Shown here: in pieces, positions 1 through 64,000 of the stretch
How positions within the stretch are numbered: the stretch's first letter is position 1
How the letters are laid out: each line of letters starts with the position of its first letter
Assembly (NCBI RefSeq): GCF_019655855.1
Contig: NZ_BPFX01000003.1
Coordinates: 186,001-250,000, forward strand
Direction: 5' to 3'
Origin: Pseudomonas paralcaligenes
GTDB taxonomy: Bacteria; Pseudomonadota; Gammaproteobacteria; Pseudomonadales; Pseudomonadaceae
Length of the DNA stretch: 64,000 bases
Notes under the pieces: generated by a model
Databases searched by the model: none
What the model was told of the DNA's origin: nothing
Seen by the model: only the letters and a program-made list of their open reading frames with translations
Translations under genes and position numbers: made by a program

Positions 1-988
1 CGCCGAGCGCCCATTCCGGCGACGAGAACACGTAGTGGAAGGCCACCAGGTACATCTGCGTTGGCTCGGCGGCGCGCTCGATGGGAATCTCGTGCTGCAG
101 CGCGAGGAAGGCGAGGAAGGCGCCGGCCAGCATCTTCAGCGCGCCGGGGATGATCCAGCCCGGCCCGGCCATCAGCAGCGCGGCCCACCAGCGCTTGCGG
201 TTGCGCGCGGTCTTCTCCGGCAGGAAGCGCAGGTAGTCGACCTGCTCGCCGATCTGCGTGACCAGGGCCAGGGCCACGGTGCAGGCGGCGCCGAACGACA
301 GCAGGTTGAAGGCGCCGGCCTCGCCCTCGCGGCCGGCGAAGCTGGTCCAGTCGGACAGCGCGCCGGGGTTCTTCAGGATCACGAACAGATAGGGCAGGAA
401 CAGCAGCACCAGCCACACCGGCTGGGTCCAGGTCTGCAGGCGGTTGATCAGGGTGATGCCGTAGGCCACCAGGGGAATGATGATCACCGAGCAGATCACG
501 TAGGCCAGGGCCAGCGGCAGGTCGAAGTACAGCTCCAGGGCCAGGGCCATGATCGCCGCCTCGAGGGCGAAGAACAGGAAGGTGAAGCTGGCGTAGATCA
601 GCGAGGTGATGGTCGAGCCGATGTAGCCGAAGCCGGCGCCGCGGGTCAGCAGGTCCATGTCCACGCCGTAGCGCGCCGCGTAGTAGCTGATCGGCAGGCC
701 GGTGAGGAAGATCACCAGGCTCACCGCGAGGATCGCCCACAGGGTGTTGGTGAAGCCGTAGGACAGCGCCAGGGCACCGCCGATGGCTTCCAGGGCGAGG
801 AACGATACGGCGCCCAGGGCGGTGTTTGCGATGCGCAGCTCCGACCACTTGCGGAACGCCCGCGGGGTGAAGCGCAGGGCATAGTCCTCCATGGTCTCGT
901 CGGCGACCCAGCTGTTGTAGTCGCGGCGGATCTTGACGATGCGCTGGGTTCCGGTGGGCTGCACGGTGCGGTTCCTGGTCGATGACAT
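1..988 (-). CDS. NCS1-type purine/cytosine permease family transporter, C-terminus cut by window edge
   Basis: The minus strand is open from an ATG at 988-986 to the window edge, giving about 329 N-terminal residues. After a basic cytoplasmic N-terminus (MSSTRNRTVQPTG...) come repeated hydrophobic segments typical of a 12-helix inner-membrane carrier, with phrases of the NCS1 (nucleobase:cation symporter-1) family such as ALGAVSFLALEAIGG and GAGFGYIGSTITSLIYA. It should import a nitrogenous compound (purine, pyrimidine, allantoin or similar). It diverges from the amide/urea ABC operon with a 417-bp gap between them, which suggests a nitrogen-scavenging role. The substrate cannot be read from the sequence, and a C-terminal extension (for example a sensor domain) cannot be excluded because the 3' end is missing. 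Confidence 0.75.
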   Translation of the reverse strand, partial: MSSTRNRTVQPTGTQRIVKIRRDYNSWVADETMEDYALRFTPRAFRKWSELRIANTALGAVSFLALEAIGGALALSYGFTNTLWAILAVSLVIFLTGLPISYYAARYGVDMDLLTRGAGFGYIGSTITSLIYASFTFLFFALEAAIMALALELYFDLPLALAYVICSVIIIPLVAYGITLINRLQTWTQPVWLVLLFLPYLFVILKNPGALSDWTSFAGREGEAGAFNLLSFGAACTVALALVTQIGEQVDYLRFLPEKTARNRKRWWAALLMAGPGWIIPGALKMLAGAFLAFLALQHEIPIERAAEPTQMYLVAFHYVFSSPEWALG

Positions 989-1070
989 GGGTACTCGCGC
1001 CGTCCTTGCGCTGGGTTTCTTGTTGCCGGTGTCTTGGGTCCGGGTCCGGGTCCGGGGCCTGGGGCTTTGG

Positions 1071-1134
1071 GTGGGAGCGGCCTTGGCCGCGATGGGGCTT
1101 GCGGGCATGCATTCGCGGCCGAGGCCGCTCCCAC
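1071..1134. repeat. GTGGGAGCGG-type REP pair (REPIN-like hairpin)
   Basis: GTGGGAGCGGCCTTGGCCGC is followed after a short spacer by its near-perfect reverse complement ending CCGCTCCCAC. This is the layout of Pseudomonas REPIN doublets. A second pair is at 46045-46106 and a half copy at 35885-35911. It sits in the 989-1405 gap between divergent transporters, which also holds a threefold GGGTCC repeat at about 1035-1054. Confidence 0.75.
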
Positions 1135-1270
1135 AATCCACGCCGACACCGACACCAGCACGGTTGCAACATCCATGCCCCGGCCTTGCAGCCCTCGCCA
1201 CGTGCGCGCGGGCTTCTGTCTGGCCGCTGGCCTTGCGCGCAGCGTGCACCAATACGGTGCCTCGGGGCTG

Positions 1271-1308
1271 TACGTCAGATGACGTATGCGCTTACGTCAT
1301 GCTGCGTA
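1271..1308. promoter_or_regulatory. tandem TACGTC-N4-GACGTA operator-like palindromes upstream of the amide ABC operon
   Basis: TACGTCAGATGACGTA at 1271-1286 is a palindrome with arms TACGTCA/TGACGTA. A degenerate copy, TACGTCATGCTGCGTA, lies at 1293-1308, exactly 22 bp (about two helix turns) downstream. The same 16-bp pattern recurs at 6791-6806 before fmdA. Position (about 100 bp before the urtA start) and recurrence suggest a binding site for the pathway regulator, which is not inside the window. The protein that binds it is unknown. Confidence 0.55.
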
Positions 1309-1405
1309 TACCCCGGCGGGAGGGGCGCACGCATTCTTGCGGCGAACCCGGAGCAGACCTGCGCAGACAGGCCGGCGACGACCCAACCGCACGAGGAGCA
1401 CGACG

Positions 1406-2641
1406 ATGGATGCACAACCGACCCGACTTCTACCCCGCCGGCTGGCGCTGGGCGCCGCCGCGCTCTCGCTGCTGGCCGCCAGTGTGTTCAGCCTGGGCGC
1501 CATGGCCGACGCCGCCAACACCACCGGCCTGGCGGTGACCGACACCGAGGTGACCGTCGGCCAGCTGCACTCGGCCACCGGCACCATGGCCATTTCCGAG
1601 ACCGGTTCGATCCAGGCCGAGCGCCTGGCCATTGAGCAGATCAACGCCTCCGGCGGCATCCTCGGCCGGCAGATCAAGGTGATCCAGGAAGACGGCGCCT
1701 CCGACTGGCCGACCTTCGCCGAGAAGGCCAAGAAGCTGCTGGTGGGCGACAAGGTCGCCGCCGTGTTCGGCTGCTGGACCTCGGCCTCGCGCAAGGCGGT
1801 GCTGCCGGTGTTCGAGAAGGAGAATGGCCTGCTCTACTACCCGACCTTCTACGAGGGCCTGGAGCAGTCGAAGAACGTCATCTACACCGGCCAGGAGGCG
1901 ACCCAGCAGATCCTCGCCGGCCTCGACTGGATCGCCAAGGAGAAGGGCGCCAAGACCTTCTACCTGATCGGCTCCGACTACATCTGGCCGCGCACCTCGA
2001 TGAAGATCGCGCGCAAGCACATCGAGAACGTGCTCGGCGGCGAGGTGGTTGGCGAGGAGTACTACCCGCTGGGCAACACCCAGTTCGGTTCGCTGATCAA
2101 CAAGGTCAAGCTGAAGAAGCCCGACGTGGTCTTCACCGCCGTGGTCGGCGGCTCCAACGTCGCCTTCTACAAGCAGATGAAGGCCGCCGGCGTGACCTCC
2201 GCCAAGCAGAACCTGCTGACCCTGTCGGTCACCGAGGATGAGCTGCTCGGCATCGGCGGCGAGAACATGGAAGGCTTCTACGCCTCCATGAAGTACTTCC
2301 AGAGCCTGGACAACCCGAACAACGCCGCCTTCGTCGAGGCCTTCAAGGCCAAGTACGGCAAGGACGCGGTGATCGGCGACGTGACCCAGGCTGCCTACCT
2401 CGGCCCGTGGCTGTGGAAGGCCGCGGTGGAGAAGGCCGGCAGCTTCGACGTCGACAAGGTCGCCGCCGCCTCGCCGGGCATCGAGCTGAACACCGCCCCG
2501 GAGAGCTACGTGAAGGTGCATGACAACCATCACCTGTGGAGCAAGACCCGCATCGGCCAGGTGCAGAAGGACGGCCAGTTCAAGGTGGTCTACGAGTCCG
2601 GCCTGATCGAGCCGAACCCGTTCCCGAAAGGCTACCAGTAA
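1406..2641 (+). CDS. urtA: UrtA/FmdD-type amide or urea ABC transporter substrate-binding protein
   Basis: A 411-residue periplasmic binding protein of the type I (leucine/amide-binding) fold. An N-terminal signal sequence (positive RRLALG then a hydrophobic stretch ending near AMADA, residues 15-37) precedes mature sequence with family hallmarks such as GQLHSATGTMAISE and AVFGCWTSASRKAVLPVFE. The start at 1406 is chosen because GAGGAG lies 8-13 bases upstream; the frame stays open further upstream but lacks a better site. It is first in an urtABCDE-like operon that runs into formamidase and amidase genes, so the ligand is probably a short-chain amide and/or urea, like FmdD of the Methylophilus amide/urea system. 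The ligand is inferred from context. Confidence 0.9.
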   Translation: MDAQPTRLLPRRLALGAAALSLLAASVFSLGAMADAANTTGLAVTDTEVTVGQLHSATGTMAISETGSIQAERLAIEQINASGGILGRQIKVIQEDGASDWPTFAEKAKKLLVGDKVAAVFGCWTSASRKAVLPVFEKENGLLYYPTFYEGLEQSKNVIYTGQEATQQILAGLDWIAKEKGAKTFYLIGSDYIWPRTSMKIARKHIENVLGGEVVGEEYYPLGNTQFGSLINKVKLKKPDVVFTAVVGGSNVAFYKQMKAAGVTSAKQNLLTLSVTEDELLGIGGENMEGFYASMKYFQSLDNPNNAAFVEAFKAKYGKDAVIGDVTQAAYLGPWLWKAAVEKAGSFDVDKVAAASPGIELNTAPESYVKVHDNHHLWSKTRIGQVQKDGQFKVVYESGLIEPNPFPKGYQ

Positions 2642-2662
2642 GCGCTGGCTGGGGTGGGGCCT

Positions 2663-2795
2663 AGTCCCTCACCCCAGCCCTCTCCCATCGGGAGAGGGAG
2701 CAAAGCGCGCCGCCGCTTGGCGTCGTGTCTTCCAGTGGCTACGTACAACCCCCTCTCCCCTCGGGAGAGGGCAGGGGTGAGGGCTGAACCGCTCT
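2663..2795. repeat. CTCTCCC...GGGAGAGG intergenic repeat, two units
   Basis: Two hairpins of the form CCCTCTCCC-N3-GGGAGAGGG (about 2678-2698 and 2750-2772), flanked by CCCTCACCCC and GGGGTGAGGG, fill the urtA-urtB gap. Related copies are at 3757-3852, 5814-5902, 26561-26587 and 44359-44450. Confidence 0.8.
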
Positions 2796-2825
2796 CGCCA
2801 TTCTTCCCGCCAGGAGACCATCAAC

Positions 2826-3743
2826 ATGGAATGGCTATCGGAATTTGGTGCCATCGCGGCCATGCAGGGCTTCAACGGCTTGTCCGTGTTCTGCGTCCTG
2901 CTGCTGATGGCTCTGGGGCTGGCGATCATCTTCGGCCAGATGGGCGTGATCAACATGGCCCACGGCGAGTTCCTCACCATCGGCGCCTACACCACCTTCG
3001 TGGTGTCCTCGCTGACCGAACAGTACGCCCCGGCCTTCGGGCCTTACTACTTCTTCTTCGCCATCGCCCTGTCCTTCGTCATCGCCGGCGCCATCGGCTG
3101 GCTGGTGGAGTGGGCGATGATCAGCAAGCTCTACCACCGGCCGCTGGACACCCTGCTGGCGACCTGGGGCCTGTCCCTGGTGATGCAGCAGGCGTTCCGC
3201 TCGATCTTCGGTGCGCGCGAGGTCAGCGCCACCCTGCCGGAGTGGCTGATGGGCTCGTGGAACCCCACCGAGGCCATCGACATCCCGCGCAACGGCCTGT
3301 TCGTCATGGGCCTGACCATTCTCCTCACCGCCACCATCTTCCTCATGCTGTACCGCTCGCGCTGGGGCCTGCAGGTGCGCGCCACCATGCAGAACCGGGT
3401 GATGAGCCGCGCCGTGGGGATCAACACCAAGCGCGTCGACCGCATGACCTTCGCCCTCGGCTGCGGCGTGGCCGGGGTGGCCGGCGCGGCCTTCACCACC
3501 ATCGGCTCCACCGGCCCGACCGCGGGCGGGTTGTACATCGTCGACACCTTCCTGGTGGTGGTCTTCGGCGGCGCGGCCAGCCTGCTCGGCACCATCGCCT
3601 CGGCGTTCACCATCGCCCAGGCCCAGTCGATCATGGAGTTCTTCATGAGCGGCTCGATGGCCAAGGTGCTGACCCTGTCGGCGGTGATCCTGATCCTGAT
3701 GATGCGCCCGCAGGGACTGTTCTCGATCAAGGTGCGCAAATGA
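2826..3743 (+). CDS. urtB: UrtB-type ABC transporter permease
   Basis: A 305-residue polytopic inner-membrane protein of the LivH/UrtB family. It shows the family signature in GLAIIFGQMGVINMAHGEF (about residues 37-55) and the cytoplasmic EAA-like segment in NRVMSRAVGINTKRVDRMTF. With UrtC it forms the heterodimeric channel of the amide/urea importer. The start has AGGAGA about 8 bases upstream. The 184-bp gap from urtA is filled by a CTCTCCC repeat pair, unusual for an operon whose other junctions can be overlapping. Confidence 0.92.
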   Translation: MEWLSEFGAIAAMQGFNGLSVFCVLLLMALGLAIIFGQMGVINMAHGEFLTIGAYTTFVVSSLTEQYAPAFGPYYFFFAIALSFVIAGAIGWLVEWAMISKLYHRPLDTLLATWGLSLVMQQAFRSIFGAREVSATLPEWLMGSWNPTEAIDIPRNGLFVMGLTILLTATIFLMLYRSRWGLQVRATMQNRVMSRAVGINTKRVDRMTFALGCGVAGVAGAAFTTIGSTGPTAGGLYIVDTFLVVVFGGAASLLGTIASAFTIAQAQSIMEFFMSGSMAKVLTLSAVILILMMRPQGLFSIKVRK

Positions 3744-3756
3744 GCGGCAACGCTGT

Positions 3757-3852
3757 CACCCCTCTCCCGCCGGGAGAGGGGCCGGGGGTGAGGGGCGGGC
3801 TCCGCGCTGCCGCCATCTCCCTCGCCCTGACCCTCTCCCAGGGGGAGAGGGA
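3757..3852. repeat. CTCTCCC...GGGAGAGG repeat, two units, urtB-urtC gap
   Basis: CCCCTCTCCCGCCGGGAGAG and, in inverted order, CCTGACCCTCTCCCAGGGGG enclose a short core. This is the same doublet as at 2663-2795 and 5814-5902, between co-directional genes of one operon. Confidence 0.8.
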
Positions 3853-3876
3853 ACGTTCAAGCATGAGGACCCGCAG

Positions 3877-5045
3877 ATGAACCCGACTCTCGACAAACTT
3901 CTGGGCGGCAAGCAGGGCGCCATCGGCCTGGCGGTGCTCGCCGTGCTGATTCTGGTGGTGTTCCCGCTGGCGCTGGACGCCTTCCGCCTGAACATGGTCG
4001 GCAAGTACCTGACCTACGCCTTCGTCGCCGTCGGCCTGGTGCTGTGCTGGGGCTACGGCGGCATCCTCAGCCTCGGCCAGGGCATCTTCTTCGGCCTCGG
4101 CGGCTACTGCATGGCGATGTTCCTCAAGCTCGAGGCTTCCGACCCGGAGAGCACCAAGATCCAGTCCACCCCCGGCATCCCGGACTTCATGGACTGGAAC
4201 CAGATCACCGAGTTGCCGATGCTCTGGCAGCCGTTCCACAGCTTCGGTTTCACCGTGCTGGCGGTGATCGCGGTGCCGGTGCTGCTGGCGCTGGTGATCG
4301 GTCTGACCATGTTCAAGCGCCGCGTCGGCGACGTGTACTTCTCCATCGTCACCCAGGCCATCGCGCTGATCCTCACCGTGCTGATCATCGGCCAGCAGGG
4401 CTTCACCGGCGGGGTCAACGGCATCACCGACCTGCGCACCCTGATGGGCTGGGACATCCGCACCGACGAGGCCAAGCTGATCCTGTACTTCGTCAGTGCC
4501 TTCCTGCTGTTCGGCTGCATCCTGCTGGCGCGCTTCATCATCGCCTCCAAGCTCGGCCGCCTGCTGCTGGCGATGCGCGACAAGGAAGAGCGGGTGCGCT
4601 TCTCCGGCTACGACGTGGCCAGCTTCAAGATCTTCGTGTTCTGCGTCGGCGCCGCCTTCGCTGCCATCGGCGGGGCGATGTTCACCCTGCAGGTCGGCTT
4701 CATGTCGCCGAGTTTCGTCGGCATCGTGCCGTCGATCGAGATGGTCATCTTCGCCGCCGTCGGCGGGCGCCTGTCGCTTCTCGGCGCGGTGTACGGCGCG
4801 CTGCTGGTCAACTTCGGCAAGACCTACTTCTCCGAGAGCTTCCCCGAGCTGTGGCTGTACCTGATGGGCGGCCTGTTCATCGTCGTGGTGATGTACTTCC
4901 CCAACGGCATCGCCGGCCTGTGGGACAGCCACGGCAAGCGCTGGCTGGCACGCCTGATGCCGGCGAAGAAGGCTCCGGCGGTGGTCGAGCCGCCGGCCAG
5001 GCCCATCGCCAAGGCCGCACCCACTCCCGAACTGGAGACCACCCC

Positions 5046-5049
<4 letters not shown>
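3877..5049 (+). CDS. urtC: UrtC-type ABC transporter permease
   Basis: A 390-residue LivM/UrtC-family permease. Multiple membrane segments start at LAVLAVLILVVFPLAL (about residues 17-32), with the family motif GYGGILSLGQGIFFGLGGY (about 59-77) and FTGGVNGITDL in the middle. The C-terminal 30 residues are Ala/Pro-rich and cytoplasmic. It pairs with UrtB. The stop codon overlaps the start of urtD in an ATGA arrangement, showing translational coupling. Confidence 0.92.
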
Positions 5050-5810
<761 letters not shown>

Positions 5811-5813
5811 CAG

Positions 5814-5902
5814 CTCCCCTCTCCCTCCGGGAGAGGGGCCGGGGGTGAGGGTGATTCGAGTTGCACATCCCTCACCCTGACCCTCTCCCGGGGGGAGAGG
5901 GT
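5814..5902. repeat. CTCTCCC...GGGAGAGG repeat, two units, urtD-urtE gap
   Basis: CCCCTCTCCCTCCGGGAGAG and CCCTGACCCTCTCCCGGGGG in inverted order. This is the third copy of the doublet inside the same transporter operon. Confidence 0.8.
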
Positions 5903-5957
5903 ACGGATTGCGTGGCGCCCGGCTCATGGCTGGGGGTCTTCTGAAGGAGTATCGGTA

Positions 5958-6647
5958 ATGTTCCAGATCAGCAACCTCGTCTCCGGCTACGGCCAGAGCC
6001 AGATCCTCCACGAACTCAACCTCGACGTGGCGAAGAAGGACATCGTCGCCGTGATGGGCCGCAACGGCATGGGCAAGACCACCCTGTTCAAGAGCCTGAT
6101 GGGCGTGCTGCCGCAGTGGGGCGGGCAGATCAGCGTCGACGGCCGGGACATCTCCAAACTGGAGACCCACCAGCGGGTCGAGGCCGGCATCGCCTACGTG
6201 CCGCAGGGGCGGATGATCTTCCCCAGCATGACCGTACTGGAGAACATCCAGACCGGCCTGCCGGCGTCGGCCAGGGGCAAGGTGCCGGACGACCTCTACG
6301 CGCTGTTCCCGGTGTTGCAGGAGATGCGCCACCGCAAGGGCGGCAACCTCTCCGGCGGCCAGCAGCAACAGCTGGCCATCGCCCGCGCGCTGGCCACAAA
6401 CCCCAAGGTGCTGCTGCTCGACGAGCCGACCGAGGGCATCCAGCCGTCGATCATCAAGGACATCGCCCGCACCCTGAAGGAGATCCGCAACCTGCGCGAC
6501 CTGACCATCGTCGTCTCCGAGCAGGTGCTGTCCTTCACCATGGAAATCGCCGACCGCTTCCTGGTCATCGAGAAGGGCAAGTTCGTGGTCGAGGAAGCGC
6601 GCGACAAGGTCGACGAGGCGACCATCAGCCGCTACCTCTCCGTGTGA
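5958..6647 (+). CDS. urtE: UrtE-type ABC transporter ATP-binding protein
   Basis: A 229-residue LivF/UrtE-type ATPase, the second nucleotide-binding subunit of the importer. Walker A GRNGMGKTT is at residues 34-42, the signature LSGGQQQQLAIARAL near 131, and Walker B LLLLDEPTEGIQPSI near 151. AAGGAG about 9 bases before the ATG supports this start. It is the last ABC gene, followed by a 248-bp gap carrying a TACGTC palindrome before fmdA. Confidence 0.92.
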   Translation: MFQISNLVSGYGQSQILHELNLDVAKKDIVAVMGRNGMGKTTLFKSLMGVLPQWGGQISVDGRDISKLETHQRVEAGIAYVPQGRMIFPSMTVLENIQTGLPASARGKVPDDLYALFPVLQEMRHRKGGNLSGGQQQQLAIARALATNPKVLLLDEPTEGIQPSIIKDIARTLKEIRNLRDLTIVVSEQVLSFTMEIADRFLVIEKGKFVVEEARDKVDEATISRYLSV

Positions 6648-6790
6648 CGACGCACCCCGCGTAGCCCGGATTCCGTCCGGGCCGCAAGACAGACTCCCCC
6701 GTTTTACGGCCGGCGTGTTCTCCATGCGCCGGCCGCTTTTTCGCGCCCGCGAAAAAGCGTCGCAAGCCCCGCCGTTGCTGGCGCCGGCCA

Positions 6791-6806
6791 TACGTCATCC
6801 GACGTA
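6791..6806. promoter_or_regulatory. TACGTC-N4-GACGTA operator-like palindrome upstream of fmdA
   Basis: TACGTCATCCGACGTA has arms TACGTC/GACGTA around ATCC and matches the sites at 1271-1308. It lies about 90 bp before the fmdA start, suggesting a separate but co-regulated promoter for the enzyme genes. Confidence 0.5.
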
Positions 6807-6895
6807 TTTCCCGCCTCGCCGCGCTCCCCGAGACTGGCCACCGTACCCCGGCGCGCAGACGCCAGGCACCCACCACTGGTCCCAGGAGCACTGTC

Positions 6896-8125
6896 ATGAC
6901 CGATACCCTGATCAAGGTCGACCTCAACCAGGCCGCCACCGAGAACGAACAAGTCCACAACCGCTGGCACCCGGACATCCCGATGGCCTGCTGGGTCAAG
7001 CCGGGCGACGACTTCATCCTGGAGACCTACGACTGGACCGGCGGCGCGATCAAGAACGACGATGACGCCAGCGACGTGCGCGACGTCGACCTGTCCACCG
7101 TGCACTACCTGTCCGGCCCGGTGGGTGTGCATGGCGCCCAGCCGGGCGACCTGCTGATCGTCGAGCTGCTCGACATCGGCGCCAAGGCCGAGTCGCAGTG
7201 GGGCTTCAACGGCTTCTTCTCGAAGAACAACGGCGGCGGCTTCCTCACCGACTACTTCCCGTCCGCGCAGAAGTCGATCTGGGACTTCGAGGGCATGTTC
7301 ACCAAGAGCCGGCACATCCCCGGCGTGCGCTTCGCCGGCCTGATCCACCCCGGCCTGATCGGCTGCCTGCCGGACCACAAGATGCTCGCCGAGTGGAACC
7401 GCCGCGAGCAGGAACTGATCGACAGCAACCCGACCCGCGTGCCGCCGCTGGCCAACCCGCCGTTTTCCTCCACCGCGCACATGGGCAAGCTCACCGGCGC
7501 CGCCCGCGACATGGCCGCCGCCACAGGCGCGCGCACCGTGCCGCCGCGCGAGCACGGCGGCAACTGCGACATCAAGGACCTGTCGCGCGGCTCGAAGATC
7601 TTCTTCCCGGTCTATGTCGACGGCGCCGGCCTGTCGGTGGGCGACCTGCACTTCAGCCAGGGCGACGGCGAGATCACCTTCTGCGGCGCCATCGAGATGG
7701 CCGGCTGGGTGCACATGAAAGTCGAGCTGATCAAGGGCGGCATGGCCAAGTACGGCATCAAGAACCCGATCTTCAAGCCCAGCCCGATCGTGCCGACCTA
7801 CAACAACTTCCTGATCTTCGAAGGCATCTCGGTCGACGACGCCGGCAAGCAGCACTACCTGGACGTCAACCTGGCCTACCAGCAGGCCTGCCTCAACGCC
7901 ATCAACTACCTGACCAAGTTCGGCTACTCGCCGGCCCAGGGCTACTCGCTGCTCGGCTCGGCGCCGGTGCAGGGGCACATCAGCGGCGTGGTCGACATCC
8001 CCAACGCCTGCGCCACCCTGTGGCTGCCGACCGACATCTTCGAGTTCGACATCAATCCCAGCGCGAGCGGCCCGACCAAGTACCTGGACGGCAGCATCGA
8101 CATGCCCATCGCCTACGACAAGTGA
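6896..8125 (+). CDS. fmdA: formamidase (acetamidase/formamidase family)
   Basis: A 409-residue cytoplasmic hydrolase of the FmdA/AmdA family, which converts formamide (and sometimes other short amides) to the acid and ammonia. Family features are the N-terminal HNRWHPDIPMACWVKPGD and the central VRFAGLIHPGLIGCLPD, and the length matches the family. The start is preceded by CAGGAG about 9 bases upstream. It follows the amide/urea importer, is followed by fmdB and amiE, and shares a palindrome with the transporter promoter region. Exact substrate preference is not visible from sequence. Confidence 0.93.
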   Translation: MTDTLIKVDLNQAATENEQVHNRWHPDIPMACWVKPGDDFILETYDWTGGAIKNDDDASDVRDVDLSTVHYLSGPVGVHGAQPGDLLIVELLDIGAKAESQWGFNGFFSKNNGGGFLTDYFPSAQKSIWDFEGMFTKSRHIPGVRFAGLIHPGLIGCLPDHKMLAEWNRREQELIDSNPTRVPPLANPPFSSTAHMGKLTGAARDMAAATGARTVPPREHGGNCDIKDLSRGSKIFFPVYVDGAGLSVGDLHFSQGDGEITFCGAIEMAGWVHMKVELIKGGMAKYGIKNPIFKPSPIVPTYNNFLIFEGISVDDAGKQHYLDVNLAYQQACLNAINYLTKFGYSPAQGYSLLGSAPVQGHISGVVDIPNACATLWLPTDIFEFDINPSASGPTKYLDGSIDMPIAYDK

Positions 8126-8187
8126 GGCCGGCACGCACGGCGCCGTAGGGTGCGCCGTGCGCACCGAATTTATCGAGGAACGCTGCC

Positions 8188-8535
8188 ATGCCGATCTACG
8201 AATACGACTGCCCGCACTGCGGCGACTTCACCATGCTGCGGCCGATGGCCGAGCGCGACACCCCCTGCGCCTGCCCCTACTGCGAGACAGAAAGCGCGCG
8301 GGTGATCCTCAGCGCCCCGGGCCTGGCCACCATGCCCGGCAGCCAGCGCCGCGCCATCGAGACCAACGAGCGCTCGCGCCACGCGCCGCAGACCCTCGAA
8401 GAGTACAAGGCCAACCGCAAGCACCCGGCCGGCTGCAGCTGCTGCGGCCCGAGCAAGCCGGTCGAGCGGACCAGGGCCAACCCCCACGGCCTCAAGGCCA
8501 GCCCCTCGGCGCGGCCGTGGATGATCAGCCACTGA
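8188..8535 (+). CDS. fmdB: FmdB-like zinc-ribbon protein
   Basis: A 115-residue protein starting MPIYEYDCPHCGDF with a second CxxC pair, CPYCE, near residue 30: the CxxC...CxxC zinc ribbon of the FmdB family. A C-terminal Cys pair (CSCCGPSKP, about 88-96) may add a further metal site. In Methylophilus, FmdB was proposed as a regulator of formamidase expression; the molecular role remains unclear. It is 62 bp after fmdA, and the gap carries a GTAGGGTGCGC repeat. Confidence 0.88.
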   Translation: MPIYEYDCPHCGDFTMLRPMAERDTPCACPYCETESARVILSAPGLATMPGSQRRAIETNERSRHAPQTLEEYKANRKHPAGCSCCGPSKPVERTRANPHGLKASPSARPWMISH

Positions 8536-8546
8536 GGCTGTTTATT

Positions 8547-8625
8547 GGGTCCCCGCCTGCGCGGGGATGACGTGGGGCACGGGCATCACCTTTCCACCGT
8601 CATTCCCGCGCAGGCGGGAACCCAG
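8547..8625. repeat. CCTGCGCGGGGATGACG-type inverted repeat pair, fmdB-amiE gap
   Basis: GGGTCCCCGCCTGCGCGGGG and, after a short spacer, its inverted partner CCCGCGCAGGCGGGAACCCA. This is the same family as the pairs at 45881-45968 and 59230-59320. It separates fmdB from amiE. Confidence 0.75.
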
Positions 8626-8715
8626 AGGCACAGCGCTGCGGCATTGCCCGGCACGACCTGATCCCCGGTGGAAGACGCTTCGCGCTTTTCCACCCTACGA
8701 AGCGAGGAGTCATTT

Positions 8716-9756
8716 ATGCGCCACGGCGATATTTCCAGCAGTCCCGATACCGTCGGCGTCGCCGTCGTCAACTACAAGATGCCGCGCCTGCACAGCAAGG
8801 CCGAAGTGCTCGACAACGCGCGCAAGATCGCCGAGATGATCAAGGGCATGAAGCTCGGCCTGCCGGGCATGGACCTGGTGGTGTTCCCCGAGTACAGCAC
8901 CATGGGCATCATGTACGACAAGGACGAGATGATGGCCACCGCCGCCACGGTGCCGGGCGAGGAGACCGCGATCTTCTCCGCCGCCTGCCGCGAGGCGAAG
9001 ACCTGGGGCATCTTCTCGCTCACCGGCGAGCGCCACGAGGAACACCCGCACAAGGCGCCGTACAACACCCTCATCCTGATCAACGACCAGGGTGAAATCG
9101 TGCAGAAGTACCGCAAGTGCATTCCCTGGTGCCCGATCGAGGGCTGGTATCCGGGCGACCGCACCTACGTCTCCGAAGGCCCCAAGGGCATGAAGATCAG
9201 CCTGATCATCTGCGACGACGGCAACTACCCGGAAATCTGGCGCGACTGCGCGATGAATGGCGCCGAGCTGATCGTGCGCTGCCAGGGCTACATGTACCCG
9301 GCCAAGGACCAGCAGGTGCTGATGGCCAAGACCATGGCCTGGGCCAACAACTGCTATGTGGCGGTGGCCAACGCCACCGGTTTCGACGGCGTGTACAGCT
9401 ACTTCGGCCATTCCGCGCTGATCGGCTTCGACGGCCGCACCCTCGGCGAATGCGGCGAGGAGGAGATGGGCATCCAGTACGCCCAGCTGTCGGTCTCGCA
9501 GATCCGCGACGCACGCGCCAACGACCAGTCGCAGAACCACCTGTTCAAGCTGCTGCACCGTGGCTACACGGGCGTGTACAACTCCGGCGACGGCGACAAG
9601 GGCGTGGCCGACTGCCCGTTTGAGTTCTACCGCACTTGGGTGCTGGACGCACAGAAGGCCCAGGAGGATGTGGAGAAACTGACCCGCTCGACCATCGGCG
9701 TGGCCGACTGCCCGGTGGGCGAGTTGCCGCATCCAGGCAAGGAGCGTTTCGCGTAG
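8716..9756 (+). CDS. amiE: aliphatic amidase
   Basis: A 346-residue nitrilase-superfamily amidase that hydrolyses short aliphatic amides (acetamide, propionamide) to carboxylate and ammonia in the cytoplasm. The length equals that of P. aeruginosa AmiE, and the N-terminus MRHGDISSS and long stretches agree with it. The catalytic residues are all present at the same numbers: Glu59 (FPEYS), Lys134 (YRKCIPW) and Cys166 (LIICDDGNY). The ATG at 8716 is preferred over the longer open frame because it matches the family start and has GCGAGGAG 7-14 bases upstream. The stop codon lies inside a 36-bp inverted repeat. Confidence 0.96.
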
Positions 9757-9836
9757 GGTGTCGCGGGGCCGCCTAGGCCGTGCGCACCATGAGAGCTTGC
9801 GGTGCGCACGGCCTAGGCGGCCCCGCGACACCCTAC
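9753..9836. repeat. perfect 36-bp inverted repeat with 12-nt loop after amiE
   Basis: Arms 9753-9788 and 9801-9836 are exact reverse complements (start GTAGGGTGTCGCGGGGCC), with loop ATGAGAGCTTGC. It contains the amiE TAG and ends 13 bases before amiB. There is no T-run, so it is more likely an mRNA-stabilising or attenuating hairpin, or a mobile palindromic repeat, than a simple terminator. Confidence 0.9.
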
Positions 9837-9849
9837 CGGTGACCATCCC

Positions 9850-10893
9850 ATGCCTTTCGCCAACGACCTGATCGAACACAACCGCCAGCAGCTGGACGAA
9901 GTGCCGGCTGCCCGCCTGCAGTCGCGCTTCCTGTTCGAACCGGCCAAGGTCATGGCCCTGCTGCGCGAGCGTATCGTCGGCCAGGACGCGGTGCTGGAGC
10001 AGGTCGAGGCGCTGCTCAAGGTGGTCAAGGCCGATATCGGCGAGTGTGAGCGGCCGCTGTCGGTCAACCTGTTCATGGGCCCCACCGGCGTCGGCAAGAC
10101 CGAGGTGGTGCGCCTGCTGGCCCAGGCCATCCACGGCCGTGCCGACGCCTTCTGCCGCATCGACATGCATACCCTGGCCCAGGAGCACTACGCCGCCGCG
10201 CTGACTGGCGCGCCGCCGGGCTATGTCGGCAGCAAGGAGGGCACTACCCTGTTCGACGCCGAGGCCATCGCCGGCACATTCGGCCGCCCCGGCATCGTGT
10301 TGTTCGACGAGCTGGAGAAGGCCAGCCCCGAGGTACTGCGTAGCCTGCTCGGCGTGCTGGAGAACGGCCGCCTGACCCTCACCGCCGGCAGCCGTACCCT
10401 GGATTTCCGCAACAGCCTGATCTTCATGACCAGCAACGTCGGCGCCCAGCCGGTGCAGCGCCTGCGCGAGCGCTTCGCCCGGGGCTGGCGCAGCTGGCTG
10501 GGCCTGCGCGCCGACGAGGCCGGCGAGCGCGAGCGGGCGCTCATGCGCAGCTTCGACCCGGAATTCCTCAACCGCATCGACCGCATCCTCGACTTCCAGA
10601 GCCTCGACGACGACTGGCTGGAGGCGCTGCTGGAGATCGAGCTGACCAAGCTCAACCAGCGCCTGGGTCGCCAGGGCCGCTCGCTGTGGCTGGAGGAGGG
10701 CGCGGTCGAGTGGCTGTGCCGCGCCCACGACGCGCGCTATGGCGCCCGCGCCCTGGCGCGGCGGGTGCGGACCGAGCTGGAGCCGGCCATCGCCGACTGC
10801 GTGCTGCAGGACCCGGCGGCGATCCGCCTGCGCGCGCAAGCCAATGAAGACGGGTTGCGTGTGGTGGTCGAGCACGACCGGTCGAACGGTTAA
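9850..10893 (+). CDS. amiB: AmiB-like AAA+ ATPase (ClpA/ClpB C-terminal domain type)
   Basis: A 347-residue AAA+ protein with a single ATPase module like the second domain of ClpA/ClpB. Walker A GPTGVGKTE starts at residue 77, the pore-type loop ALTGAPPGYVGSKEG is near 117-131, Walker B IVLFDELEKA near 150-159, and the C-terminal helical domain has YGARALARRVRTELEP. It lacks the Clp N-domain and first ATPase ring. In P. aeruginosa, amiB directly follows amiE and is described as a chaperone-like protein; the same order here supports the name. Its client is not known from the sequence. Confidence 0.82.
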   Translation: MPFANDLIEHNRQQLDEVPAARLQSRFLFEPAKVMALLRERIVGQDAVLEQVEALLKVVKADIGECERPLSVNLFMGPTGVGKTEVVRLLAQAIHGRADAFCRIDMHTLAQEHYAAALTGAPPGYVGSKEGTTLFDAEAIAGTFGRPGIVLFDELEKASPEVLRSLLGVLENGRLTLTAGSRTLDFRNSLIFMTSNVGAQPVQRLRERFARGWRSWLGLRADEAGERERALMRSFDPEFLNRIDRILDFQSLDDDWLEALLEIELTKLNQRLGRQGRSLWLEEGAVEWLCRAHDARYGARALARRVRTELEPAIADCVLQDPAAIRLRAQANEDGLRVVVEHDRSNG

Positions 10894-10925
10894 ACTGGCG
10901 TCTTTCCGTTTCTGGTTGCTCCGCC

Positions 10926-12257
10926 ATGTCCTTCGAACCCCTCGGCCTGATCGAACCCCTGCTGCGTACCCTGGAGGCGCTCGACTACCGCGAGCCAACG
11001 CCGGTGCAGAAGCAGGCCATTCCCGCCGTGCTCAAGGGGCGCGACGTGCTCGCCGCAGCGCAGACCGGCACCGGCAAGACCGCCGGCTTCGCCCTGCCGC
11101 TGCTGCAGAAGCTGACCATGGAGGGCTCGCAGGTAGCGGCCAACTCGGTGCGCGCGCTGGTGCTGGTGCCGACCCGCGAACTGGCCGAGCAGGTGGCCCA
11201 GGCCGTGCAGCAGTACGCGCAGAACCTGCCGCTGCGCACCTATACGGTGTACGGCGGGGTCAGCATCAACCCGCAGATGATGAAGCTGCGCAAGGGCATC
11301 GACCTGCTGGTGGCCACCCCCGGTCGCCTGCTCGACCTGTACCGGCAGAACGCGGTGCGCTTCGATCAGCTGCAGGCGCTGGTGCTGGACGAGGCCGACC
11401 GCATGCTCGACCTCGGCTTTGCCAAGGAGCTGGACGAGCTGTTCAGCGCACTGCCGCGCAAGCGCCAGACCCTGCTGTTCTCCGCCACCTTCTCCGACGC
11501 CATCCGGCAGATGGCCAAGGAGCTGCTGCGCGACCCGCTGTCCATCGAGGTCAGCCCGCGCAATGCGGCTGCCAAGAGCGTCAAGCAGTGGCTGGTGACG
11601 GTGGACAAGAAGCGCAAGAGCGAGCTGCTGCTGCACCTGTACCGCGAGCGCGGCTGGGACCAGCTGCTGGTGTTCGCCAAGACCCGCAAGGGCGTCGACG
11701 AGCTGGAGCAGCTGCTGTTGGCCGAAGGTATCGCTGCCGACTCGATCCACGGCGACAAGCCGCAACCGTCGCGCCTGCGTGCCTTGCAGCGCTTCAAGGC
11801 CGGTGAAGTCCGTGTGCTGGCCGCCACCGACGTGGCTGCGCGCGGCCTGGACATCAGCGAGCTGCCGCGGGTGGTCAACCTCGACCTGCCGATCGTCGCC
11901 GAGGACTACGTGCACCGCATCGGCCGTACCGGTCGCGCCGGTGCCAGCGGCGAGGCGGTGTCGCTGGTCTGCGCCGACGAAGTCGAGCTGCTGGCGGCCA
12001 TCGAGACGCTGATCGGCCAGATCATCCGCCGCGAGGACGAGCCGGGCTTTGTGCCGGATCATCGGGTGCCGCAGACCGCCCCCGGCGGCGCGGTACTGAA
12101 GAAGCCGAAGAAGCCCAAGGTCAAAGTGATCCCCGGCGCCGGCAAGGGCAAGATCCACATGGGCAACTGGTTCGAGGCCGATGATGACAAGCCGAAGGCC
12201 AAGGCCGTGCGCGCGGTGCCCAAGTTCGGCGAGAAGCCGCGGCCGAAGAAGAAGTAG
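10926..12257 (+). CDS. rhlE: DEAD-box ATP-dependent RNA helicase, RhlE type
   Basis: A 443-residue helicase with all core motifs: Q-motif region TPVQKQAIPAV, motif I AAAQTGTGKT (43-52), DEAD at 155-158, SAT at 186-188, and motif VI HRIGRTGRAG from 330. The C-terminal tail after about residue 375 is Lys/Pro-rich (KKPKKPKVKVIPG), typical of RhlE-type RNA-binding extensions. It unwinds RNA duplexes in ribosome assembly or mRNA decay. It starts 32 bases after amiB, so some read-through is likely, but it probably has a role outside amide metabolism. Confidence 0.92.
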   Translation: MSFEPLGLIEPLLRTLEALDYREPTPVQKQAIPAVLKGRDVLAAAQTGTGKTAGFALPLLQKLTMEGSQVAANSVRALVLVPTRELAEQVAQAVQQYAQNLPLRTYTVYGGVSINPQMMKLRKGIDLLVATPGRLLDLYRQNAVRFDQLQALVLDEADRMLDLGFAKELDELFSALPRKRQTLLFSATFSDAIRQMAKELLRDPLSIEVSPRNAAAKSVKQWLVTVDKKRKSELLLHLYRERGWDQLLVFAKTRKGVDELEQLLLAEGIAADSIHGDKPQPSRLRALQRFKAGEVRVLAATDVAARGLDISELPRVVNLDLPIVAEDYVHRIGRTGRAGASGEAVSLVCADEVELLAAIETLIGQIIRREDEPGFVPDHRVPQTAPGGAVLKKPKKPKVKVIPGAGKGKIHMGNWFEADDDKPKAKAVRAVPKFGEKPRPKKK

Positions 12258-12266
12258 GCCCCGCGC

Positions 12267-12710
12267 TCAGTCCTGGCGCAGCTGGCCGACCGCCGCGTCG
12301 GTCATGTCGTAGATCACCAGGCACAGGTGCTCAATGCGGCCCTGGGCGGCGGCCAGCGGCAGGATGGTCAGGTTCTGGTACATGAAGTCGGCCTGGCCGG
12401 TGATCGGCCGGTAGCTCTTGAAACGCATCAGGTAGGGCCGCTGCTGCCACAGGCTGAAGGCGCGGGTGCCCAGGCGCAGCACGGTGCCGACCTTGCGCTC
12501 CAGCCAGGGCCGGTCGATCTCCGGGAACAGCTCGAACAGCACCCGCCCCTGGGCCTGGTCGGCGCCCAGGCCCGAGTGGTTCTCCATGAAGCTGTTCCAC
12601 ACCTCGACCCGGTACTCGCGGTCCAGCACCAGCACGCCCACGTCCAGGCACTGGACGATGTCGAGCAGCCAGTGCAGCTCCTGCAGGTCGATCTGTGCGC
12701 GTTCGCCCAT
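12267..12710 (-). CDS. single PAS-domain protein
   Basis: A 147-residue cytoplasmic protein consisting of one PAS fold: LDVGVLVLDREYRVEVWN is the usual beta-strand entry, GRVLFELFPEI follows, and RIEHLCLVIYDMTD ends the domain. No kinase or output domain is attached. It starts 4 bases after the stop of the upstream response-regulator gene and ends convergent to rhlE with only 9 bases between the stops. It probably senses a signal or binds a partner for the adjacent CheC-type regulator. The function is not established. Confidence 0.8.
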   Translation of the reverse strand: MGERAQIDLQELHWLLDIVQCLDVGVLVLDREYRVEVWNSFMENHSGLGADQAQGRVLFELFPEIDRPWLERKVGTVLRLGTRAFSLWQQRPYLMRFKSYRPITGQADFMYQNLTILPLAAAQGRIEHLCLVIYDMTDAAVGQLRQD

Positions 12711-12714
12711 CGGC

Positions 12715-13713
12715 TCACTCCATCAGGTGCTGGATCTTGCCGGTCAGCCGCGGCACCGAGTCCTCGGTGAACAGCAACAGCAGATCGAAGTGCACGGCGT
12801 GGTTCTCCAGGCCGTAACTGATTTCCACCGCCAGGGTCTGGCGCCAGCGCTCGCGGTTGAGCTGGATCAGCTCGCCGACCCGGGCGTGCTGGCCGAGCAG
12901 TTGCGGATGGCCCTGGGAGAAACGGATGTCCAGCTGCTCGGCGATGCCGGACAGGCAGGCGCCGATCAGGATGCTGGCCAGGTCCAGCAGCATCTCCGAG
13001 GTGTCGTTCTCGTTGTCCGGCTGCCAGCCGAGCAGACGGGCGATGTCGGCCACCTCCGAGTCGTGGAACAGCAGCAGTGCCTCGCCGGCGATGGCCTCGC
13101 CGATGAAGCCCTGGCACACGGCGCTGAGGTGCTCGCCGCGGCGGGCGTCCTCCAGGGCCATGTGCAGCTCGCTGACCTCGAACAGGTTGACCGCCGGGAT
13201 CGGCAGACGCACGAACACCCCCAGCTCCTCGGCCAGCAGCGCGGCGGCGCGGCCCATGGCGACGTTGCTGACCTCGCGCAGGGCGTCGCGGAAGCCGACC
13301 CTGAAGGCCAGCTCCTTGCGTGCCGGAGGCGGCTCCTCAGTGGCGGGGGGCTGGAACAGGCCGAGGCTGCGCAGGGTCTCGCGCAGCTCGTCGGCCGGCG
13401 CCGGCTTGCGGATGAAACCCAGGGCGCCGAGTTCGGCGACCCGCCGCTGGGCTTCCTCCTGGATGTCGCCGGAAACCACCACGATGCGGCAGGCATGGCC
13501 CTCCTCGCGGACCTTGGCCAGTACCTGGTAGCCGTCCATCACCGGCATGGTCAGGTCCAGCAGCACCACCTGGCCCAGGCCCTGGCGGATCGCGGCCATG
13601 GCTTCCTCGCCCTGGCTGGCCTGGGTGATGGACACCGGCCACTCGGGGGGCAGGGCGCGGATCAGTTGCTTGCGCGCCATGGTGGAGTCGTCGCAGACCA
13701 GCAGTGGGAGCAC
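12715..13713 (-). CDS. response regulator with receiver and CheC/CheX-like domain
   Basis: A 332-residue protein. Residues 1-120 form a CheY-like receiver: acidic pair D8-D9 in LVCDDSTMARKQ, phospho-acceptor D53 in LLDLTMPVMDG, conserved Lys in GFIRKPAP. Residues from about 145 (FRDALREVSNVAMGRAAALLA) resemble the CheC/CheX/FliY phosphatase fold, with a second repeat in TSEMLLDLASILIGACLSG. The frame is open further upstream, but the GTG at 13713 (VLPLLVCDDS) gives the usual receiver N-terminus. It probably dephosphorylates or competes for a chemotaxis-type phospho-signal. It forms a two-gene operon with the PAS protein. Confidence 0.8.
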   Translation of the reverse strand: MLPLLVCDDSTMARKQLIRALPPEWPVSITQASQGEEAMAAIRQGLGQVVLLDLTMPVMDGYQVLAKVREEGHACRIVVVSGDIQEEAQRRVAELGALGFIRKPAPADELRETLRSLGLFQPPATEEPPPARKELAFRVGFRDALREVSNVAMGRAAALLAEELGVFVRLPIPAVNLFEVSELHMALEDARRGEHLSAVCQGFIGEAIAGEALLLFHDSEVADIARLLGWQPDNENDTSEMLLDLASILIGACLSGIAEQLDIRFSQGHPQLLGQHARVGELIQLNRERWRQTLAVEISYGLENHAVHFDLLLLFTEDSVPRLTGKIQHLME

Positions 13714-13828
13714 GTGGACACCTGCAAGAAGATCGATAGCGCAAGCATAGACCTCGGCGCCGCGCGTTGGTCGCATCGTTATGCGTGTCTTGAGGTGTTT
13801 TCGGCGGCGGTTCGGGCCGCTCGGGGTG

Positions 13829-14596
13829 CTAGGCGTTCTGCTGCTGCGGGGCATCCAGCGCCTTCAGCTCCTGGCGCACCTCGGCCAGGCAGGCCTGGTG
13901 CAGGTTGCGATAGTGCCTCGGCGCGCGCCGCGCGTACTGCTCGATCTGCTCCAGCTGGCCGCGGGCCTCGGCGTCGCGGCCGGCCCGGCGCAGCAGCAGG
14001 GCGTAGTGGTAGCGGGCCTCGGGGCCGGCGAAGTGGCCGAGCAGGGCGTGGAATTCTTCTTCGGCCTTGGCCAGTTCGCCGAGCGCGGTCAGGGCCCGGG
14101 CGTAGAGCAGGTGGCCTTCGCTGGAGCGGTATTGCGGATTGTGCTGGATCAGTTGGTCCAGGGTGTCGCGGCAGCCGGTGGCGTCGTGCTGGGCGAGCTG
14201 CGCCCGGGCGAGGCCGAGCATGATGTCCGGCGCGTGGCTGTGGACGCCGCGCAGGGCCGCGCGGTAGTGCTCGGCGGCTTCCGCGGCTCGGTCCAGGCGC
14301 AGCAGCTCGTCGGCCAGCTGTACCCGCGTCTCGCGGGTGTCGCTCTGCTCCAGCGCATCGAACAGGGCGCGCAGGTGGCGCTCGGGGTCGAGGCGGTCGT
14401 GCAGCTGGTTGAGGGTGCGGCGCCCGCGGCGGCTGCGCAGCAGGTCCGGGGCCATGATGCCGAGGAAGTAGATGAGGCAGCCGAGGCCCGGCAGGGCGAT
14501 GATCAGGTACAGCCAGTAGCGCTCCTGGCCGCTGCGGACCACGTGCAGACCGCAGGCGACCTGGCAGGCGATGAGCAACACAGCGAGCAGGGGCAT
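13829..14596 (-). CDS. membrane-anchored TPR protein
   Basis: A 255-residue protein with two N-terminal hydrophobic segments (residues 1-18 and about 27-46, LYLIIALPGLGCLIYFLGI), then a helical region of tetratricopeptide-like repeats from about residue 90 to 230 (RAAEAAEHYRAALRG, GELAKAEEEFHALLG, GRDAEARGQLEQIEQYARRA). TPR domains mediate protein contacts; the partner is unknown. The C-terminus is QQQNA. It is monocistronic as far as can be seen. Confidence 0.78.
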   Translation of the reverse strand: MPLLAVLLIACQVACGLHVVRSGQERYWLYLIIALPGLGCLIYFLGIMAPDLLRSRRGRRTLNQLHDRLDPERHLRALFDALEQSDTRETRVQLADELLRLDRAAEAAEHYRAALRGVHSHAPDIMLGLARAQLAQHDATGCRDTLDQLIQHNPQYRSSEGHLLYARALTALGELAKAEEEFHALLGHFAGPEARYHYALLLRRAGRDAEARGQLEQIEQYARRAPRHYRNLHQACLAEVRQELKALDAPQQQNA

Positions 14597-14669
14597 GGGC
14601 GGGACATCCTTGGCGGGTGGGCGCCTTGTGTAGCACGGCGCCGTGCCATTGTCACCGCGCCGCGCCGGC

Positions 14670-15251
14670 TTATGTGCGGTCCACCCACTTCGGCGCGGCG
14701 GTCGGCTGCCAGGCGTCCATCAGGTCGAGCAGTTCGCCCGGCGACTCGCTGACCTGGAGGATGGTGCGGTGCTGCTCGCGGACGAAGCGCTCGGCCACCA
14801 GGTGGTCGAGGAACTCGGTCAGGCGCGAGTAGAAGCCGTCCACTTCGAGCAGGCCGAGCGGCTTGGCGTGGTAGCCGAGCTGGCCCCATGTCCAGACCTC
14901 GAACAGCTCTTCCAGGGTGCCCAGGCCGCCGGGCAGGGAGATGAAGGCGTCGGCCAGCTCGGCCATGCGCGCCTTGCGCGCGTGCATGCCGTCGACCACT
15001 TCCAGGCGGGTCAGCCCCTTGTGGCCGATCTCGGCGCGTTCCAGGCTCTGCGGGATGATGCCGATCACCTCGCCGCCCGCGGCCAGCGCGGCGTCGGCGA
15101 CCACGCCCATCAGGCCGACCGCGCCGCCGCCGTAGACCAGGGTCAGGCCGCGCTCGGCCAGGCTGCGGCCGAGGTTCTCGGCGGCTTCGCGGTAGATCGG
15201 GCGGGCGCCGGGGCTGGCGCCACAGAACACGCAGACGGACTTCAGGTTCAT
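14670..15251 (-). CDS. LOG family protein (cytokinin riboside monophosphate phosphoribohydrolase type)
   Basis: A 193-residue Rossmann-fold enzyme of the LOG/TIGR00730 family. The signature PGGLGTLEE is at residues 107-115 and the nucleotide-binding loop [10 protein letters not shown] at 40-49; the conserved MHARKARM lies at 89-96. Members hydrolyse nucleoside 5'-monophosphates to base and ribose-5-phosphate. The start at 15251 ([11 protein letters not shown]) is the family start; a longer frame exists without a better site. Confidence 0.9.
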
Positions 15252-15303
15252 GCAGGGGCTCCCATGGTCGTGAAGGGCGCACAGGGTAACCCTGTCCAAT
15301 CGG

Positions 15304-15387
15304 TCAGGCGAGTTGTTCCGGGCAGGTACCGCTGGCGCCGGCGGCATACGCGGCCAGCATGGCGTGCAGGAAATGCGGGGTGGACAT
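15304..15387 (-). CDS. possible 27-residue small protein upstream of the LOG gene
   Basis: A short open frame [20 protein letters not shown]... of 27 residues with a TGA stop. It is preceded by GGAGAA at a good spacing (7 bases) before the ATG, which is why it is reported. It lies 52 bases upstream of, and in the same direction as, the LOG gene. No family is recognised. It could be a leader peptide or small protein, or chance. Confidence 0.35.
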
Positions 15388-15539
15388 GGCGGGTTCTCCG
15401 GGATGGTCTGGCGGCCAGACTACGCCCGGGGCGGCGGGGCTTCCCGTTGATTGTTTCGATCAGGCCCATAGCCGGGCCGCTGGCCACGGCGTCCGTTCAA
15501 CATCGAGCGAGCTGGTGCTATGCAAGGCAAAACAGACTC

Positions 15540-16430
15540 TCAGCGTGGCAGTGAGGTCAGGTCCTTATACGGGCGTTCGGCGAAGAAGCGCTCCAGCCAG
15601 GGCTGGTAGTGGGCCAGGGTGCGCGGTGGGATGTAGATCTGCTGCGCCTCGATGAACAGGGCGATGACCTCGGGGCGGCGGGCGATCTCGTCGATCCGGC
15701 GCACCAGCTCGGCGCCCTCGGCGTTGCGGCTGCAGTAGATGCCGCTGAGGTAGGGCGAGCCGACCTCGGCCAGCGGCAGCAGGCTCAGGCCCCGCGCCAG
15801 GCCCTGCTGGCGCTGCACGTACTGCACCACCTCGGCGTAGTCCAGCAGGTAGTCGATGCGCCCGCGTTCGAGCATGCCGTAGAGGTTGCTGCCGGCGCTG
15901 CTGGTCTGGATGCGCTGCAGCTGGGGCTGCGCCTCGGGGGCCTGCAGCAGCGGGTCGAGCACCGGCCCGTAGCTGCGGTCGCGGACCAGCCCGCCGCGCA
16001 GGCGCTTGTCGCGCAGCAGCTCGCGCAGCGACACCTCGTCCCGGCCTGCTGCGAAGCGCTGCACGTCCTCGCTACGCACCACCAGCTGGTGCGGCATGGC
16101 GACGAACAGGTCGACGTAGTAGCCGTGGCGGTCGCGCTCTGGGGTGCGGAAGGTCGGCAGGAAGCAGCTCAGCGGCTCGCGCTTGAGCTGTTCCAGGCCG
16201 CGGGTGAGGTTGTTCAGGCGGTAGTGGTGGCGGTATTCCGGGAGGCGCTCGACGATCTGCTGCAGCAGATCGACCATGATGCCGCCGTCCGGCTGGTTGT
16301 CGCGCTCGTTGATCAGGCCCGGCCACGGGCTCATGTTCCAGGTCACGTCCAGCGGCTGCGCCGTTTCGCCGCGCACCGGCAGGGACAGCGTCAGCAGGAC
16401 GAGCAGCAGGGGGACGAGGCGAGCGGGCAT
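15540..16430 (-). CDS. periplasmic solute-binding-like protein (TIGR02285-type)
   Basis: A 296-residue exported protein. The signal sequence MPARLVPLLLVLLTLSLPVRG is followed by a mature region resembling family 3 extracellular solute-binding proteins (PDGGIMVDLLQQIVERLPEY), with a conserved LDYAEVVQYVQRQQG late in the protein. Similar genes in Pseudomonas stand alone without ABC partners, as here, so it may be a sensor or orphan binding protein. A GTG nine bases upstream (16439) is an alternative start. The ligand is unknown. Confidence 0.75.
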   Translation of the reverse strand: MPARLVPLLLVLLTLSLPVRGETAQPLDVTWNMSPWPGLINERDNQPDGGIMVDLLQQIVERLPEYRHHYRLNNLTRGLEQLKREPLSCFLPTFRTPERDRHGYYVDLFVAMPHQLVVRSEDVQRFAAGRDEVSLRELLRDKRLRGGLVRDRSYGPVLDPLLQAPEAQPQLQRIQTSSAGSNLYGMLERGRIDYLLDYAEVVQYVQRQQGLARGLSLLPLAEVGSPYLSGIYCSRNAEGAELVRRIDEIARRPEVIALFIEAQQIYIPPRTLAHYQPWLERFFAERPYKDLTSLPR

Positions 16431-16524
16431 GCGGGACACTTCGGCGAAGGGCGGGGCCAGTCTAGCAAGGCGGGAAGGGGCTGCCCGTGCGCCCCGTCTC
16501 GGTGGCGCATCGCGGCGGCGGCCT

Positions 16525-17160
16525 TCAGTCGCTGCCCTGGCCGATGCCGCGCCAGTGCTTGGCGCCGATGAAGATGAAGCGCAGCTGCTGGATCATCTTG
16601 GCTTCCGGCGTGAGGTGCGCGGGCAGCGCCTCGGCGGGCGGGTCGATCAGCTCGGGCAAGGTGGCGAACACGGTCTTCACCACCAGGTCGGAAACAATGT
16701 CCAGCGCGGGCTCGTCCAGGTGCGGCGTGCGGTTCATCAGCTTGAGGTCGGCGGCCAGGTCGTCGGTGATCCGCTGGCGCAGGTGGCCGATGGCCTGGCG
16801 CACCGGCTGCGAGCCGCCGTACTGCTCGCGGGCGAGGAACAGGAACTGGCTGCGGTTGTCGCTCACCGCGTCGAGGAAGATGCGCGCGCTGGCCTCGATG
16901 ATGCTGCCCATCTCGAACTGGCTGCGGCGCACCTCGCGCAGGGTGCTGCGGAAGGTGGCGTCGACCTCGGCGACCAGCGCCAGGCCCAGTTCGTCCATGT
17001 CTTGGAAGTGCCGGTAGAAGCCGGTCGGCACGATGCCGGCGGTGCGGCTGACTTCGCGCAGGCTCAGGCTGCCGAAGCCGCGGCCGCTGTCCATCAGGCT
17101 GCGGGCGGCATCCATCAGGGCGTGGCGGGTCTGCTGTTTCTGTTCTGCGCGTGGCGACAT
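16525..17160 (-). CDS. desT: TetR-family regulator of unsaturated fatty acid synthesis DesT
   Basis: A 211-residue TetR repressor starting MSPRAEQKQQTRHALM, matching DesT. The helix-turn-helix is at about residues 27-50 (SLSLREVSRTAGIVPTGFYR) and the ligand-binding domain contains NRSQFLFLAREQYGG. In P. aeruginosa DesT binds acyl-CoAs and represses desCB, tuning the saturated/unsaturated ratio. Here it is divergent from the oxidoreductase/desaturase pair, with two palindromic operators in the 136-bp gap. The start at 17160 matches the known protein; an in-frame extension is open but unlikely. Confidence 0.93.
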   Translation of the reverse strand: MSPRAEQKQQTRHALMDAARSLMDSGRGFGSLSLREVSRTAGIVPTGFYRHFQDMDELGLALVAEVDATFRSTLREVRRSQFEMGSIIEASARIFLDAVSDNRSQFLFLAREQYGGSQPVRQAIGHLRQRITDDLAADLKLMNRTPHLDEPALDIVSDLVVKTVFATLPELIDPPAEALPAHLTPEAKMIQQLRFIFIGAKHWRGIGQGSD

Positions 17161-17225
17161 GGCGTTCAGGGACGATGACGGCTTAGCGGGGCACTCTAGC
17201 ATCTTGTCGCCGGCGAATCACAGTG

Positions 17226-17243
17226 AGTGAACAAGTGTTTACT
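17226..17243. promoter_or_regulatory. DesT operator candidate 1
   Basis: AGTGAACAAGTGTTTACT is an imperfect palindrome (arms AGTGAACA/TGTTTACT) 26 bp from the second site. It lies closer to the desT side of the intergenic region, so it may serve autoregulation. Confidence 0.7.
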
Positions 17244-17268
17244 GAGATATGAGGCTTCTGGTATTTTT

Positions 17269-17284
17269 GTGAACACTTGTTCAC
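17269..17284. promoter_or_regulatory. DesT operator candidate 2
   Basis: GTGAACACTTGTTCAC has perfect arms GTGAACA/TGTTCAC around CT and ends 12 bp before the desC ATG, where bound repressor would block transcription start or early elongation. The spacing and core agree with the site at 17226. Confidence 0.78.
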
Positions 17285-17296
17285 TGGAATTGCCGT

Positions 17297-18385
17297 ATGC
17301 CCGTCTTGCCCCTTTCCCTCGTCCGTCGCTCCGCGCCCTGGCTGGAGCCCCTGCGACTGCTGGCCGCGCGCGCCTGGCTGCGCGAGGCGGAGGTGGACGC
17401 CGTGCTGGGCTGGTTGCACCCGGCCTGGCGCCTGAACCGTGTGTTCGCCCGGGTGATCGGGCGCGAGTGGGTCAGCGACGACCTGCTGGCGCTGCGCCTG
17501 CGCTGCAACGGCAACGCCCGCGGCTGGCGGCCCGGCCAGCACGTCCAGCTGCATCTGGAGCTGGGCGGCGTGCGCCATGGGCGCAGCTACAGCCTGACCC
17601 GGGTCGACCCGGACGGCTGCGTCGAACTGGGCATCCGCCGCCAGCCTGGCGGGCGTATCTCCAACCATGTGCTCGATCACCTGCCGGTGGGCGCGGTGGT
17701 GGAGCTGGGCCAGGCCGCGGGCGAACTGCATTGGCCGGAGCGCGCGGCCGGGGTCGGCCTGCTGGCGGCGGGCAGCGGCATCACGGCGCTGCTCGGCCTG
17801 ATGCGCGAGGCGCTGGCGCGCGGTTACGCGGCGCCGGTAACCCTGCTGCACTACGTGCGCGAGGCCGGACAGCGCGCCTACCAAGGGGAGCTGCAGCAAC
17901 TGATGCGGCGCCATCCCAACCTGCAGGTGCGCTGGCTGCTGACCGGCCCGGATGCGCCGGCCGATGCCCGGGGCGGGCGCTTCCAGCCTGGCCACCTGCT
18001 CGGCATGAGCGGCTTCGAGCTGCTCGCCTGCGGACCGGCGGGCTTCGTCGAGGCGGTGCGCAACGGCTGGGACGGCGTGCTGCAGAGCGAGGCCTTCAGC
18101 CCGCTGCGCCGCGTGCTCGAGCCCGGCCAGGCGGTGCGCCTGGACTTCTTCCGCAGCCGCCTGGAGGCGAACGGCGACAGCGCCCGCAGCCTGCTGGAGC
18201 AGGCCGAGGCGCATGGCCTGCGCCCGGCCCACGGCTGCCGCCAGGGCATCTGCGCCAGCTGTACCTGCCTGCTGCTCGGCGGCGCCGTGCGCGACCTGCG
18301 CAGCGGCGAGGTGTTCGCCGAGCCGGGGCAGCCTATCCGCCCCTGCGTCAGCGCCCCGCTGGGCGATGTACGAATCGACCTGTAG
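17297..18385 (+). CDS. desC: ferredoxin-type oxidoreductase partner of the desaturase
   Basis: A 362-residue electron-transfer protein: FAD-binding domain (about residues 50-150, RSYSLTRV for flavin), NAD(P)H-binding domain with GLLAAGSGITALLGLMREAL (about 155-175), and a C-terminal plant-type 2Fe-2S domain with HGCRQGICASCTC around residues 314-326. It passes electrons from NAD(P)H to the diiron desaturase encoded immediately downstream. This matches DesC of the DesT-regulated desCB operon in P. aeruginosa. Confidence 0.88.
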   Translation: MPVLPLSLVRRSAPWLEPLRLLAARAWLREAEVDAVLGWLHPAWRLNRVFARVIGREWVSDDLLALRLRCNGNARGWRPGQHVQLHLELGGVRHGRSYSLTRVDPDGCVELGIRRQPGGRISNHVLDHLPVGAVVELGQAAGELHWPERAAGVGLLAAGSGITALLGLMREALARGYAAPVTLLHYVREAGQRAYQGELQQLMRRHPNLQVRWLLTGPDAPADARGGRFQPGHLLGMSGFELLACGPAGFVEAVRNGWDGVLQSEAFSPLRRVLEPGQAVRLDFFRSRLEANGDSARSLLEQAEAHGLRPAHGCRQGICASCTCLLLGGAVRDLRSGEVFAEPGQPIRPCVSAPLGDVRIDL

Positions 18386-18395
18386 GAGTGCCGCG

Positions 18396-19478
18396 ATGCG
18401 CACCGACCGTGAACTGAACCCCGCCGAACTGGACGCCTTCGCCGCCGAACTGGACCAGCTGCGCCGGACGACCCTGGCCGACCTGGGCGAGGCCGACGCC
18501 CGCTACATCCGCCGGGTGCGCGCCGCCGTGCGCTTCTGCTGCTGGAGCGGGCGGGCGCTGCTGATGCTGGGTTGGTTCCCGCCCACCTGGCTGCTCGGCA
18601 GCCTGCTGCTGGGGCTGGGCAAGATTCTCGAAAACATGGAGCTGGGCCACAACGTGATGCACGGCCAGTACGACTGGATGAACGATCCCGAGCTGGCCGG
18701 CCGCGCCTACGAGTGGGACATCGTCGGCCCCGGCGACTTCTGGCGGCACACCCACAACCACGTGCACCACACCTGGACCAACGTGCTGGGCATGGACGAC
18801 GACGTCGGCTACGGCGTGGTGCGGCTGTTCCCCGAGCAGCGCTGGCGGCCGTTCTATCGCTGGCAGCCGCTGTGGGTGACCCTGCAGGCGATGCTGTTCC
18901 AGTACGCGGTTGGCATCCAGCACCTGCGCCTGGACAAGTGGTACAAGGGCAAGATAAGCGGTGACGAGGTGCGCCCGCTGGCCCGCCGCTTCGGCGACAA
19001 GGTGCTGCGCCAGTGGGGCAAGGACTATGCGTTCTTCCCGCTACTGGCCCTGGTCTGCGGCGCCAACGCCCTGGCGGTGCTGGCCGGCAACCTGCTGGCC
19101 AACCTGCTGCGCAACCTGTGGACCTTCCTGGTGATCTTCTGCGGCCACTTCACCGAGCGCGCCGCGGTGTTCCCCAAGGAGTCGGTGGAAGGCGAGAGCC
19201 GCGGCCACTGGTACCTGCGCCAGCTGCGTGGTTCCAGCAATCTGGAGGGCGGCAGGATGTTCCACATCCTCACCGGCAACCTCAGCCACCAGATCGAGCA
19301 CCACCTGTTCCCCGACCTGCCGGCGCGGCGCTACGCCGAGCTGGCGCCGCGGGTGCGCGAGATCGCCGCCCGCTACGGCCAGGTCTACAACAGCGGGCGG
19401 CTGTCGGCGCAGTTCGGCAGCGTGCTCAGGCGCATCTGGGTCTACCGGCTGCCGTCGCCGATGCAGGCTGATCTGTAG
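18396..19478 (+). CDS. desB: acyl-CoA delta-9 fatty acid desaturase
   Basis: A 360-residue integral-membrane diiron desaturase. The three histidine boxes are HNVMH (85-89), HTHNHVHH (118-125) and HQIEHH (298-303), with hydrophobic segments between them. It introduces a cis double bond into exogenous saturated acyl-CoA under DesT control. TAGGAG lies 8 bases before the start, 11 bp after desC, confirming an operon. The TAG stop coincides with the beginning of a GTAGGGTGCGC repeat. Confidence 0.93.
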   Translation: MRTDRELNPAELDAFAAELDQLRRTTLADLGEADARYIRRVRAAVRFCCWSGRALLMLGWFPPTWLLGSLLLGLGKILENMELGHNVMHGQYDWMNDPELAGRAYEWDIVGPGDFWRHTHNHVHHTWTNVLGMDDDVGYGVVRLFPEQRWRPFYRWQPLWVTLQAMLFQYAVGIQHLRLDKWYKGKISGDEVRPLARRFGDKVLRQWGKDYAFFPLLALVCGANALAVLAGNLLANLLRNLWTFLVIFCGHFTERAAVFPKESVEGESRGHWYLRQLRGSSNLEGGRMFHILTGNLSHQIEHHLFPDLPARRYAELAPRVREIAARYGQVYNSGRLSAQFGSVLRRIWVYRLPSPMQADL

Positions 19479-19532
19479 GGTGCGCCATGCGCACCACCTG
19501 CACGGAGGATCGGTGCGCGCGGCGCACCCTAC
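19475..19532. repeat. GTAGGGTGCGC inverted repeat after desB
   Basis: GTAGGGTGCGCCATGCGCAC and the inverted partner GGTGCGCGCGGCGCACCCTA enclose a short spacer. The element supplies the desB stop codon. Relatives are at 8145-8165, 9753-9836, 31092-31112 and 34106-34127. It sits between the convergent ends of desB and the methyltransferase gene. Confidence 0.8.
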
Positions 19533-19553
19533 GGGGCCGAGTGCGGAGTCGGC

Positions 19554-20306
19554 CTATTCGGCGATGAACAGGCAGGTCAGGTAGCGGTTGCTGAAGCCGT
19601 AGCGCAGCATCGCCGCGAGGCGCGAGAACAGGTAGGTGGGGTGGCGCCGGTAGTAGCCGAGCACCGCGTTGCCGACCCCTTCCGAGCGGTGGCGCTTGGC
19701 GTGATCCGGGCGGCGCGAGAACAGGCCGCGGAACTGCCACCACTGGATCTGCTCCAGCTCCTGTTCGCTCGGGCGCAGGCGATGGCGGCGGAACAGGGCG
19801 AGGAACGAGCGGCGGCTGAAGTCGTGCAGGTGGTGCGGGTTGCCGTCCAGGGTCGGGGTGATCGGCACCGAGGCGATCACCCGGCCGCCCGCCGTCAGCA
19901 GCCGCGCGTAGTTGGCCACCAGGCACACCGGATCGGGCAGGTGCTCGATGGTTTCCAGGCTGACGATGCTGTCGAAGCCCTGGCCTTCGTCGAAGCGCTC
20001 GGCGTCGGCGCACACGTAGCGCAGGTTCGGCAGCTGGTAGTGGCGCTGGGCGTAGGCGATGGCTTCCGGGTCAATGTCGACGCCGGTCACCTGCTTGTCC
20101 GGGTGCCGCTCGGCCAGCAGGGCGGTGCCGTAGCCGCAGCCGCAGGCCATGTCCAGCACGTGAGCGCCGCTCAGGTGGCGGGCGGCAAACTCGTAGCGTT
20201 CGAGGTGGATGTGCAGGGTGGCCTGGTCACTGAGGCTGGCGGGGTCGAGGTCGGGCGGATAGATCCGCTCGATGCTGTGCATGCCCACCGCCGTGCCGTC
20301 GCTCAT
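19554..20306 (-). CDS. class I SAM-dependent methyltransferase
   Basis: A 250-residue methyltransferase with SAM-binding motif I VLDMACGCGYGT (50-61), the acidic residue after strand 2 in VTGVDIDPEA, and motif IV-like SIVSLETIEHLPDP. The C-terminal half is basic and less conserved. Its start lies one base after the stop of the YbhN-like gene, so the two are translationally linked and may act on a common membrane or lipid substrate. The substrate is unknown. Confidence 0.83.
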   Translation of the reverse strand: MSDGTAVGMHSIERIYPPDLDPASLSDQATLHIHLERYEFAARHLSGAHVLDMACGCGYGTALLAERHPDKQVTGVDIDPEAIAYAQRHYQLPNLRYVCADAERFDEGQGFDSIVSLETIEHLPDPVCLVANYARLLTAGGRVIASVPITPTLDGNPHHLHDFSRRSFLALFRRHRLRPSEQELEQIQWWQFRGLFSRRPDHAKRHRSEGVGNAVLGYYRRHPTYLFSRLAAMLRYGFSNRYLTCLFIAE

Positions 20307-20307
20307 G

Positions 20308-21249
20308 TCAGCTGCGCCTTTGCCGCCTATCGCTCCACTGGTTCCACTCGAAACCGAGCACCACCAGCAGGGACAGGGCGAACGGCAGCAGCAGGTAGAA
20401 CATGCGGAACACGATCAGCGCCGCCAGCACGTCGGCCTTGGGCAGCTCGGGCATGGCGGCCAGGAAGGTCACTTCCAGCACGCCCAGCCCGCCCGGTGCG
20501 TGGGACAGCAGCGCCAGGGAGAAGGAAGCGAGGAACACGCCCAGCACCACCAGGTAGCCGGGGTTGGATTCCGCCGGCAGAGCGAAGTAGATGATCGCGG
20601 CGGCGCAGGCCAGCTCCAGCGGCCCGGCCAGCAGCTGGCGGCCGACGATGCCCAGGCGCGGGTACTCGACGTGCAGCTTGCCCAGGGTCCACGGCTTGAA
20701 GTGGCGCCAGGAGCCCAGCACGTAGAGCGCCACCAGCCCCAGCAGGAGCAGGCCGATACACACCGACAGCCAGGGGCTGACGTCGGCCACGCGCTTGATC
20801 AGGTCGGGCTGGCAGACCAGCACGGCGCCGCCGGACAGAAGCACGCCGAGGGCGAAGGTGAAGGAGCAGAAGACGATCAGCACGCCGATCTCGGACGGCA
20901 GCAGCCCCTTGCTGGTGTAGGCGCGGTAGCGCACCACCGCTCCCGAGAACACCGAGGCGCCTATGTTGTGGGCCAGGGCGTAGGTGGTGAAGGAGCAGAG
21001 GGTGATGAACCACCAGGAGATTTTCTTGCCCAGGTGGGCGATGGCGATGCGGTCGTACCAGGCCAGCGCGACGTAGGCGCCAAAGGTGGCGCCGGCGGCC
21101 ATCAGCCAGTTGTGCAGGGAGATGGCATGGAGGCTGTCCTGCAATTCGTCCAGGGAGATCGTGCGGATCTCCTTGTAGAGCAGATAGCAGGAAAATACGA
21201 CTGCGGCCAGACCGATGAGGGTCCAGATCCAGTCGCTTCTTTTCATCAT
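20308..21249 (-). CDS. YbhN/UPF0104-type integral membrane protein (lysylphosphatidylglycerol synthase TM-like)
   Basis: A 313-residue polytopic membrane protein with about eight hydrophobic segments and the family phrase VFSGAVVRYRAYTSKGLLPSEIG (split around residues 100-122) and LLSHAPGGLGVLEV (about 245-258). This domain corresponds to the flippase part of MprF without the synthase domain. A lipid or glycolipid flippase role is inferred from the family. GGAG lies upstream of the first of two adjacent ATGs. Confidence 0.83.
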   Translation of the reverse strand: MMKRSDWIWTLIGLAAVVFSCYLLYKEIRTISLDELQDSLHAISLHNWLMAAGATFGAYVALAWYDRIAIAHLGKKISWWFITLCSFTTYALAHNIGASVFSGAVVRYRAYTSKGLLPSEIGVLIVFCSFTFALGVLLSGGAVLVCQPDLIKRVADVSPWLSVCIGLLLLGLVALYVLGSWRHFKPWTLGKLHVEYPRLGIVGRQLLAGPLELACAAAIIYFALPAESNPGYLVVLGVFLASFSLALLSHAPGGLGVLEVTFLAAMPELPKADVLAALIVFRMFYLLLPFALSLLVVLGFEWNQWSDRRQRRS

Positions 21250-21549
21250 CGACGATGGCTCCCCGTCTTTTCGCTGTAAGGCAATCCATTGGCCATTGGG
21301 CGCATTCGCCGGATGAATGGTCAGGCGCTGCGTAAATCGGCGTGCAGTATCACGGAGCCGGGCGCTTGGCTCAAGCCGCGCGTTTTCAACGGGCGTAACC
21401 GGCTGTTACAGAGCGCGACGGCAGCGGAACCCGTTCACGTTCCGCCGCGTGCCTTTCGAGAGGCGTGGAAACGAAGCGGGGCGCGCCCGTCCTGGAACGC
21501 TCATCCATTGCTCCGAGACCTCCTTTCCCCGGCCACCGTGAACGGGTTC
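21250..21549. other. 300-bp intergenic stretch with no recognised feature
   Basis: This is the promoter side of the YbhN-like gene and the 3' side of the molybdoenzyme gene. No coding frame, repeat or convincing terminator was found. Confidence 0.5.
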
Positions 21550-23850
21550 TCAGGCGATGCGCGCCTGGGCCGTGCTCGGCTCCAGGCGGATGGCGACGAA
21601 CTTGGAGGTGGGCGTGTGGCTGCCCTCGCCGACGCTCTCCAGCGGCACCAGCGGGTTGGTCTCCGGGTAGTAGGCGGCGGCCTGGCCGGACGGGGTGTCG
21701 TAGGCGATCAGGGTGAAGCCGCGCACCCGCCGCTCGATGCCGTCGTCCCACAGCGACACCATGTCCACCTGCTGCCCCGGGGCGAAGCCGAGGCGGCGGA
21801 TGTCCTGCTCGTTGGCGAACAGCACTTCGCGCATGCCGTATACGCCGCGGTAGCGGTCGTCCAGGCCGTACAGGGTGGTGTTGTACTGGTCGTGGGAGCG
21901 CAGGGTCTGCAGCACCAGGTGCGGCGCCTCGGCCTGGTTGCGCACCTGGATCGGCAGCAGGTCGTTGGGCAGGGCGTGGGCGACGAAGCGGGCGCGGCCG
22001 GTGGCGGTGTTCCAGCGCCGGCTGCCGGCGGCGTTGCCCAGATAGAAGCCGCCGGGGTGGGCGAGGCGGGCGTTGAAGTCGGCGAAGCCGGGGATGGTGT
22101 CGGCGATCAGCTCGCGGATGCGCCCGTAGTCCTCGACCAGGTGCAGCCAGTCCACCGGGCGCGGGCCGAGCAGGGCGTTGGCGATGCCGGCGATGATCGC
22201 CGGTTCCGAACGCATCTCCCGCGACAGCGGAGAGAGCTGCCCGTGGGAAGCGTGGACCATGCTGAACGAGTCCTCCACGGTCACTGCCTGCGGACCGGCG
22301 GCGCGCAGGTCGAGGTCGGTGCGCCCCAGGCACGGCAGGATCAGCGCCTGGCGGCCGTGGGTGAGGTGGCTGCGGTTGAGCTTGGTGCTGATCTGCACGG
22401 TCAGCTCGCAGCGCCGCAGGGCGGCGTGGGTGCGCGGGCTGTCCGGGGTGGCCTGGGCGAAGTTGCCGCCGAGGCCGATGAACACCTTGCTGCGGCCGTC
22501 TAGCATGGCGGCGATGGCTTCCACCGTGTTGTGCCCCTGCTCGCGCGGCACGTCGATGCCGAAGCGGTGCTGCAGGGCGTCGAGCAGCCTGGCTGGCGGC
22601 CGTTCGTCGATGCCCATGGTGCGGTCGCCCTGCACGTTGCTGTGGCCGCGCACCGGGCACAGGCCGGCGCCGGGCCGGCCGATGTTGCCGCGCAGCAGCA
22701 TCAGGTTGGCGATTTCCTGGATGATCGCCACCGAATGACGGTGCTGGGTGATGCCCATCGCCCAGCAGGCGATGACCCGCTCGGCGTTGCGGTACAGGCG
22801 CGCGGCGTGCTCGATCTCGCCACGGGCCAGACCCGACTGCGCCTCGATCTGCGTCCAGTCGGTGGCGTCCACCGCTGCCAGCCAGGCGGCCAGGCCGTCG
22901 GTGTGCTGGTCGATGAAGGTTTGGTCGAACACCGTGCCCGGCTGCTCGCGCTCCCACTGCAGCAGGTACTTGGCCATGCCGCGCACGGCGGCCATGTCGC
23001 CGCCCAGGTGCGGGCGGAAGTAGGCGCTGCTGGTCGGCCGGGAGCCGTTGCCGAGCATCTCCAGCGGGTGCTGCGGATGCTGGAAGCGCTCCAGGCCGCG
23101 CTCCTTCAGCGGGTTGAAGCAGACCACGCTGGCGCCGCGCGCCACCGCCTCGCGCAGCGGTTCGAGCATGCGCGGGTGGTTGGTGCCGGGGTTCTGGCCG
23201 AACACGAAGATGGCGTCGGCGTGCTCGAAGTCGGCGAAGGTCACCGTGCCCTTGCCGACCCCCACGCTCTCGCCGAGGGCCACGCCGCTGGCCTCGTGGC
23301 ACATGTTCGAGCAGTCGGGGAAGTTGTTGGTGCCGAAGGTGCGCACCATCAGCTGGTACAGGTAGGCGGCCTCGTTGCTGGCCCGCCCGGAGGTGTAGAA
23401 CTCCGCCTGGTGCGGACTCTCCAGCCCGCGCAGGGTGTCGGCGATCAGGGCGAAAGCGGCGTCCCAGTCGATCGGCACGTAGCGGTCGCTGGTCGCATCG
23501 TAGCGCAGCGGCTCGATCAGCCGGCCCTGGTGCTCCAGCCAGTAGTCGCTCTGCTCGCGCAGCTGGGCGACGCTGTAGCGGGCGAAGAAGTCGCGGCCCA
23601 CACCGCGCCGGGTGGCCTCCCAGTTCACCGCCTTGGCGCCGTTCTCGCAGAATTTCACCAGGTGGTTGTCGGGCGAGTCGCCCCAGGCGCAGCCGGGGCA
23701 GTCGAAGCCCTTGTCCTGGTTGGTCCTAAGCAGGGCGCGCAGGTTCTTGATCGGCTGCTTGCTGTCCAGCCAGAAGTGGGTGACGGCGCGCAGGGCGCCC
23801 CAGCCGGCGGCGGGGCCGGTATAGGGTTGGTAGCGGGGCTCGGCGCTCAT
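21550..23850 (-). CDS. FdhF/YdeP-family molybdopterin oxidoreductase (formate dehydrogenase alpha-like)
   Basis: A 766-residue cytoplasmic bis-MGD enzyme of the FdhF/YdeP type. An N-terminal Cys motif DCPGCAWGD (about residues 50-58) is followed by the Mo-cofactor domains (EFYTSGRASNEAAYLYQ, FGTNNFPDCSNMCHEASG) and the C-terminal MGD-binding domain (RSHDQYNTTLYGLDDRYRG). It has no twin-arginine signal and no neighbouring iron-sulfur or membrane subunit. It overlaps fdhD by four bases. Real substrate uncertain; family members are annotated as formate dehydrogenase-like or acid-resistance proteins. Confidence 0.87.
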   Translation of the reverse strand: MSAEPRYQPYTGPAAGWGALRAVTHFWLDSKQPIKNLRALLRTNQDKGFDCPGCAWGDSPDNHLVKFCENGAKAVNWEATRRGVGRDFFARYSVAQLREQSDYWLEHQGRLIEPLRYDATSDRYVPIDWDAAFALIADTLRGLESPHQAEFYTSGRASNEAAYLYQLMVRTFGTNNFPDCSNMCHEASGVALGESVGVGKGTVTFADFEHADAIFVFGQNPGTNHPRMLEPLREAVARGASVVCFNPLKERGLERFQHPQHPLEMLGNGSRPTSSAYFRPHLGGDMAAVRGMAKYLLQWEREQPGTVFDQTFIDQHTDGLAAWLAAVDATDWTQIEAQSGLARGEIEHAARLYRNAERVIACWAMGITQHRHSVAIIQEIANLMLLRGNIGRPGAGLCPVRGHSNVQGDRTMGIDERPPARLLDALQHRFGIDVPREQGHNTVEAIAAMLDGRSKVFIGLGGNFAQATPDSPRTHAALRRCELTVQISTKLNRSHLTHGRQALILPCLGRTDLDLRAAGPQAVTVEDSFSMVHASHGQLSPLSREMRSEPAIIAGIANALLGPRPVDWLHLVEDYGRIRELIADTIPGFADFNARLAHPGGFYLGNAAGSRRWNTATGRARFVAHALPNDLLPIQVRNQAEAPHLVLQTLRSHDQYNTTLYGLDDRYRGVYGMREVLFANEQDIRRLGFAPGQQVDMVSLWDDGIERRVRGFTLIAYDTPSGQAAAYYPETNPLVPLESVGEGSHTPTSKFVAIRLEPSTAQARIA

Positions 23851-24668
23851 GGGCGGTGCTCCTCGAGGCTCGGCGCCGGGCTGTAGACCCGTGGCGCGCT
23901 GTGGTGGGGCAGGTGGATCAGGTTCAGCCGGTGGCGCCGCGCCCAGTCCACGGTGAGCGCGGTGGGGGCGGAGAGGCTGACCAGGGTGGCGAAGCCGGCG
24001 CGCACCGCCTTGTGCAGCAGCTCCAGGCTGCAGCGGCTGGTGACCACGGCGAAGCCGGCGTGGGCCAGCAGCCGCTCGGCGGCGAGCGCGCCGATCAGCT
24101 TGTCCAGGGCGTTGTGCCGGCCGATGTCCTCGCGGCACAGGCGCAGTTCGCCACGTTCGTCGACGAACAGGGCGGCGTGCAGCGCGCCGGTGCCGCGGGC
24201 GCGCTGCTGGGCCTCGGCAATGCGCGCGCGCAGGTCGTCGAGGTGCGCGGCCGGCGGCAGCGCGCGTGTGGGCAGGGGCGCCAGGCCGGGCAGGGCCTGT
24301 TCCAGCGCCTCGACCCCGCACAGGCCGCAGCCGCTGGTGCCGGCCAGTTGGCGGCGCTGGCGCTTGAGCGTCCAGAACGCGCGGGCGCTGACCTGCACCT
24401 CGGCCCGGCGCGCGTCGCCGGCGCCGTCGAGGGCGATGTCATAGATTTCTTCGATGGACTCCACCAGGCCATTGCTCAGGCTGAAGCCGAGGATGAAATC
24501 TTCCAGATCGGTGGGCGAGACCATCATCACGGCGTGGTTCAGGCCGTTGTAGTCGATGGCCAGGGCACATTCCTCGGCCAGCCGGGTCTCGGCGAGGCGG
24601 GAGGCGGGCCCCATTTCGGCATAGGCGTAGCCATGCGGCGCGCATGGCGGGGGAGATACGGCAGGCAT
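23847..24668 (-). CDS. fdhD: formate dehydrogenase accessory sulfurtransferase
   Basis: A 273-residue FdhD protein. The catalytic Cys pair GCGLCG (C114, C117) carries the sulfur that FdhD transfers from IscS to the molybdenum cofactor, and the conserved CREDIGRHNALDKLIGA follows. Its ATGA overlap with the downstream molybdoenzyme gene shows coupling, indicating this FdhD sulfurates that enzyme. GAAGGG lies before the ATG at 24668. Confidence 0.93.
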   Translation of the reverse strand: MPAVSPPPCAPHGYAYAEMGPASRLAETRLAEECALAIDYNGLNHAVMMVSPTDLEDFILGFSLSNGLVESIEEIYDIALDGAGDARRAEVQVSARAFWTLKRQRRQLAGTSGCGLCGVEALEQALPGLAPLPTRALPPAAHLDDLRARIAEAQQRARGTGALHAALFVDERGELRLCREDIGRHNALDKLIGALAAERLLAHAGFAVVTSRCSLELLHKAVRAGFATLVSLSAPTALTVDWARRHRLNLIHLPHHSAPRVYSPAPSLEEHRP

Positions 24669-24771
24669 GAGGCAACCCTTCTCATGAGGGAATGGGCCCA
24701 GCCTAGGCCCTTGCGCGGCGGGCGTCTAATCGCCCTTGCCGATGGTCTGATCGATGCTGTCTATCACTCTG

Positions 24772-24800
24772 TGTCGAAGGCCCTTTGCCGCCCGTCGATT
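24772..24800 (+). promoter_or_regulatory. candidate ECF42-type promoter upstream of its own sigma gene
   Basis: TGTCGA (24772-24777) is followed after 17 bp by TCGATT (24795-24800). Published ECF42 promoters have a TGTCGA -35 element with a CGA/TC-type -10. This suggests autoregulation. It is weaker than the copy at 26140 because the spacing differs by one base. Confidence 0.4.
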
Positions 24801-24895
24801 TCGTGTCGCAGGCCGCGATCAGCTGCGATCCTGCTGGAGCATCGACCCCGATGGGCCTACCTTTCCTGCTCGCCGGAGGGTCGCACGAGTACGCC

Positions 24896-26122
24896 ATGAA
24901 CGACGACATCGAGGGGCTGCTGGCCCGCCTGTACTGCGAGGAATCCCGTCGGGTCCTGGCCACCCTGATCCGCCTGCTGGGCGACTTTGACCTGGCCGAG
25001 GAGGCCCTGCACGAGGCCTTCCGCGCCGCCCTGGAGCAGTGGCCCGAACAGGGCGTGCCGGACAGCCCGCGCGCCTGGCTGGTGTCCGCCGGGCGCTTCA
25101 AGGCCATCGACCAGTTGCGCCGCCAGGCGCGCTTTCAGGCCCTGGACGAGGTGGACGAGCCAGCCGGCGGCGAGGCCTGGGACGGCGAGCATCTGCAGGA
25201 CGACCGCCTGCGCCTGGTCTTCACCTGCTGCCACCCGGCCCTGGCGGCGGACGCCCAGGTGGCGCTGACCCTGCGCGAGGTGTGCGACCTGACCACCGAG
25301 GAGATCGCCAGCGCCTTCCTGGCCACGCCGCCGACCATCGCCCAGCGCATCGTGCGCGCCAAGCACAAGATCCGCGACGCGCGCATCCCCTACGAGGTGC
25401 CGGGCCGGCGTGAGCTGCCGGAGCGCCTGGAGGCGGTGTTGCGGGTGGTCTACCTGGTATTCAACGAGGGCTACTTCGCCAGCGGCGGCGAGAGCCTGAC
25501 CCGCCAGCACCTGTGCGCCGAGGCCATCCGCCTCGGCCGCCTGCTGCTGGAGCTGCTGCCCGAAGCGGAAGTGCGCGGTCTGCTGGCGCTGATGCTGCTG
25601 CAGGAGTCGCGCCGCGCCGCGCGCAGCGACGCTGAGGGCCGGCCGGTGCTGCTGGAGGAACAGGATCGCGGCTTGTGGGACCGCCAACTGATCGCCGAGG
25701 GTGAGGCGCAGGTCGAGGCTGCGTTCGCCAGCGGCGAGATCGGCCCTTACTGCCTGCAGGCCGCCATCGCCGCGGTGCATGCCGAGGCGCCGAGCGTCGA
25801 GGCCACCGACTGGGTGCAGATCGTCGGCCTCTACGACGTGCTGCTGGGCGCCTCGCCCTCGCCGGTGATCGAACTCAACCGCGCCGTGGCCCTGGCCATG
25901 CGCGACGGCGCCGAGGCGGGCCTGCGCCAGGTGGAGGCCATACTCGAACGCGGCGAGCTGGGCGACTACCACCTGGCCCACGCGGCCCGCGCCGATCTAA
26001 ACCGCCGGCTGGGGCGCTGGGGCGAGGCACGCAGCGCCTATCAGCGGGCTTTGCAGCTGAGCCAGCAGGGCGCCGACCGCCTGTTTCTCGAGCGCCGTCT
26101 GGCCGAGTTGCCAGGGGCCTGA
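24896..26122 (+). CDS. ECF sigma factor with long C-terminal extension (ECF42 / DUF6596 type)
   Basis: A 408-residue sigma factor. Region 2 spans about residues 10-80 (VLATLIRLLGDFDLAEEALHEAF), region 4 about 115-165 (LTLREVCDLTTEEIASAF), and a 240-residue helical C-terminal extension with TPR-like repeats (PSPVIELNRAVALAM, RLGRWGEARSAYQRAL) is the hallmark of the ECF42 group, where the extension is needed for activity. No anti-sigma gene is present, as expected. The neighbours (DGPF, DUF899, SnoaL-like, SRPBCC) are the usual companions. The start at 24896 gives the family N-terminus. Confidence 0.88.
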   Translation: MNDDIEGLLARLYCEESRRVLATLIRLLGDFDLAEEALHEAFRAALEQWPEQGVPDSPRAWLVSAGRFKAIDQLRRQARFQALDEVDEPAGGEAWDGEHLQDDRLRLVFTCCHPALAADAQVALTLREVCDLTTEEIASAFLATPPTIAQRIVRAKHKIRDARIPYEVPGRRELPERLEAVLRVVYLVFNEGYFASGGESLTRQHLCAEAIRLGRLLLELLPEAEVRGLLALMLLQESRRAARSDAEGRPVLLEEQDRGLWDRQLIAEGEAQVEAAFASGEIGPYCLQAAIAAVHAEAPSVEATDWVQIVGLYDVLLGASPSPVIELNRAVALAMRDGAEAGLRQVEAILERGELGDYHLAHAARADLNRRLGRWGEARSAYQRALQLSQQGADRLFLERRLAELPGA

Positions 26123-26139
26123 AATTTTCTGCGCGGCCC

Positions 26140-26167
26140 TGTCGAATTTCCATGGCGCCGCTCGACC
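26140..26167 (+). promoter_or_regulatory. candidate ECF42-dependent promoter of the DGPF gene
   Basis: TGTCGA at 26140-26145, 16-bp spacer, TCGACC at 26162-26167, about 42 bp before the DGPF start. It agrees with the described ECF42 consensus and resembles the site before the sigma gene. Confidence 0.55.
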
Positions 26168-26209
26168 AGTAGGTGACAGCAGCGAAAACCGCTGCCAGGG
26201 AGGAACGCG

Positions 26210-26554
26210 ATGAAATACCTGTGCCTGATCTACAGCGACGAGAAAGTCCTGCACGACTCGCCGGACAGCCCGCGCGATGCGGAGTGCCTGGACTACGCGC
26301 AGACCGTGCAGCAGAGCGGTCGCATGCTTGCTGCCGAACCGCTGGAGCCGGTCGCCACCGCCACCACCGTGCGCGTGCGCGGCGGCAAGCTGAGCATCAC
26401 CGACGGTCCCTTCGCCGAGACCAAGGAGCAGCTGGCCGGCTTCTACCTGATCGAAGCGCGCGACCTCAACGAGGCGCTGCAGATCGCCGGCGGCATCCCC
26501 GCCGCGCGGGTCGGCAGCGTCGAGGTGCGGCCGGTGCGCGAGTTGCAGGTCTGA
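26210..26554 (+). CDS. YCII/DGPF-domain protein
   Basis: A 114-residue protein beginning MKYLCLIYSDE, with the motif TDGPFAETKEQLAGFYLIEA (about residues 65-84) that names the DGPF family. The ferredoxin-like YCII fold carries conserved His/Asp residues in some members; its reaction is unknown. It is the standard target of ECF42 sigma factors and is preceded here by a matching promoter. Confidence 0.9.
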   Translation: MKYLCLIYSDEKVLHDSPDSPRDAECLDYAQTVQQSGRMLAAEPLEPVATATTVRVRGGKLSITDGPFAETKEQLAGFYLIEARDLNEALQIAGGIPAARVGSVEVRPVRELQV

Positions 26555-26560
26555 GGTTTT

Positions 26561-26587
26561 CTCCCCTCTCCCAGGGGGAGAGGGGGC
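26561..26587. repeat. CTCTCCC...GGGAGAGG repeat, single unit
   Basis: CTCCCCTCTCCCAGGGGGAG continuing with AGGGGGC forms one hairpin of the family seen in the urt operon. It lies directly after the DGPF gene and may end its transcript. Confidence 0.7.
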
Positions 26588-26668
26588 TATTCGTGCACGC
26601 CTGAGGCCATGGTTTGGCCTGCTGTCTCGCCAAGCATTCATCCATGGTTTGAACCGAGAGGCATCGAG

Positions 26669-27442
26669 ATGAATCCTGATTACCCGAAAGTCGCCAGCCG
26701 CGAAGAATGGCTGGCCGCCCGCCTGCAGCTGCTGGAGCAGGAGAAGGCCCTGACCCACCAGCGCGACGCGCTCAACGCCCAGCGCCGCGCCTTGCCGATG
26801 GTGGCGATCGACGCCGACTACCGCTTCACCGGGCCGGAAGGCGAGGTCGGCCTGGCCGAGCTGTTCGCCGGGCGCAGCCAGTTGATCGTCTACCACTTCA
26901 TGTTCCATCGCGATAAAGGCGAGGGCTGCCCGGGCTGTTCCTTCCTGGCCGACAACATCGGTCATCTGGCCCACCTGCATGCCCGCGACACCAGCCTGGT
27001 GCTGGTCTCCAACGCGCCGCTGGCCGAGCTGGAAGCCTTCAGGAAACGCATGGGCTGGAACCTGCCCTGGTACTCGTCGTTCGGCAGCCGCTTCAACTAC
27101 GACTTCCACGTCACCATCGACGCCAGCCAGGCGCCGGTCGAATACAACTACCAGGACGAGGCCGAGCTAAAGCGCATGGGCCAGCTGGACATGATCAAGG
27201 GCGAGCTGCCCGGCGCCAGCGTGTTCCTGCGCGACGGTGTCCAGGTGTTCCACACCTATTCCACCTATGCCCGTGGCCTGGACATGCTGATGAACGCCTA
27301 CCACTACCTCGACCTCACGCCGTTCGGCCGTGGCGAGGGCTGGGGCGGCATGGCCGATGTGGACGGCAAGGGGCTGAACTGGACCCGTCTGCACGACCAA
27401 TACGACGGCGCGACTGCTGCCAAACACGACTGCTGTGCCTGA
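26669..27442 (+). CDS. DUF899 family thioredoxin-like protein
   Basis: A 257-residue protein of the DUF899 family (thioredoxin-like fold). Residues 1-45 are a helical start (VASREEWLAARLQLLEQEKA), followed by YHFMFHRDKGEGCPGCSFLA (about 76-95) with the CxxC pair CPGC at the redox site position, and NLPWYSSFGSRFNYDF. The C-terminus ends HDCCA. Members often occur beside ECF42 sigma and DGPF genes. Function unknown; a peroxidase or redox role is inferred from the fold. Confidence 0.85.
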   Translation: MNPDYPKVASREEWLAARLQLLEQEKALTHQRDALNAQRRALPMVAIDADYRFTGPEGEVGLAELFAGRSQLIVYHFMFHRDKGEGCPGCSFLADNIGHLAHLHARDTSLVLVSNAPLAELEAFRKRMGWNLPWYSSFGSRFNYDFHVTIDASQAPVEYNYQDEAELKRMGQLDMIKGELPGASVFLRDGVQVFHTYSTYARGLDMLMNAYHYLDLTPFGRGEGWGGMADVDGKGLNWTRLHDQYDGATAAKHDCCA

Positions 27443-27607
27443 GAGCGATCTCTTGATCGTCGGCCATGCTGCGGTGAAATCGGACCGGGACGCGGCGTCT
27501 CGGGGCTGCTCATTTACTGTTTGTAAACTCCGCGCCTTCGTCCAATTTCGCCTTGCCTGGTTCCAGCTCAAAAGATCGCAAACAGCTTCTAAACGAGGAG
27601 AGAATTC

Positions 27608-28036
27608 ATGAGCACTGCAAACAGCGAACTGAAAGCCCTGACCGACAGCTGGGAAGCGGCCAACCGGGCCCGCGACGTCGACGCCATCCTCGGCCACTAC
27701 GCCGATGACCTGGTCGCCTTCGATGCCATCCTGCAACTGCAGTTCAAGGGCCGCGAGGTCTACAAGGCGCACTGGAAAAACTGCCTGGAGATGTGCCAGG
27801 GACCGATGACCTTCGAGGTACACCAGTTGCAGCAGTGGGGCGAGGGCGATGTCGGCTTCGGCCATTTCCTCTGCCACTGCGGCGGCACCGACAACGAGGG
27901 CAATACGCACAACTGCTGGATGCGCGTGACCCAGGGCTACCGGCGGATCGGCGGCCAGTGGCGCATCGTGCATGACCACTTCTCCGCACCCTTCGATCCG
28001 GAGAGCGGCCAGGCGCTGTTCGAGCTGCAGCCCTGA
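27608..28036 (+). CDS. SnoaL-like / DUF4440 family protein
   Basis: A 142-residue NTF2-fold protein: DSWEAANRARDVDAILGHYA near the N-terminus and WRIVHDHFSAPFDPESG near the C-terminus are typical of SnoaL-like ketosteroid-isomerase relatives. GAGGAGAG lies before the ATG. It continues the block of small accessory proteins downstream of the ECF42 gene and may be part of the same stress response. Substrate unknown. Confidence 0.82.
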   Translation: MSTANSELKALTDSWEAANRARDVDAILGHYADDLVAFDAILQLQFKGREVYKAHWKNCLEMCQGPMTFEVHQLQQWGEGDVGFGHFLCHCGGTDNEGNTHNCWMRVTQGYRRIGGQWRIVHDHFSAPFDPESGQALFELQP

Positions 28037-28093
28037 GTCCGACAAGGGCCGTCCGTGGATGGCCCTTCCGCCCCCATCGCAAGGAAAGCAAGC

Positions 28094-28618
28094 ATGAGCA
28101 TTCTGATCGTCGTTGCCCTGCTGGTCGCCGGGCTGGTCGTGTTTATCGCCACGCGCCCGGCTCAGTTCCGCGTGGAGCGCTCGGCGCTGATCCAGGCGTC
28201 GCCCGCCGCGCTGCAGGCGCAGATCGAGGATTTTCATCAGTGGCCGCACTGGTCGCCCTGGGCCAGGCGCGACCCGGCGATGAAGGTGGACTACGAGGGC
28301 CCGGAGCGGGGCGTCGGCGCCATCCAGCGCTGGGTGGGCAACAAGGACGTGGGTGTCGGCAGCGCGACCATCGTCGACAGCGTGCCGGGCGAGCGGGTGC
28401 AGGTGCTGCTGGAGTTCATCGAGCCGTTTCGCGCTACCAGCCTGGCCGAGTTCCGCTTCACCCCGGAGGGCGCCGGCACCCGGGTGAACTGGAGCATGAC
28501 CGGGAACAACGGCTTCATCGGCAAGGCCATCTCGCTGGTGTGCGATGTGGATGGGCGGGTCGGCGGCGACTTCGAGCAGGGTCTGCAACAGCTACGCATG
28601 CGGGTGGAGGAGAGCTGA
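28094..28618 (+). CDS. membrane-anchored SRPBCC (polyketide cyclase-like) protein
   Basis: A 174-residue protein with one N-terminal membrane helix (residues 2-20, SILIVVALLVAGLVVFI) followed by a START/Bet v1-like SRPBCC domain (IEDFHQWPHWSPWARRDP; TRVNWSMTGNNGFIGK). AAGGAAAG precedes the ATG, 57 bp after the SnoaL-like gene. These domains bind hydrophobic ligands; the ligand is unknown. Confidence 0.82.
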   Translation: MSILIVVALLVAGLVVFIATRPAQFRVERSALIQASPAALQAQIEDFHQWPHWSPWARRDPAMKVDYEGPERGVGAIQRWVGNKDVGVGSATIVDSVPGERVQVLLEFIEPFRATSLAEFRFTPEGAGTRVNWSMTGNNGFIGKAISLVCDVDGRVGGDFEQGLQQLRMRVEES

Positions 28619-28668
28619 TCGGCGTACAATCGCGCCTTTGCTTTATGCCGCCTGGCTAAGGAGTAACC

Positions 28669-29597
<929 letters not shown>

Positions 29598-29601
<4 letters not shown>

Positions 29602-30359
29602 ACCTGCAAGCCATCAAATCCATCTACCTGTTCGAGCTGCACCGCACCTGGCGCACCCTGCTGCAGAGCATCGCTACCCCGGTGATCAGCACCTCGCTGT
29701 ACTTCGTGGTGTTCGGCTCGGCCATCGGTTCGAGCATGACCGAGGTGCACGGCGTGAGCTACGGCGCCTTCATCGTGCCCGGCCTGATCATGCTGGCGCT
29801 GCTCACCGAGAGCATCGGCAACGCCTCGTTCGGCATCTACATGCCGAAGTACTCGGGCACCATCTACGAGCTGCTGTCGGCGCCGGTGTCGTTCTTCGAG
29901 ATCCTGGTTGGCTACGTCGGCGCGGCGGCCACCAAGTCGGTGGTGCTCGGCCTGATCATCTTCGCCACCTCGCGGCTGTTCGTCGATTTCGAACTGGCCC
30001 ACCCGTTCTGGGCGCTGGCGTTCCTGGTGCTGACGGCGATCACCTTCTGCCTGTTCGGCTTCATCATCGGCGTGTGGGCCGACGGCTGGGAGAAGCTGCA
30101 GATCGTGCCGGCGCTGATCGTCACGCCGCTGGCCTTCCTCGGCGGCAGCTTCTACTCGATCAGCATGCTGCCTGAGCTGTGGCAGAAGCTGACCCTGTTC
30201 AACCCGGTGGTGTACCTGATCAGCGCGTTTCGCTGGGCGTTCTTCGGCGTGGCCGACGTCAACCTGGGCCTGAGCGTCGGCATGATCCTCGGCTTCCTGC
30301 TGGCCTGCGTGCTGGTGGTGAGCTGGATCTTCAAGACCGGCTACCGGCTGAGGCAGTGA
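29598..30359 (+). CDS. yadH: YadH-type ABC-2 transporter permease
   Basis: A 253-residue inner-membrane permease of the ABC-2 type with six hydrophobic segments ([18 protein letters not shown] near 25-42, [15 protein letters not shown] near 58-72, [15 protein letters not shown] near the C-terminus). It is coupled by ATGA overlap to yadG, forming a two-gene exporter followed by a hairpin terminator. Confidence 0.9.
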
Positions 30360-30393
30360 GGCGCGGATTCCCGGCTCTGGGGGAGGCTGCCGA

Positions 30394-30415
30394 GCCGCTC
30401 TTGCGAGCGGCTGTT
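30394..30415 (+). terminator. hairpin terminator after yadH
   Basis: GCCGCTC-TTGC-GAGCGGC (30394-30411) is followed by TGTT. The stem is strong but the T-run is short, so termination may be partial. Confidence 0.55.
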
Positions 30416-30613
30416 TGCATGCGGTTTTCGCTTGAGAAAAGCCCGCGGGCGCAGTGATTTTCGTTATTGCTAGAATTCCCTACAGCCCAGCAATCATGCG
30501 GCTTTGCGCTAATGCGAATCGCTCCGGCGGGCGCGGCATTTTGCTGCTTGACCATTGCCTTTCAAGAGCCGAAGCTGCCGCCCTTGAGTGATCTTTTTTG
30601 TGGGAGCCGAGTC

Positions 30614-31078
30614 ATGAAGGGCGCGACCGAAGTCGTCGATTATCTGAGGGATCTGCTGCGGGGCGAGCTGGCCGCGCGCGATCAGTATTTCCTCCATTCG
30701 CGGATGTATCAGGACTGGGGCTTCGCCAAGCTCTACGAGCGGATCAACCACGAGATGGAGGAGGAGACCCAGCACGCCGACGCACTGTTGCAGCGCATCC
30801 TGTTCCTCGAAGCTACCCCCGACATGACGCCCAAGGCCATCCACCCCGGCGCCACCGTGCCGGAGATGCTGCGCTCGGACCTCAAGCTGGAGTACGAAGT
30901 CCGCGCCGCGCTGGCCAAGGGCATCGAGCTGTGCGAGCAGCACGGCGACTTCATGAGCCGCGACATCCTGGTCCTGCAGCTCAACGACACCGAGGAAGAC
31001 CACGCCTACTGGCTGGAGCAGCAGCTCGGCCTGATCGACCGCGTCGGCCTGCAGAACTACCTGCAATCGCAGTGCTGA
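30614..31078 (+). CDS. ftnA: bacterial ferritin FtnA (formerly BfrA type)
   Basis: A 154-residue four-helix iron-storage protein. Ferroxidase ligands are visible as Glu18 (GELAARDQY), the ExxxH block around Glu51-His54 (EEETQHAD) and EEDHAYW near the C-terminus. The position equivalent to the haem-ligating Met52 of bacterioferritin is Thr52, as in P. aeruginosa FtnA, so a haem-free ferritin is expected. [10 protein letters not shown] and the ending ENYLQSQ-like NYLQSQC match FtnA. A hairpin plus T-run terminator follows. The catalase gene katA that adjoins ftnA in P. aeruginosa is absent. Confidence 0.9.
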
Positions 31079-31091
31079 GAGCGTCGGTCCG

Positions 31092-31120
31092 AGGGTGCGC
31101 ATGGCGCACCCTTTAATTTT
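31092..31120 (+). terminator. terminator after ftnA built from a GTAGGGTGCGC-type repeat
   Basis: AGGGTGCGC-ATG-GCGCACCCT (31092-31112) forms a 9-bp stem with a 3-base loop, followed by TTAATTTT. Confidence 0.75.
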
Positions 31121-31199
31121 CTAGCTTGTTTCGTGGCTGGCGCTGCCACTTCTCCGCACTCCTCCAGCAAATCCGAACGGTATCTTGAGCCACGAGCTT

Positions 31200-31460
31200 G
31201 CATCAGCACCATTGTTGTCGGTGCTGACGTCGCCAAGCACTCATTCGATATCGTGACCCTGCCGAGCAACGGCAAGCACCGTACGAAAGCCAATCTATCC
31301 AACGATCAGGCAGGTTCGAGGCGCTGCTGATGGTTTCAAGCACGCCAAGCCGCAGGCCTGTCTGGATCGTGATGGAAGCCACCCACACCTACCCTGAAGC
31401 CTTCAATTGCTCGATAAGTGGCAAGACGCTGCTTCGGTGTGGATGCCGCCTATGCCTATC
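31200..31460 (+). pseudogene. IS110-family transposase remnant
   Basis: VVGADVAKHSFDIVTL, near 31213, matches the first catalytic Asp block of IS110 DEDD transposases. A frameshift after the segment NLSNDQAG (near 31318) moves the reading frame, which continues FEALLMV... to VWIVMEATHTYPEAF (the conserved MEATG block, near 31360-31400). After that no transposase sequence remains. Only about the first 80 residues of a roughly 300-residue protein are represented, so the gene is dead. No element ends were found. Confidence 0.75.
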
Positions 31461-31595
31461 AGGCAATTTTTCCATGCCTTAAAGGCATCGAATTTTTAAT
31501 AATCAATAAATTCAATAACTTAATCGTCATATATTCCTTAAAGATATTTAAAAGTTATTAAAAATTACTTTAAGGGATAAGCAGGCTCGCCAATC
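31455..31595. other. AT-rich patch upstream of tonB
   Basis: About 140 bp are dominated by A and T (for example TTTTTAATAATCAATAAATT), in sharp contrast to the surrounding high-GC DNA. It follows the IS110 remnant and may be acquired DNA or the tonB promoter region. No Fur box was recognised. The 31121-31676 gap otherwise holds only the transposase remnant. Confidence 0.6.
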
Positions 31596-31676
31596 ATGCC
31601 TCCCACGAACGAACCGCTCTGCCCCGAGGCTTTGCGCGGTTCGCCAGCGAAAGCCATGAATCAGGGAGTCTTGCCG

Positions 31677-32459
31677 ATGGGCAATGTCCTCAAGGCCGAC
31701 CAGATCGGCGAAGTGTTCCGCCGCGATGCCGACGTCCTCGACCTCGGTGTCTCGCTGCGCCAGGCCCTGGGCCTGCAGCGCCACGTCCCGTCGCGGCAGC
31801 GGCCGGTGCTGGGCCGGCGCGAGGCCGTGCTGCTGGGGTTGTTCGCCCTGACCCTGCACGGCGCCGTTATCTACTGGCTGAGCCAGCGTACCGAGCCGGT
31901 GCTGCCGGAAGTGCCGGTGCAGATACCGCCGATGACCATCGAATTCGCCGCTCCGCCGCCACCGCCCGAGCCGATCATCGAGCCGCCGCCACCGCCGGTG
32001 GTGGAGGAGCTGGCGGTCAAGCCGCCGCCCCCCGAGCCGCCGCCCAAGCCGAAGCCCCAGCCGCCGAAGCCCAAGCCGAAACCGGTGCCCAAGCCGGTCG
32101 AGCCGCCGCCCACGCCGCCCAAGGCCGAGACGCCGCCGACCCCGCCGGCTCCGACCCCGCCGCCGCCGGCCCCGGTGGAAACGCCGCCTTCGGCCAACGC
32201 CGCGTACCTGAAGAACCCGGCGCCGGAATACCCGAGCCTGGCCCAGCGCCGTGGCTGGGAAGGCACGGTGCTGCTGCGGGTACACGTCCAGGCCAACGGC
32301 AAGCCGAGCGAGATCCAGGTGCAGAAGAGCAGCGGCCGCGACGCCCTCGACGAGGCCGCGGTACGCGCGGTGAAGCGCTGGAGCTTCGTGCCCGCCAAGC
32401 GCGGCGACGAGACCATCGCCGGCTGGGTGACCGTACCGCTGGACTTTCGTTTGAATTGA
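31677..32459 (+). CDS. tonB: TonB energy transducer (TonB2-like)
   Basis: A 260-residue TonB: N-terminal cytoplasmic part, one membrane helix at about 49-68 (EAVLLGLFALTLHGAVIYWL), a long Pro/Lys/Glu-rich periplasmic rod (about 85-175), and a C-terminal receptor-contact domain with YPSLAQRRGWEGTVLLRV. The start MGNVLKAD at 31677 has GGGAG 9 bases upstream and resembles the start of P. aeruginosa TonB2; an upstream in-frame ATG at 31596 is less likely. It is followed by exbB and exbD and energises TonB-dependent receptors, of which the window has three. Confidence 0.92.
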   Translation: MGNVLKADQIGEVFRRDADVLDLGVSLRQALGLQRHVPSRQRPVLGRREAVLLGLFALTLHGAVIYWLSQRTEPVLPEVPVQIPPMTIEFAAPPPPPEPIIEPPPPPVVEELAVKPPPPEPPPKPKPQPPKPKPKPVPKPVEPPPTPPKAETPPTPPAPTPPPPAPVETPPSANAAYLKNPAPEYPSLAQRRGWEGTVLLRVHVQANGKPSEIQVQKSSGRDALDEAAVRAVKRWSFVPAKRGDETIAGWVTVPLDFRLN

Positions 32460-32539
32460 AAGCCGCTTGAACCGACCGAAGCGGCGCCCGCCGGCGCCGC
32501 ACCTGAACAGACTGCAACACGATCCACGAGGAACGCGAC

Positions 32540-33256
32540 ATGAACCTGCTTACCGACTCCCCCTTCCAATCGGTCGAACACAGCGTCATCTGGCTGCTGA
32601 TCGGCTTCTCCGTCATCACCTGGGGCCTGGCCCTGATCAAGGGCATCCAGTTCGCCCGCCAGCGCTACCAGGACCGCCGCTTCCACAAGCAGTTCTGGGC
32701 CGCCACCAGCCTGGAATCGGCCGCCGAGCAGGGCCAGCAGCAGAGCGGCGCGGTCGCCCGCCTGGCCCAGGCCGGCTTCGCCGCCATCCAGGTGCAGGAC
32801 GGCCACGCCCATGACCTGGCCCAGTCGATCAACCACCAGGACCGCCTGGAGCGCTCCCTGCGCCAGCAGATCCAGCGCGAGCGCCGCTCCCTGGAATCCG
32901 GCCTGGCGGTGCTCGCCTCGATCGGCTCGACCTCGCCCTTCATCGGCCTGTTCGGCACCGTGTGGGGCATCATGGAAGCGCTCAAGGGCATCAGCGCGGC
33001 GGGCAACGCCAGCCTGGAAACCGTGGCCGGCCCCATCGGCGCGGCGCTGGTCGCCACCGGCGTGGGCATCGCCGTCGCCGTGCCGGCGGTGCTGGTCTAC
33101 AACTACTTCCTGCGCCGCCTCAAGCTGACCGCCGCCGACCTCGACGACTTCGCCCATGACTTCTACAGCCTGGCGCAGAAGAGCGCGTTCAAGGTCATCA
33201 GCCACCCCGGCGCGCGCAAGCCGCAGCAGCCGCAGAACGTGAAGGAGGCCGTCTGA
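32540..33256 (+). CDS. exbB: ExbB proton channel subunit (MotA/TolQ/ExbB family)
   Basis: A 238-residue inner-membrane protein with three membrane helices (SVIWLLIGFSVITWGLALI near 15-33; IGSTSPFIGLFGTVWGIMEA near 128-147; ALVATGVGIAVAVPAVLVYN near 170-189). The Thr/Ser-lined second and third helices are typical. It forms the pentameric channel around ExbD. ACGAGGAA lies upstream of the ATG. Confidence 0.94.
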   Translation: MNLLTDSPFQSVEHSVIWLLIGFSVITWGLALIKGIQFARQRYQDRRFHKQFWAATSLESAAEQGQQQSGAVARLAQAGFAAIQVQDGHAHDLAQSINHQDRLERSLRQQIQRERRSLESGLAVLASIGSTSPFIGLFGTVWGIMEALKGISAAGNASLETVAGPIGAALVATGVGIAVAVPAVLVYNYFLRRLKLTAADLDDFAHDFYSLAQKSAFKVISHPGARKPQQPQNVKEAV

Positions 33257-33257
33257 C

Positions 33258-33659
33258 ATGGCCTTCTCCACCCAGGACAGCGACGAAGTCCTCTCCGAGA
33301 TCAACGTCACCCCGCTGGTGGACGTCATGCTGGTGCTGCTGGTGGTGTTCATCGTCACCGCGCCGCTGCTGACCAACTCCATCCCGATCAACCTGCCGAA
33401 GACCGAGGCCGTGGCCCCGGCGGACCAGAAGGACCCGCTGGTGGTGAGCATCGACGGCGACGGCAAGCTGTACATCAACAAGGACGAAATCCAGCCCGAA
33501 CTGCTGGAGAGCAGCCTGGCCGAAGCCAAGGCCAAGGACGCCGAGATCAAGGTACAGCTGCAGGCCGACGACACCGTGGACTACGGCGTGGTGGCCAAGG
33601 CCATGGCCAGCATCGAACGCGCCGGCATCACCAAACTGGCGGTGATCACCGCCCGCTAG
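33258..33659 (+). CDS. exbD: ExbD proton channel subunit
   Basis: A 133-residue ExbD/TolR protein with one membrane helix containing the essential Asp in TPLVDVMLVLLVVFIVTAPL (about residues 19-38) and a periplasmic peptidoglycan-proximal domain. It begins one base after the exbB stop and ends at a clear terminator, so tonB-exbB-exbD is one operon. Confidence 0.95.
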   Translation: MAFSTQDSDEVLSEINVTPLVDVMLVLLVVFIVTAPLLTNSIPINLPKTEAVAPADQKDPLVVSIDGDGKLYINKDEIQPELLESSLAEAKAKDAEIKVQLQADDTVDYGVVAKAMASIERAGITKLAVITAR

Positions 33660-33671
33660 ACCCTTTCTCGG

Positions 33672-33709
33672 GGACCGTTCTTACCAGGCAGGGGGACGGT
33701 CCTTTTTTT
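33672..33709 (+). terminator. rho-independent terminator after exbD
   Basis: GGACCGT (33672-33678) pairs with ACGGTCC (33696-33702), followed directly by seven Ts. Confidence 0.9.
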
Positions 33710-33715
33710 ATTCAG

Positions 33716-34135
33716 TAGTTGGAAAGAAACAGGAACCCAATCCGCGCAGCGGCAGAAAGAAACCACCAAGCAACGCGGAGCCGGAGTCCCCGTCAGGAGG
33801 CCGAGTGGAGGTGTTGCGTAGGGGGACGAGCCGCATGGATGCGGCGAGAGGCTTGAAGGGCCATGGATGGCCCTTGCAAGCCGGCCCCCGGAGCGGCACC
33901 GGAGGGAGGGAACCCGGAGCGAAGCGTAGGGCCGGATGCCGGGGTGGCCTTCTCTTTGGTTACTTTCTCTTGGCCACGCAAGAGAAAGTGACTCGCCCGG
34001 GGGGCGAAACCAGAAGTGTCCGAACACTCGGTAATCGGCCAGAAACAGCATCCCCGGATTTCATCCGGGCTACGGCCGCGCACCGACAGGCCGGTGCACG
34101 GCCCACGGTGCGCACGGCGCACCCTACGAGTACGT
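33716..34135. repeat. composite 400-bp intergenic repeat block
   Basis: The exbD-GST gap holds a Pseudomonas-type repeat unit: AAGAAACCACCAAGCAACGC, a GGGCCATGGATGGCCC palindrome (about 33859-33874), and a hairpin with arms TTACTTTCTCTTG and CAAGAGAAAGTGA around GCCACG (about 33959-33991), followed by ACTCGCCC. A GTAGGGTGCGC-type hairpin at 34106-34127 ends it. No coding signal is convincing, although open frames cross it in several directions. Confidence 0.6.
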
Positions 34136-34180
34136 GCAGCCGTTGATTGCGGCATAACTTTTTCCCCACGAGGAGCCACC

Positions 34181-34801
34181 ATGACCACCCTGTACATCGC
34201 CCCGGGCGCCTGCTCGCTAGCCTCGCACATCGCCGTGCATGAGCTGGCCCTGCCGATCCAGATCGAAAAGGTCGCCCTGCGCACCCCGGACTCACCCATC
34301 CACGCCATCAACCCGCTGGGCCGCGTGCCGGCCCTGCAACTGGACGACGGCACCCTGATCACCGAGAACAGCGCCATCCTGCCGTACCTGGCCGACCAGG
34401 CGCCCGGCACGCCGCTGTTCGCCCCGGTCGGCAGCGCCGAGCGGGCGCAGATCCAGAGCTGGCTGAGCTACCTGGCGGCGGAAATCCACACCGCTGCCTT
34501 CCGCCCGCTCAACCGCCCCGAGCGCTACTCGGCGGACGAGGCGGCGCACCCGGGCATCCGCGCCCAGGCCCGCAGCCAGCTGTACAAGGCCTTCGAGCAC
34601 ATCGACAAACACCTGCAGGATCGCCAGTGGCTGGTCGGCGAGCGCTACACCCTGGCCGACGCCTACCTCGGCGTGTTCGCCAGCTGGCTGCTGCGCCTCG
34701 GCGCGCCGTTCGACGAGCTGCGGGCGGTGGCCCGGGTGCGCGAGCAGTGGGCCGCGCGCCCCGCCGTGCAGCAGGCGCTGCGGGCCGAAGGCCTGCTCTG
34801 A
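34181..34801 (+). CDS. glutathione S-transferase
   Basis: A 206-residue GST: thioredoxin-like N-domain with IAPGACSLASHIAVHEL (residues 5-21), cis-Pro loop GRVPALQLDDG and the glutathione-binding ITENSAILPYLA (about 60-71), then an all-helical C-domain. This pattern resembles beta-class or GstB-like bacterial enzymes. AGGAGC lies before the ATG. It is 10 bp from the AraC regulator gene, which may control it. Electrophile substrate unknown. Confidence 0.88.
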   Translation: MTTLYIAPGACSLASHIAVHELALPIQIEKVALRTPDSPIHAINPLGRVPALQLDDGTLITENSAILPYLADQAPGTPLFAPVGSAERAQIQSWLSYLAAEIHTAAFRPLNRPERYSADEAAHPGIRAQARSQLYKAFEHIDKHLQDRQWLVGERYTLADAYLGVFASWLLRLGAPFDELRAVARVREQWAARPAVQQALRAEGLL

Positions 34802-34811
34802 GGACACGACC

Positions 34812-35807
34812 GTGGCCGAGGTGCATACCATCGCCACCTGGGCCCTGGCCGTCAGCCGCGCGCTGGAGGCCGAGGGCTTCGCCAGCGCCGCGCTGCTGGG
34901 CGAGGCGGGTATCGACCCGGCCTGGCTGAACGACAGCGACCGGCGCATCCCGGTGGCGCTGATGAGCCGGCTGTGGCGCGCCGCGCGCCGGGTCAGCGGC
35001 GACGACTGCTTCGGCCTGCGGGTGGCGCGGCACTGCTTCCCCACCGACTTCCACGGCCTGCTGTTCGCCATCCAGAGCAGCGCCACCATCGCCGAGGCGC
35101 TGCAGCGGGTGGTGCGCTTCTCCGGGGTGGTGACCACCTCGGCCAACCTCGAACTGGTCCACCAGGGCAGCCGCTGCCGGCTGCTCTACCGGCCGCTGCC
35201 CGGGGTGCAGGCCGAGCAGATCGCCACCGAGGCGCTGATCGCCTGCGCGGTGCGACTGACCCGGCAGAGCTGGTCCGAGCTGGACTTCATCAGTGCCGTG
35301 GAACTGGTGCGCCCGGCGCCGGCCGACCCGCAGCGCTGGGAAGCCCTGCTCGGCTGCCCGATCCGCTTCGACGCGCCGTGCAACGCCATCGTCTACGTCG
35401 CCCAGCCGCTCGGCCTGGCCCAGCCCGACCTGCCGGGCCGGGTGCGCGACGTGATCGTGCGCAGCCTGCCGCTCGGCGAGGTGCAGCAGGGCGCGGTGGC
35501 CGAGGCCCTGGGTATGAGCGTGCGCAACCTGCACCGCCACCTGCAGAAGCACGCCACCAGCTTCAAGGAGCTGCTCGACGAGACCCGCCGCCAGCTGGCC
35601 TTCGACTACCTGCGCCAGGCCCGCTGCTCGGTCAACGAGGTGTGCTACCGGCTGGGTTTCAACGAGCCGAGCAGCTTCAACCGGGCATTCCGCCGCTGGA
35701 CCGGCGAGACCCCGGGGCAGTGGCGCCGGCGCACCCTGCAACCGGCCACGCGCCTGCCTGGCGTGCGCCGCGAACCGCCGCGCGCGGGTCTGGAGCTGGC
35801 TGTCTGA
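34812..35807 (+). CDS. AraC-family transcriptional regulator
   Basis: A 331-residue regulator. The N-terminal two thirds is the arabinose-binding-like domain seen in OruR/ArgR-type AraC proteins (IPVALMSRLWRAARRVSGDD); the C-terminal domain (about 230-320) has two helix-turn-helix motifs, GAVAEALGMSVRNLHRHL and SVNEVCYRLGFNEPSSFNRA, followed by the RxWTGETPGQWR ending. The start is GTG at 34812. It may regulate the adjacent GST or the downstream receptor operon. Confidence 0.88.
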   Translation: MAEVHTIATWALAVSRALEAEGFASAALLGEAGIDPAWLNDSDRRIPVALMSRLWRAARRVSGDDCFGLRVARHCFPTDFHGLLFAIQSSATIAEALQRVVRFSGVVTTSANLELVHQGSRCRLLYRPLPGVQAEQIATEALIACAVRLTRQSWSELDFISAVELVRPAPADPQRWEALLGCPIRFDAPCNAIVYVAQPLGLAQPDLPGRVRDVIVRSLPLGEVQQGAVAEALGMSVRNLHRHLQKHATSFKELLDETRRQLAFDYLRQARCSVNEVCYRLGFNEPSSFNRAFRRWTGETPGQWRRRTLQPATRLPGVRREPPRAGLELAV

Positions 35808-35884
35808 GCGTCAGGCTGTTCACTGGGGCGTGCGGGGCGGCTGGGCGGTGTTCCGATTGGGCGCGAAGCGTTGGCGTCAGGTCT

Positions 35885-35911
35885 GTTCGCGGACAAGTCC
35901 GCTCCCACAGG
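35885..35911. repeat. half copy of the GTGGGAGCGG REP element
   Basis: GTTCGCGGACAAGTCCGCTC followed by CCACAGG is a single REP arm in the 276-bp gap before the TonB receptor gene. The rest of that gap shows nothing clear. Confidence 0.6.
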
Positions 35912-36083
35912 GGCGTGTTCGCCATAACGACTGATCGCGTTCATGTGAGCGGCATTGGTGTCCGTGGCGGACTACGGCTTGTCCGGCCAGGCCCATCCTC
36001 GCCGCCCAGCGCTCCCTAGCATCGGCTCACCAGGCGAACAGTCGATTCGCCGGCGAAACCGCCAGTGCGCCAGGAGTATCCCC

Positions 36084-38414
36084 ATGACCCGCATCAGCCA
36101 CCGCCCGGCCATCGCCGGCGCCCTGCTCAAACCCCTCGGCATCGCCCTGCTGCTGGCCATGCCGCAGTTGCTCCAGGCGGCGGCGGAGGGGCCCGCCGAC
36201 GAGGCCGTCGTCGAGGCCGAGCCGACCCTCGGCAAGGTCACCGTCACCGCCCGTCGCCGCGCCGAGGACGCCCAGGCCGTGCCCACGCCGATCACTGCCC
36301 TCAGCGGCGCCGACCTGGAGAGCCAGAAGGTCTACCGCATCCAGGACCTGCAGCAGGCGCTGCCCAGCGTCAACGTCGCCTACGTCCACGCCCGGGTGTC
36401 CAGCCTGGCGGTGCGCGGCATCGGCAACAACCCGGCCAGCGACGGCCTGGAGGGCAGCGCCGGGGTGTACCTGGACAACGTCTACCTGGGCCGCCCCGGC
36501 ATGGCCGCCTTCGACCTGCTGGACATCGAGCAGCTGGAACTGCTGCGCGGCCCGCAGGGCACCCTGTTCGGCAAGAACACCACCGCCGGCGTGCTCAACA
36601 TCAGCACCCGCAAGCCCACCTTCACCCCCGAGCGCAGCCTGGAGATCAGCGGCGGCGAGCGCGGCTACTTCCAGGGCAAGGGCAGCGTCTCCGGCGGCCT
36701 CACCGACAGCCTGGCCGGGCGCCTGTCGTTCTACCGCACCCGCGAGGACGGCTACCTGGACAACGACCACGACGGCCGTACCCTGCTCGGCGGCGAGCGC
36801 GAGGGCCTGCGCGGCCAGTTGCTGCTGCAGCCGGACGACGACTTCAGCCTGCGCTGGATCAGCGAATACAACGAGGAGAACTCCAGCGCCGGCAGCTCGG
36901 TGATCTACGGCGGCGCGCAGAAGTTCTGGGACCGGGCGACCCTGGTCGGCGCCTCGCCGCGGATCGGCCGCAGCAACATCGACGCCCGGCAGAACGTCAG
37001 CGTGCACCAGAACGGCCACTCCCTGGAGGCCAACTGGAACCTGGCCGGCGGCTACACCCTGACCTCGATCAGCGCCTACCGCTACTGGCACTTCAACCCG
37101 GCCAACGACGCCGACCAGCTCGACGTGGCGGTGATCGACGACCTCGGCTACGAAGTCCGCGACCGCCAGTTCTCCCAGGAAATCCGCCTGGCCTCGCCCA
37201 GCGGCGGCGCCTTCGACTACGTGCTCGGCGCCTACGCCTTCAAGCAGGACCTGGGCAACCGCATCTTCACCGACCTCGGCCCGCTGGCCGACCTCAACCT
37301 GATCGGCTTCGACCTCGACGCGCTGAACGATGTCAGTACCAAGACCAACGGCAAGATCGACACCAACAGCTTCGCCCTGTTCGCCCAGGGCACCTGGCAC
37401 CTCACCGACAAGCTCGACTTCACCGCCGGCGTGCGCGGCACCTACGAGGAGAAGCAGGCGCGGGTCAGGCGCTTCGCTCCCACCGGCGGCGCGCCGGCCA
37501 GCGGCCTAGCCGCGATCATCCGCGACAGCCAGGTCGGCGCCTACGACTCCGGCGACCTCAGCCTGTACAACGCCGCGCCGTCGCTGCTGCTCAGCCTCAG
37601 CTACCAGTTCCGGCCCAACCTGCTCGGCTACGCTTCGCTGTCCCACGGCGAGAAGTCCGGCGGGGTCAACCTGGCGGTGGGCTCGGCGGCCCAGGCCGGC
37701 GCCGACTCCCTGCTGGTCGGCCCGGAGCGCGCCAACGACGCCGAGCTGGGCGTCAAGAGCACCCTGTGGAACAACCGCCTGCAGCTCAACGCCAACCTGT
37801 TCTGGACCGGCATCCACGGTTACCAGGCCACCACCTGGTACCAGCCGCCGGGCTCGCTGACCGGCTACCAGGTGCTGTCCAACGCCGGCAAGCTGCGCTC
37901 ACGCGGCCTGGAGTTCGAGGCCACGGCGCTGCCGGTGCGCGGCCTGACCCTGCGCTTCAACGGCTCCTACAACGACGTCACCTACCTGCGCTTCCAGGAC
38001 GCGCCGTGCCCGGCGGAAGTCGCCACCCTGGCGGGCGCGCCCGCCACCTGCGACCTGTCCGGCGAGCGCGTGGCCGGCGCCTCGAAGTGGATCGCCAACC
38101 TCAGCGGCGAATACGCCTGGCAGCTGGAACAGCGCCTGCAGCCCTATGTCGCGGCCGGCTACGCCTACCGCTCCGAGGCCGAGGGCACGCTGGACAACTC
38201 CGACCTCTCCCGGATCGACGGCTACGGCCTGCTCAACCTGGCCGCCGGCCTGCGCACCGACCTGGGCGACGGCCAGCTCGACGCCTCGCTGTGGGTCAGG
38301 AACGCCACCGACAAGGAGTACTACCTGGCCGTCGGCGCCGCCGGCAACGGCCTCTACACCGGCTCGCTGGGCCAGCCGCGCACCGCCGGCCTGACCCTGC
38401 GCTACGACTTCTGA
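36084..38414 (+). CDS. TonB-dependent outer-membrane receptor of the organosulfur cluster
   Basis: A 776-residue receptor. Signal sequence to about residue 33 (GIALLLAMPQLLQAAA), TonB-box-like LGKVTVTARR near 50, plug domain with RIQDLQQALPSVNVAY and LRGPQGTLFGKNTTAGVLNI (about 155-174), then a 22-strand-type barrel ending in Phe (LTLRYDF). No N-terminal signalling domain. CAGGAG precedes the ATG. The next gene, 7 bases on, is a DszA-like monooxygenase, so the ligand is probably an organosulfur compound, not a siderophore. This ligand is inferred from context. Confidence 0.88.
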   Translation: MTRISHRPAIAGALLKPLGIALLLAMPQLLQAAAEGPADEAVVEAEPTLGKVTVTARRRAEDAQAVPTPITALSGADLESQKVYRIQDLQQALPSVNVAYVHARVSSLAVRGIGNNPASDGLEGSAGVYLDNVYLGRPGMAAFDLLDIEQLELLRGPQGTLFGKNTTAGVLNISTRKPTFTPERSLEISGGERGYFQGKGSVSGGLTDSLAGRLSFYRTREDGYLDNDHDGRTLLGGEREGLRGQLLLQPDDDFSLRWISEYNEENSSAGSSVIYGGAQKFWDRATLVGASPRIGRSNIDARQNVSVHQNGHSLEANWNLAGGYTLTSISAYRYWHFNPANDADQLDVAVIDDLGYEVRDRQFSQEIRLASPSGGAFDYVLGAYAFKQDLGNRIFTDLGPLADLNLIGFDLDALNDVSTKTNGKIDTNSFALFAQGTWHLTDKLDFTAGVRGTYEEKQARVRRFAPTGGAPASGLAAIIRDSQVGAYDSGDLSLYNAAPSLLLSLSYQFRPNLLGYASLSHGEKSGGVNLAVGSAAQAGADSLLVGPERANDAELGVKSTLWNNRLQLNANLFWTGIHGYQATTWYQPPGSLTGYQVLSNAGKLRSRGLEFEATALPVRGLTLRFNGSYNDVTYLRFQDAPCPAEVATLAGAPATCDLSGERVAGASKWIANLSGEYAWQLEQRLQPYVAAGYAYRSEAEGTLDNSDLSRIDGYGLLNLAAGLRTDLGDGQLDASLWVRNATDKEYYLAVGAAGNGLYTGSLGQPRTAGLTLRYDF

Positions 38415-38421
38415 GGGAAAC

Positions 38422-39756
38422 ATGAGCAGACAACTGAGACTCGGCGCCTTCCTGATGGCCAGCGGGCACCACCTGGCGGCCTGGCGCCACCCCCGCGCCT
38501 GGGCCGGCGGCGGGGTGGACTTCGAGCACTTCAAGCGGGTGGCGCGGACCGCCGAGCGCGGCAGGTTCGACGCCATCTTCTTCGCCGACAACCTGGCCCT
38601 GCTCGGCCCGCCCGAGCTGGCCAGCCTGACCATCGGTGGCGACGTGCTCGACCCGCTGATCCTGCTCGCCGGCCTGGCCAGCGTGACCGAGCGCCTGGGC
38701 CTGATCAGCACGGTGTCGACCAGCTATAACGACCCCTACCTGCTGGCGCGCCGCTTCGCCTCGCTGGACCACATCTCCGGCGGCCGGGTCGGCTGGAACC
38801 TGGTGACCTCGGCCACCGACCAGGAGGCGCAGAACTTCGGCCGGGAGCGCATCGACGACCATGCCGACCGCTACGCCCGCGCCGAGGAATTCATCGACAT
38901 CGCCACCGGCCTGTGGGACAGCTTCGACGACGACGCCTTCGTCCGCGACAAGGCCAGCGGCCGCTTCTTCGACCCGGCCAAGGTGCACGTGCTGGACCAC
39001 CGCGGCGCCCACTACCCGCTGGTGCGCGGCCCGCTCAACCTGCCGCGCGGCCCCCAGGGCCACCCGGTGCTGGTGCAGGCCGGCTCCTCCGAGCCGGGCA
39101 AGGAACTGGCCGCGCGCACCGCCGAGGTGGTGTTCACCGCCCAGCAGACCCTGGCCGGCGCCCAGGCCTTCTACGCCGACCTCAAGGGGCGGCTGGACCG
39201 GTACGGGCGCACGGCGGACGAGCTGAAGATCATGCCCGGCATCTCGCCGGTGCTCGGGCGCACCCGGGCCGAGGCGGAGGACAGATTCGCCGAACTGCAG
39301 GAGCTGGTCGACCCGCGCCTGGGCCTCGGCCTGCTGGCCGGCATGGCTGGCGGTTTCGACCTGTCGCAGTACCCGCTGGACGGGCCGCTGCCCGAGCTGC
39401 CGGAGAGCAACGCGATGAAGAGCCGGCAGAGCCTGTTCATCGACCTGGCCCGGCGCGAGAACCTGACCATCCGCCAGCTCTACCTGCGCGTCGCCAGCGC
39501 CCGCGGGCACCACACGGTGATCGGCACGCCGGTCGAGGTGGCCGACGTGCTGGAGGAGTGGTTCACCCAGGGCGCGGCGGACGGCTTCAACATCATGCCG
39601 CCGTTCCTGCCCGACGGGCTGGACGACTTCGTCGACCTGGTGGTGCCGGAACTGCAGCGGCGCGGCCTGTTCCGCACCGAGTACGAAGGCCGGACCCTGC
39701 GCGACAACCTCGGCCTGAAACGGCCGGCCAGCCGCTACGCCGCGAAAGCCTCCTGA
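38422..39756 (+). CDS. DszA/NtaA/SnaA-family flavin-dependent monooxygenase
   Basis: A 444-residue luciferase-like (LLM) monooxygenase using FMNH2. It follows DszA (dibenzothiophene sulfone monooxygenase) through its length: FKRVARTAERGRFDAIFFAD, HISGGRVGWNLVTS (about 115-128), KVHVLDHRGAHYPLVRGPLN, GAADGFNIMPPFLPDG, and the C-terminal FRTEYEGRTLRDNLGL, which closely matches the DszA ending. DszA opens sulfone rings to a sulfinate. It needs a separate flavin reductase, not found in the window. Together with the DszB-like gene at 44456-45511 it suggests sulfone-to-sulfinate-to-sulfite chemistry. Confidence 0.87.
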   Translation: MSRQLRLGAFLMASGHHLAAWRHPRAWAGGGVDFEHFKRVARTAERGRFDAIFFADNLALLGPPELASLTIGGDVLDPLILLAGLASVTERLGLISTVSTSYNDPYLLARRFASLDHISGGRVGWNLVTSATDQEAQNFGRERIDDHADRYARAEEFIDIATGLWDSFDDDAFVRDKASGRFFDPAKVHVLDHRGAHYPLVRGPLNLPRGPQGHPVLVQAGSSEPGKELAARTAEVVFTAQQTLAGAQAFYADLKGRLDRYGRTADELKIMPGISPVLGRTRAEAEDRFAELQELVDPRLGLGLLAGMAGGFDLSQYPLDGPLPELPESNAMKSRQSLFIDLARRENLTIRQLYLRVASARGHHTVIGTPVEVADVLEEWFTQGAADGFNIMPPFLPDGLDDFVDLVVPELQRRGLFRTEYEGRTLRDNLGLKRPASRYAAKAS

Positions 39757-39766
39757 ATCAGGAGGC
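39748..39766. terminator. palindrome holding both stop codons of convergent genes
   Basis: GCCTCCTGA-A-TCAGGAGGC is a perfect 9-bp inverted repeat that contains the TGA of the monooxygenase (39754-39756) and the TGA of the convergent ATPase (39758-39760). Without a T-run it may still act as a short bidirectional stop. Confidence 0.5.
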
Positions 39767-40561
39767 TTCACTCCCCGTCAGTTCCTCCAGCAGCTTCTCC
39801 TTGAGGCGCTGCAACTGCGCCGACGCCCGCTCGCGCGGGTGCGGCAGGTCGACCCGCACCTCGTGGCGGATGCGCCCGGGGCGGGCGTCCATGACGATCA
39901 CCCGGTCGCCCAGGTAGAGCGCCTCTTCCACGTCGTGGGTGACCATGATCATGGTGCTGCGCTGCTGCACCCAGATGCGCTGCAGCTCGCGCTGCAGGTG
40001 TACCCGGGTCAGCGCGTCGAGGGCGCCGAACGGCTCGTCGAGCAGGAGCACTTTGGGCTGGGTGATCAGCGCCCGGGCGATGGCGGCGCGCTGGGCCATG
40101 CCGCCGGAGAGCTGGTGCGGGTAGGCCTGCTCGAAGCCGGTCAGGCCGACCAGGGCCAGGTGCTCGGCGATCAGCTCGGCCTTTTCCTTGCTGCCCAGGC
40201 GGCGGTTCTTCAGGGCCAGGGCGATGTTCTGCTCGACCGTCTTCCAGGGGAACAGGCGGTGGTCCTGGAACACGATGCCGCGGTCCAGGCTGGTGCCGGA
40301 CACCGGCTCGCCGTCCAGGCGGATCTGGCCCTGGTAGTCGTTCTCCAGGCCGACGATCAGGCGCAGCAGCGAGGATTTGCCGCAGCCGCTGGCGCCGACG
40401 ATGCTGACGAACTCGCCGGGCAGCACCTGCAGGTTGATGTTGTGCAGCACCGGCAGCGCCTTGCCGTCGATCCGGTAGGCCTTGTGCAGGCCGCGGATGT
40501 CGAGGGCGCCGGGTTGGCGCAGGTCGTTGCCGAGCAGTTGCGGGTCGAAGATGGCGGTCAT
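39758..40561 (-). CDS. SsuB/TauB-type ABC transporter ATP-binding protein
   Basis: A 267-residue nitrate/sulfonate/taurine-family ATPase. Walker A GASGCGKSS (56-64), Q-loop IVFQDHRLFPW, signature LSGGMAQRAAIARAL (about 152-166), Walker B VLLLDEPFGALD. It is the last gene of the minus-strand operon and 9 bp after the second permease gene. It energises import of a sulfonate-like compound. Confidence 0.9.
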   Translation of the reverse strand: MTAIFDPQLLGNDLRQPGALDIRGLHKAYRIDGKALPVLHNINLQVLPGEFVSIVGASGCGKSSLLRLIVGLENDYQGQIRLDGEPVSGTSLDRGIVFQDHRLFPWKTVEQNIALALKNRRLGSKEKAELIAEHLALVGLTGFEQAYPHQLSGGMAQRAAIARALITQPKVLLLDEPFGALDALTRVHLQRELQRIWVQQRSTMIMVTHDVEEALYLGDRVIVMDARPGRIRHEVRVDLPHPRERASAQLQRLKEKLLEELTGSEAS

Positions 40562-40570
40562 GGCGGTTAC

Positions 40571-41335
40571 CTAGCGACGAAGGTTGCGCCAGCGCAGCAG
40601 GTGCCGGCTCAGGCGCGAAAACAGTTGGTTCATGGCGTAGCCGAGCAGGCCGATGCAGAGGACGGCGATCAGCACCACCTCCATGCGCGAGCCGGTCTCG
40701 GCGTTCATCATCAGGTTGCCCAGGCCCATGCCGGTGGAGAGGAACAGCTCGCAGCCCACCGAGCTGACCCAGGCGAAGGCCAGCGCGTGCAGCAGGCCGT
40801 TGGACAGGCTCGGCAGGGCGCTGGGCAGCTGCACGTGGACGAAGCGCTGCAGCGGGCCCAGGGCGTAGATGCGGCCCACCTCCTGGTACTGCTTCTCGAC
40901 GTGGCTGAAGCCCTCGAAGCTGTTCAGCACCATCGGGTAGAAGGCGGCCAGCGAGACGATCAGCACCTTGGAGAACTCGCCGCTGCCGAACCACAGGGCC
41001 AGCAGCGGGATCAGGCCGAGGATCGGCACCTGGCGCAGGGTGTGGTAGAGCGGCGCGAGCAGGCGCTCGGCGATCCGCGAGTGGGCCATCAGCGCGCCCA
41101 CGGCGAAGCCGGCGAGCACCCCGTAGAGCAGCCCCAGGCAGGTGCGCTGGAGGCTGGCCAGCACGCTCAGCCACAGCTCGCCGGTGGCCAGCAGCTGCTC
41201 CAGGCCCTCGCCGATCTTGCTCAGCGGGACGAAGGCGTAGGCATGGCTGTCGCCCTGGCGCGACATGTACTCCCAGGCGGCGATCAGCAGCAGCGGCAGG
41301 AGCAGGCCGCGCAACGACAGGAGGAGTTTCTTCAT
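40571..41335 (-). CDS. SsuC/TauC-type ABC transporter permease 2
   Basis: A 254-residue permease with six hydrophobic segments and the EAA loop EVGRIYALGPLQRFVHVQLPSA (in two parts, about 150-171). Its start at 41335 overlaps the end of the other permease gene by four bases; the longer open frame above it belongs to the neighbour in another frame. The two different permeases probably form a heterodimer. Confidence 0.9.
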   Translation of the reverse strand: MKKLLLSLRGLLLPLLLIAAWEYMSRQGDSHAYAFVPLSKIGEGLEQLLATGELWLSVLASLQRTCLGLLYGVLAGFAVGALMAHSRIAERLLAPLYHTLRQVPILGLIPLLALWFGSGEFSKVLIVSLAAFYPMVLNSFEGFSHVEKQYQEVGRIYALGPLQRFVHVQLPSALPSLSNGLLHALAFAWVSSVGCELFLSTGMGLGNLMMNAETGSRMEVVLIAVLCIGLLGYAMNQLFSRLSRHLLRWRNLRR

Positions 41336-42093
41336 GAGCGGGGTTTCCAGCGGAACAGGTGTTTTTCCAGCAGGCGGAAGCCGTGGTCGAGGGTGAAGCC
41401 GACCAGGCCGGTGACCACCACGCCGACCATCACGATGTCGATGCGCATCATCTGCCGGCTCAGCTCGATCAGCTGGCCGAGGCCGCTGTCGGCGGCCAGC
41501 AGCTCGGCCGCCACCAGCACCATCCAGGCGCGGCTCAGGCTGATGCGCAGGCCGGTGACGATGGGCGGCGCGGCGGCGGGGAAGGCCACGTCGCGCAGCA
41601 GGCTCCACAGCGGCAGGCGGTACACCGCCGCCACGTCGAAGTAGCCGCGCGGGATGCCCTTGACGCCCTCGCTGGTGGCCAGCGCCACCGGGAAGAAGGC
41701 GGCCTTGACCACGATGAGGATCTTGAAGGTCTCCTCGACGCCGAAGAACAGGATGAACATCGGGATCAGGGCGATCGAGGGAATCTGCCGCAGGGTGTGG
41801 AACAGCGGCGCGCAGTACGCCTCGACGTTCTTCGACAGGGCCATGGCGGTGCCAAACAGCAGCCCGCCGAGGGCGCCGAGGGTGAAGCCGATGGCCAGCC
41901 GCGACAGGCTGTTCTGCAGGTGCTCGCGCAGCTCGCCGCTGCCCAGCAGCTCGACGAACGCCTCGTACACGTGCTGCGGCGGCACCAGCAGTTGGGCCGG
42001 GTACCAGCCGGCCTGGGCGACCAGGGCCCAGGCGGCGAGCAGGGCCAGCGGCGAGGCGAACCAGCTCAGGCGGTTGAAGGTGGCGGTCGGCAT
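41332..42093 (-). CDS. SsuC/TauC-type ABC transporter permease 1
   Basis: A 253-residue permease of the sulfonate/nitrate family. First membrane helix FASPLALLAAWALVAQAGW (12-30), EAA loop DVAAVYRLPLWSLLRDVAFPAAAP (about 150-173, in parts) and SRAWMVLVAAELLA. It lies between the MFS gene (one base away) and permease 2 (overlap), so it is co-transcribed with both. Confidence 0.9.
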   Translation of the reverse strand: MPTATFNRLSWFASPLALLAAWALVAQAGWYPAQLLVPPQHVYEAFVELLGSGELREHLQNSLSRLAIGFTLGALGGLLFGTAMALSKNVEAYCAPLFHTLRQIPSIALIPMFILFFGVEETFKILIVVKAAFFPVALATSEGVKGIPRGYFDVAAVYRLPLWSLLRDVAFPAAAPPIVTGLRISLSRAWMVLVAAELLAADSGLGQLIELSRQMMRIDIVMVGVVVTGLVGFTLDHGFRLLEKHLFRWKPRS

Positions 42094-42094
42094 C

Positions 42095-43291
42095 TCAGCC
42101 CTCCAGAACGACGTTGGCGGGTGCGCGGCGGGCCTTGCGCAACCAGCAGAAAGCGGCCACCAGCAGCACCAGTGGAATCCACACGAAGAACAGGTTGTTG
42201 AGCCCCACCAGTTGGCTGATCGCGCCGCCGAGCAGGGCGCCGGAGAAGCTGCCGAGCATGCCGGCCAGGTTGAACAGGCCGGCGATCTTGCTCTTGTCCA
42301 CCGGGTGCTCGCCGAGCTGGGCCATGTTGACCAGGTGCACCAGCGCCGCGGCGGTGCTCAGCAGCACGCCGCCGGCCGCCAGTAGGGCGTAGCCGTGGGC
42401 GCTGCCGATCAGCAGCAGGCCGAGCACGGCGGCGACCAGGCCGGCCAGGTAGGCGAAGCGCCGGCCGAAGTGCTCGACCAGGTAGCCGAGGCCGAACAGG
42501 CCGAGCACCGAGGCCAGGCCCTGGACCATCACCAGGCTCACCGCCTGGCTCTGCGACAGGCCGGCGCTGTTCATCGCCAGGAGGATGACGAAGGTGCCGA
42601 ACAGCGCAGCGGTGGCGCCGGAGAGCAGCTCGATCAGGCAGCTCTCGGCGATCTCCACGTGGCCGAGCATGGCCAGCACCTGGGCCAGCATGCCGCCGTC
42701 CGCGCCGGCCTCGGGAACGACGGCGGGCTCGACCTGCTCGGCCTCCCAGAAGCCCAGGCTGTACACCGCCATCAGGCCGAAGCACAGGCCGATCACCACG
42801 AAGCCGAGGGTGAAGCTGCCGCCGCTCAGCCAGTTGCCCAGCAGCGGGCCGAGCAGGCCCATGCCGAGGGTCAGCGAGCCGCGGTACCAGCCGGCCTTGT
42901 CGTTGCCGATGCGCCGCAGCTGGCGCAGGAAGGCGCTGTTCATGGCGACGATGCGGAAGGGGATGCACAGGCCGATCAGCAGGCGGATCGCCGCCAGCCA
43001 CAGCCAGCCGCCGAACAGCGGGATCAGCAGGTTGAGCAGCATCGGCCCGAGGCTGGCGAGGAAATACACCCGGCGTGCGCCGAAGCGGGCGATGACGAAG
43101 CCGGCGGGCAGGGTCAGCAGGACCATGCCCAGCGACTCCATGGCCGCGATGATGCCGAGCTGCAGGGCGTTGGCGCCGATCTCGATGGCGTACAGGGTGG
43201 TGACGATCTTCGCCATGCCGATGGTGGCGCCGCTGAAGGCGGCCAGCAGCATGAAGCTGGCGAGGAAGGCGCCGGGCCTAGATCGCGACAT
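42095..43291 (-). CDS. MFS transporter
   Basis: A 398-residue 12-helix major facilitator: N-half with GIIAAMESLGMVLLTLPAGF and ARFGARRVY (the MFS loop 2-3 motif, about 65-73), long central loop AEQVEPAVVPEAGADGG near 185, C-half with YLVEHFGRRFAYLAG. It starts inside the end of the DszB-like gene upstream (14-base overlap). It could export desulfurised product or sulfite, or import substrate; the direction is not visible. Confidence 0.83.
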   Translation of the reverse strand: MSRSRPGAFLASFMLLAAFSGATIGMAKIVTTLYAIEIGANALQLGIIAAMESLGMVLLTLPAGFVIARFGARRVYFLASLGPMLLNLLIPLFGGWLWLAAIRLLIGLCIPFRIVAMNSAFLRQLRRIGNDKAGWYRGSLTLGMGLLGPLLGNWLSGGSFTLGFVVIGLCFGLMAVYSLGFWEAEQVEPAVVPEAGADGGMLAQVLAMLGHVEIAESCLIELLSGATAALFGTFVILLAMNSAGLSQSQAVSLVMVQGLASVLGLFGLGYLVEHFGRRFAYLAGLVAAVLGLLLIGSAHGYALLAAGGVLLSTAAALVHLVNMAQLGEHPVDKSKIAGLFNLAGMLGSFSGALLGGAISQLVGLNNLFFVWIPLVLLVAAFCWLRKARRAPANVVLEG

Positions 43292-44330
43292 TGACCTTCT
43301 CCAGCAGTTGCTCCAGCGGCGCCGGGTCGATCCACTGGCGCACGTCGAAGCCGGCCGGGATGAAGTCCCAGCGTTGGAGGAAGTCGGTCAGGTCCTGCAG
43401 CGCGTGGATGGAGCGCTCGGCCAGGTTGGTCTGCAGGCGCAGGTGGGCGTCCTCGCCGTAGGCCCGCGCCACCCAGTACTCGCTGGTGTTCAGCTCGCGG
43501 GCGAGGAAGCGGCGGGTCTCCTCGGGGTGGGCCCAGCTCCACTGCTCGGCGCGCAGCACGGTCTCGAGGATCAGCACCGCCGCCTCGAAGTGCTCGTCGA
43601 GCAGGTGCTGGTCCACGGTCAGGGTGCGCGGCGTGCCGATGTTGGAACGGATCAGCGGGTCGGGGTGCGAGCCGACGTCGGTCACCACCCGCAGGCCGAA
43701 CTCGTCGGCCAGGTGCAGGCCGTGGGCGCCCTTGAGGAAGATCGCGTCGATGTCGCCGCGCAGCAGGCCGATCAGCTCGTTGTTGCGCCGCCGCACGCGG
43801 CCGCCGAGGCTGACCTGGGCGCCGTGCACGTGGCGCACCGGGTTGTCGCTGTAGGTGCCGCCGTAGGGGTAGTCGACCAGCTCCACGTCGGCCACCGTCA
43901 GGCCTTCCAGGCTGAGGGCGTTCTCCAGGCCGCGGATGGCCTGGGCGCGGGTGAAGTCGATCTGCACGTTGGCCCACTTGGGCACGCCGAAGCGGCGGTT
44001 GCGCAGGTCGCGGATGTCCTTCACCGGGCTGTCGTGGCTGGTGACGATCAGCTGCACCTCGTCGCTCCACGACAGGCCCAGCACCCGGGTGGCGCGGCCG
44101 CTGGCGCGGGCCCAGATCGCCGGGATGTTGCCGCCGTGGCGCACCGAGTTGTGCAGGTGATGATCGAAGTGCGCCTCGCGCACCTCGCGGTCGGAAGATT
44201 CGCGCAGCGCCTGGATGCGCGTGCCGAACGGCCGGAAGGCCTGGGCCAGACGCCCGGACTCCACGGCGACGCCGAGCCCTGTGGGTACCGGACTGTGGGT
44301 GTACCAGAGGGTATCGAGAGGTTTGTTCAT
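43278..44330 (-). CDS. DszB-like protein with Ser in place of the catalytic Cys
   Basis: A 350-residue protein with the periplasmic-binding-protein type II fold of DszB (hydroxybiphenyl sulfinate desulfinase) but with no signal peptide. The N-terminal motif LWYTHSPVPTGLG has Ser13 where DszB has its nucleophile Cys27; His54 (EAHFDH) and Arg64 (SVRHGGNIP), which correspond to DszB His60 and Arg70, are kept. The protein contains no cysteine at all. It is a tandem paralogue of the gene upstream and overlaps the MFS gene by 14 bases. Automated annotation would call it an ABC substrate-binding protein; a non-catalytic binding or altered-chemistry role is inferred. Confidence 0.75.
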   Translation of the reverse strand: MNKPLDTLWYTHSPVPTGLGVAVESGRLAQAFRPFGTRIQALRESSDREVREAHFDHHLHNSVRHGGNIPAIWARASGRATRVLGLSWSDEVQLIVTSHDSPVKDIRDLRNRRFGVPKWANVQIDFTRAQAIRGLENALSLEGLTVADVELVDYPYGGTYSDNPVRHVHGAQVSLGGRVRRRNNELIGLLRGDIDAIFLKGAHGLHLADEFGLRVVTDVGSHPDPLIRSNIGTPRTLTVDQHLLDEHFEAAVLILETVLRAEQWSWAHPEETRRFLARELNTSEYWVARAYGEDAHLRLQTNLAERSIHALQDLTDFLQRWDFIPAGFDVRQWIDPAPLEQLLEKVNVAI

Positions 44331-44358
44331 GTAGCGTGTGGTTCCAGAGGTTGCTCGG

Positions 44359-44450
44359 TGCCCCTGCGGGAGGGGGCTGGGGTGAGAGGCGGCTCCGGTG
44401 TTGCCGAAGACACTCCCTCACCCCCGGCCACTCTCCCGGGGGGAGAGGGG
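44359..44450. repeat. CTCTCCC...GGGAGAGG repeat, two units, between the DszB-like genes
   Basis: CCCCTGCGGGAGGGGGCTGG and the inverted unit CACTCTCCCGGGGGGAGAGG fill the 125-bp gap between the tandem paralogues, as in the urt operon. Confidence 0.78.
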
Positions 44451-44455
44451 AGATG

Positions 44456-45511
44456 TCAGCCCGCCTGCTTGGCGACGGCGCTGCGCAGGGTTTCCAGCGG
44501 GCGCGGGTCGATCCAGTCGCGCACCGAGAAGCTCTGCGGGATGAAGGACCAGCGCTGGAGGAAGTCGGTGAAGTCCTGCAGGGCGACGATGGAGCGCTCG
44601 TCGAGGTTGGTGCGCAGGCGCTGGTGGGCGTCCTCGCCGTAGGCCTGGGTCACCCAGTACTCGCTGCTGTTGGTCTCGCGGGCCAGGTAGCGGCGGGTGT
44701 CGTCCGGGTGGGTCCAGGCCCATTCCTCGGCGCGCAGCACCGAGGCGAGGATGCCGACGGCGGCGTCGTAGTGGTTGTCCAGCAGGTTGAGGTCGACGCT
44801 CAGGGTGCGCGGGGTGCCGTTGTTGGCGCGCACCAGCGGCTCCGGGTGCGAGCCGGTGTCGATCACCGTGTGCAGGCCGAACTGCTGGGCCAGTTGGGCG
44901 GCGCTGGCGCCCTTGAGGAAGATCGCGTCGACCTCGCCGCGCAGCAGGCCGACCAGCTCGGCGTTCTGCCCGCCGCGACGGCGGCCGCCGAAGGTGGAGA
45001 CGCCGCCCACGGTCTGCGCCGCCTCGTCGCTGAAGGTGCCGCCGTGGAGGTAGTCGACCAGCTCGACGTCCTTCACTTCCAGGCCTTCCAGGCGCAGGGC
45101 GTTCTCCAGGCCGCGGATGGCCTGGGCGCGGGTGAAGTCGATCTGCGCGCTGGCCCAGTTGGGCAGGCCGAAGCGGCGGCCCTTGAGGTCCTTGACGGTC
45201 TTGATGCCGCTGTCCGGCAGGGTCAGGATCAGCTGCACCTCATCGGCCCAGGACAGGCCGATCACGCGGGTCTCGCGGCCACTGGCGCGGGCCCAGATGG
45301 CCGGGATGTTGCCGCCGTGGCGGACCGAGTTCTGCAGGGTGTGGTCGAAGTGCGACTCGCGCACCGCCTGGTTGTCCGACTCGCGCAGCGACTTGATGCT
45401 GGTGCCCTGGGCGCCCAGGGTTTCTTCCAGCCAGCCTTTCTGCACGGCGATGCCGAGGCCGGTCGGGACCGGGCAGCGGGTGTACCAGAGCGTATCGAGC
45501 GGTTGACTCAT
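44456..45511 (-). CDS. DszB-like sulfinate desulfinase homologue with intact catalytic residues
   Basis: A 351-residue protein without signal peptide. The N-terminal block LDTLWYTRCPVPTGLGIAVQ matches DszB; Cys13 is the only cysteine of the protein, as Cys27 is in DszB. His54 (ESHFDHTLQ) and Arg64 (SVRHGGNIPAIWARASG) keep the DszB H-x9-R-x-GG-x-IP spacing. DszB hydrolyses an aryl sulfinate to sulfite; this protein may act on a different sulfinate. GGAGAG lies 7 bases before the ATG at 45511; a longer open frame has no signal peptide and no family match. First gene of the operon, with a sigma-54 type promoter 84 bp upstream. Confidence 0.8.
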   Translation of the reverse strand: MSQPLDTLWYTRCPVPTGLGIAVQKGWLEETLGAQGTSIKSLRESDNQAVRESHFDHTLQNSVRHGGNIPAIWARASGRETRVIGLSWADEVQLILTLPDSGIKTVKDLKGRRFGLPNWASAQIDFTRAQAIRGLENALRLEGLEVKDVELVDYLHGGTFSDEAAQTVGGVSTFGGRRRGGQNAELVGLLRGEVDAIFLKGASAAQLAQQFGLHTVIDTGSHPEPLVRANNGTPRTLSVDLNLLDNHYDAAVGILASVLRAEEWAWTHPDDTRRYLARETNSSEYWVTQAYGEDAHQRLRTNLDERSIVALQDFTDFLQRWSFIPQSFSVRDWIDPRPLETLRSAVAKQAG

Positions 45512-45594
45512 GGGGTGACTCTCCAAATGGGACGTGACGGCGGATGGCAAACACGGGCGGCGGATGCGCCCCGTGGACGGCTGCCAGGGGAAAG

Positions 45595-45610
45595 TGCAAC
45601 CCCCATGCCA
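45595..45610 (-). promoter_or_regulatory. sigma-54 type promoter for the DszB-like/ABC operon
   Basis: On the minus strand TGGCATGGGGGTTGCA matches the -24/-12 consensus TGGCACRN4TTGCW at all but one position, with the required GG-N10-GC spacing. It is 84 bp upstream of the ATG at 45511. Confidence 0.7.
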
Positions 45611-45697
45611 CGGCCCGGCTAGACCTGTGCGGGCCACGTGGCACAAGGGCTGCGGGGTTTCAGTGGCGTTCAGGGAGGGGCCGGGCCGAGGGTCGTT

Positions 45698-45725
45698 GCT
45701 GCTGGGGCAACACCCCGGCAGCAGC
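45698..45725. promoter_or_regulatory. inverted repeat upstream of the sigma-54 promoter
   Basis: GCTGCTGGGG-CAACA-CCCC with GGCAGCAGC completing the second arm; it lies about 90-115 bp upstream of the -24 element, in the range for an enhancer-binding protein. It shares TGTTGC/GCTGCTG elements with the repeat at 47493-47519. Confidence 0.35.
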
Positions 45726-45880
45726 GCCTTGCGTGTTTCCAGGCAGTCAGGCCGGCAACCCCGCGGTGCTCGCGCCTACAGGCATGCAACGCATGACGGA
45801 CATGTGGGTGAAAAAAGGCCATGTCCCCGTGACGTGTTGCAGACGCTGCAACTGTCCCGCGGAAGCGGCCTGCTACTGGA

Positions 45881-45968
45881 TTCCCGCCTGCGCGGGAATG
45901 ACGGCTTCGGAAGAAACTAGAAACTCCCCCCCTTACATCGTCATCCCCGCGCAGGCGGGGAACCAGAA
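45881..45968. repeat. CCTGCGCGGGAATGACG inverted repeat pair
   Basis: GGATTCCCGCCTGCGCGGGA and the inverted unit ATCCCCGCGCAGGCGGGGAA. The surrounding 45.8-46.02 kb resembles 59.0-59.38 kb, including GCGTGTTGCAGACGCT or close variants and AACAT/ACATCT-type tails. The 45512-46191 gap holds only repeats and regulatory sites. Confidence 0.75.
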
Positions 45969-46044
45969 GGGGTCAGAGCACTGCGACATCTAACGGCGGC
46001 ATAGCCCAAAAAAGGCTATGCCCCCCGTTGAAGGCTGCATACCT

Positions 46045-46106
46045 TGTGGGAGCGGATTTATCCGCGAATGCCGCGCCAATCGGAATGCCGCCCGGCCGCT
46101 CCCACA
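46045..46106. repeat. GTGGGAGCGG REP pair (REPIN-like)
   Basis: TGTGGGAGCGGATTTATCCG and the inverted partner CGGCCGCTCCCACA form a doublet like that at 1071-1134. Confidence 0.75.
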
Positions 46107-46144
46107 AAGGCAGGATTACGCCACACGTAACGGCTACATGGCCC

Positions 46145-46171
46145 AAAAAAGCCCCGCGCGGGGCGGGGCTT
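46145..46171 (-). terminator. terminator of the SsuD-like gene
   Basis: On the minus strand a GC-rich stem (AGCCCCG...CGGGGCT) is followed by TTTTTT, 20 bases after the stop codon. Confidence 0.8.
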
Positions 46172-46191
46172 CGGGGTGGGCGCGCGGGCGC

Positions 46192-47352
46192 TCAGACCAC
46201 CGCCTTCAGCTCCTCGCGGGCCTCGGCCGGCTGGCGCGCGTGGACCAGCGGCAGTACTTCCTGGCCGATGCGCAGGGCCTCTTCCAGGTGCGGGTTGGCG
46301 GCCAGGATGAAGGTCGAGAAGCCGGCGTCGCGGTACTCGGCCAGGCGCTCGGCGACGTTCTCGTGGCTGCCGACCAGGCCGATGGTCGGCCCCGGCTTGG
46401 CCTTGCCGAAGCCGGCCCACAGGTTCGGCCCGATCACCAGATCGTCGAAGCGCTCGCTGCCCTGGTGGTAGGCGGTCTGGCGCGCCGCGCCGACCGAGTC
46501 GGAGCCGGTGGCGAAGTGCTGGATGGCGGCGGCGGTCCGGGCATCGATGCGCTCGTACTGGCGGCGCAGCTCGCTCCAGGCGGCTTCCTCGGTCTCGCGG
46601 GCGAACAGGTCGATGCGGATGCCGAAGCGCACGCTGCGCCCCTGCTTGTCGGCCAGCTCGCGCACGCGCTCGATGTGCGGCCGGAGCTTGTCGATCGGCT
46701 CGGCCCAGTTCAGGTACACGTCGGCGTGGCGCGCGGCCACGTCCAGCGCCGGGTCGGAGAAGCCGGAGAAGTACACCCCGGGCTTGCGCTCATGGCGCAG
46801 GTTGGCCGGCAGCGAGCCGTTCTCCAGCTGGTAGATGTCGCCCTGGTAGCTGAACTGCTCGTTCTCCCAGAGGCCCTGGATGATGTCGAGGAACTCGCCG
46901 GTGCGTTGGTAGCGCTTGTCGTGTTCGAGGAAGTCGCCGTTGGCGCGTTGGCTGGCCGGGTTGCCGCCGGTGATGATGTTCCACTCCAGGCGGCCGCGGC
47001 TGAGGTTCTGCAGGATCGCCGCCTGCTGCGCCGCGTAGGCCGGCAGGGTCCAGGTGGCCTGGAAGGCGATCAGGAACTTGATCCGCCGGGTCTCGCGGGC
47101 CAGCGCCGCGGCGGCGATCCACGGCTCGGGACCGGTCGGCAGCAGCGCGCCCTCGAAGCCGGCCAGCTCGGCGGCCTTGGCCACCTGGGCGACGTAGTCG
47201 ATGTAGGTGAAGCCGTCCGGCTCGCCATTGGGCAGGCGGCCGGGGGCGATGTTGCCGGGACGGTGCCGGGCGACGCCGCGGTTGTTCTTGTCCGAGGCGA
47301 TGTGCGGGCCGTCGCTGCCAAGCGGCAGGCGCCAGAAGAATTCGGTGCTCAT
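46192..47352 (-). CDS. SsuD-family FMNH2-dependent alkanesulfonate-type monooxygenase
   Basis: A 386-residue LLM flavoprotein. MSTEFFWRLPLGSDGPHIAS is a family start; DGFTYIDYVAQVAKAAELAG, IKFLIAFQATWTLPAYAAQQ (about 90-109), SRGRLEWNIITGGNPASQRA (about 117-136) and the C-terminal FSTFILAANPHLEEALRIGQ match SsuD relatives. SsuD cleaves alkanesulfonates to aldehyde and sulfite. It lies upstream of and co-directional with the DszB-like operon, with its own sigma-54 type promoter and terminator, and diverges from the aldolase-like gene. Substrate unknown. Confidence 0.88.
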   Translation of the reverse strand: MSTEFFWRLPLGSDGPHIASDKNNRGVARHRPGNIAPGRLPNGEPDGFTYIDYVAQVAKAAELAGFEGALLPTGPEPWIAAAALARETRRIKFLIAFQATWTLPAYAAQQAAILQNLSRGRLEWNIITGGNPASQRANGDFLEHDKRYQRTGEFLDIIQGLWENEQFSYQGDIYQLENGSLPANLRHERKPGVYFSGFSDPALDVAARHADVYLNWAEPIDKLRPHIERVRELADKQGRSVRFGIRIDLFARETEEAAWSELRRQYERIDARTAAAIQHFATGSDSVGAARQTAYHQGSERFDDLVIGPNLWAGFGKAKPGPTIGLVGSHENVAERLAEYRDAGFSTFILAANPHLEEALRIGQEVLPLVHARQPAEAREELKAVV

Positions 47353-47409
47353 GGGTCACTCCAGTGCGATGCGCAGGTGGCCGCCGTGTGCGGCCCTGGC
47401 ACGGACGGG

Positions 47410-47425
47410 TGCAACCGCTATGCCA
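47410..47425 (-). promoter_or_regulatory. sigma-54 type promoter for the SsuD-like gene
   Basis: On the minus strand TGGCATAGCGGTTGCA has GG-N10-GC spacing and one mismatch to the consensus; the -24 and -12 cores are the same as those at 45595-45610. It is 58 bp before the ATG. Confidence 0.7.
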
Positions 47426-47492
47426 GCGCCACGGGCCGCGCCGGCGCTGGGCTCGTGGCGGGCGCGCCGGCCCAGGTGCGTGCCCAGCAACA

Positions 47493-47519
47493 CCCGGCCA
47501 GCAATCGCTGCTGACCGGG
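47493..47519. promoter_or_regulatory. inverted repeat between divergent sigma-54 promoters
   Basis: CCCGGCCAGCA-ATCGC-TGCTGACCGGG is an 11-bp palindrome with one mismatch, about midway between the promoters at 47410 and 47598. That is a fitting place for a shared enhancer-binding-protein site. The binding protein is not in the window. Confidence 0.5.
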
Positions 47520-47597
47520 CAGCAGGACTGCCTCTGGAGCAGCAACGGGGCGCTCTTTGTTTCGGGTAATTCCTTTTCAATCAACGACTTGTGCCGC

Positions 47598-47613
47598 TGG
47601 CACAGGAACTGCT
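47598..47613 (+). promoter_or_regulatory. sigma-54 type promoter for the aldolase-like gene
   Basis: TGGCACAGGAACTGCT matches TGGCACRN4TTGCW except for one base at the -12 element, with GG-N10-GC spacing, 63 bp before the ATG. It overlaps a small palindrome TGTGCC-GCT-GGCACA. Confidence 0.65.
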
Positions 47614-47675
47614 GAAGGCTCGGCAACGCCGGGGCCGGGCCCCGGACCGTTCACTGCTCAAGAAGGACAGATTCG

Positions 47676-48413
47676 ATGACCAGCATCAGCCTCGATACCC
47701 AGCAACGCGCCTACGTCGACCAGGCCAAGCGCGACTTCGCCAAGGCCTACCGCGTGCTCAAGGAAAGCCGCACGCTGACCGCCACCAACACCTACCAGGC
47801 CTACCTGCGCGTGCCGGACAGCGAATTGGTGGTGGCCCTGCACGCGCCGAGCCCGTGGGCCGACGACGAGGAAATCCGCGCGGTGGTCGCCAGCTACGAC
47901 GGCGTGGTGGCCCTCGACGAGACCGTCGAAGGCACCTCGCCGCTCAGCGGCAGCAAGTCCGGCGGCAACGGCAAGCGCTACGCCGCGGTGTTCCAGAACC
48001 GCCCGGAGGTCAACGTGGTGATCCACGTGCACACCCCCTACCTCGGCGGCTGGGCCAGCGCCCACCGGGTGCTGCCGATCCGCTACGCCGCGTCGCAGCG
48101 CGTCACCCTGGCCCGCGAGCTGCCGATCTACATCGACCGCCGCCAGCAGGAGGCGGATTTCATCGTCGAGAAGATCGCGGAGAACCCGCACACCCCGGCG
48201 ATCCTCGAGGCCAACGGCGGCGCCACCTTCTGGGGGACCGGGATCATCCAGGCGTCGAAGCTGATCCTGCTGATCGAGGAGGGCGCCTACTTCCAGGGGC
48301 TGGCCGAGCTGTTCGGCGGCTCCCAGGAATTCGGCCCGGGGGTGCTGGAGCAGCAGTGGAAGATGACGGGGCTGTGGGCGCAGGGGCAGAAGTTGCTGGG
48401 GGTGGCGGCCTGA
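47676..48413 (+). CDS. class II aldolase/adducin-like protein with altered metal-site residues
   Basis: A 245-residue protein of the class II aldolase/adducin superfamily. The HxH of the zinc site is present in VNVVIHVHTPYLGG (about residues 110-123). The usual third ligand in the NHG motif is replaced: the aligned segment reads AILEANGGATFWG, so His becomes Gly. The usual SSE-type catalytic acid before the HxH is replaced by SGSKSGGNGK. It is divergent from the SsuD-like gene and likely handles the carbon product of desulfurisation, or has a non-aldolase role. Both are inference. Confidence 0.8.
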   Translation: MTSISLDTQQRAYVDQAKRDFAKAYRVLKESRTLTATNTYQAYLRVPDSELVVALHAPSPWADDEEIRAVVASYDGVVALDETVEGTSPLSGSKSGGNGKRYAAVFQNRPEVNVVIHVHTPYLGGWASAHRVLPIRYAASQRVTLARELPIYIDRRQQEADFIVEKIAENPHTPAILEANGGATFWGTGIIQASKLILLIEEGAYFQGLAELFGGSQEFGPGVLEQQWKMTGLWAQGQKLLGVAA

Positions 48414-48505
48414 TCGGGGCTGGCTGTTGAAAAAGCCCTGACAGCTTCGGCAACTGCTGGCCGGCCTGGCAGGGCGGACGCCCGGCGAGTGCTGTGCCTG
48501 GCGAT

Positions 48506-48530
48506 CCGGGCCGTCAGGCCCGGGGCCCCT
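48506..48530 (+). terminator. possible hairpin after the aldolase-like gene
   Basis: CCGGGCC-GTCA-GGCCCGG followed by GGCCCC and TTT. It is about 90 bases past the stop in a 308-bp gap where nothing else is clear; strength uncertain. Confidence 0.35.
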
Positions 48531-48721
48531 TTGGCAGGCACCTGTTCGCGAATGGTGGCGGCTCCCAAGAAGCTGGCCCTGGCTGCATGCGCAAATACCT
48601 GACCATGCTCATGCCATGCAACGAGGCAGTGCTTCTAGTGGCCCCACATGCTCCGGACTGGGAGAGACAATCGACTCCTGCAGGCCTTAGGCACATTCGC
48701 AACGCTTGACCTGGGTGCCGC

Positions 48722-51061
48722 TCAGAGCTTCCAGCGCAGGGTTAGCGTGGTGCTGCGCGGTTCGCCGAGGTAGGTCTGGCGGGTCGGGCCGATGCGGTCG
48801 TAGTAGTACTTGTCGAACAGGTTGTTGACCGTCAGGGTGCCGTCCAAGTGGCGGTTCAGGCGGTAGCCGAGCTGCAGGCTGGCGAGGGTGTAGCCGGGCT
48901 GCTTCCAGCGCAGGCTGCCCACTTCGTAGGAGCTCTCGCTGACCCGCTTGATGCCGCCGCCGAGGCTGGCGCCGTCCAGCCAGCCGTCGCCGAAGCGGTA
49001 CTTGGTCCAGAGGTTGAAGTTGTGCCGGGGGAATCCGGTGGAGTACGGCTGGCCCTTGAGGGCGTCGTCGGCCTCGATGTACTCGGTGCGGGTGTAGGCG
49101 TAGCCGGTGGTCAGCTCCCAGCGCTCGGTGATGCTGCCGCTGACCTCGGCCTCCAGGCCCTCGCTCTCCACCTCGCCGGCGGCGATGGAGGCGAACGGGT
49201 CGTCCGGGTCCTGCATGGCCTGGTTCTTGTCGCGGATGCGGAACAGCGCGAAGTGGCTGTTCAGGCGGCCGTCGAAGTACTCGCCCTTGATGCCGATCTC
49301 GTACTGCTGGCCCTCCCTCGGTTCTAGGAAGCGGTCGTCGCGGTCGCGGGCGGTCTGCGGCAGGTAGATGGTGCTGTAGCTGGCGTAGAGCGACAGGTGT
49401 TCGTCGAGGTCGTAGATCAGGCCGCCGTAGGGCACCACCTGGCCGCTCTCGGTCTGCTCGCTGTGCGCGTCGTGGTCCTCGGTGCGCCAGTCGCTGACCC
49501 GCGCGCCCAGTACCAGGGTCAGCGGGTCGAGCAGGCGGTAGCGCAGCTGGCCGTAGACCGACGCCTGGCTCTGCTCCACGTCGGGTACGTCGCCCAGCGG
49601 CAGGTCCGGCTTGGGGATGTGCACGTCGGGATCGAAGATGTTCTGGTTGGTGGCGAACATGCCGTAGGTCGAGCGGTTGTAGGCGGAGCCGCCGCTGTAG
49701 CGCTGCCAGCTGGCGCCGAGCAGCAGGTTGTGCTCGCGGCCCAGCGCCTCGAAGGGGGTGGAGACGAAGCCGTCCAGGTTGATGTCGCGCTCGTCGCTGC
49801 GGATGGCGATGGGTACCATGCGCACCCCGCCGCTGGCGGGGTCGATGAAGGAGCTGCTCCAGCCGTTGTTCTCGCCGTCGCTCTCGCGGTCCAGCAGGCT
49901 GACCGTCAGCTTGGCCTGGCCGCCGTTGGCCAGGCGGTGGTCCAGCTCGGTGAGGTAGAAGGTCAGGTGCTCGGTCTTGTTGTTCCAGTCCGCGCCGATG
50001 AAGGTGTCGCGGTCCAGGCGCGCCAGGGTGCCGTCGACGTAGCTGGACAGGCCGTAGAAGGGGTTGGACTTGCCGTCCTGGCGCACCAGCATGGCGGACA
50101 GGGTGGTGCTGTCGTCCAGGTCGAACTCCAGCGTGCCGTAGCTGACGTTCTTGCGCCACCACACGTAGTCGGTGAACGCCTGGCTGTCCTCGTAGGCGTT
50201 GACGAAGCGCCCGCGCAGGCGGCCGTCCTCGCTGAGCGGGCCAGTGACGTCGACCTCGCCGCGGTAGCGGTCCCAGGAGCCGGCGGAGAGGCTGCCGCCC
50301 AGGGCGAACTCGCCGAGGGCGCGCTTGCGCGCCAGGTTGACCGTGCCGCCCGGCTCGCCGGCGCCCTGCAGCAGGCCGGCCGGGCCGCGCCAGACCTCGA
50401 TGCGGTCGAAGATCGCCAAGTCGAGGAAGCCGCTGCTCCAGGAGCCCTGGCCGGCGCGCACCGGCACGCCGTCGAGCTGGTAGCTGTCGAGGTCGTAGCC
50501 GCGGGCCTCGATGTTGTCGGTGCCGGTGCCGTAGCTGGTGGTCTTCATGCCGGTGGTGTAGCGCATTGCCTCGCCGAGCGTGGTCAGGTTCTGGTCGTCC
50601 ATGCGCTGGCGGGTGACCACGCTGACCGACTGCGGCGTTTCGCGCAGCGACTGTTCGCCCTTGCCCAGGGTGAGGCGGCCGGTGGTGTAGGAGCCGGTGC
50701 CCTCGGTACTGGTGCCGAGGGCGCGGCCGCTGATGTTGGTGGCGCCCAGTTCGACCGCGTCCGACGGCTGGCTGATCACCAGGGTGTTGCCGCTCTGCTG
50801 GTAGCGCAGCCCGCTGCCGGCGAGCAGGTGGCCCAGCGCCGCGAGCGGTTCGAGCTGGCCACGTAGCGCCGGGGCGGTCCGGCCGCTGGTCAGGCTGCTG
50901 TCGACCGCGATGGTCAGGCCGGCGGCCTCGCCGAGCTGGCGCAGGGACAGGGCCAGCGGCTGGGCCGGCAGGTCGAGGTCGACCGGCGCGGCGTGGACCT
51001 GGGCGGCGATGGACAGCGCCATGGCGGCGACCAGGTGGCGCATGGGGTATGCAGTGGGCAT
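48722..51061 (-). CDS. FecA-like TonB-dependent siderophore receptor with signalling (STN) domain
   Basis: A 779-residue receptor. After the signal sequence (MRHLVAAMALSIAAQVHA) comes a secretin/TonB N-terminal signalling domain (LDLPAQPLALSLRQLGEAAG to SGLRYQQSGNTLVIS, about residues 25-100), then the plug (SLRETPQSVSVVTRQRMDDQ; VWRGPAGLLQGAGEPGGTVN) and a barrel ending TLTLRWKL. The STN domain contacts FecR, whose gene is upstream in the same direction with fecI, forming a cell-surface signalling system for an iron chelate. AAGGGA precedes the ATG at 51061. The siderophore is not identifiable. Confidence 0.92.
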   Translation of the reverse strand: MPTAYPMRHLVAAMALSIAAQVHAAPVDLDLPAQPLALSLRQLGEAAGLTIAVDSSLTSGRTAPALRGQLEPLAALGHLLAGSGLRYQQSGNTLVISQPSDAVELGATNISGRALGTSTEGTGSYTTGRLTLGKGEQSLRETPQSVSVVTRQRMDDQNLTTLGEAMRYTTGMKTTSYGTGTDNIEARGYDLDSYQLDGVPVRAGQGSWSSGFLDLAIFDRIEVWRGPAGLLQGAGEPGGTVNLARKRALGEFALGGSLSAGSWDRYRGEVDVTGPLSEDGRLRGRFVNAYEDSQAFTDYVWWRKNVSYGTLEFDLDDSTTLSAMLVRQDGKSNPFYGLSSYVDGTLARLDRDTFIGADWNNKTEHLTFYLTELDHRLANGGQAKLTVSLLDRESDGENNGWSSSFIDPASGGVRMVPIAIRSDERDINLDGFVSTPFEALGREHNLLLGASWQRYSGGSAYNRSTYGMFATNQNIFDPDVHIPKPDLPLGDVPDVEQSQASVYGQLRYRLLDPLTLVLGARVSDWRTEDHDAHSEQTESGQVVPYGGLIYDLDEHLSLYASYSTIYLPQTARDRDDRFLEPREGQQYEIGIKGEYFDGRLNSHFALFRIRDKNQAMQDPDDPFASIAAGEVESEGLEAEVSGSITERWELTTGYAYTRTEYIEADDALKGQPYSTGFPRHNFNLWTKYRFGDGWLDGASLGGGIKRVSESSYEVGSLRWKQPGYTLASLQLGYRLNRHLDGTLTVNNLFDKYYYDRIGPTRQTYLGEPRSTTLTLRWKL

Positions 51062-51188
51062 GGACTTCCCTTCTGTGAGGTTTGGCAGATGCACCCCTGA
51101 CGCGCAGGGTCGGGAAATCCCTGATGTCGCTGTCGCGAATCGTTCGCGGCACCGACGAACGGTCGTCCGCTGCTGAAACGGCAGCGGT

Positions 51189-52118
51189 TCAGCGCGGGTG
51201 CAGCAGGGTGGCCCTGGCCTGGTGTTCCAGGCGCACCGGCGCTATCGCCGGCAGCGCGTCGAGGAAGTCCTCCACCTCGCCCAGCTGGACCACCGCGTCG
51301 ATGCGCGGACCACCTCCGCCGACCACCCGCACCGGCTGCTGGCGGTAGCGCGACAGGCTGGCGGCGATCTCTGCGAGGTCGGCCTGCTCGAACACCAGCC
51401 GGCCAGCCTGGAAGGCGAAGGCATTGTCCGCCGGCAGCGGCAGTCGGCGCAGCTCACCCTCCGCGTCCACTTCCACCACCTCGCCGGCGTGCAGCTGCAG
51501 GCTGTGGCCGGGCGCGGTCAGGCTGTCGACCCGGACCAGGCCGTGGTCCACGCTGACGCGCAGGCGATCGTGCAAGCGGTCGACGGCGAAGCGGGTGCCG
51601 AGTACGGTGACCCGCGCCACCCCGCCGTCGACGACGAAGGGCCGGTCCGGGTTGCGCTCGACCTCGAACACCGCCTCGCCGCGCTGCAGGGCCACGTGCC
51701 GTTGGTGCTCGTCGTATTTCACGTGCAGCCGGGTGTCGGCGTTGAGGCTCACGGCGCTGCCGTCGCGCAGGCGCTCCTGGCGCTGCTCGGCGATGCCGGT
51801 CTGCAGGGCCAGGTCCTGCGGCCCCTGGCGATACAGGTGCAGGCCGGCGAAGCCCGCCAGCACCAGCAGGGCGCCGCACAGGGGGCCGCGCAGCAGATGG
51901 CGGCGGCGCGCGGTGCGCCGCCGCTCCATGGCGTCGGCCAGCGCCTCGCTGCCGCGCGGCGAGGACAGCTCGCCCCACAGCTCGGCGAAGGCCTGGTACT
52001 CGGCGGCGTGCTCGGGACTAGCCGCCAGCCAGCGCTCGAAACGCGCGCGCTGGCGCGCGTCGCCCTCTCCGTGCAGGCGGACGAACCAGCGGGCGGCCTC
52101 CTCGCGTACACCGCTCAC
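51189..52118 (-). CDS. FecR-family anti-sigma/signal transducer
   Basis: A 309-residue protein: N-terminal cytoplasmic part with the FecR_N signature (EEAARWFVRLHGEGDARQRARFERWLAASPEH, in parts, residues 5-40), one membrane helix near 87-103 (GALLVLAGFAGLHLY), and a periplasmic FecR domain (GEAVFEVERNPDRPFVVDGG; VTVLGTRFAVD). It starts with GTG at 52118 overlapping the fecI stop. It relays receptor occupancy to the sigma factor. Confidence 0.9.
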   Translation of the reverse strand: MSGVREEAARWFVRLHGEGDARQRARFERWLAASPEHAAEYQAFAELWGELSSPRGSEALADAMERRRTARRRHLLRGPLCGALLVLAGFAGLHLYRQGPQDLALQTGIAEQRQERLRDGSAVSLNADTRLHVKYDEHQRHVALQRGEAVFEVERNPDRPFVVDGGVARVTVLGTRFAVDRLHDRLRVSVDHGLVRVDSLTAPGHSLQLHAGEVVEVDAEGELRRLPLPADNAFAFQAGRLVFEQADLAEIAASLSRYRQQPVRVVGGGGPRIDAVVQLGEVEDFLDALPAIAPVRLEHQARATLLHPR

Positions 52119-52621
52119 GGCTGCAGCAGCTCGCGGGCCGCGCGCAGGTCGAGCAGGGCGCGCATCATGTGGCGCTCCACCATGTTCAGGCTGATGCCCA
52201 GCTGCTCGGCGATCTCGCGCTGGCCGCAACCCTCGATGCGGGCCAGCCAGAACACCTCGCGGCAGCGCGGCGGCAGGCAGTCGAGGATGCGCTGCAGGGC
52301 CTGCAGGCGCCGCTGCAGGTCGAGCAGGTGCTCGGGCGACGGCATGCAGGCGTCGCCGATGGTATCGAGGACGTCGAGGTCATCGTCCGGCAGCGGGCCG
52401 TAGCGGTTCTCCTTGCGGAAATGGTCGACCAGCACCGAGCGCGCGACGCGCCTCAGGTAGGCGTCGGGCTGGGCGATGGGCTGCTGGTGCTGGGCCAGGG
52501 CGAAGCGCAGCAGGGCGTCGTGCAGCACGTCGTAGGCGCGCTGCACGCAGCGGGTCTGCCGGCTGAGGCTGAGCAGTAGATCGCCGTAGGCCCAGCGCAG
52601 GTCGATGCCGAGCCAGTTCAT
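52115..52621 (-). CDS. FecI-type ECF sigma factor
   Basis: A 168-residue sigma-70 factor of the iron-starvation type. Region 2 includes DAYLRRVARSVLVDHFRKEN (about 53-72) and region 4 GCGQREIAEQLGISLNMVERHMMRALLD (about 130-157, in parts). It heads the fecI-fecR-receptor unit and should drive the receptor gene. The 276-bp region to the divergent receptor contains an AT-rich palindrome and a Fur box. Confidence 0.9.
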   Translation of the reverse strand: MNWLGIDLRWAYGDLLLSLSRQTRCVQRAYDVLHDALLRFALAQHQQPIAQPDAYLRRVARSVLVDHFRKENRYGPLPDDDLDVLDTIGDACMPSPEHLLDLQRRLQALQRILDCLPPRCREVFWLARIEGCGQREIAEQLGISLNMVERHMMRALLDLRAARELLQP

Positions 52622-52732
52622 TCGGCCGATCCCGGCGGTGAGAGGGTGTCGAGAGGGTGGCGGCGGATCGGCACGGGACGGGGCTCGGAGGCGGTGACGG
52701 CGGAAAGGATAAGGGCGGCATCAATCGAACGT

Positions 52733-52753
52733 AAATAAGAAATATTTTTATTT
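52733..52753. promoter_or_regulatory. AT-rich palindrome upstream of fecI (possible Fur site)
   Basis: A 21-bp near-perfect palindrome with arms AAATAAGAAA and TTTTTATTT around TAT lies about 110 bp before the fecI start, in otherwise GC-rich DNA. It has only moderate resemblance to a Fur box. Confidence 0.4.
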
Positions 52754-52852
52754 GAGATGACGCCAGGCGCTCCTCGCCGACCCATTTCGGCGATCACCGG
52801 CGTTTACGTTCTTTACGGCCCCTCTTTCGCTACATGATGTTTGGAATTACCA

Positions 52853-52871
52853 TGATAATTATTCTCATAAA
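52853..52871. promoter_or_regulatory. Fur box upstream of the siderophore receptor
   Basis: TGATAATTATTCTCATAAA fits the Pseudomonas Fur consensus (GATAATGATTCTCATTATC) well. It ends 26 bp before the receptor ATG, so ferric Fur would repress it. Confidence 0.75.
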
Positions 52872-52897
52872 CAACATGCAGTCATTCGGAGCATCCC

Positions 52898-55147
52898 ATG
52901 TCCCTTCTCGTTACCCGGCGTCAGCAGGGCGCTGTAGGTGAGCGCTCGTCCGTGTCCATTCGCCCGCTGGCCTTGGCCGTGCACATGCTGGCGATCGGCA
53001 TCGCCATGCCTTCCCTGGCCCAGGCGGCGGAAACCGCCGAGCAGGCCGAGGATGGCGTCACCCTCGCGCCGCTGTCCATCACCGACACCGCCACCCGGGA
53101 GCGCAATGCCGTCACCGAAGGCACCCAGTCCTACACCACCGAGGCGGCGCGCACCGCCACCCCGTTGAGCATGTCCCTGCGCGAGACACCGCAGTCGGTC
53201 ACCGTGGTCACCCAGCAGCGCATGCGGGATCAGGACATGCAGACCATCACCGACGTGATTAACAACACGACCGGCATCTCGCTGAACCGCTACGAAACCA
53301 GCCGCGGCCAGATCAACGCCCGTGGCTTCGAACTCAACTCGCTGATGATCGACGGCGTGCCGACCATCTGGGAGCAGCCGTGGAGTTCCGGTGAAATCTT
53401 CAACAGTCTGGTCATGTACGACCGCGTCGAAGTGGTGCGTGGCGCCAACGGCCTGATGACCGGCGCGGGCGATCCTTCGGCGTCCATCAACATGGTGCGC
53501 AAGCGCGCCAACAGCCGTGACCTGACGGGTTCCGTGAAGCTCAGCGCCGGCACCTGGGACACCTATGGCACCGAGGGTGACGTGTCCATGGCGCTGAACG
53601 AGGCCGGCACCGTGCGCGCCCGCCTGGTCGGCGAGTTCAACGACGGCGACAGCTGGATCGACATGAACTCGACCCGCCGCGAAACCCTCTACGGCACCAT
53701 GGATATCGACCTGACCGAAAACACCACGCTGTGGTTCGGCCTGAGTCGCCAGGAGACCAACACCGATGCCCCGATGTGGGGTGGCCTGCCGGTCTGGTAT
53801 GCCGATGGCACTCGCACCCACTGGAGCCGCTCCAAGACCACCTCCGCCGACTGGAGCCAGTGGAACAGCAGCCACGAGACCTATTTCGTCAACCTGGATC
53901 ACACCTTCGACAACGATTGGCAGGTCAACCTCAGCTACAACCGTGGCGAGCGCAAGGCGGACTCCTCCCTGCTGTACCTCTCCGGCAACCCGGGCAGGAA
54001 CGGTTCCAGCGGCATGTCGTCCTTCCCTGCGACCTACAAGACCGAAACGACCCAGGACGACTACAGCATCCGCGTGAGCGGCCCTGTCGCCCTGTTCGGC
54101 CGCGATCATGAGCTGGCCTTCGGCTACATTGACAGCCAGCAGGATTTCGATGCCGATCAGGAGGCCGCCCTGAGCGGCTTCGGCGGTCTGGCGGACTTCG
54201 ATGGTTACAATGGCGGCTTCCCGGAGCCGATCTGGGGCCCGCGCGGCGACTACGGCTATGGCGAGGTCGAGCAGAAGGGGATGTACGCCGCCACCCGCCT
54301 GAACCTGACCGACGATCTCAAGGTGATCCTCGGCGCGCGCGACAGCAGCTACGAGAAGACCAGCGACGACATCTACTCCCAGCCGAGCAAGGTCGATGTC
54401 GATCATGAGATCACGCCGTACGCAGGCATCATCTACGACCTCACCGAGAACCTCTCGGCCTACGCCAGCTACACGGAAATCTTCCTGCCGCAGTCGGCGC
54501 GCGACAGCAGCGGCCAGCAGCTGGACCCGATCGTCGGCGAGAGCAACGAGATCGGTCTCAAGGCCGAGTTCTTCGAGGGCCGCCTGAACGCCTCCGCCGC
54601 CGTCTTCAAGATCAAGCAGGACAACCTGGGCAAGAACACCGGCCTGCTGATCGACCCGTCGAACCCGCAAGGCGGCTATGCCTACGAGGCGACCGAGGGC
54701 GCTACCAGCAAGGGCTTCGAGCTGGAGGTCTCCGGCGAGCTGGCACCGGGCTGGAACCTGGCCGCGGGCTACACCCAGTTCAACGCCGAGGATGCCGAGG
54801 GCGACGACGTCAACACCCTGTATCCGACCAAGCTGCTGCGTACCTTCACCACCTACCGTCTGCCGGGCATCTTCAACGACAAGCTGACCATCGGCGGAGG
54901 TGTGAACTGGCAGGACTCCATCTACACCTACGCCACCAACCCGGCCGGCGATCGCGAGAAGATCAAGCAGGATGCCTACGCCCTGGTCAACCTGATGGCG
55001 CGCTACGAGATCACCGAGAACCTCTCGGCCCAGTTGAACGCCAACAACGTGACCGACGAGAAGTACTTCGACATCTTCGACGCCTACGGTGCCCTGACCT
55101 ACGGTGCGCCGCGCAGCTTTACCGCTTCGGCGAAGTACAGCTTCTGA
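52898..55147 (+). CDS. TonB-dependent siderophore receptor (FhuE-like)
   Basis: A 749-residue outer-membrane receptor without an STN domain. Signal region to about residue 43 (LAVHMLAIGIAMPSLAQA), plug with SLRETPQSVTVVTQQRMRDQ and VEVVRGANGLMTGAGDPSAS (about 183-202), barrel with the siderophore-receptor phrase NLSAYASYTEIFLPQSARDS, ending SFTASAKYSF. It resembles FhuE-type coprogen/ferrioxamine receptors. CGGAG lies before the ATG. Codon usage is slightly less GC-rich than its neighbours, possibly a sign of transfer. A terminator follows. Confidence 0.9.
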   Translation: MSLLVTRRQQGAVGERSSVSIRPLALAVHMLAIGIAMPSLAQAAETAEQAEDGVTLAPLSITDTATRERNAVTEGTQSYTTEAARTATPLSMSLRETPQSVTVVTQQRMRDQDMQTITDVINNTTGISLNRYETSRGQINARGFELNSLMIDGVPTIWEQPWSSGEIFNSLVMYDRVEVVRGANGLMTGAGDPSASINMVRKRANSRDLTGSVKLSAGTWDTYGTEGDVSMALNEAGTVRARLVGEFNDGDSWIDMNSTRRETLYGTMDIDLTENTTLWFGLSRQETNTDAPMWGGLPVWYADGTRTHWSRSKTTSADWSQWNSSHETYFVNLDHTFDNDWQVNLSYNRGERKADSSLLYLSGNPGRNGSSGMSSFPATYKTETTQDDYSIRVSGPVALFGRDHELAFGYIDSQQDFDADQEAALSGFGGLADFDGYNGGFPEPIWGPRGDYGYGEVEQKGMYAATRLNLTDDLKVILGARDSSYEKTSDDIYSQPSKVDVDHEITPYAGIIYDLTENLSAYASYTEIFLPQSARDSSGQQLDPIVGESNEIGLKAEFFEGRLNASAAVFKIKQDNLGKNTGLLIDPSNPQGGYAYEATEGATSKGFELEVSGELAPGWNLAAGYTQFNAEDAEGDDVNTLYPTKLLRTFTTYRLPGIFNDKLTIGGGVNWQDSIYTYATNPAGDREKIKQDAYALVNLMARYEITENLSAQLNANNVTDEKYFDIFDAYGALTYGAPRSFTASAKYSF

Positions 55148-55185
55148 GGTATCTGAAGCGGGGCGTACAGCGCCTCGGGTGAAAG

Positions 55186-55216
55186 GAACGCCGGCCCTTG
55201 TGGCCGGCGTTCTGCT
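55186..55216. terminator. bidirectional terminator between receptor and cueR
   Basis: GAACGCCGGCC-CTTGT-GGCCGGCGTTC (55186-55212) is a perfect 11-bp stem with TGCTTTCC after it and AAAG before it, between convergent genes. Confidence 0.8.
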
Positions 55217-55229
55217 TTCCGGCAGTCCG

Positions 55230-55670
55230 TCACCTGGCGCAGTGCTTTCCCGGGCCGCCGCAGTCGTGCCCGTCCGCCGGGCTGCCCGACTCCAGGTCCC
55301 GCAGGATCGGGCAGTCCGGCCGGTCGTCGCCCTGGCAGTGGCCGACCAGCTCGCCCAGGGTGTCGCGCAGGGCGGTCAGTTCCTCGATCTTGCGGTTCAG
55401 CTCGTCCATGTGGGCCAGGGCCAGCGCCTTGACGTCGGCGCTGGCGCGCTCGCGGTCCTGCCAGAGCGCCAGCAGCCTGCCGACTTCCTCCAGGGAGAAG
55501 CCCAGGTCGCGGGAGCGCTTAATGAAGGCCAGCACGTGCAGGTCCTGCGGGCCGTACAGGCGGTAGCCGCTCTCGCTGCGCCCGGCCGGTCGGAGCAGGC
55601 CGATGGATTCGTAGTAGCGGATCATCTTGGCGCTGAGCCCGCTGTGCTTCGCCGCCTGGCCGATGTTCAC
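55230..55670 (-). CDS. cueR: Cu(I)-responsive MerR-family activator
   Basis: A 146-residue MerR regulator. DNA-binding domain [20 protein letters not shown], dimerisation helix about 75-108, and the metal loop [11 protein letters not shown] with Cys112 and Cys120 at the E. coli CueR positions. A His/Cys-rich tail ([12 protein letters not shown]) follows. It overlaps the copA stop by four bases, so copA and cueR form an operon, and it should activate the 19-bp-spacer promoters at 58086 and 58640. Confidence 0.95.
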
Positions 55671-58051
55671 GGGCGTTTCTCCCCTTCCGGTTTCCAGGTG
55701 TTGAGCAGCAGCGCATTGCTGACCACGCTGACGCTGGACAGCGCCATGGCGGCGCCGGACAGCATCGGGTTGAGCAGGCCGAAGGCGGCCAGCGGGATGC
55801 CCACCAGGTTGTAGACGAAGGCCCAGAACAGGTTCTGCCGGATCTTGCTCCAGGTGCGCCGGCTGATGGCCAGCGCCGCCGGCACCAGGCGCGGGTCGCC
55901 GCGCATCAGGGTGATGCCGGCGGCGTGCATGGCCACGTCGGTGCCGCCGCCCATGGCGATGCCGACGTCGGCGGCGGCCAGGGCCGGGGCGTCGTTGATG
56001 CCGTCGCCGACCATGGCCACGGTGGCGCCGCCTCGCTTCAGGTCGGCGACGTGGGCGGCCTTGTCCGCCGGCAGCACCTGGGCGTGGACCCGGTCGATGC
56101 CCAGGGCGCGGCCCACGGCGCCGGCGCTGCCGGCGTTGTCGCCGCTGATCAGGTGGCTCTCGATGCCGCGCTCGCGCAGCGCGGCGATGGCTTCGGCCGC
56201 GCCTTCCTTGAGGCTGTCGCCGAAGGCCAGCAGGCCCAGCACCGCGGGCGGCTCACTTTGCTCGATCAGCCAGGACAGGGTGCGGCCCTCGGCCTCCCAG
56301 GCGCCGGCCTGCTGTTGCAGGTCACTGGCCAGCGCCAGTTCGTCGAACAGGCGCTGGTTGCCCAGCGCCAGGGTGCGGCCTTCCACGTCGCCACGGATGC
56401 CGCGTCCCGGCAGCACCTGGCTGGTGGCCAGCGCCGGCAGGTGGATGTCCCGCTCGCCCGCCGCGTCGAGCACGGCGCGCGCCAGCGGGTGCTCGCTGCC
56501 CTGCTGCAGGGCGCCGGCCAGGCGCAGCAGTTCGTTCTCCTCGATGCCGGCGGCGGCCAGGTGGACGACGCGCGGCTGGCCGGAGGTGAGGGTGCCGGTC
56601 TTGTCGAACGCCACCACCGAGACCCGGTGCGCCAGTTCCAGCGCCTCGGCGTCCTTGATCAGGATGCCGTGGCGCGCGGCCACGCCGGTGCCGGCCATGA
56701 TCGCCGCCGGGGTCGCCAGGCCGAGGGCGCAGGGGCAGGCGATCACCAGCACCGCCACGGCGTTGATCAGCGCCTGCTCCACGCCGGCTCCGGCCAGCAG
56801 CCAGCCGCCGAGGGTGAGCAGGGCGATCACCAGCACGGCGGGGACGAACACGCCGCTGACCCGGTCCACCAGTTTCTGGATCGGCGCCTTGGCCGCCTGG
56901 GCGTCTTCCACCAGGCGGATGATCCGCGCCAGCACGGTCTCGCCGCCGAGTGCCGTGGTGCGCACCACCAGCCGGCCTTCGCCGTTGATCGCGCCGCCGG
57001 TGACCCTGTCGCCCGGCGCCTTGGCGACCGGCAGGCTCTCACCGCTGATCAGCGCCTCGTCGGCCTGACTGCGGCCCTCGCTGACCTCGCCGTCCACCGG
57101 GAAGCGTTCGCCGGGGCGCACCACCACCAGGTCGCCGAGGCGCAGGGCGGCCAGGGCCACCTGTTCCTCGCGGCCGTCCACCAGGCGGGTGGCGTGCTCC
57201 GGGCGCAGCGCTTCCAGAGCGCGGATGGCGGCGCTGGTCTGGCGCTTGGCGCGGCTCTCCAGGTACTTGCCCAGCAGCACCAGGGCGATGACCACGGCCG
57301 AGGCCTCGAAATACAGGTGCGGCGCGTGATGGCCCGCGGTGGCCCAGAGGTAGAGGCTGAGGCCGTAGCCGGCGCTGGTGCCCAGGGCCACCAGCAGGTC
57401 CATGTTGCCGGTGCCGGCGCGCACCGCCTTCCAGGCCGCCTTGTAGAAGCGCGCGCCGAGGATGAACTGCACCGGCGTGGCCAGCAGGAGCTGCACCCAG
57501 GGCGGCAGCATCCAGTGCAGCCCGGCCCATTCGGCGAACATCGGCAGCACCAGCGGCGCGGCCAGCAGCAGCGCCAGCACCACCGCCTGGCGCTCGCGGC
57601 GCAGCGCGGCCTGCGGATCGGTCCGCGGGGCTGCATCCAGCAGGCTGGCGGAGTAGCCGGCCTGTTCCACTGCGGCGATCAGCGCGGCCGGGTCGGTGCC
57701 TTCCAGCAGTTCGATGCGGGCGCGCTCGCTGGCCAGGTTGACGCTGGCGCCGCGCACGCCGGGCACCTTGCCCAGGGCGCGCTCGACGCGGCCCACGCAA
57801 CTGGCGCAGGTCATGCCGCCGATGGCCAGCTCCAGGCTGCCGAGCGGCACCTCGTAGCCGGCCTGCTGCACGGCATCCAGCAACGCGCCCAGCTGGCCGG
57901 CGCCGGCCTCGACGTGGGCACGTTCGCTGGCCAGGTTGACGCTGGCGGCGCTCACGCCGGGCACCTTGTTCAGGGCGCGCTCGACGCGGCCGGCGCAGCT
58001 GGCGCAGGTCATGCCGCGGATAGGAAGGTCGAAGGTCTGGGCTGTGCTCAT
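55667..58051 (-). CDS. copA: Cu(I)-exporting P1B-type ATPase
   Basis: A 794-residue P-type ATPase. Two N-terminal metal-binding domains with GMTCASC at 13-19 and 79-85, eight expected membrane helices, the transmembrane CPC at 439-441, phosphorylation motif DKTGT from Asp483, the ATP-binding HP motif ([10 protein letters not shown]) and the hinge [10 protein letters not shown]. It exports cytoplasmic Cu(I). Its promoter carries a CueR palindrome; cueR is the next gene. Confidence 0.96.
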
Positions 58052-58085
58052 GGGGGCGGCTCCACTGGATTCGCCCCTAGAATCA

Positions 58086-58106
58086 ACCTTGCCACCTGGG
58101 CAAGGT
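58086..58106 (-). promoter_or_regulatory. CueR-type promoter of copA
   Basis: The palindrome ACCTTGCC-N5-GGCAAGGT is perfect. On the minus strand it lies between TTGACC and GATTCT with a 19-bp spacer, the long spacer typical of MerR-activated promoters. It is 35-55 bp before the copA ATG. Confidence 0.9.
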
Positions 58107-58125
58107 CAAGCGCCGGCTTGTCGCA

Positions 58126-58572
58126 TCAGTAATTGAGCGGCGCTGGGATCAGACGCAGACCCGCGGGTTCCATGGCGATGCGGTACTTGGTCACTTCGCC
58201 GGCGTTGATGCGCAGGGTCTGGCTGTGCAGCTGCTCGAAGCGCGGCTGGCAATGGCCGCCGCCGAGCTGGCCGAGGCGGACCAGCACATTGCCCGGCGGC
58301 AGGTTGAGGGTGACCGACTGGCCCTGGTACAGGCGGGCGGCCAGGTTGCCCTGCAGGTACAGGCCGATGTCGCAGGGGGTGGAGACTTCCAGGCGCTCGC
58401 GGGACACGGTGAGCACGCCGTAGTCGATGGGCGCGCCCAGGGTCATGGGCGCCAGCGGCACGGCGGCGGGCATCGCCGGTGGTGGGGCCGGCACGGCCGG
58501 CGATTCGGGGGGCGCCTGGTCGGCCAGGGCCGGCAGGGCGAGCAGCGCGAACAGGATGGGGAGCGGACGCAT
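58126..58572 (-). CDS. putative periplasmic protein near the copper genes
   Basis: A 148-residue protein with a signal peptide (MRPLPILFALLALPALA), a Pro/Ala-rich linker to about residue 42, and a compact domain (IDYGVLTVSRERLEVSTPCD, GNLAARLYQGQSVTLNLPPG) with two cysteines (in TPCD and GGHCQPRF). No family recognised. It lies between two CueR sites and is divergent from copZ, so a copper-related role is possible but not shown; the 19-bp-spacer promoter at 58640 reads toward copZ. CGGAGG lies before its ATG. Confidence 0.7.
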   Translation of the reverse strand: MRPLPILFALLALPALADQAPPESPAVPAPPPAMPAAVPLAPMTLGAPIDYGVLTVSRERLEVSTPCDIGLYLQGNLAARLYQGQSVTLNLPPGNVLVRLGQLGGGHCQPRFEQLHSQTLRINAGEVTKYRIAMEPAGLRLIPAPLNY

Positions 58573-58639
58573 GGAAAACCTCCGGAAGTTGAAGTCCAGC
58601 TTGGTCCAGCCGGCCCGTGACGACAAGTCGCAAGCCTTG

Positions 58640-58660
58640 ACCTTGCCACGATGGCAAGCT
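58640..58660 (+). promoter_or_regulatory. CueR-type promoter of copZ
   Basis: ACCTTGCC-ACGAT-GGCAAGCT has one mismatch in the palindrome. TTGACC (58637-58642) and GACACT (58662-58667) are separated by 19 bp on the plus strand, the same architecture as the copA promoter. Confidence 0.87.
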
Positions 58661-58701
58661 CGACACTGAGCGCGTCAGTCAAAACTAACGAGGAAAACGC
58701 C

Positions 58702-58899
58702 ATGCAGATTCTGAAAGTGTCGGGCATGACCTGCGGCCACTGCGTCCGCGCCATCACCCAGGCGATACAGGCCGGCGACCCGGCCGCCGAGGTGCAGGTG
58801 GACCTGGGCGCGGGCGAGGTGCGGGTGGCCAGCCGCCTGAGCCTGGAGCAGGTGCTGGCGGCGATCCGCGAGGAAGGCTACGCCGCCGAATCGGCCTAG
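58702..58899 (+). CDS. copZ: copper chaperone (heavy-metal-associated domain)
   Basis: A 65-residue HMA protein MQILKVSGMTCGHC with the Cu(I) site Cys11/Cys14, carrying copper in the cytoplasm to CopA. Length and fold are standard for CopZ. The start at 58702 follows ACGAGGAAAA; a longer in-frame start overlaps the promoter and is rejected. It has its own CueR-type promoter. Confidence 0.94.
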   Translation: MQILKVSGMTCGHCVRAITQAIQAGDPAAEVQVDLGAGEVRVASRLSLEQVLAAIREEGYAAESA

Positions 58900-58903
58900 G
58901 GGC

Positions 58904-59507
58904 TGTTGGCGTTTCGGCGCAACTGCACCGGCGCCAGTTTTTGCGCGGAGCGAGACGCGAAATTCGGTTGCTCCAATGAGCCATCGAGCAACGGTGTTCC
59001 GCGAAAAAACTATGTCTCCGTTGCGTGTTGCAGACGCTACCGCTGCCCTCCTGCGGAAACGGCCTGCTCGCAATATCAATAGGACCCCGTAGGGTGGGTT
59101 AGGCCACAGGCTGTAACCCACCAGCGGAATCGACCGCGGTACCGCCGCTAGGTTATGCCGGCAATCGGCTGGCCCACCCTACGCGCTGTGCCGGCAAGCC
59201 TCTCTATCTGAACGCTGCAGCTGCCTGCCCCTGGATTCCCGCCTGCGCGGGAATGACAGTTTCGGAAGAAATTGGAAATTCCACCTCTACCTCGTCATCC
59301 CCGCGCAGGCGGGGATCCAGAAGGGGTCAGGGCACTACAACATCTGACGGGTACATAGCCAAAAAAGGCCCGTCACTTCGGGTTGCGCGCCAAATAGCCC
59401 CCTCCGTCGTTGCAGGACTTGGCAAGGGAGCACCATTCCCTGCGTCCCACGCCTAGCGGAGCGCCGCCCAGCCTGGCGCGATTTGGCGCTGCGCCGAAAC
59501 GTCAACA
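58904..59507. repeat. composite repeat region bounded by an 18-bp inverted repeat
   Basis: TGTTGGCGTTTCGGCGCA (58904-58921) is matched 17/18 by the reverse complement of 59490-59507. Inside are GCGTGTTGCAGACGCT (59024-59039), a GTAGGGTGGGTTAG...CCCACCCTAC element (59091-59182), and a CCTGCGCGGG inverted pair (59230-59320). The whole 58900-59674 gap has no convincing gene. The ends could be those of a degraded or miniature mobile element. Confidence 0.55.
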
Positions 59508-59674
59508 AACCCTGGGGATGGCCTGAAATAGTCGTAACTCCCGCGCAGGCGGGGCAGCAGCTGTATCGCTGAACAGCGCTTGCGCTGGCCCGAAGGAGAA
59601 TGATCTGGAGACCTCGCAGCGCCTGGACTCCCGCCTGCTCGGGCCTGACGGCAAGGCGCTTTTTCAGCGTTTCC

Positions 59675-60310
59675 CTAGCGTTCGGCGGGCGGCGCCCAGT
59701 CGCGCAGCAGGCCGCGCAGCTGGGCGTCGATCAGCGGGGCGGTGTCGCGCAACGGGTCGAACAGCCCGGGATCGCGGGTCCAGTCGCTGAACAGGCCGAC
59801 CAGCAGGCCGTGGATCGCCCGCGACGCCAGGTGCGGGGTGACCCCCGGCTGCAGGCGCTCGCGGCACCCGGGGCGGGCGAACAGGCTCTCCACCAGCTCG
59901 ATGAACAGGCTGACGAAGGCGTTGTGGCGTTGCTCGGCCTCGCGCAACTCGTCGGTGAACTCACAGCGGTGCAGCAGGATGGTGAAGATGCGCCGCTTCT
60001 GCTCGTCGGTGGCCATGCTGGCCACCGCCTCGATGCACAGGTCGCGCAGCGACAGCAGCGGATCGACGCCGCCGTCGCCGCTCAGGCGCTCGGCCATCTG
60101 CTCCGGCGGCAGGCGCACCTCGCTGAGCATTTCGTGGAACAGATGCGCCTTGTTCTGGAAGTGCCAGTACACCGCTCCGCGCGTCACCCCGGCGGCGCGG
60201 GCGATCTGGTCCAGCGTGCTGTGGGCCACCCCTTTCTCCAGGAACAACTGCTCGGCCGCGGCCAGGATGGCGGCGCGTGTCTGTTCGGCTTGCTCTTTGG
60301 TTCTGCGCAT
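59675..60310 (-). CDS. TetR-family repressor of the RND efflux operon (TtgR/ArpR/AcrR-like)
   Basis: A 211-residue TetR regulator starting MRRTKEQAEQTRAAIL. HTH STLDQIARAAGVTRGAVYWHF (about 31-51, in parts) is typical of TtgR/AcrR-type efflux regulators; HRCEFTDELREAEQR in the ligand domain matches TtgR as well. It is divergent from the efflux genes, and a TtgR-like operator is present. It should bind hydrophobic drugs and derepress the pump. Confidence 0.88.
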   Translation of the reverse strand: MRRTKEQAEQTRAAILAAAEQLFLEKGVAHSTLDQIARAAGVTRGAVYWHFQNKAHLFHEMLSEVRLPPEQMAERLSGDGGVDPLLSLRDLCIEAVASMATDEQKRRIFTILLHRCEFTDELREAEQRHNAFVSLFIELVESLFARPGCRERLQPGVTPHLASRAIHGLLVGLFSDWTRDPGLFDPLRDTAPLIDAQLRGLLRDWAPPAER

Positions 60311-60386
60311 GGCGGGCTGGAGGAATCGGGCTAGGCTCTGTTCTGGAGAGTGCACAGTGTAACGGCTTCGGGGCTGTCGTCGTTGC

Positions 60387-60408
60387 TTACAGACGCACAT
60401 GTATGTAA
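60387..60408. promoter_or_regulatory. TtgR-like operator
   Basis: TTACA-GACGCACATGTA-TGTAA, a 22-bp partial palindrome, closely follows the known ttgR-ttgA operator pattern (TTACA...CATGAATGTAA). It lies 50 bp before the membrane-fusion gene and 77 bp before the tetR start. Confidence 0.7.
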
Positions 60409-60457
60409 ATGCCATGGCAGCCAACAGGCCATTGCCCAAGACGTCACGGAGATGACC

Positions 60458-61612
60458 ATGCCTGCGAGCCCGTTTCCCTTCGTCCTGAAAATGCTGGTGC
60501 TCGGCACGGTATTCAGCCCGCTGCTGCAGGCGGCCGAGCAGGGCGAGCAGCAGATGCCGCCGCCGGAGGTGGTGGTGGAGGTGGCCAGGACCGAATCGGT
60601 GCCGCTGGAGCTGGAGTACGCGGCGCGCACCGCCGGCTACCGCGAGGTGCAGGTGCGCGCCCAGGTCAGCGGCATCCTCCAGGAGCGCACCTACCAGGAG
60701 GGCAGCCAGGTCAAGCGCGGCCAGGTGCTGTTCCGCATCGACCCGCGCCCCTACCAGGCCGCGCTGTCACGGGCCAAGGGTGCGCTGGCGCAGGAGCAGG
60801 CGCGCTACCGGCAGACCGAGCGCGACCTCAAGCGCATCCGCGAACTGCAGAAGAAGGGCTTCGCCAGCGAGAGCGAACTGGACAACGCTGTCTCCAACTT
60901 CGAGCAGAGCAAGGCCAACATCGAGGCCGCCAGGGCCGAGGTCCAGGCCCGCCAGATCGATCTCGACTACACCACCGTCGAGGCGCCGATCTCCGGCATC
61001 ACCAGCAAGGAGACGGTGTCCGAGGGCAGCCTGATGGTGGCGGGCGATCCCAACGCCAGTCTGCTGACCCAGATCACCCAGCTCGACCCGCTCTACGTCA
61101 ACTTCGCCGCCCCGGACCGCGAGGTGGAGCGGGTGCGCAGCGGCCTGGCCGCCGGCACCCTGAAGATGGAAGGCGAGCACATGCGGGTGGAGCTGAAGTT
61201 CGGCGACGGCTCGACCTATCCGACCGAGGGCCGGGTCGACTTCACCGACAGCCTGGTCGACCGCGGCACCGGCACTGTCAGCGTCCGCGCGGTGGTGCCC
61301 AACCCGGAGCAGAGCCTGCTGCCCGGCCAGTTCGTGCGGGTGGTGGTCAAGGGGCTCAGCAAGCCCCAGGCGATCACCGTGCCCGAGCGGGCGATCTCCC
61401 AGGGGCCCAGCGGCACCTTCGTCTACATCGTGGACGAGCAGGGCACGGCGCGGGCGCGCCCGGTGACCACCTCGCAGACCGCCGGCGGCCGCTGGGCGGT
61501 GGACAGCGGGGTGAGCGCCGGCGACAGGGTGATCGTCGAGGGCCTGCCCAAGGTCCGCCCGAACGCGCCGGTGAAGGTGGTCGACAAGCCCGCCACGACT
61601 GCCGCGCAGTAG
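60458..61612 (+). CDS. RND efflux periplasmic adaptor (membrane fusion protein)
   Basis: A 384-residue adaptor. Signal region [17 protein letters not shown] without a lipobox Cys, beta-barrel and lipoyl halves ([16 protein letters not shown] [20 protein letters not shown], about 60-79), coiled-coil hairpin rich in Ala/Arg/Glu (about 95-165), and membrane-proximal domain. The ATG at 60458 is favoured by CGGAG 6 bases upstream over the ATG at 60452. The non-lipidated form recalls MexP/TriA/MexE-like adaptors. It is 13 bases before the pump gene. Confidence 0.9.
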
Positions 61613-61625
61613 AGGAGCGAGCGCC

Positions 61626-64000
61626 GTGATCTCGAAGTTCTTCATCGATCGGCCGGTGTTCGCCACCGTCATTTCCGTGGTCATCATCCTGGCCGGCCTG
61701 GCGGCGATGAAGGCCCTGCCCATCGCCCAGTACCCGCAGATCCTGCCGCCCCAGGTGTCGGTGTCGGCCAGCTACCCGGGCGCCAGCGCCCAGGTCATCG
61801 CCGAGACCGTGGCGGCGCCGCTGGAGCAGCAGATCAACGGCGTCGAGGGCATGATCTACCAGCTGTCCAACTCGGCGGCCAGCGGTGCCATGAGCCTGTC
61901 GGTGTACTTCGAGGTGGGGCGCGACCCGGACCAGGCCACCATCGACGTCAACAACCGGGTGCAGGCCGCCCTGGCCAAGCTGCCGGAGGAAGTGCGCCGG
62001 CAGGGCGTGAAGGTGGAGAAGAAGTCCTCGGACATCCTCCAGGTGGTCGCCCTGTACTCGCCGGACGACTCCAAGGACCCGGTGTTCATCTCCAACTACG
62101 CGCTGATCAACGTCATCGACGAACTCAAGCGCCTGCCCGGCGTCGGCGACGTCAGCCAGTTCGGCTCCAAGGACTACTCCATGCGCATCTGGCTGCGGCC
62201 GGACAAGCTGGCCCAGTACGACCTGACGCCGACCGACGTGGTCAACGCCATCCGCGAGCAGAACTCCCAGTTCGCTGCCGGCAGCTTCGGCCAGCAGCCG
62301 CTGCAGACGCCCCAGGACTTCACCTACACGGTGACCACCCAGGGCCGCTTCAAGGACCCGAAGGAATTCGAGAGCGTGATCCTGCGCTCCGACGCCACCG
62401 GCGCCAGCCTGCTGCTGCGCGACGTGGCGCGCATCGAGCTGGGTGCCCAGGACTACTCCCTGGTGACCTCGCTCAACGGCCAGCAGAACGCCGCGTTCGG
62501 CGTCTACCTGCAGCCCGGCGCCAACGCCCTGGACACCGCCGAGGCGGTGCGCAGCGCGATGGAGCGGCTGGCCAAGCGCTTCCCCGAGGGCATCGCCTAC
62601 AAGATTCCCTACGACACCACCAAGTTCGTCGAGGTCTCCATCGAGGAGGTGATCCACACCTTCTTCGAGGCACTGGTGCTGGTGGTGCTGGTGGTGTTCA
62701 TCTTCCTGCAGAACTGGCGCGCCACGCTGATCCCGGTGCTGGCGATCCCGGTGTCGCTGGTCGGCACCTTCGCCGGCATGTACCTGCTGGGCTTCTCGAT
62801 CAACCTGCTGACCCTGTTCGGCATGGTGCTGGCGATCGGCATCGTGGTGGACGACGCCATCGTGGTGATCGAGAACGTCGAGCGGGTGATGCGCACCAAG
62901 AAGCTCGGCGCCCGCGAGGCGGCCATCGAGGCGATGGAGGAGGTGACCGGGCCGATCATCGCCATCGTGCTGGTGCTGTGCGCGGTGTTCGTGCCGGTGG
63001 GCTTCCTCGGCGGCCTGGCCGGGGAGATGTACAAGCAGTTCGCGATCACCATCGCGGTGTCGGTGGTGATCTCCGGCATCGTCGCGCTGACCCTGTCGCC
63101 GGCGCTCTGCGCCCTGCTGCTGAAGGACGAGCACCGCGAGCCGGCCGCGCCGTTCCGCGTCTTCAACCGCTTCTTCGAGCGCATGACCGAGGGCTACGGC
63201 GCCGGCGTGGCGTTCTTCCTGCGGCGCTCGCTGATCGGCCTGCTGCTGTTCGGCGGGATGATCGCGCTGATCGTCGTGCTGTTCGGCCGGGTGCCCGGCT
63301 CGCTGGTGCCGGACGAGGACCAGGGCTACGTGATCAACGCCTACTTCCTGCCGCCGGCGGCCTCGGTCAACCGCACCGACGCGCTGACCCACGACTTCAC
63401 CGAGCAACTGATGAAGCACCCGGCGGTGCAGGACGTGGTCACCTTCGCCGGCTTCGACGTGCTGACCTTCGGCCTGCGCAGCAACGCGGGCGTTTCCTTC
63501 GTACCGCTCAAGGACTGGTCCGAACGCACCACGGACGAGACCGACGCGCGCAACCTGACCCGCACCTTCATGGGCATGGGGCTGAAGGAGAAGGATGGCG
63601 TGGTGATGAGCTTCAACCCGCCGCCGATCACCGGCATGAGCACCACCGGCGGTTTCGAGGGCTACATCCAGGACCGCGCCGGCGGCAGCGTCGAGCAGCT
63701 GCAGGAGAAGGTCCAGGCCTTCCTCGGTGCCGCCCAGAAGCGCCCCGAGCTGGCCGGCGTGCAGAGCACCTTCAGCGCCAACGTGCCGCAGTACTACATC
63801 GACCTCGACCGCACCAAGGCGCGCGCCTTGGGCGTGTCGATCAGCGATGTGTTCACCGCCATGCAGTCCACCTTCGGCAGCTACTACGTCAACGACTTCA
63901 CCCTGTACGGTCGTACCTGGCAGGTCAGCCTGCAGTCGGAGTCGGAGTTCCGTCGCAAGCCCGAGGACCTGTCCCAGGTCTACGTGCGCGCCAGCGGCGG
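61626..64000 (+). CDS. RND (HAE1) multidrug efflux permease, 3' end beyond the window
   Basis: The first 791 residues of an AcrB/MexB-type pump of about 1,040 residues. GTG start at 61626 ([20 protein letters not shown] as first helix) after AGGAG. Proton-relay Asp409-Asp410 in [15 protein letters not shown]; docking and pore domains visible. It expels hydrophobic drugs with the adaptor and an outer-membrane channel, whose gene is probably just outside the window. MexQ-like by general appearance, but that assignment is uncertain. Confidence 0.92.

Follow-up and report, generated by a model that had tools for sequence, protein, structure and literature searches.

The window analysed here is a 64,000-nucleotide stretch of contig NZ_BPFX01000003.1 of Pseudomonas paralcaligenes. 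The genes that a sequence-only reading had assigned to a single 12-kb system for organosulfur scavenging all lie at 36084-48413 (Table 1), but they split into two units and the notion of one system is not borne out. The system proper (39758-48413) encodes an SsuB-type ATPase, two SsuC-type permeases, an MFS carrier, two DszB-like proteins and an SsuD-like monooxygenase, together with a divergent aldolase-like gene. The second unit (36084-39756) consists of a TonB receptor gene and an NtaA/DmoA-family gene formerly read as DszA-like, and it is not conserved with the operon. The importer and carrier that had been put forward as dedicated transport are present, in support of that part of the proposal. 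No sigma-70-like promoter was detected by consensus in 39000-48700, and no Rfam match exceeded its gathering score in 34000-52000.

Table 1. Genes and sequence features at 36084-48413 of the window.
Feature	Position	Strand	Remarks
P0003, TonB-dependent receptor	36084..38414	+	separate unit
P0004, NtaA/DmoA-family monooxygenase	38422..39756	+	separate unit
P0005, SsuB-type ATPase	39758..40561	-	operon end; present in 50/64 Pseudomonadaceae loci
P0006, second SsuC-type permease	40571..41335	-	present in 50/64 loci
P0007, SsuC-type permease	41332..42093	-	present in 50/64 loci
P0008, MFS transporter	42095..43291	-	overlaps Ser twin by 14 bp
P0002, DszB-like tandem twin	43278..44330	-	homology to DszB; Ser13 replaces catalytic Cys
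P0009, DszB-like (DszB1)	44456..45511	-	Cys13-His54-Arg64; no signal peptide seen
Spacer	45512..46191		680 bp with repeats, between SsuD-like gene and DszB1
Sigma-54-like site TGGCATGGGGGTTGCA	45595..45610	-	before DszB1, inside spacer
Terminator-like hairpin	46151..46164	-	3' of SsuD-like gene; scan gave 3 such sites against 2.8 expected by chance
P0010, SsuD-like, presumably FMNH2-dependent monooxygenase	46192..47352	-	SsuD family, below SsuD cut-off
Sigma-54 -24/-12-like site TGGCATAGCGGTTGCA	47410..47425	-	before SsuD-like gene
Sigma-54 -24/-12-like site TGGCACAGGAACTGCT	47598..47613	+	before aldolase-like gene
P0011, class II aldolase/adducin-family	47676..48413	+	divergent from operon

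Conservation was assessed in 149 Pseudomonas genomes and in 80 loci (L001-L080) drawn from 159 relatives, 64 of them from Pseudomonadaceae and 16 from outside this family, with genes called by a rough codon-usage script. Among the genomes, DszB-like, SsuD-like and aldolase-like families occur in 20, 21 and 20, respectively, and the three coincide in the same 20; in the additional genome, G032, the SsuD-like gene is present but DszB and aldolase are missing. Co-occurrence across Pseudomonas, as anticipated for all eight genes, hence holds for these three families but does not extend to the NtaA/DmoA-family unit. A close SsuD-like gene is absent beside the DszB pair in five of the 64 Pseudomonadaceae loci (L005, L006, L008, L033 and the short L016) and is found in 0 of the 16 others. 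The MFS gene is not universal either, being present at 55% or more in 21 of the 64. Among the strains that carry the operon is P. capeferrum WCS358 (L074). The spacer between the SsuD-like gene and DszB1 measures 10-25 bp in 50 of the 53 loci where both genes are neighbours, as opposed to the long spacer seen here. The parts discussed here lie on contigs C3, C10, C29 and C31 of this genome. C29 has genes for a TonB receptor like those of the relatives' clusters, for an MsuE-like reductase and for a binding protein that is orthologous (84%) to the one in these clusters.

Sigma-54-like sites are a conserved trait of this system. The site before the SsuD-like gene recurs at a distance of 55-83 bp in every one of 51 loci (including that of the window), as opposed to 3 of 288 control genes and a mean of 0.05 of 51 in shuffled sequences; these 51 loci comprise only SsuD-like ORFs beginning with MSTEFFW or MTTEFFW and having 200 bases upstream, and the scan used a position window. 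An initial scan had a loose control, in which 148 of 780 other ORFs scored 13 or more, DszB ORFs were not excluded and many starts were rough. Upstream of the aldolase gene the site is seen in 27 of 50 cases. Within the spacer, bases 82-146, around TGGCATGGGGGTTGCA, resemble the aldolase/SsuD-like promoter region of a related locus (L032). The receptor, activator and binding protein genes on C29 score only 12, 12 and 9 of 15. As judged from sequence, the conserved promoter would be compatible with induction under sulfur limitation, though it is no proof of control by SfnR or sulfate.

Both DszB-like proteins are relatives of DszB rather than ordinary binding proteins, and the claim that two such proteins are encoded here is confirmed. 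DszB is the best solved-structure match for both, at an identity of only 24-26%. A profile of 48 family members matches DszB with 125.8 bits (E 1.5e-35), as opposed to 27 bits (E 1.6e-5) for SsuA. In Foldseek searches DszB entries occupy ranks 1-3 for both predicted models (pLDDT 90.9 and 90.0), followed by SsuA and TauA, with which the fold is shared. Placement of the models among ordinary nitrate/taurine binding proteins, which the sequence-only reading had named as evidence against itself, was therefore not observed. Residues C27, H60 and R70 have been singled out in DszB, the R-X-G-G motif is shared by its homologues and the C27S mutant is inactive (excerpt of PMC6100217). In P0009, C13, H54 and R64 align with these three residues. 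Among 204 DszB-family ORFs, a set that was not de-duplicated and that counts the window's genes again in loci from the same genome, R-x-G-G (including R70 and G72-G73 by DszB numbering) is kept in all 204, the H60 position in 198 and the C27 position in 134.

The second DszB-like protein departs from DszB at precisely this last position, as its Ser13 is the same change as that of the inactive mutant. The Ser form makes up one clade, is under purifying selection and has its Arg-Cys changed jointly to His-Ser. It follows the SsuD-like gene without a Cys sister in three of the 20 genomes (G009, G126 and G129), where a distant Cys-type relative lies on the same contig; the 80 loci were retrieved with the Cys protein and are thus unable to reveal genomes with the Ser form only. 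The twin retains the pocket His and Arg but not the proton-donating Cys; most likely it would bind the substrate, or a sulfinate related to it, and not perform the DszB reaction, or else use another proton donor. We tentatively suggest, at somewhat less than even odds, that Pseudomonas keeps a natural "C27S" DszB, either as a dedicated sulfinate-binding protein (a carrier, sensor or monooxygenase partner) or as a desulfinase that draws on a new proton donor. It would belong to a Gram-negative branch of the DszB family that is under sigma-54 control and takes sulfur from some compound. The twin constitutes a natural experiment on the single residue known to be indispensable.

The remaining two enzymes only partly bear out their earlier assignments. 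P0010 does belong to the SsuD family, but it scores 307.6 bits against an SsuD equivalog cut-off of 518 bits and its active site is changed. At the positions that we take to be the SsuD active-site residues (C54, R226, H228, R297, Y331 and H333), R226 and H333 are kept, while H228 is D, R297 is K and Y331 is N in all 61 sequences, P0010 included; C54 is absent in 60 of them and the remaining one is not covered at that position. SsuD-type enzymes normally free sulfite unaided, and a desulfinase would hence be needless if P0010 worked like SsuD; the altered active site is the sole hint that it may act otherwise. The divergent gene is likewise of the aldolase II family, with a member in each of the 20 genomes that harbor the DszB-like gene (close, at 75% or more, in six, and distant, at 48-52%, in 14). 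Class II aldolases have three Zn-binding histidines. The P0011 family lacks this full set: HxH and N-G-G are each conserved in 95% or more of 58 sequences, but N-G-G aligns with the H-H-G (third histidine motif) of 8ix6, itself a weak best solved match (E 0.056).

Taken together, these results point to 39758-48413 as a sigma-54-controlled organosulfur-scavenging operon in which sulfinates are desulfinated by DszB-type chemistry as part of an SfnR-like response to sulfate starvation, a reading to which we assign a probability of roughly 0.58. Organosulfur scavenging with DszB-type chemistry had been proposed from the sequence alone, and it is supported here by profile, residues and models. From the gene content we infer a route in which an organosulfur compound would enter through the SsuBC-type importer, and perhaps also the MFS carrier; a candidate binding protein and TonB receptor are encoded on C29. 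A reductase, for instance the MsuE-like protein of C29, would provide FMNH2 to the SsuD-like flavin monooxygenase, which would oxidise a C-S bond and yield a sulfinate. The Cys-type DszB relative might then desulfinate this product through the DszB mechanism, providing sulfite for cysteine synthesis, and the aldolase-like protein could handle the carbon product. The relatives' loci also contain sulfur genes, namely SfnB-like genes, MsuE above cut-off, an SsuA-like protein and a sigma-54 activator. Moreover, among the relatives, a Sphingobium plasmid carries arylsulfatase and ssuD genes, and sulfurtransferase and cysteine dioxygenase genes lie near a Variovorax member.

Three other explanations have to be weighed. 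The DszB-like proteins might serve the SsuBC importer as its binding proteins and not be enzymes at all, as suggested by their fold, shared with SsuA and TauA, by weak SsuA_fam matches of 72.1 and 70.6 bits (plus NMT1 for P0009), by the lack of any other binding-protein gene in the 36084-48413 block and by plasmid records that annotate relatives as ABC substrate-binding proteins. Yet both scores fall far under the SsuA_fam cut-off of 163.5 bits, and Cys-His-Arg and R-x-G-G are kept. There is also too little room for a signal peptide, since the distance from start to Cys/Ser is 12 residues in P0009, P0002 and 130 of 202 ORFs (starts chosen by rule); none was recognized by eye in either protein, and the nearest earlier P0009 start adds nine residues that are not signal-like. 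The SsuA-like proteins of the same loci form a separate clade (support 100/100), even if the long DszB branch (3.48) makes the exact place of DszB in this tree uncertain, and a protein of this kind is encoded on C29. Finally, no SsuC-type genes lie beside the Ser form within the stretch read of G009, G126 and G129. Hence, we consider this role unlikely.

It is somewhat more conceivable, if still improbable, that the SsuD-like enzyme alone frees sulfite, as its relatives usually do, and that the DszB-like pair carries out a different step, with either the carbon skeleton or some other sulfur compound as its target. THI5, which shares the fold, performs unusual chemistry and its structures were also matched by the models; in three genomes the SsuD-like gene is accompanied by the Ser form only, and the aldolase family tracks the DszB-like gene. 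Against this stand the closeness to DszB in both sequence and structure, the changed SsuD positions and the existence of DszB relatives with NtaA-family or acyl-CoA-dehydrogenase-family (DszC/SfnB type) oxygenase genes but without this SsuD-like gene. The least probable option is the original eight-gene system, with P0004 producing the sulfinate and its TonB receptor importing the substrate. The genes do abut, an NtaA/DmoA-family gene adjoins the DszB-like gene in L078 and shares the locus in L005, L006 and L008, and another lies two genes from a DszB-like gene on C31. However, the DszA entry 5tlc ranks sixth (332 bits), behind 7e36 (391 bits), 3sdo (369) and three YtnJ/MoxC entries (362), which leaves the DszA-like identity of P0004 weak. 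Its orthologues at 75% or more occur in four of 149 genomes, two of them without a DszB-like gene, and the wider family is only loosely associated with that gene (p 0.03). The receptor reaches at most 31% identity in the 80 loci; in a near relative (G013) the closest orthologues of both genes reside on another contig, with the same regulator gene, and the unit itself has no sigma-54-like site. We thus reject this system, and with it DszA as the first step of C-S cleavage; among the oxygenases, it is the SsuD-like enzyme that is conserved.

DszB is a slow step of fuel biodesulfurization (excerpt of PMC12168087). In the excerpts of PMC12316311, PMC10179380 and PMC10253294, "sulfinate desulfinase" designates cysteine sulfinate desulfinase only, and neither DszB nor desulfinase occurs in the main text of PMC13352529. 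"Alkanesulfonate monooxygenase" genes, not named, are enriched in three SDS degraders (excerpt of PMC6107682), whose species are represented among loci L034, L045 and L052. Work on DszB has been based on a small number of enzymes, most of them actinobacterial. New candidates come from a diverse branch in Gram-negative bacteria that has kept the active site, and this branch suggests that bacteria scavenge sulfur by a natural route of sulfinate release.

Several known systems share components with this operon. The atsACBR-sftR-atsK-sftP sulfate-ester cluster (excerpt of PMC3596284) likewise groups a TonB receptor, an ABC importer and sulfur enzymes, but these are sulfatases instead of desulfinases. 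The sfn/msu dimethylsulfone regulon of Pseudomonas resembles it in the sigma-54-like promoter, in SfnB-like and, in a few loci, MsuE neighbours and in the logic of converting a sulfone into a sulfinate, methanesulfinate being the product of SfnG (excerpt of PMC8234197), for which this genome has no match above cut-off. That regulon relies on MsuC to oxidise the sulfinate and on MsuD for the cleavage, whereas a desulfinase is proposed here. The alkanesulfonate system ssuEADCB also combines an SsuBC-type importer with an SsuD-family monooxygenase; the present operon differs in its two permeases, the lack of SsuA and SsuE, the unmet SsuD cut-off and active-site changes of its monooxygenase and the DszB-like pair. 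With the dszABC/bds 4S pathway of Rhodococcus and Gordonia it shares the DszB fold, C27-H60-R70, R-x-G-G and a flavin monooxygenase in the operon, but in place of DszC or DszA orthologues it has an SsuD-like enzyme, and it adds importer, MFS and aldolase-like genes, a sigma-54-like promoter and a second, Ser-type DszB.

The ten genes across 36084-48413, assigned here by family profile scans with cut-offs, had been read from sequence alone as one 12-kb organosulfur system. All the genes are present, but, judging by their distribution among relatives, the block is two units, with the TonB receptor P0003 and the monooxygenase P0004 standing apart from the DszB-like operon. Among 80 named loci fetched with P0009 (of 159 relatives; 64 from Pseudomonadaceae and 16 others), no match covering at least half of the query exceeds 31% for P0003 or 52% for P0004. 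Orthologues of P0004 at 75% or more occur in 4 of 149 genus genomes (G000, G013, G011 and G085), and neither G011 nor G085 has a DszB-like match at the limit used. In the close relative G013, contig C33 holds P0003 and P0004 together with the regulator gene ahead of them and additional genes from the left side of the window, and the DszB operon lies on a separate contig, C42. A paralogous receptor-monooxygenase pair is carried by contig C29 of the window's own genome, its monooxygenase matching P0004 at 62%.

Gene clusters of the window and of two other contigs of the same genome
Feature	Coordinates	Strand	Arrangement
P0003 (TonB receptor), P0004 (NtaA/DmoA-family monooxygenase)		plus	tail to tail with SsuB, 1 bp apart
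P0010 (SsuD-family), P0009 (Cys-type DszB-like, DszB1), P0002 (Ser twin), MFS carrier, two SsuC-type permeases, SsuB		minus	in this order
P0011 (aldolase II-family)	47676-48413		divergent from SsuD-like gene
Regulator preceding P0003 (AraC-type by eye), P0003, P0004	34812-39756		own unit in near relative
Siderophore-type TonB receptor, putative FecR and FecI genes	48722-52621		apparently unrelated to operon
C31, second DszB cluster	L106:9015-15134		NtaA/DszA-type monooxygenase, aldolase-like gene, Cys-type DszB relative, divergent TonB receptor
C10 start	L107:96-4866		two SsuD-like genes, nitroreductase, ABC exporter; in or beside DszB cluster in relatives

Co-occurrence across Pseudomonas, proposed as a check in the same sequence-only reading, holds for the families of P0009, P0010 and P0011 and not for P0004. 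The three match in 20, 21 and 20 of the 149 genomes and together in the same 20 (Fisher p below 1e-23, which overstates independence because the genomes are related). P0009-type (Cys or Ser form) and P0010 matches share a contig in all 20, with gaps of 20-89 bp in 15 and of 262, 683, 1110, 3968 and 3980 bp in the other five. The aldolase-like link is looser than that between DszB-like and SsuD-like genes: a close P0011 (at least 75%) is found in only 6 of the 20, and the remaining 14 have a relative at 48-52%, kilobases off, beside a more distant DszB relative; in G139 the distant aldolase relative is not on the contig of the SsuD-like gene. G032 retains P0010 next to part of a TonB receptor and has neither DszB nor aldolase. 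Of the 64 Pseudomonadaceae loci, 59 contain P0010 (at least 75%), 50 have SsuB and the two permeases, and 21 have the MFS carrier; P0010 at that level is in none of the 16 other loci, and P0002 has no match at 1e-100 in 368 other genomes of the class, outside the genus. The aldolase-like family retains HxH, but at least 95% of 58 sequences have N-G-G where the third histidine motif would stand.

The DszB-like proteins might instead group with ordinary binding proteins, an outcome that the first reading had itself contemplated. The fold is common to all of these proteins, and the argument is therefore carried by ranking, residues and the missing signal peptide. Structure searches with AlphaFold models of P0009 and P0002 (pLDDT 90.0 and 90.9) place DszB entries at ranks 1-3 for both (TM 0.70-0.76), followed by SsuA, TauA and THI5-type proteins. 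DszB is also the best solved-structure match of both in a single-sequence search, and a profile built from 48 relatives gives it 125.8 bits, against 27 for SsuA. Ten SsuA-like proteins of the same loci split in the tree from DszB and the DszB-like ORFs with 100/100 support, the place of DszB itself being unsure because of its long branch. According to PMC6100217, C27 is critical in DszB and C27S inactive, H60 and R70 seem to bond the substrate, and R-X-G-G is conserved among homologues. Of 204 ORFs, taken without de-duplication, 134 have C at the Cys27 position, 67 have S and 3 have R; 198 have H at the His60 position, and Arg70 and both R-x-G-G glycines are found in all 204.

A naturally Ser-substituted DszB twin is the bold part of the result. 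Residues 26-27 (DszB numbering) read RC in 134 of the 204 ORFs, HS in 67, HR in 2 and CR in 1; the Ser form, found in 67 of 166 ORFs of Pseudomonadaceae loci and 0 of 38 elsewhere, is a single clade (100/100; 10 of 10 Ser rows in the tree). Eight positions (R12H, C13S, W27R, A49E, S53A, E193D, V194I and T215V, numbered on P0009 after removal of 14 padding residues) separate the 67 from 84 close Cys forms, each state being shared by at least 90% of its group. Against three relatives, dN/dS ranges from 0.16 to 0.26 in the Ser form and from 0.16 to 0.27 in the Cys form. All 67 Ser ORFs of the P0009-fetched loci come after a Cys sister, the form on which these loci were selected. The Ser form stands alone after the SsuD-like gene in G009, G126 and G129, where the contig also carries, at another place, a Cys-type relative that is more distant; therefore the Ser protein is not merely a subunit of the Cys sister, nor is that sister always needed beside the SsuD-like gene. 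G007 has both forms, and the other 16 of the 20 genomes have two close DszB-like matches each, by match count.

Against cut-offs of 518 bits for SsuD and 383 for SfnG, P0010 reaches 308 and 153 bits. Aligning 61 close sequences, P0010 included, to E. coli SsuD (the crystal numbering is shifted by one) reveals that 60 lack the active-site position C54 through a deletion and one does not cover it, and that H228 is replaced by D, R297 by K and Y331 by N in all 61, with R226 and H333 retained. MsuD and SsuD have active-site residues in common, loop V295-G300 is close to the sulfonate ligand, and SfnG converts dimethylsulfone to methanesulfinate (PMC8234197). We infer that P0010 would be inactive on simple sulfonates, and it may take a neutral substrate, as SfnG or DszA does; here lies the weakest link of the argument.

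All of 51 loci, that of the window among them, have a sigma-54-like -24/-12 site 55-83 bp upstream of the SsuD-like gene, in 18 different sequences; the frequency is 3 in 288 for other genes and 0.05 in 51 for dinucleotide shuffles. Such sites also precede the aldolase-like gene (27 of 50) and the SfnB-like gene (8 of 25). Scored in the window's own genome as single genes, with no control set, they reach 13-14 of 15 before the DszB gene and TonB receptor of C31, the first SsuD-like gene of C10 and the MsuE-like gene of C29, and score lower before P0003 (10) and the C29 receptor (12), activator (12) and binding protein (9). Of 53 loci with the SsuD-like and DszB genes as neighbours, 50 have a gap of 10-25 bp between them; in the window, a 680-bp repeat-bearing spacer separates the two, and DszB1 has its own sigma-54-like site, lying in a stretch similar to the aldolase/SsuD-like promoter region of L032. 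SfnR of Pseudomonas putida is reportedly a CysB-regulated, sigma-54-dependent activator of sulfone use, in work attributed to Endoh (2003, 2005) and Kouzuma (2008). C29 encodes a short sigma-54 activator (341 aa), 88% to one in L013, adjoining a TonB receptor and a binding protein.

Rough gene calling on 63 loci with full flanks reveals TonB receptors of one family in 48 and of a second in 24, an SsuA-like binding protein in 28, SfnB-like genes in 24, sigma-54 activators and nitroreductases in 6 each, and MsuE and NtaA/DszA-type genes in 4 each; representative SfnB-like and MsuE neighbours score 389 (cut-off 431) and 254 bits (cut-off 212). Three DszB-like genes of a Sphingobium plasmid lie together with ssuABC, three genes that bear the name ssuD, one gene of the aldolase family, an arylsulfatase and a Fis-family regulator. 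The S. meliloti plasmid pSymA has a DszB relative accompanied by an acyl-CoA-dehydrogenase-family and an NtaA/DmoA-family gene, and in Variovorax one precedes a sulfurtransferase, a cysteine dioxygenase and a cystathionine beta-lyase. More distant relatives on rhizobial and Variovorax plasmids (L088, L089 and L090) lie near acyl-CoA-dehydrogenase-family genes; L088, also with an NtaA-family gene, is possibly an A-B-C set in a symbiotic bacterium. The SDS degrader Dha-51 is the type strain of its species. An enrichment of alkanesulfonate monooxygenase genes is noted in PMC6107682 for three SDS degraders; loci L034, L045 and L052, which come from their species, all have the DszB pair and the SsuD-like gene.

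In the window's own genome, the C31 cluster, with sigma-54-like sites and a DszB relative at 39% to P0009, is a closer fit than the window to the DszA-DszB-TonB arrangement proposed earlier; its monooxygenase, like P0004, scores higher for YtnJ/MoxC (309 bits) than for the DszA entry (263). The activator, TonB receptor and SsuA-like protein of C29 (L113 and L114) are close to those of relatives' DszB loci, and a separate row there holds an msuE-like gene, a candidate MsuC, an activator and an SsuD-family gene. From gene content, the DszB cluster seems dispersed in this genome.

We favor, at a probability of about 0.58, a sigma-54-controlled organosulfur-scavenging operon, a reading made slightly less secure by the third Ser-only genome and the looser aldolase link. 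Two rivals, in which the DszB-like proteins are binding proteins of the importer or the SsuD-like enzyme alone releases sulfite, have become marginally more likely. The operon is conserved and probably under sulfate-starvation control. Among the open-access papers listed, with subscription papers and preprints outside this scope, none deals with DszB-like proteins from Pseudomonas or Proteobacteria. The parts of the operon do have precedents, in the dsz/bds, ssu and sfn/msu systems and in ats-sft, which has its own TonB receptor (PMC3596284).
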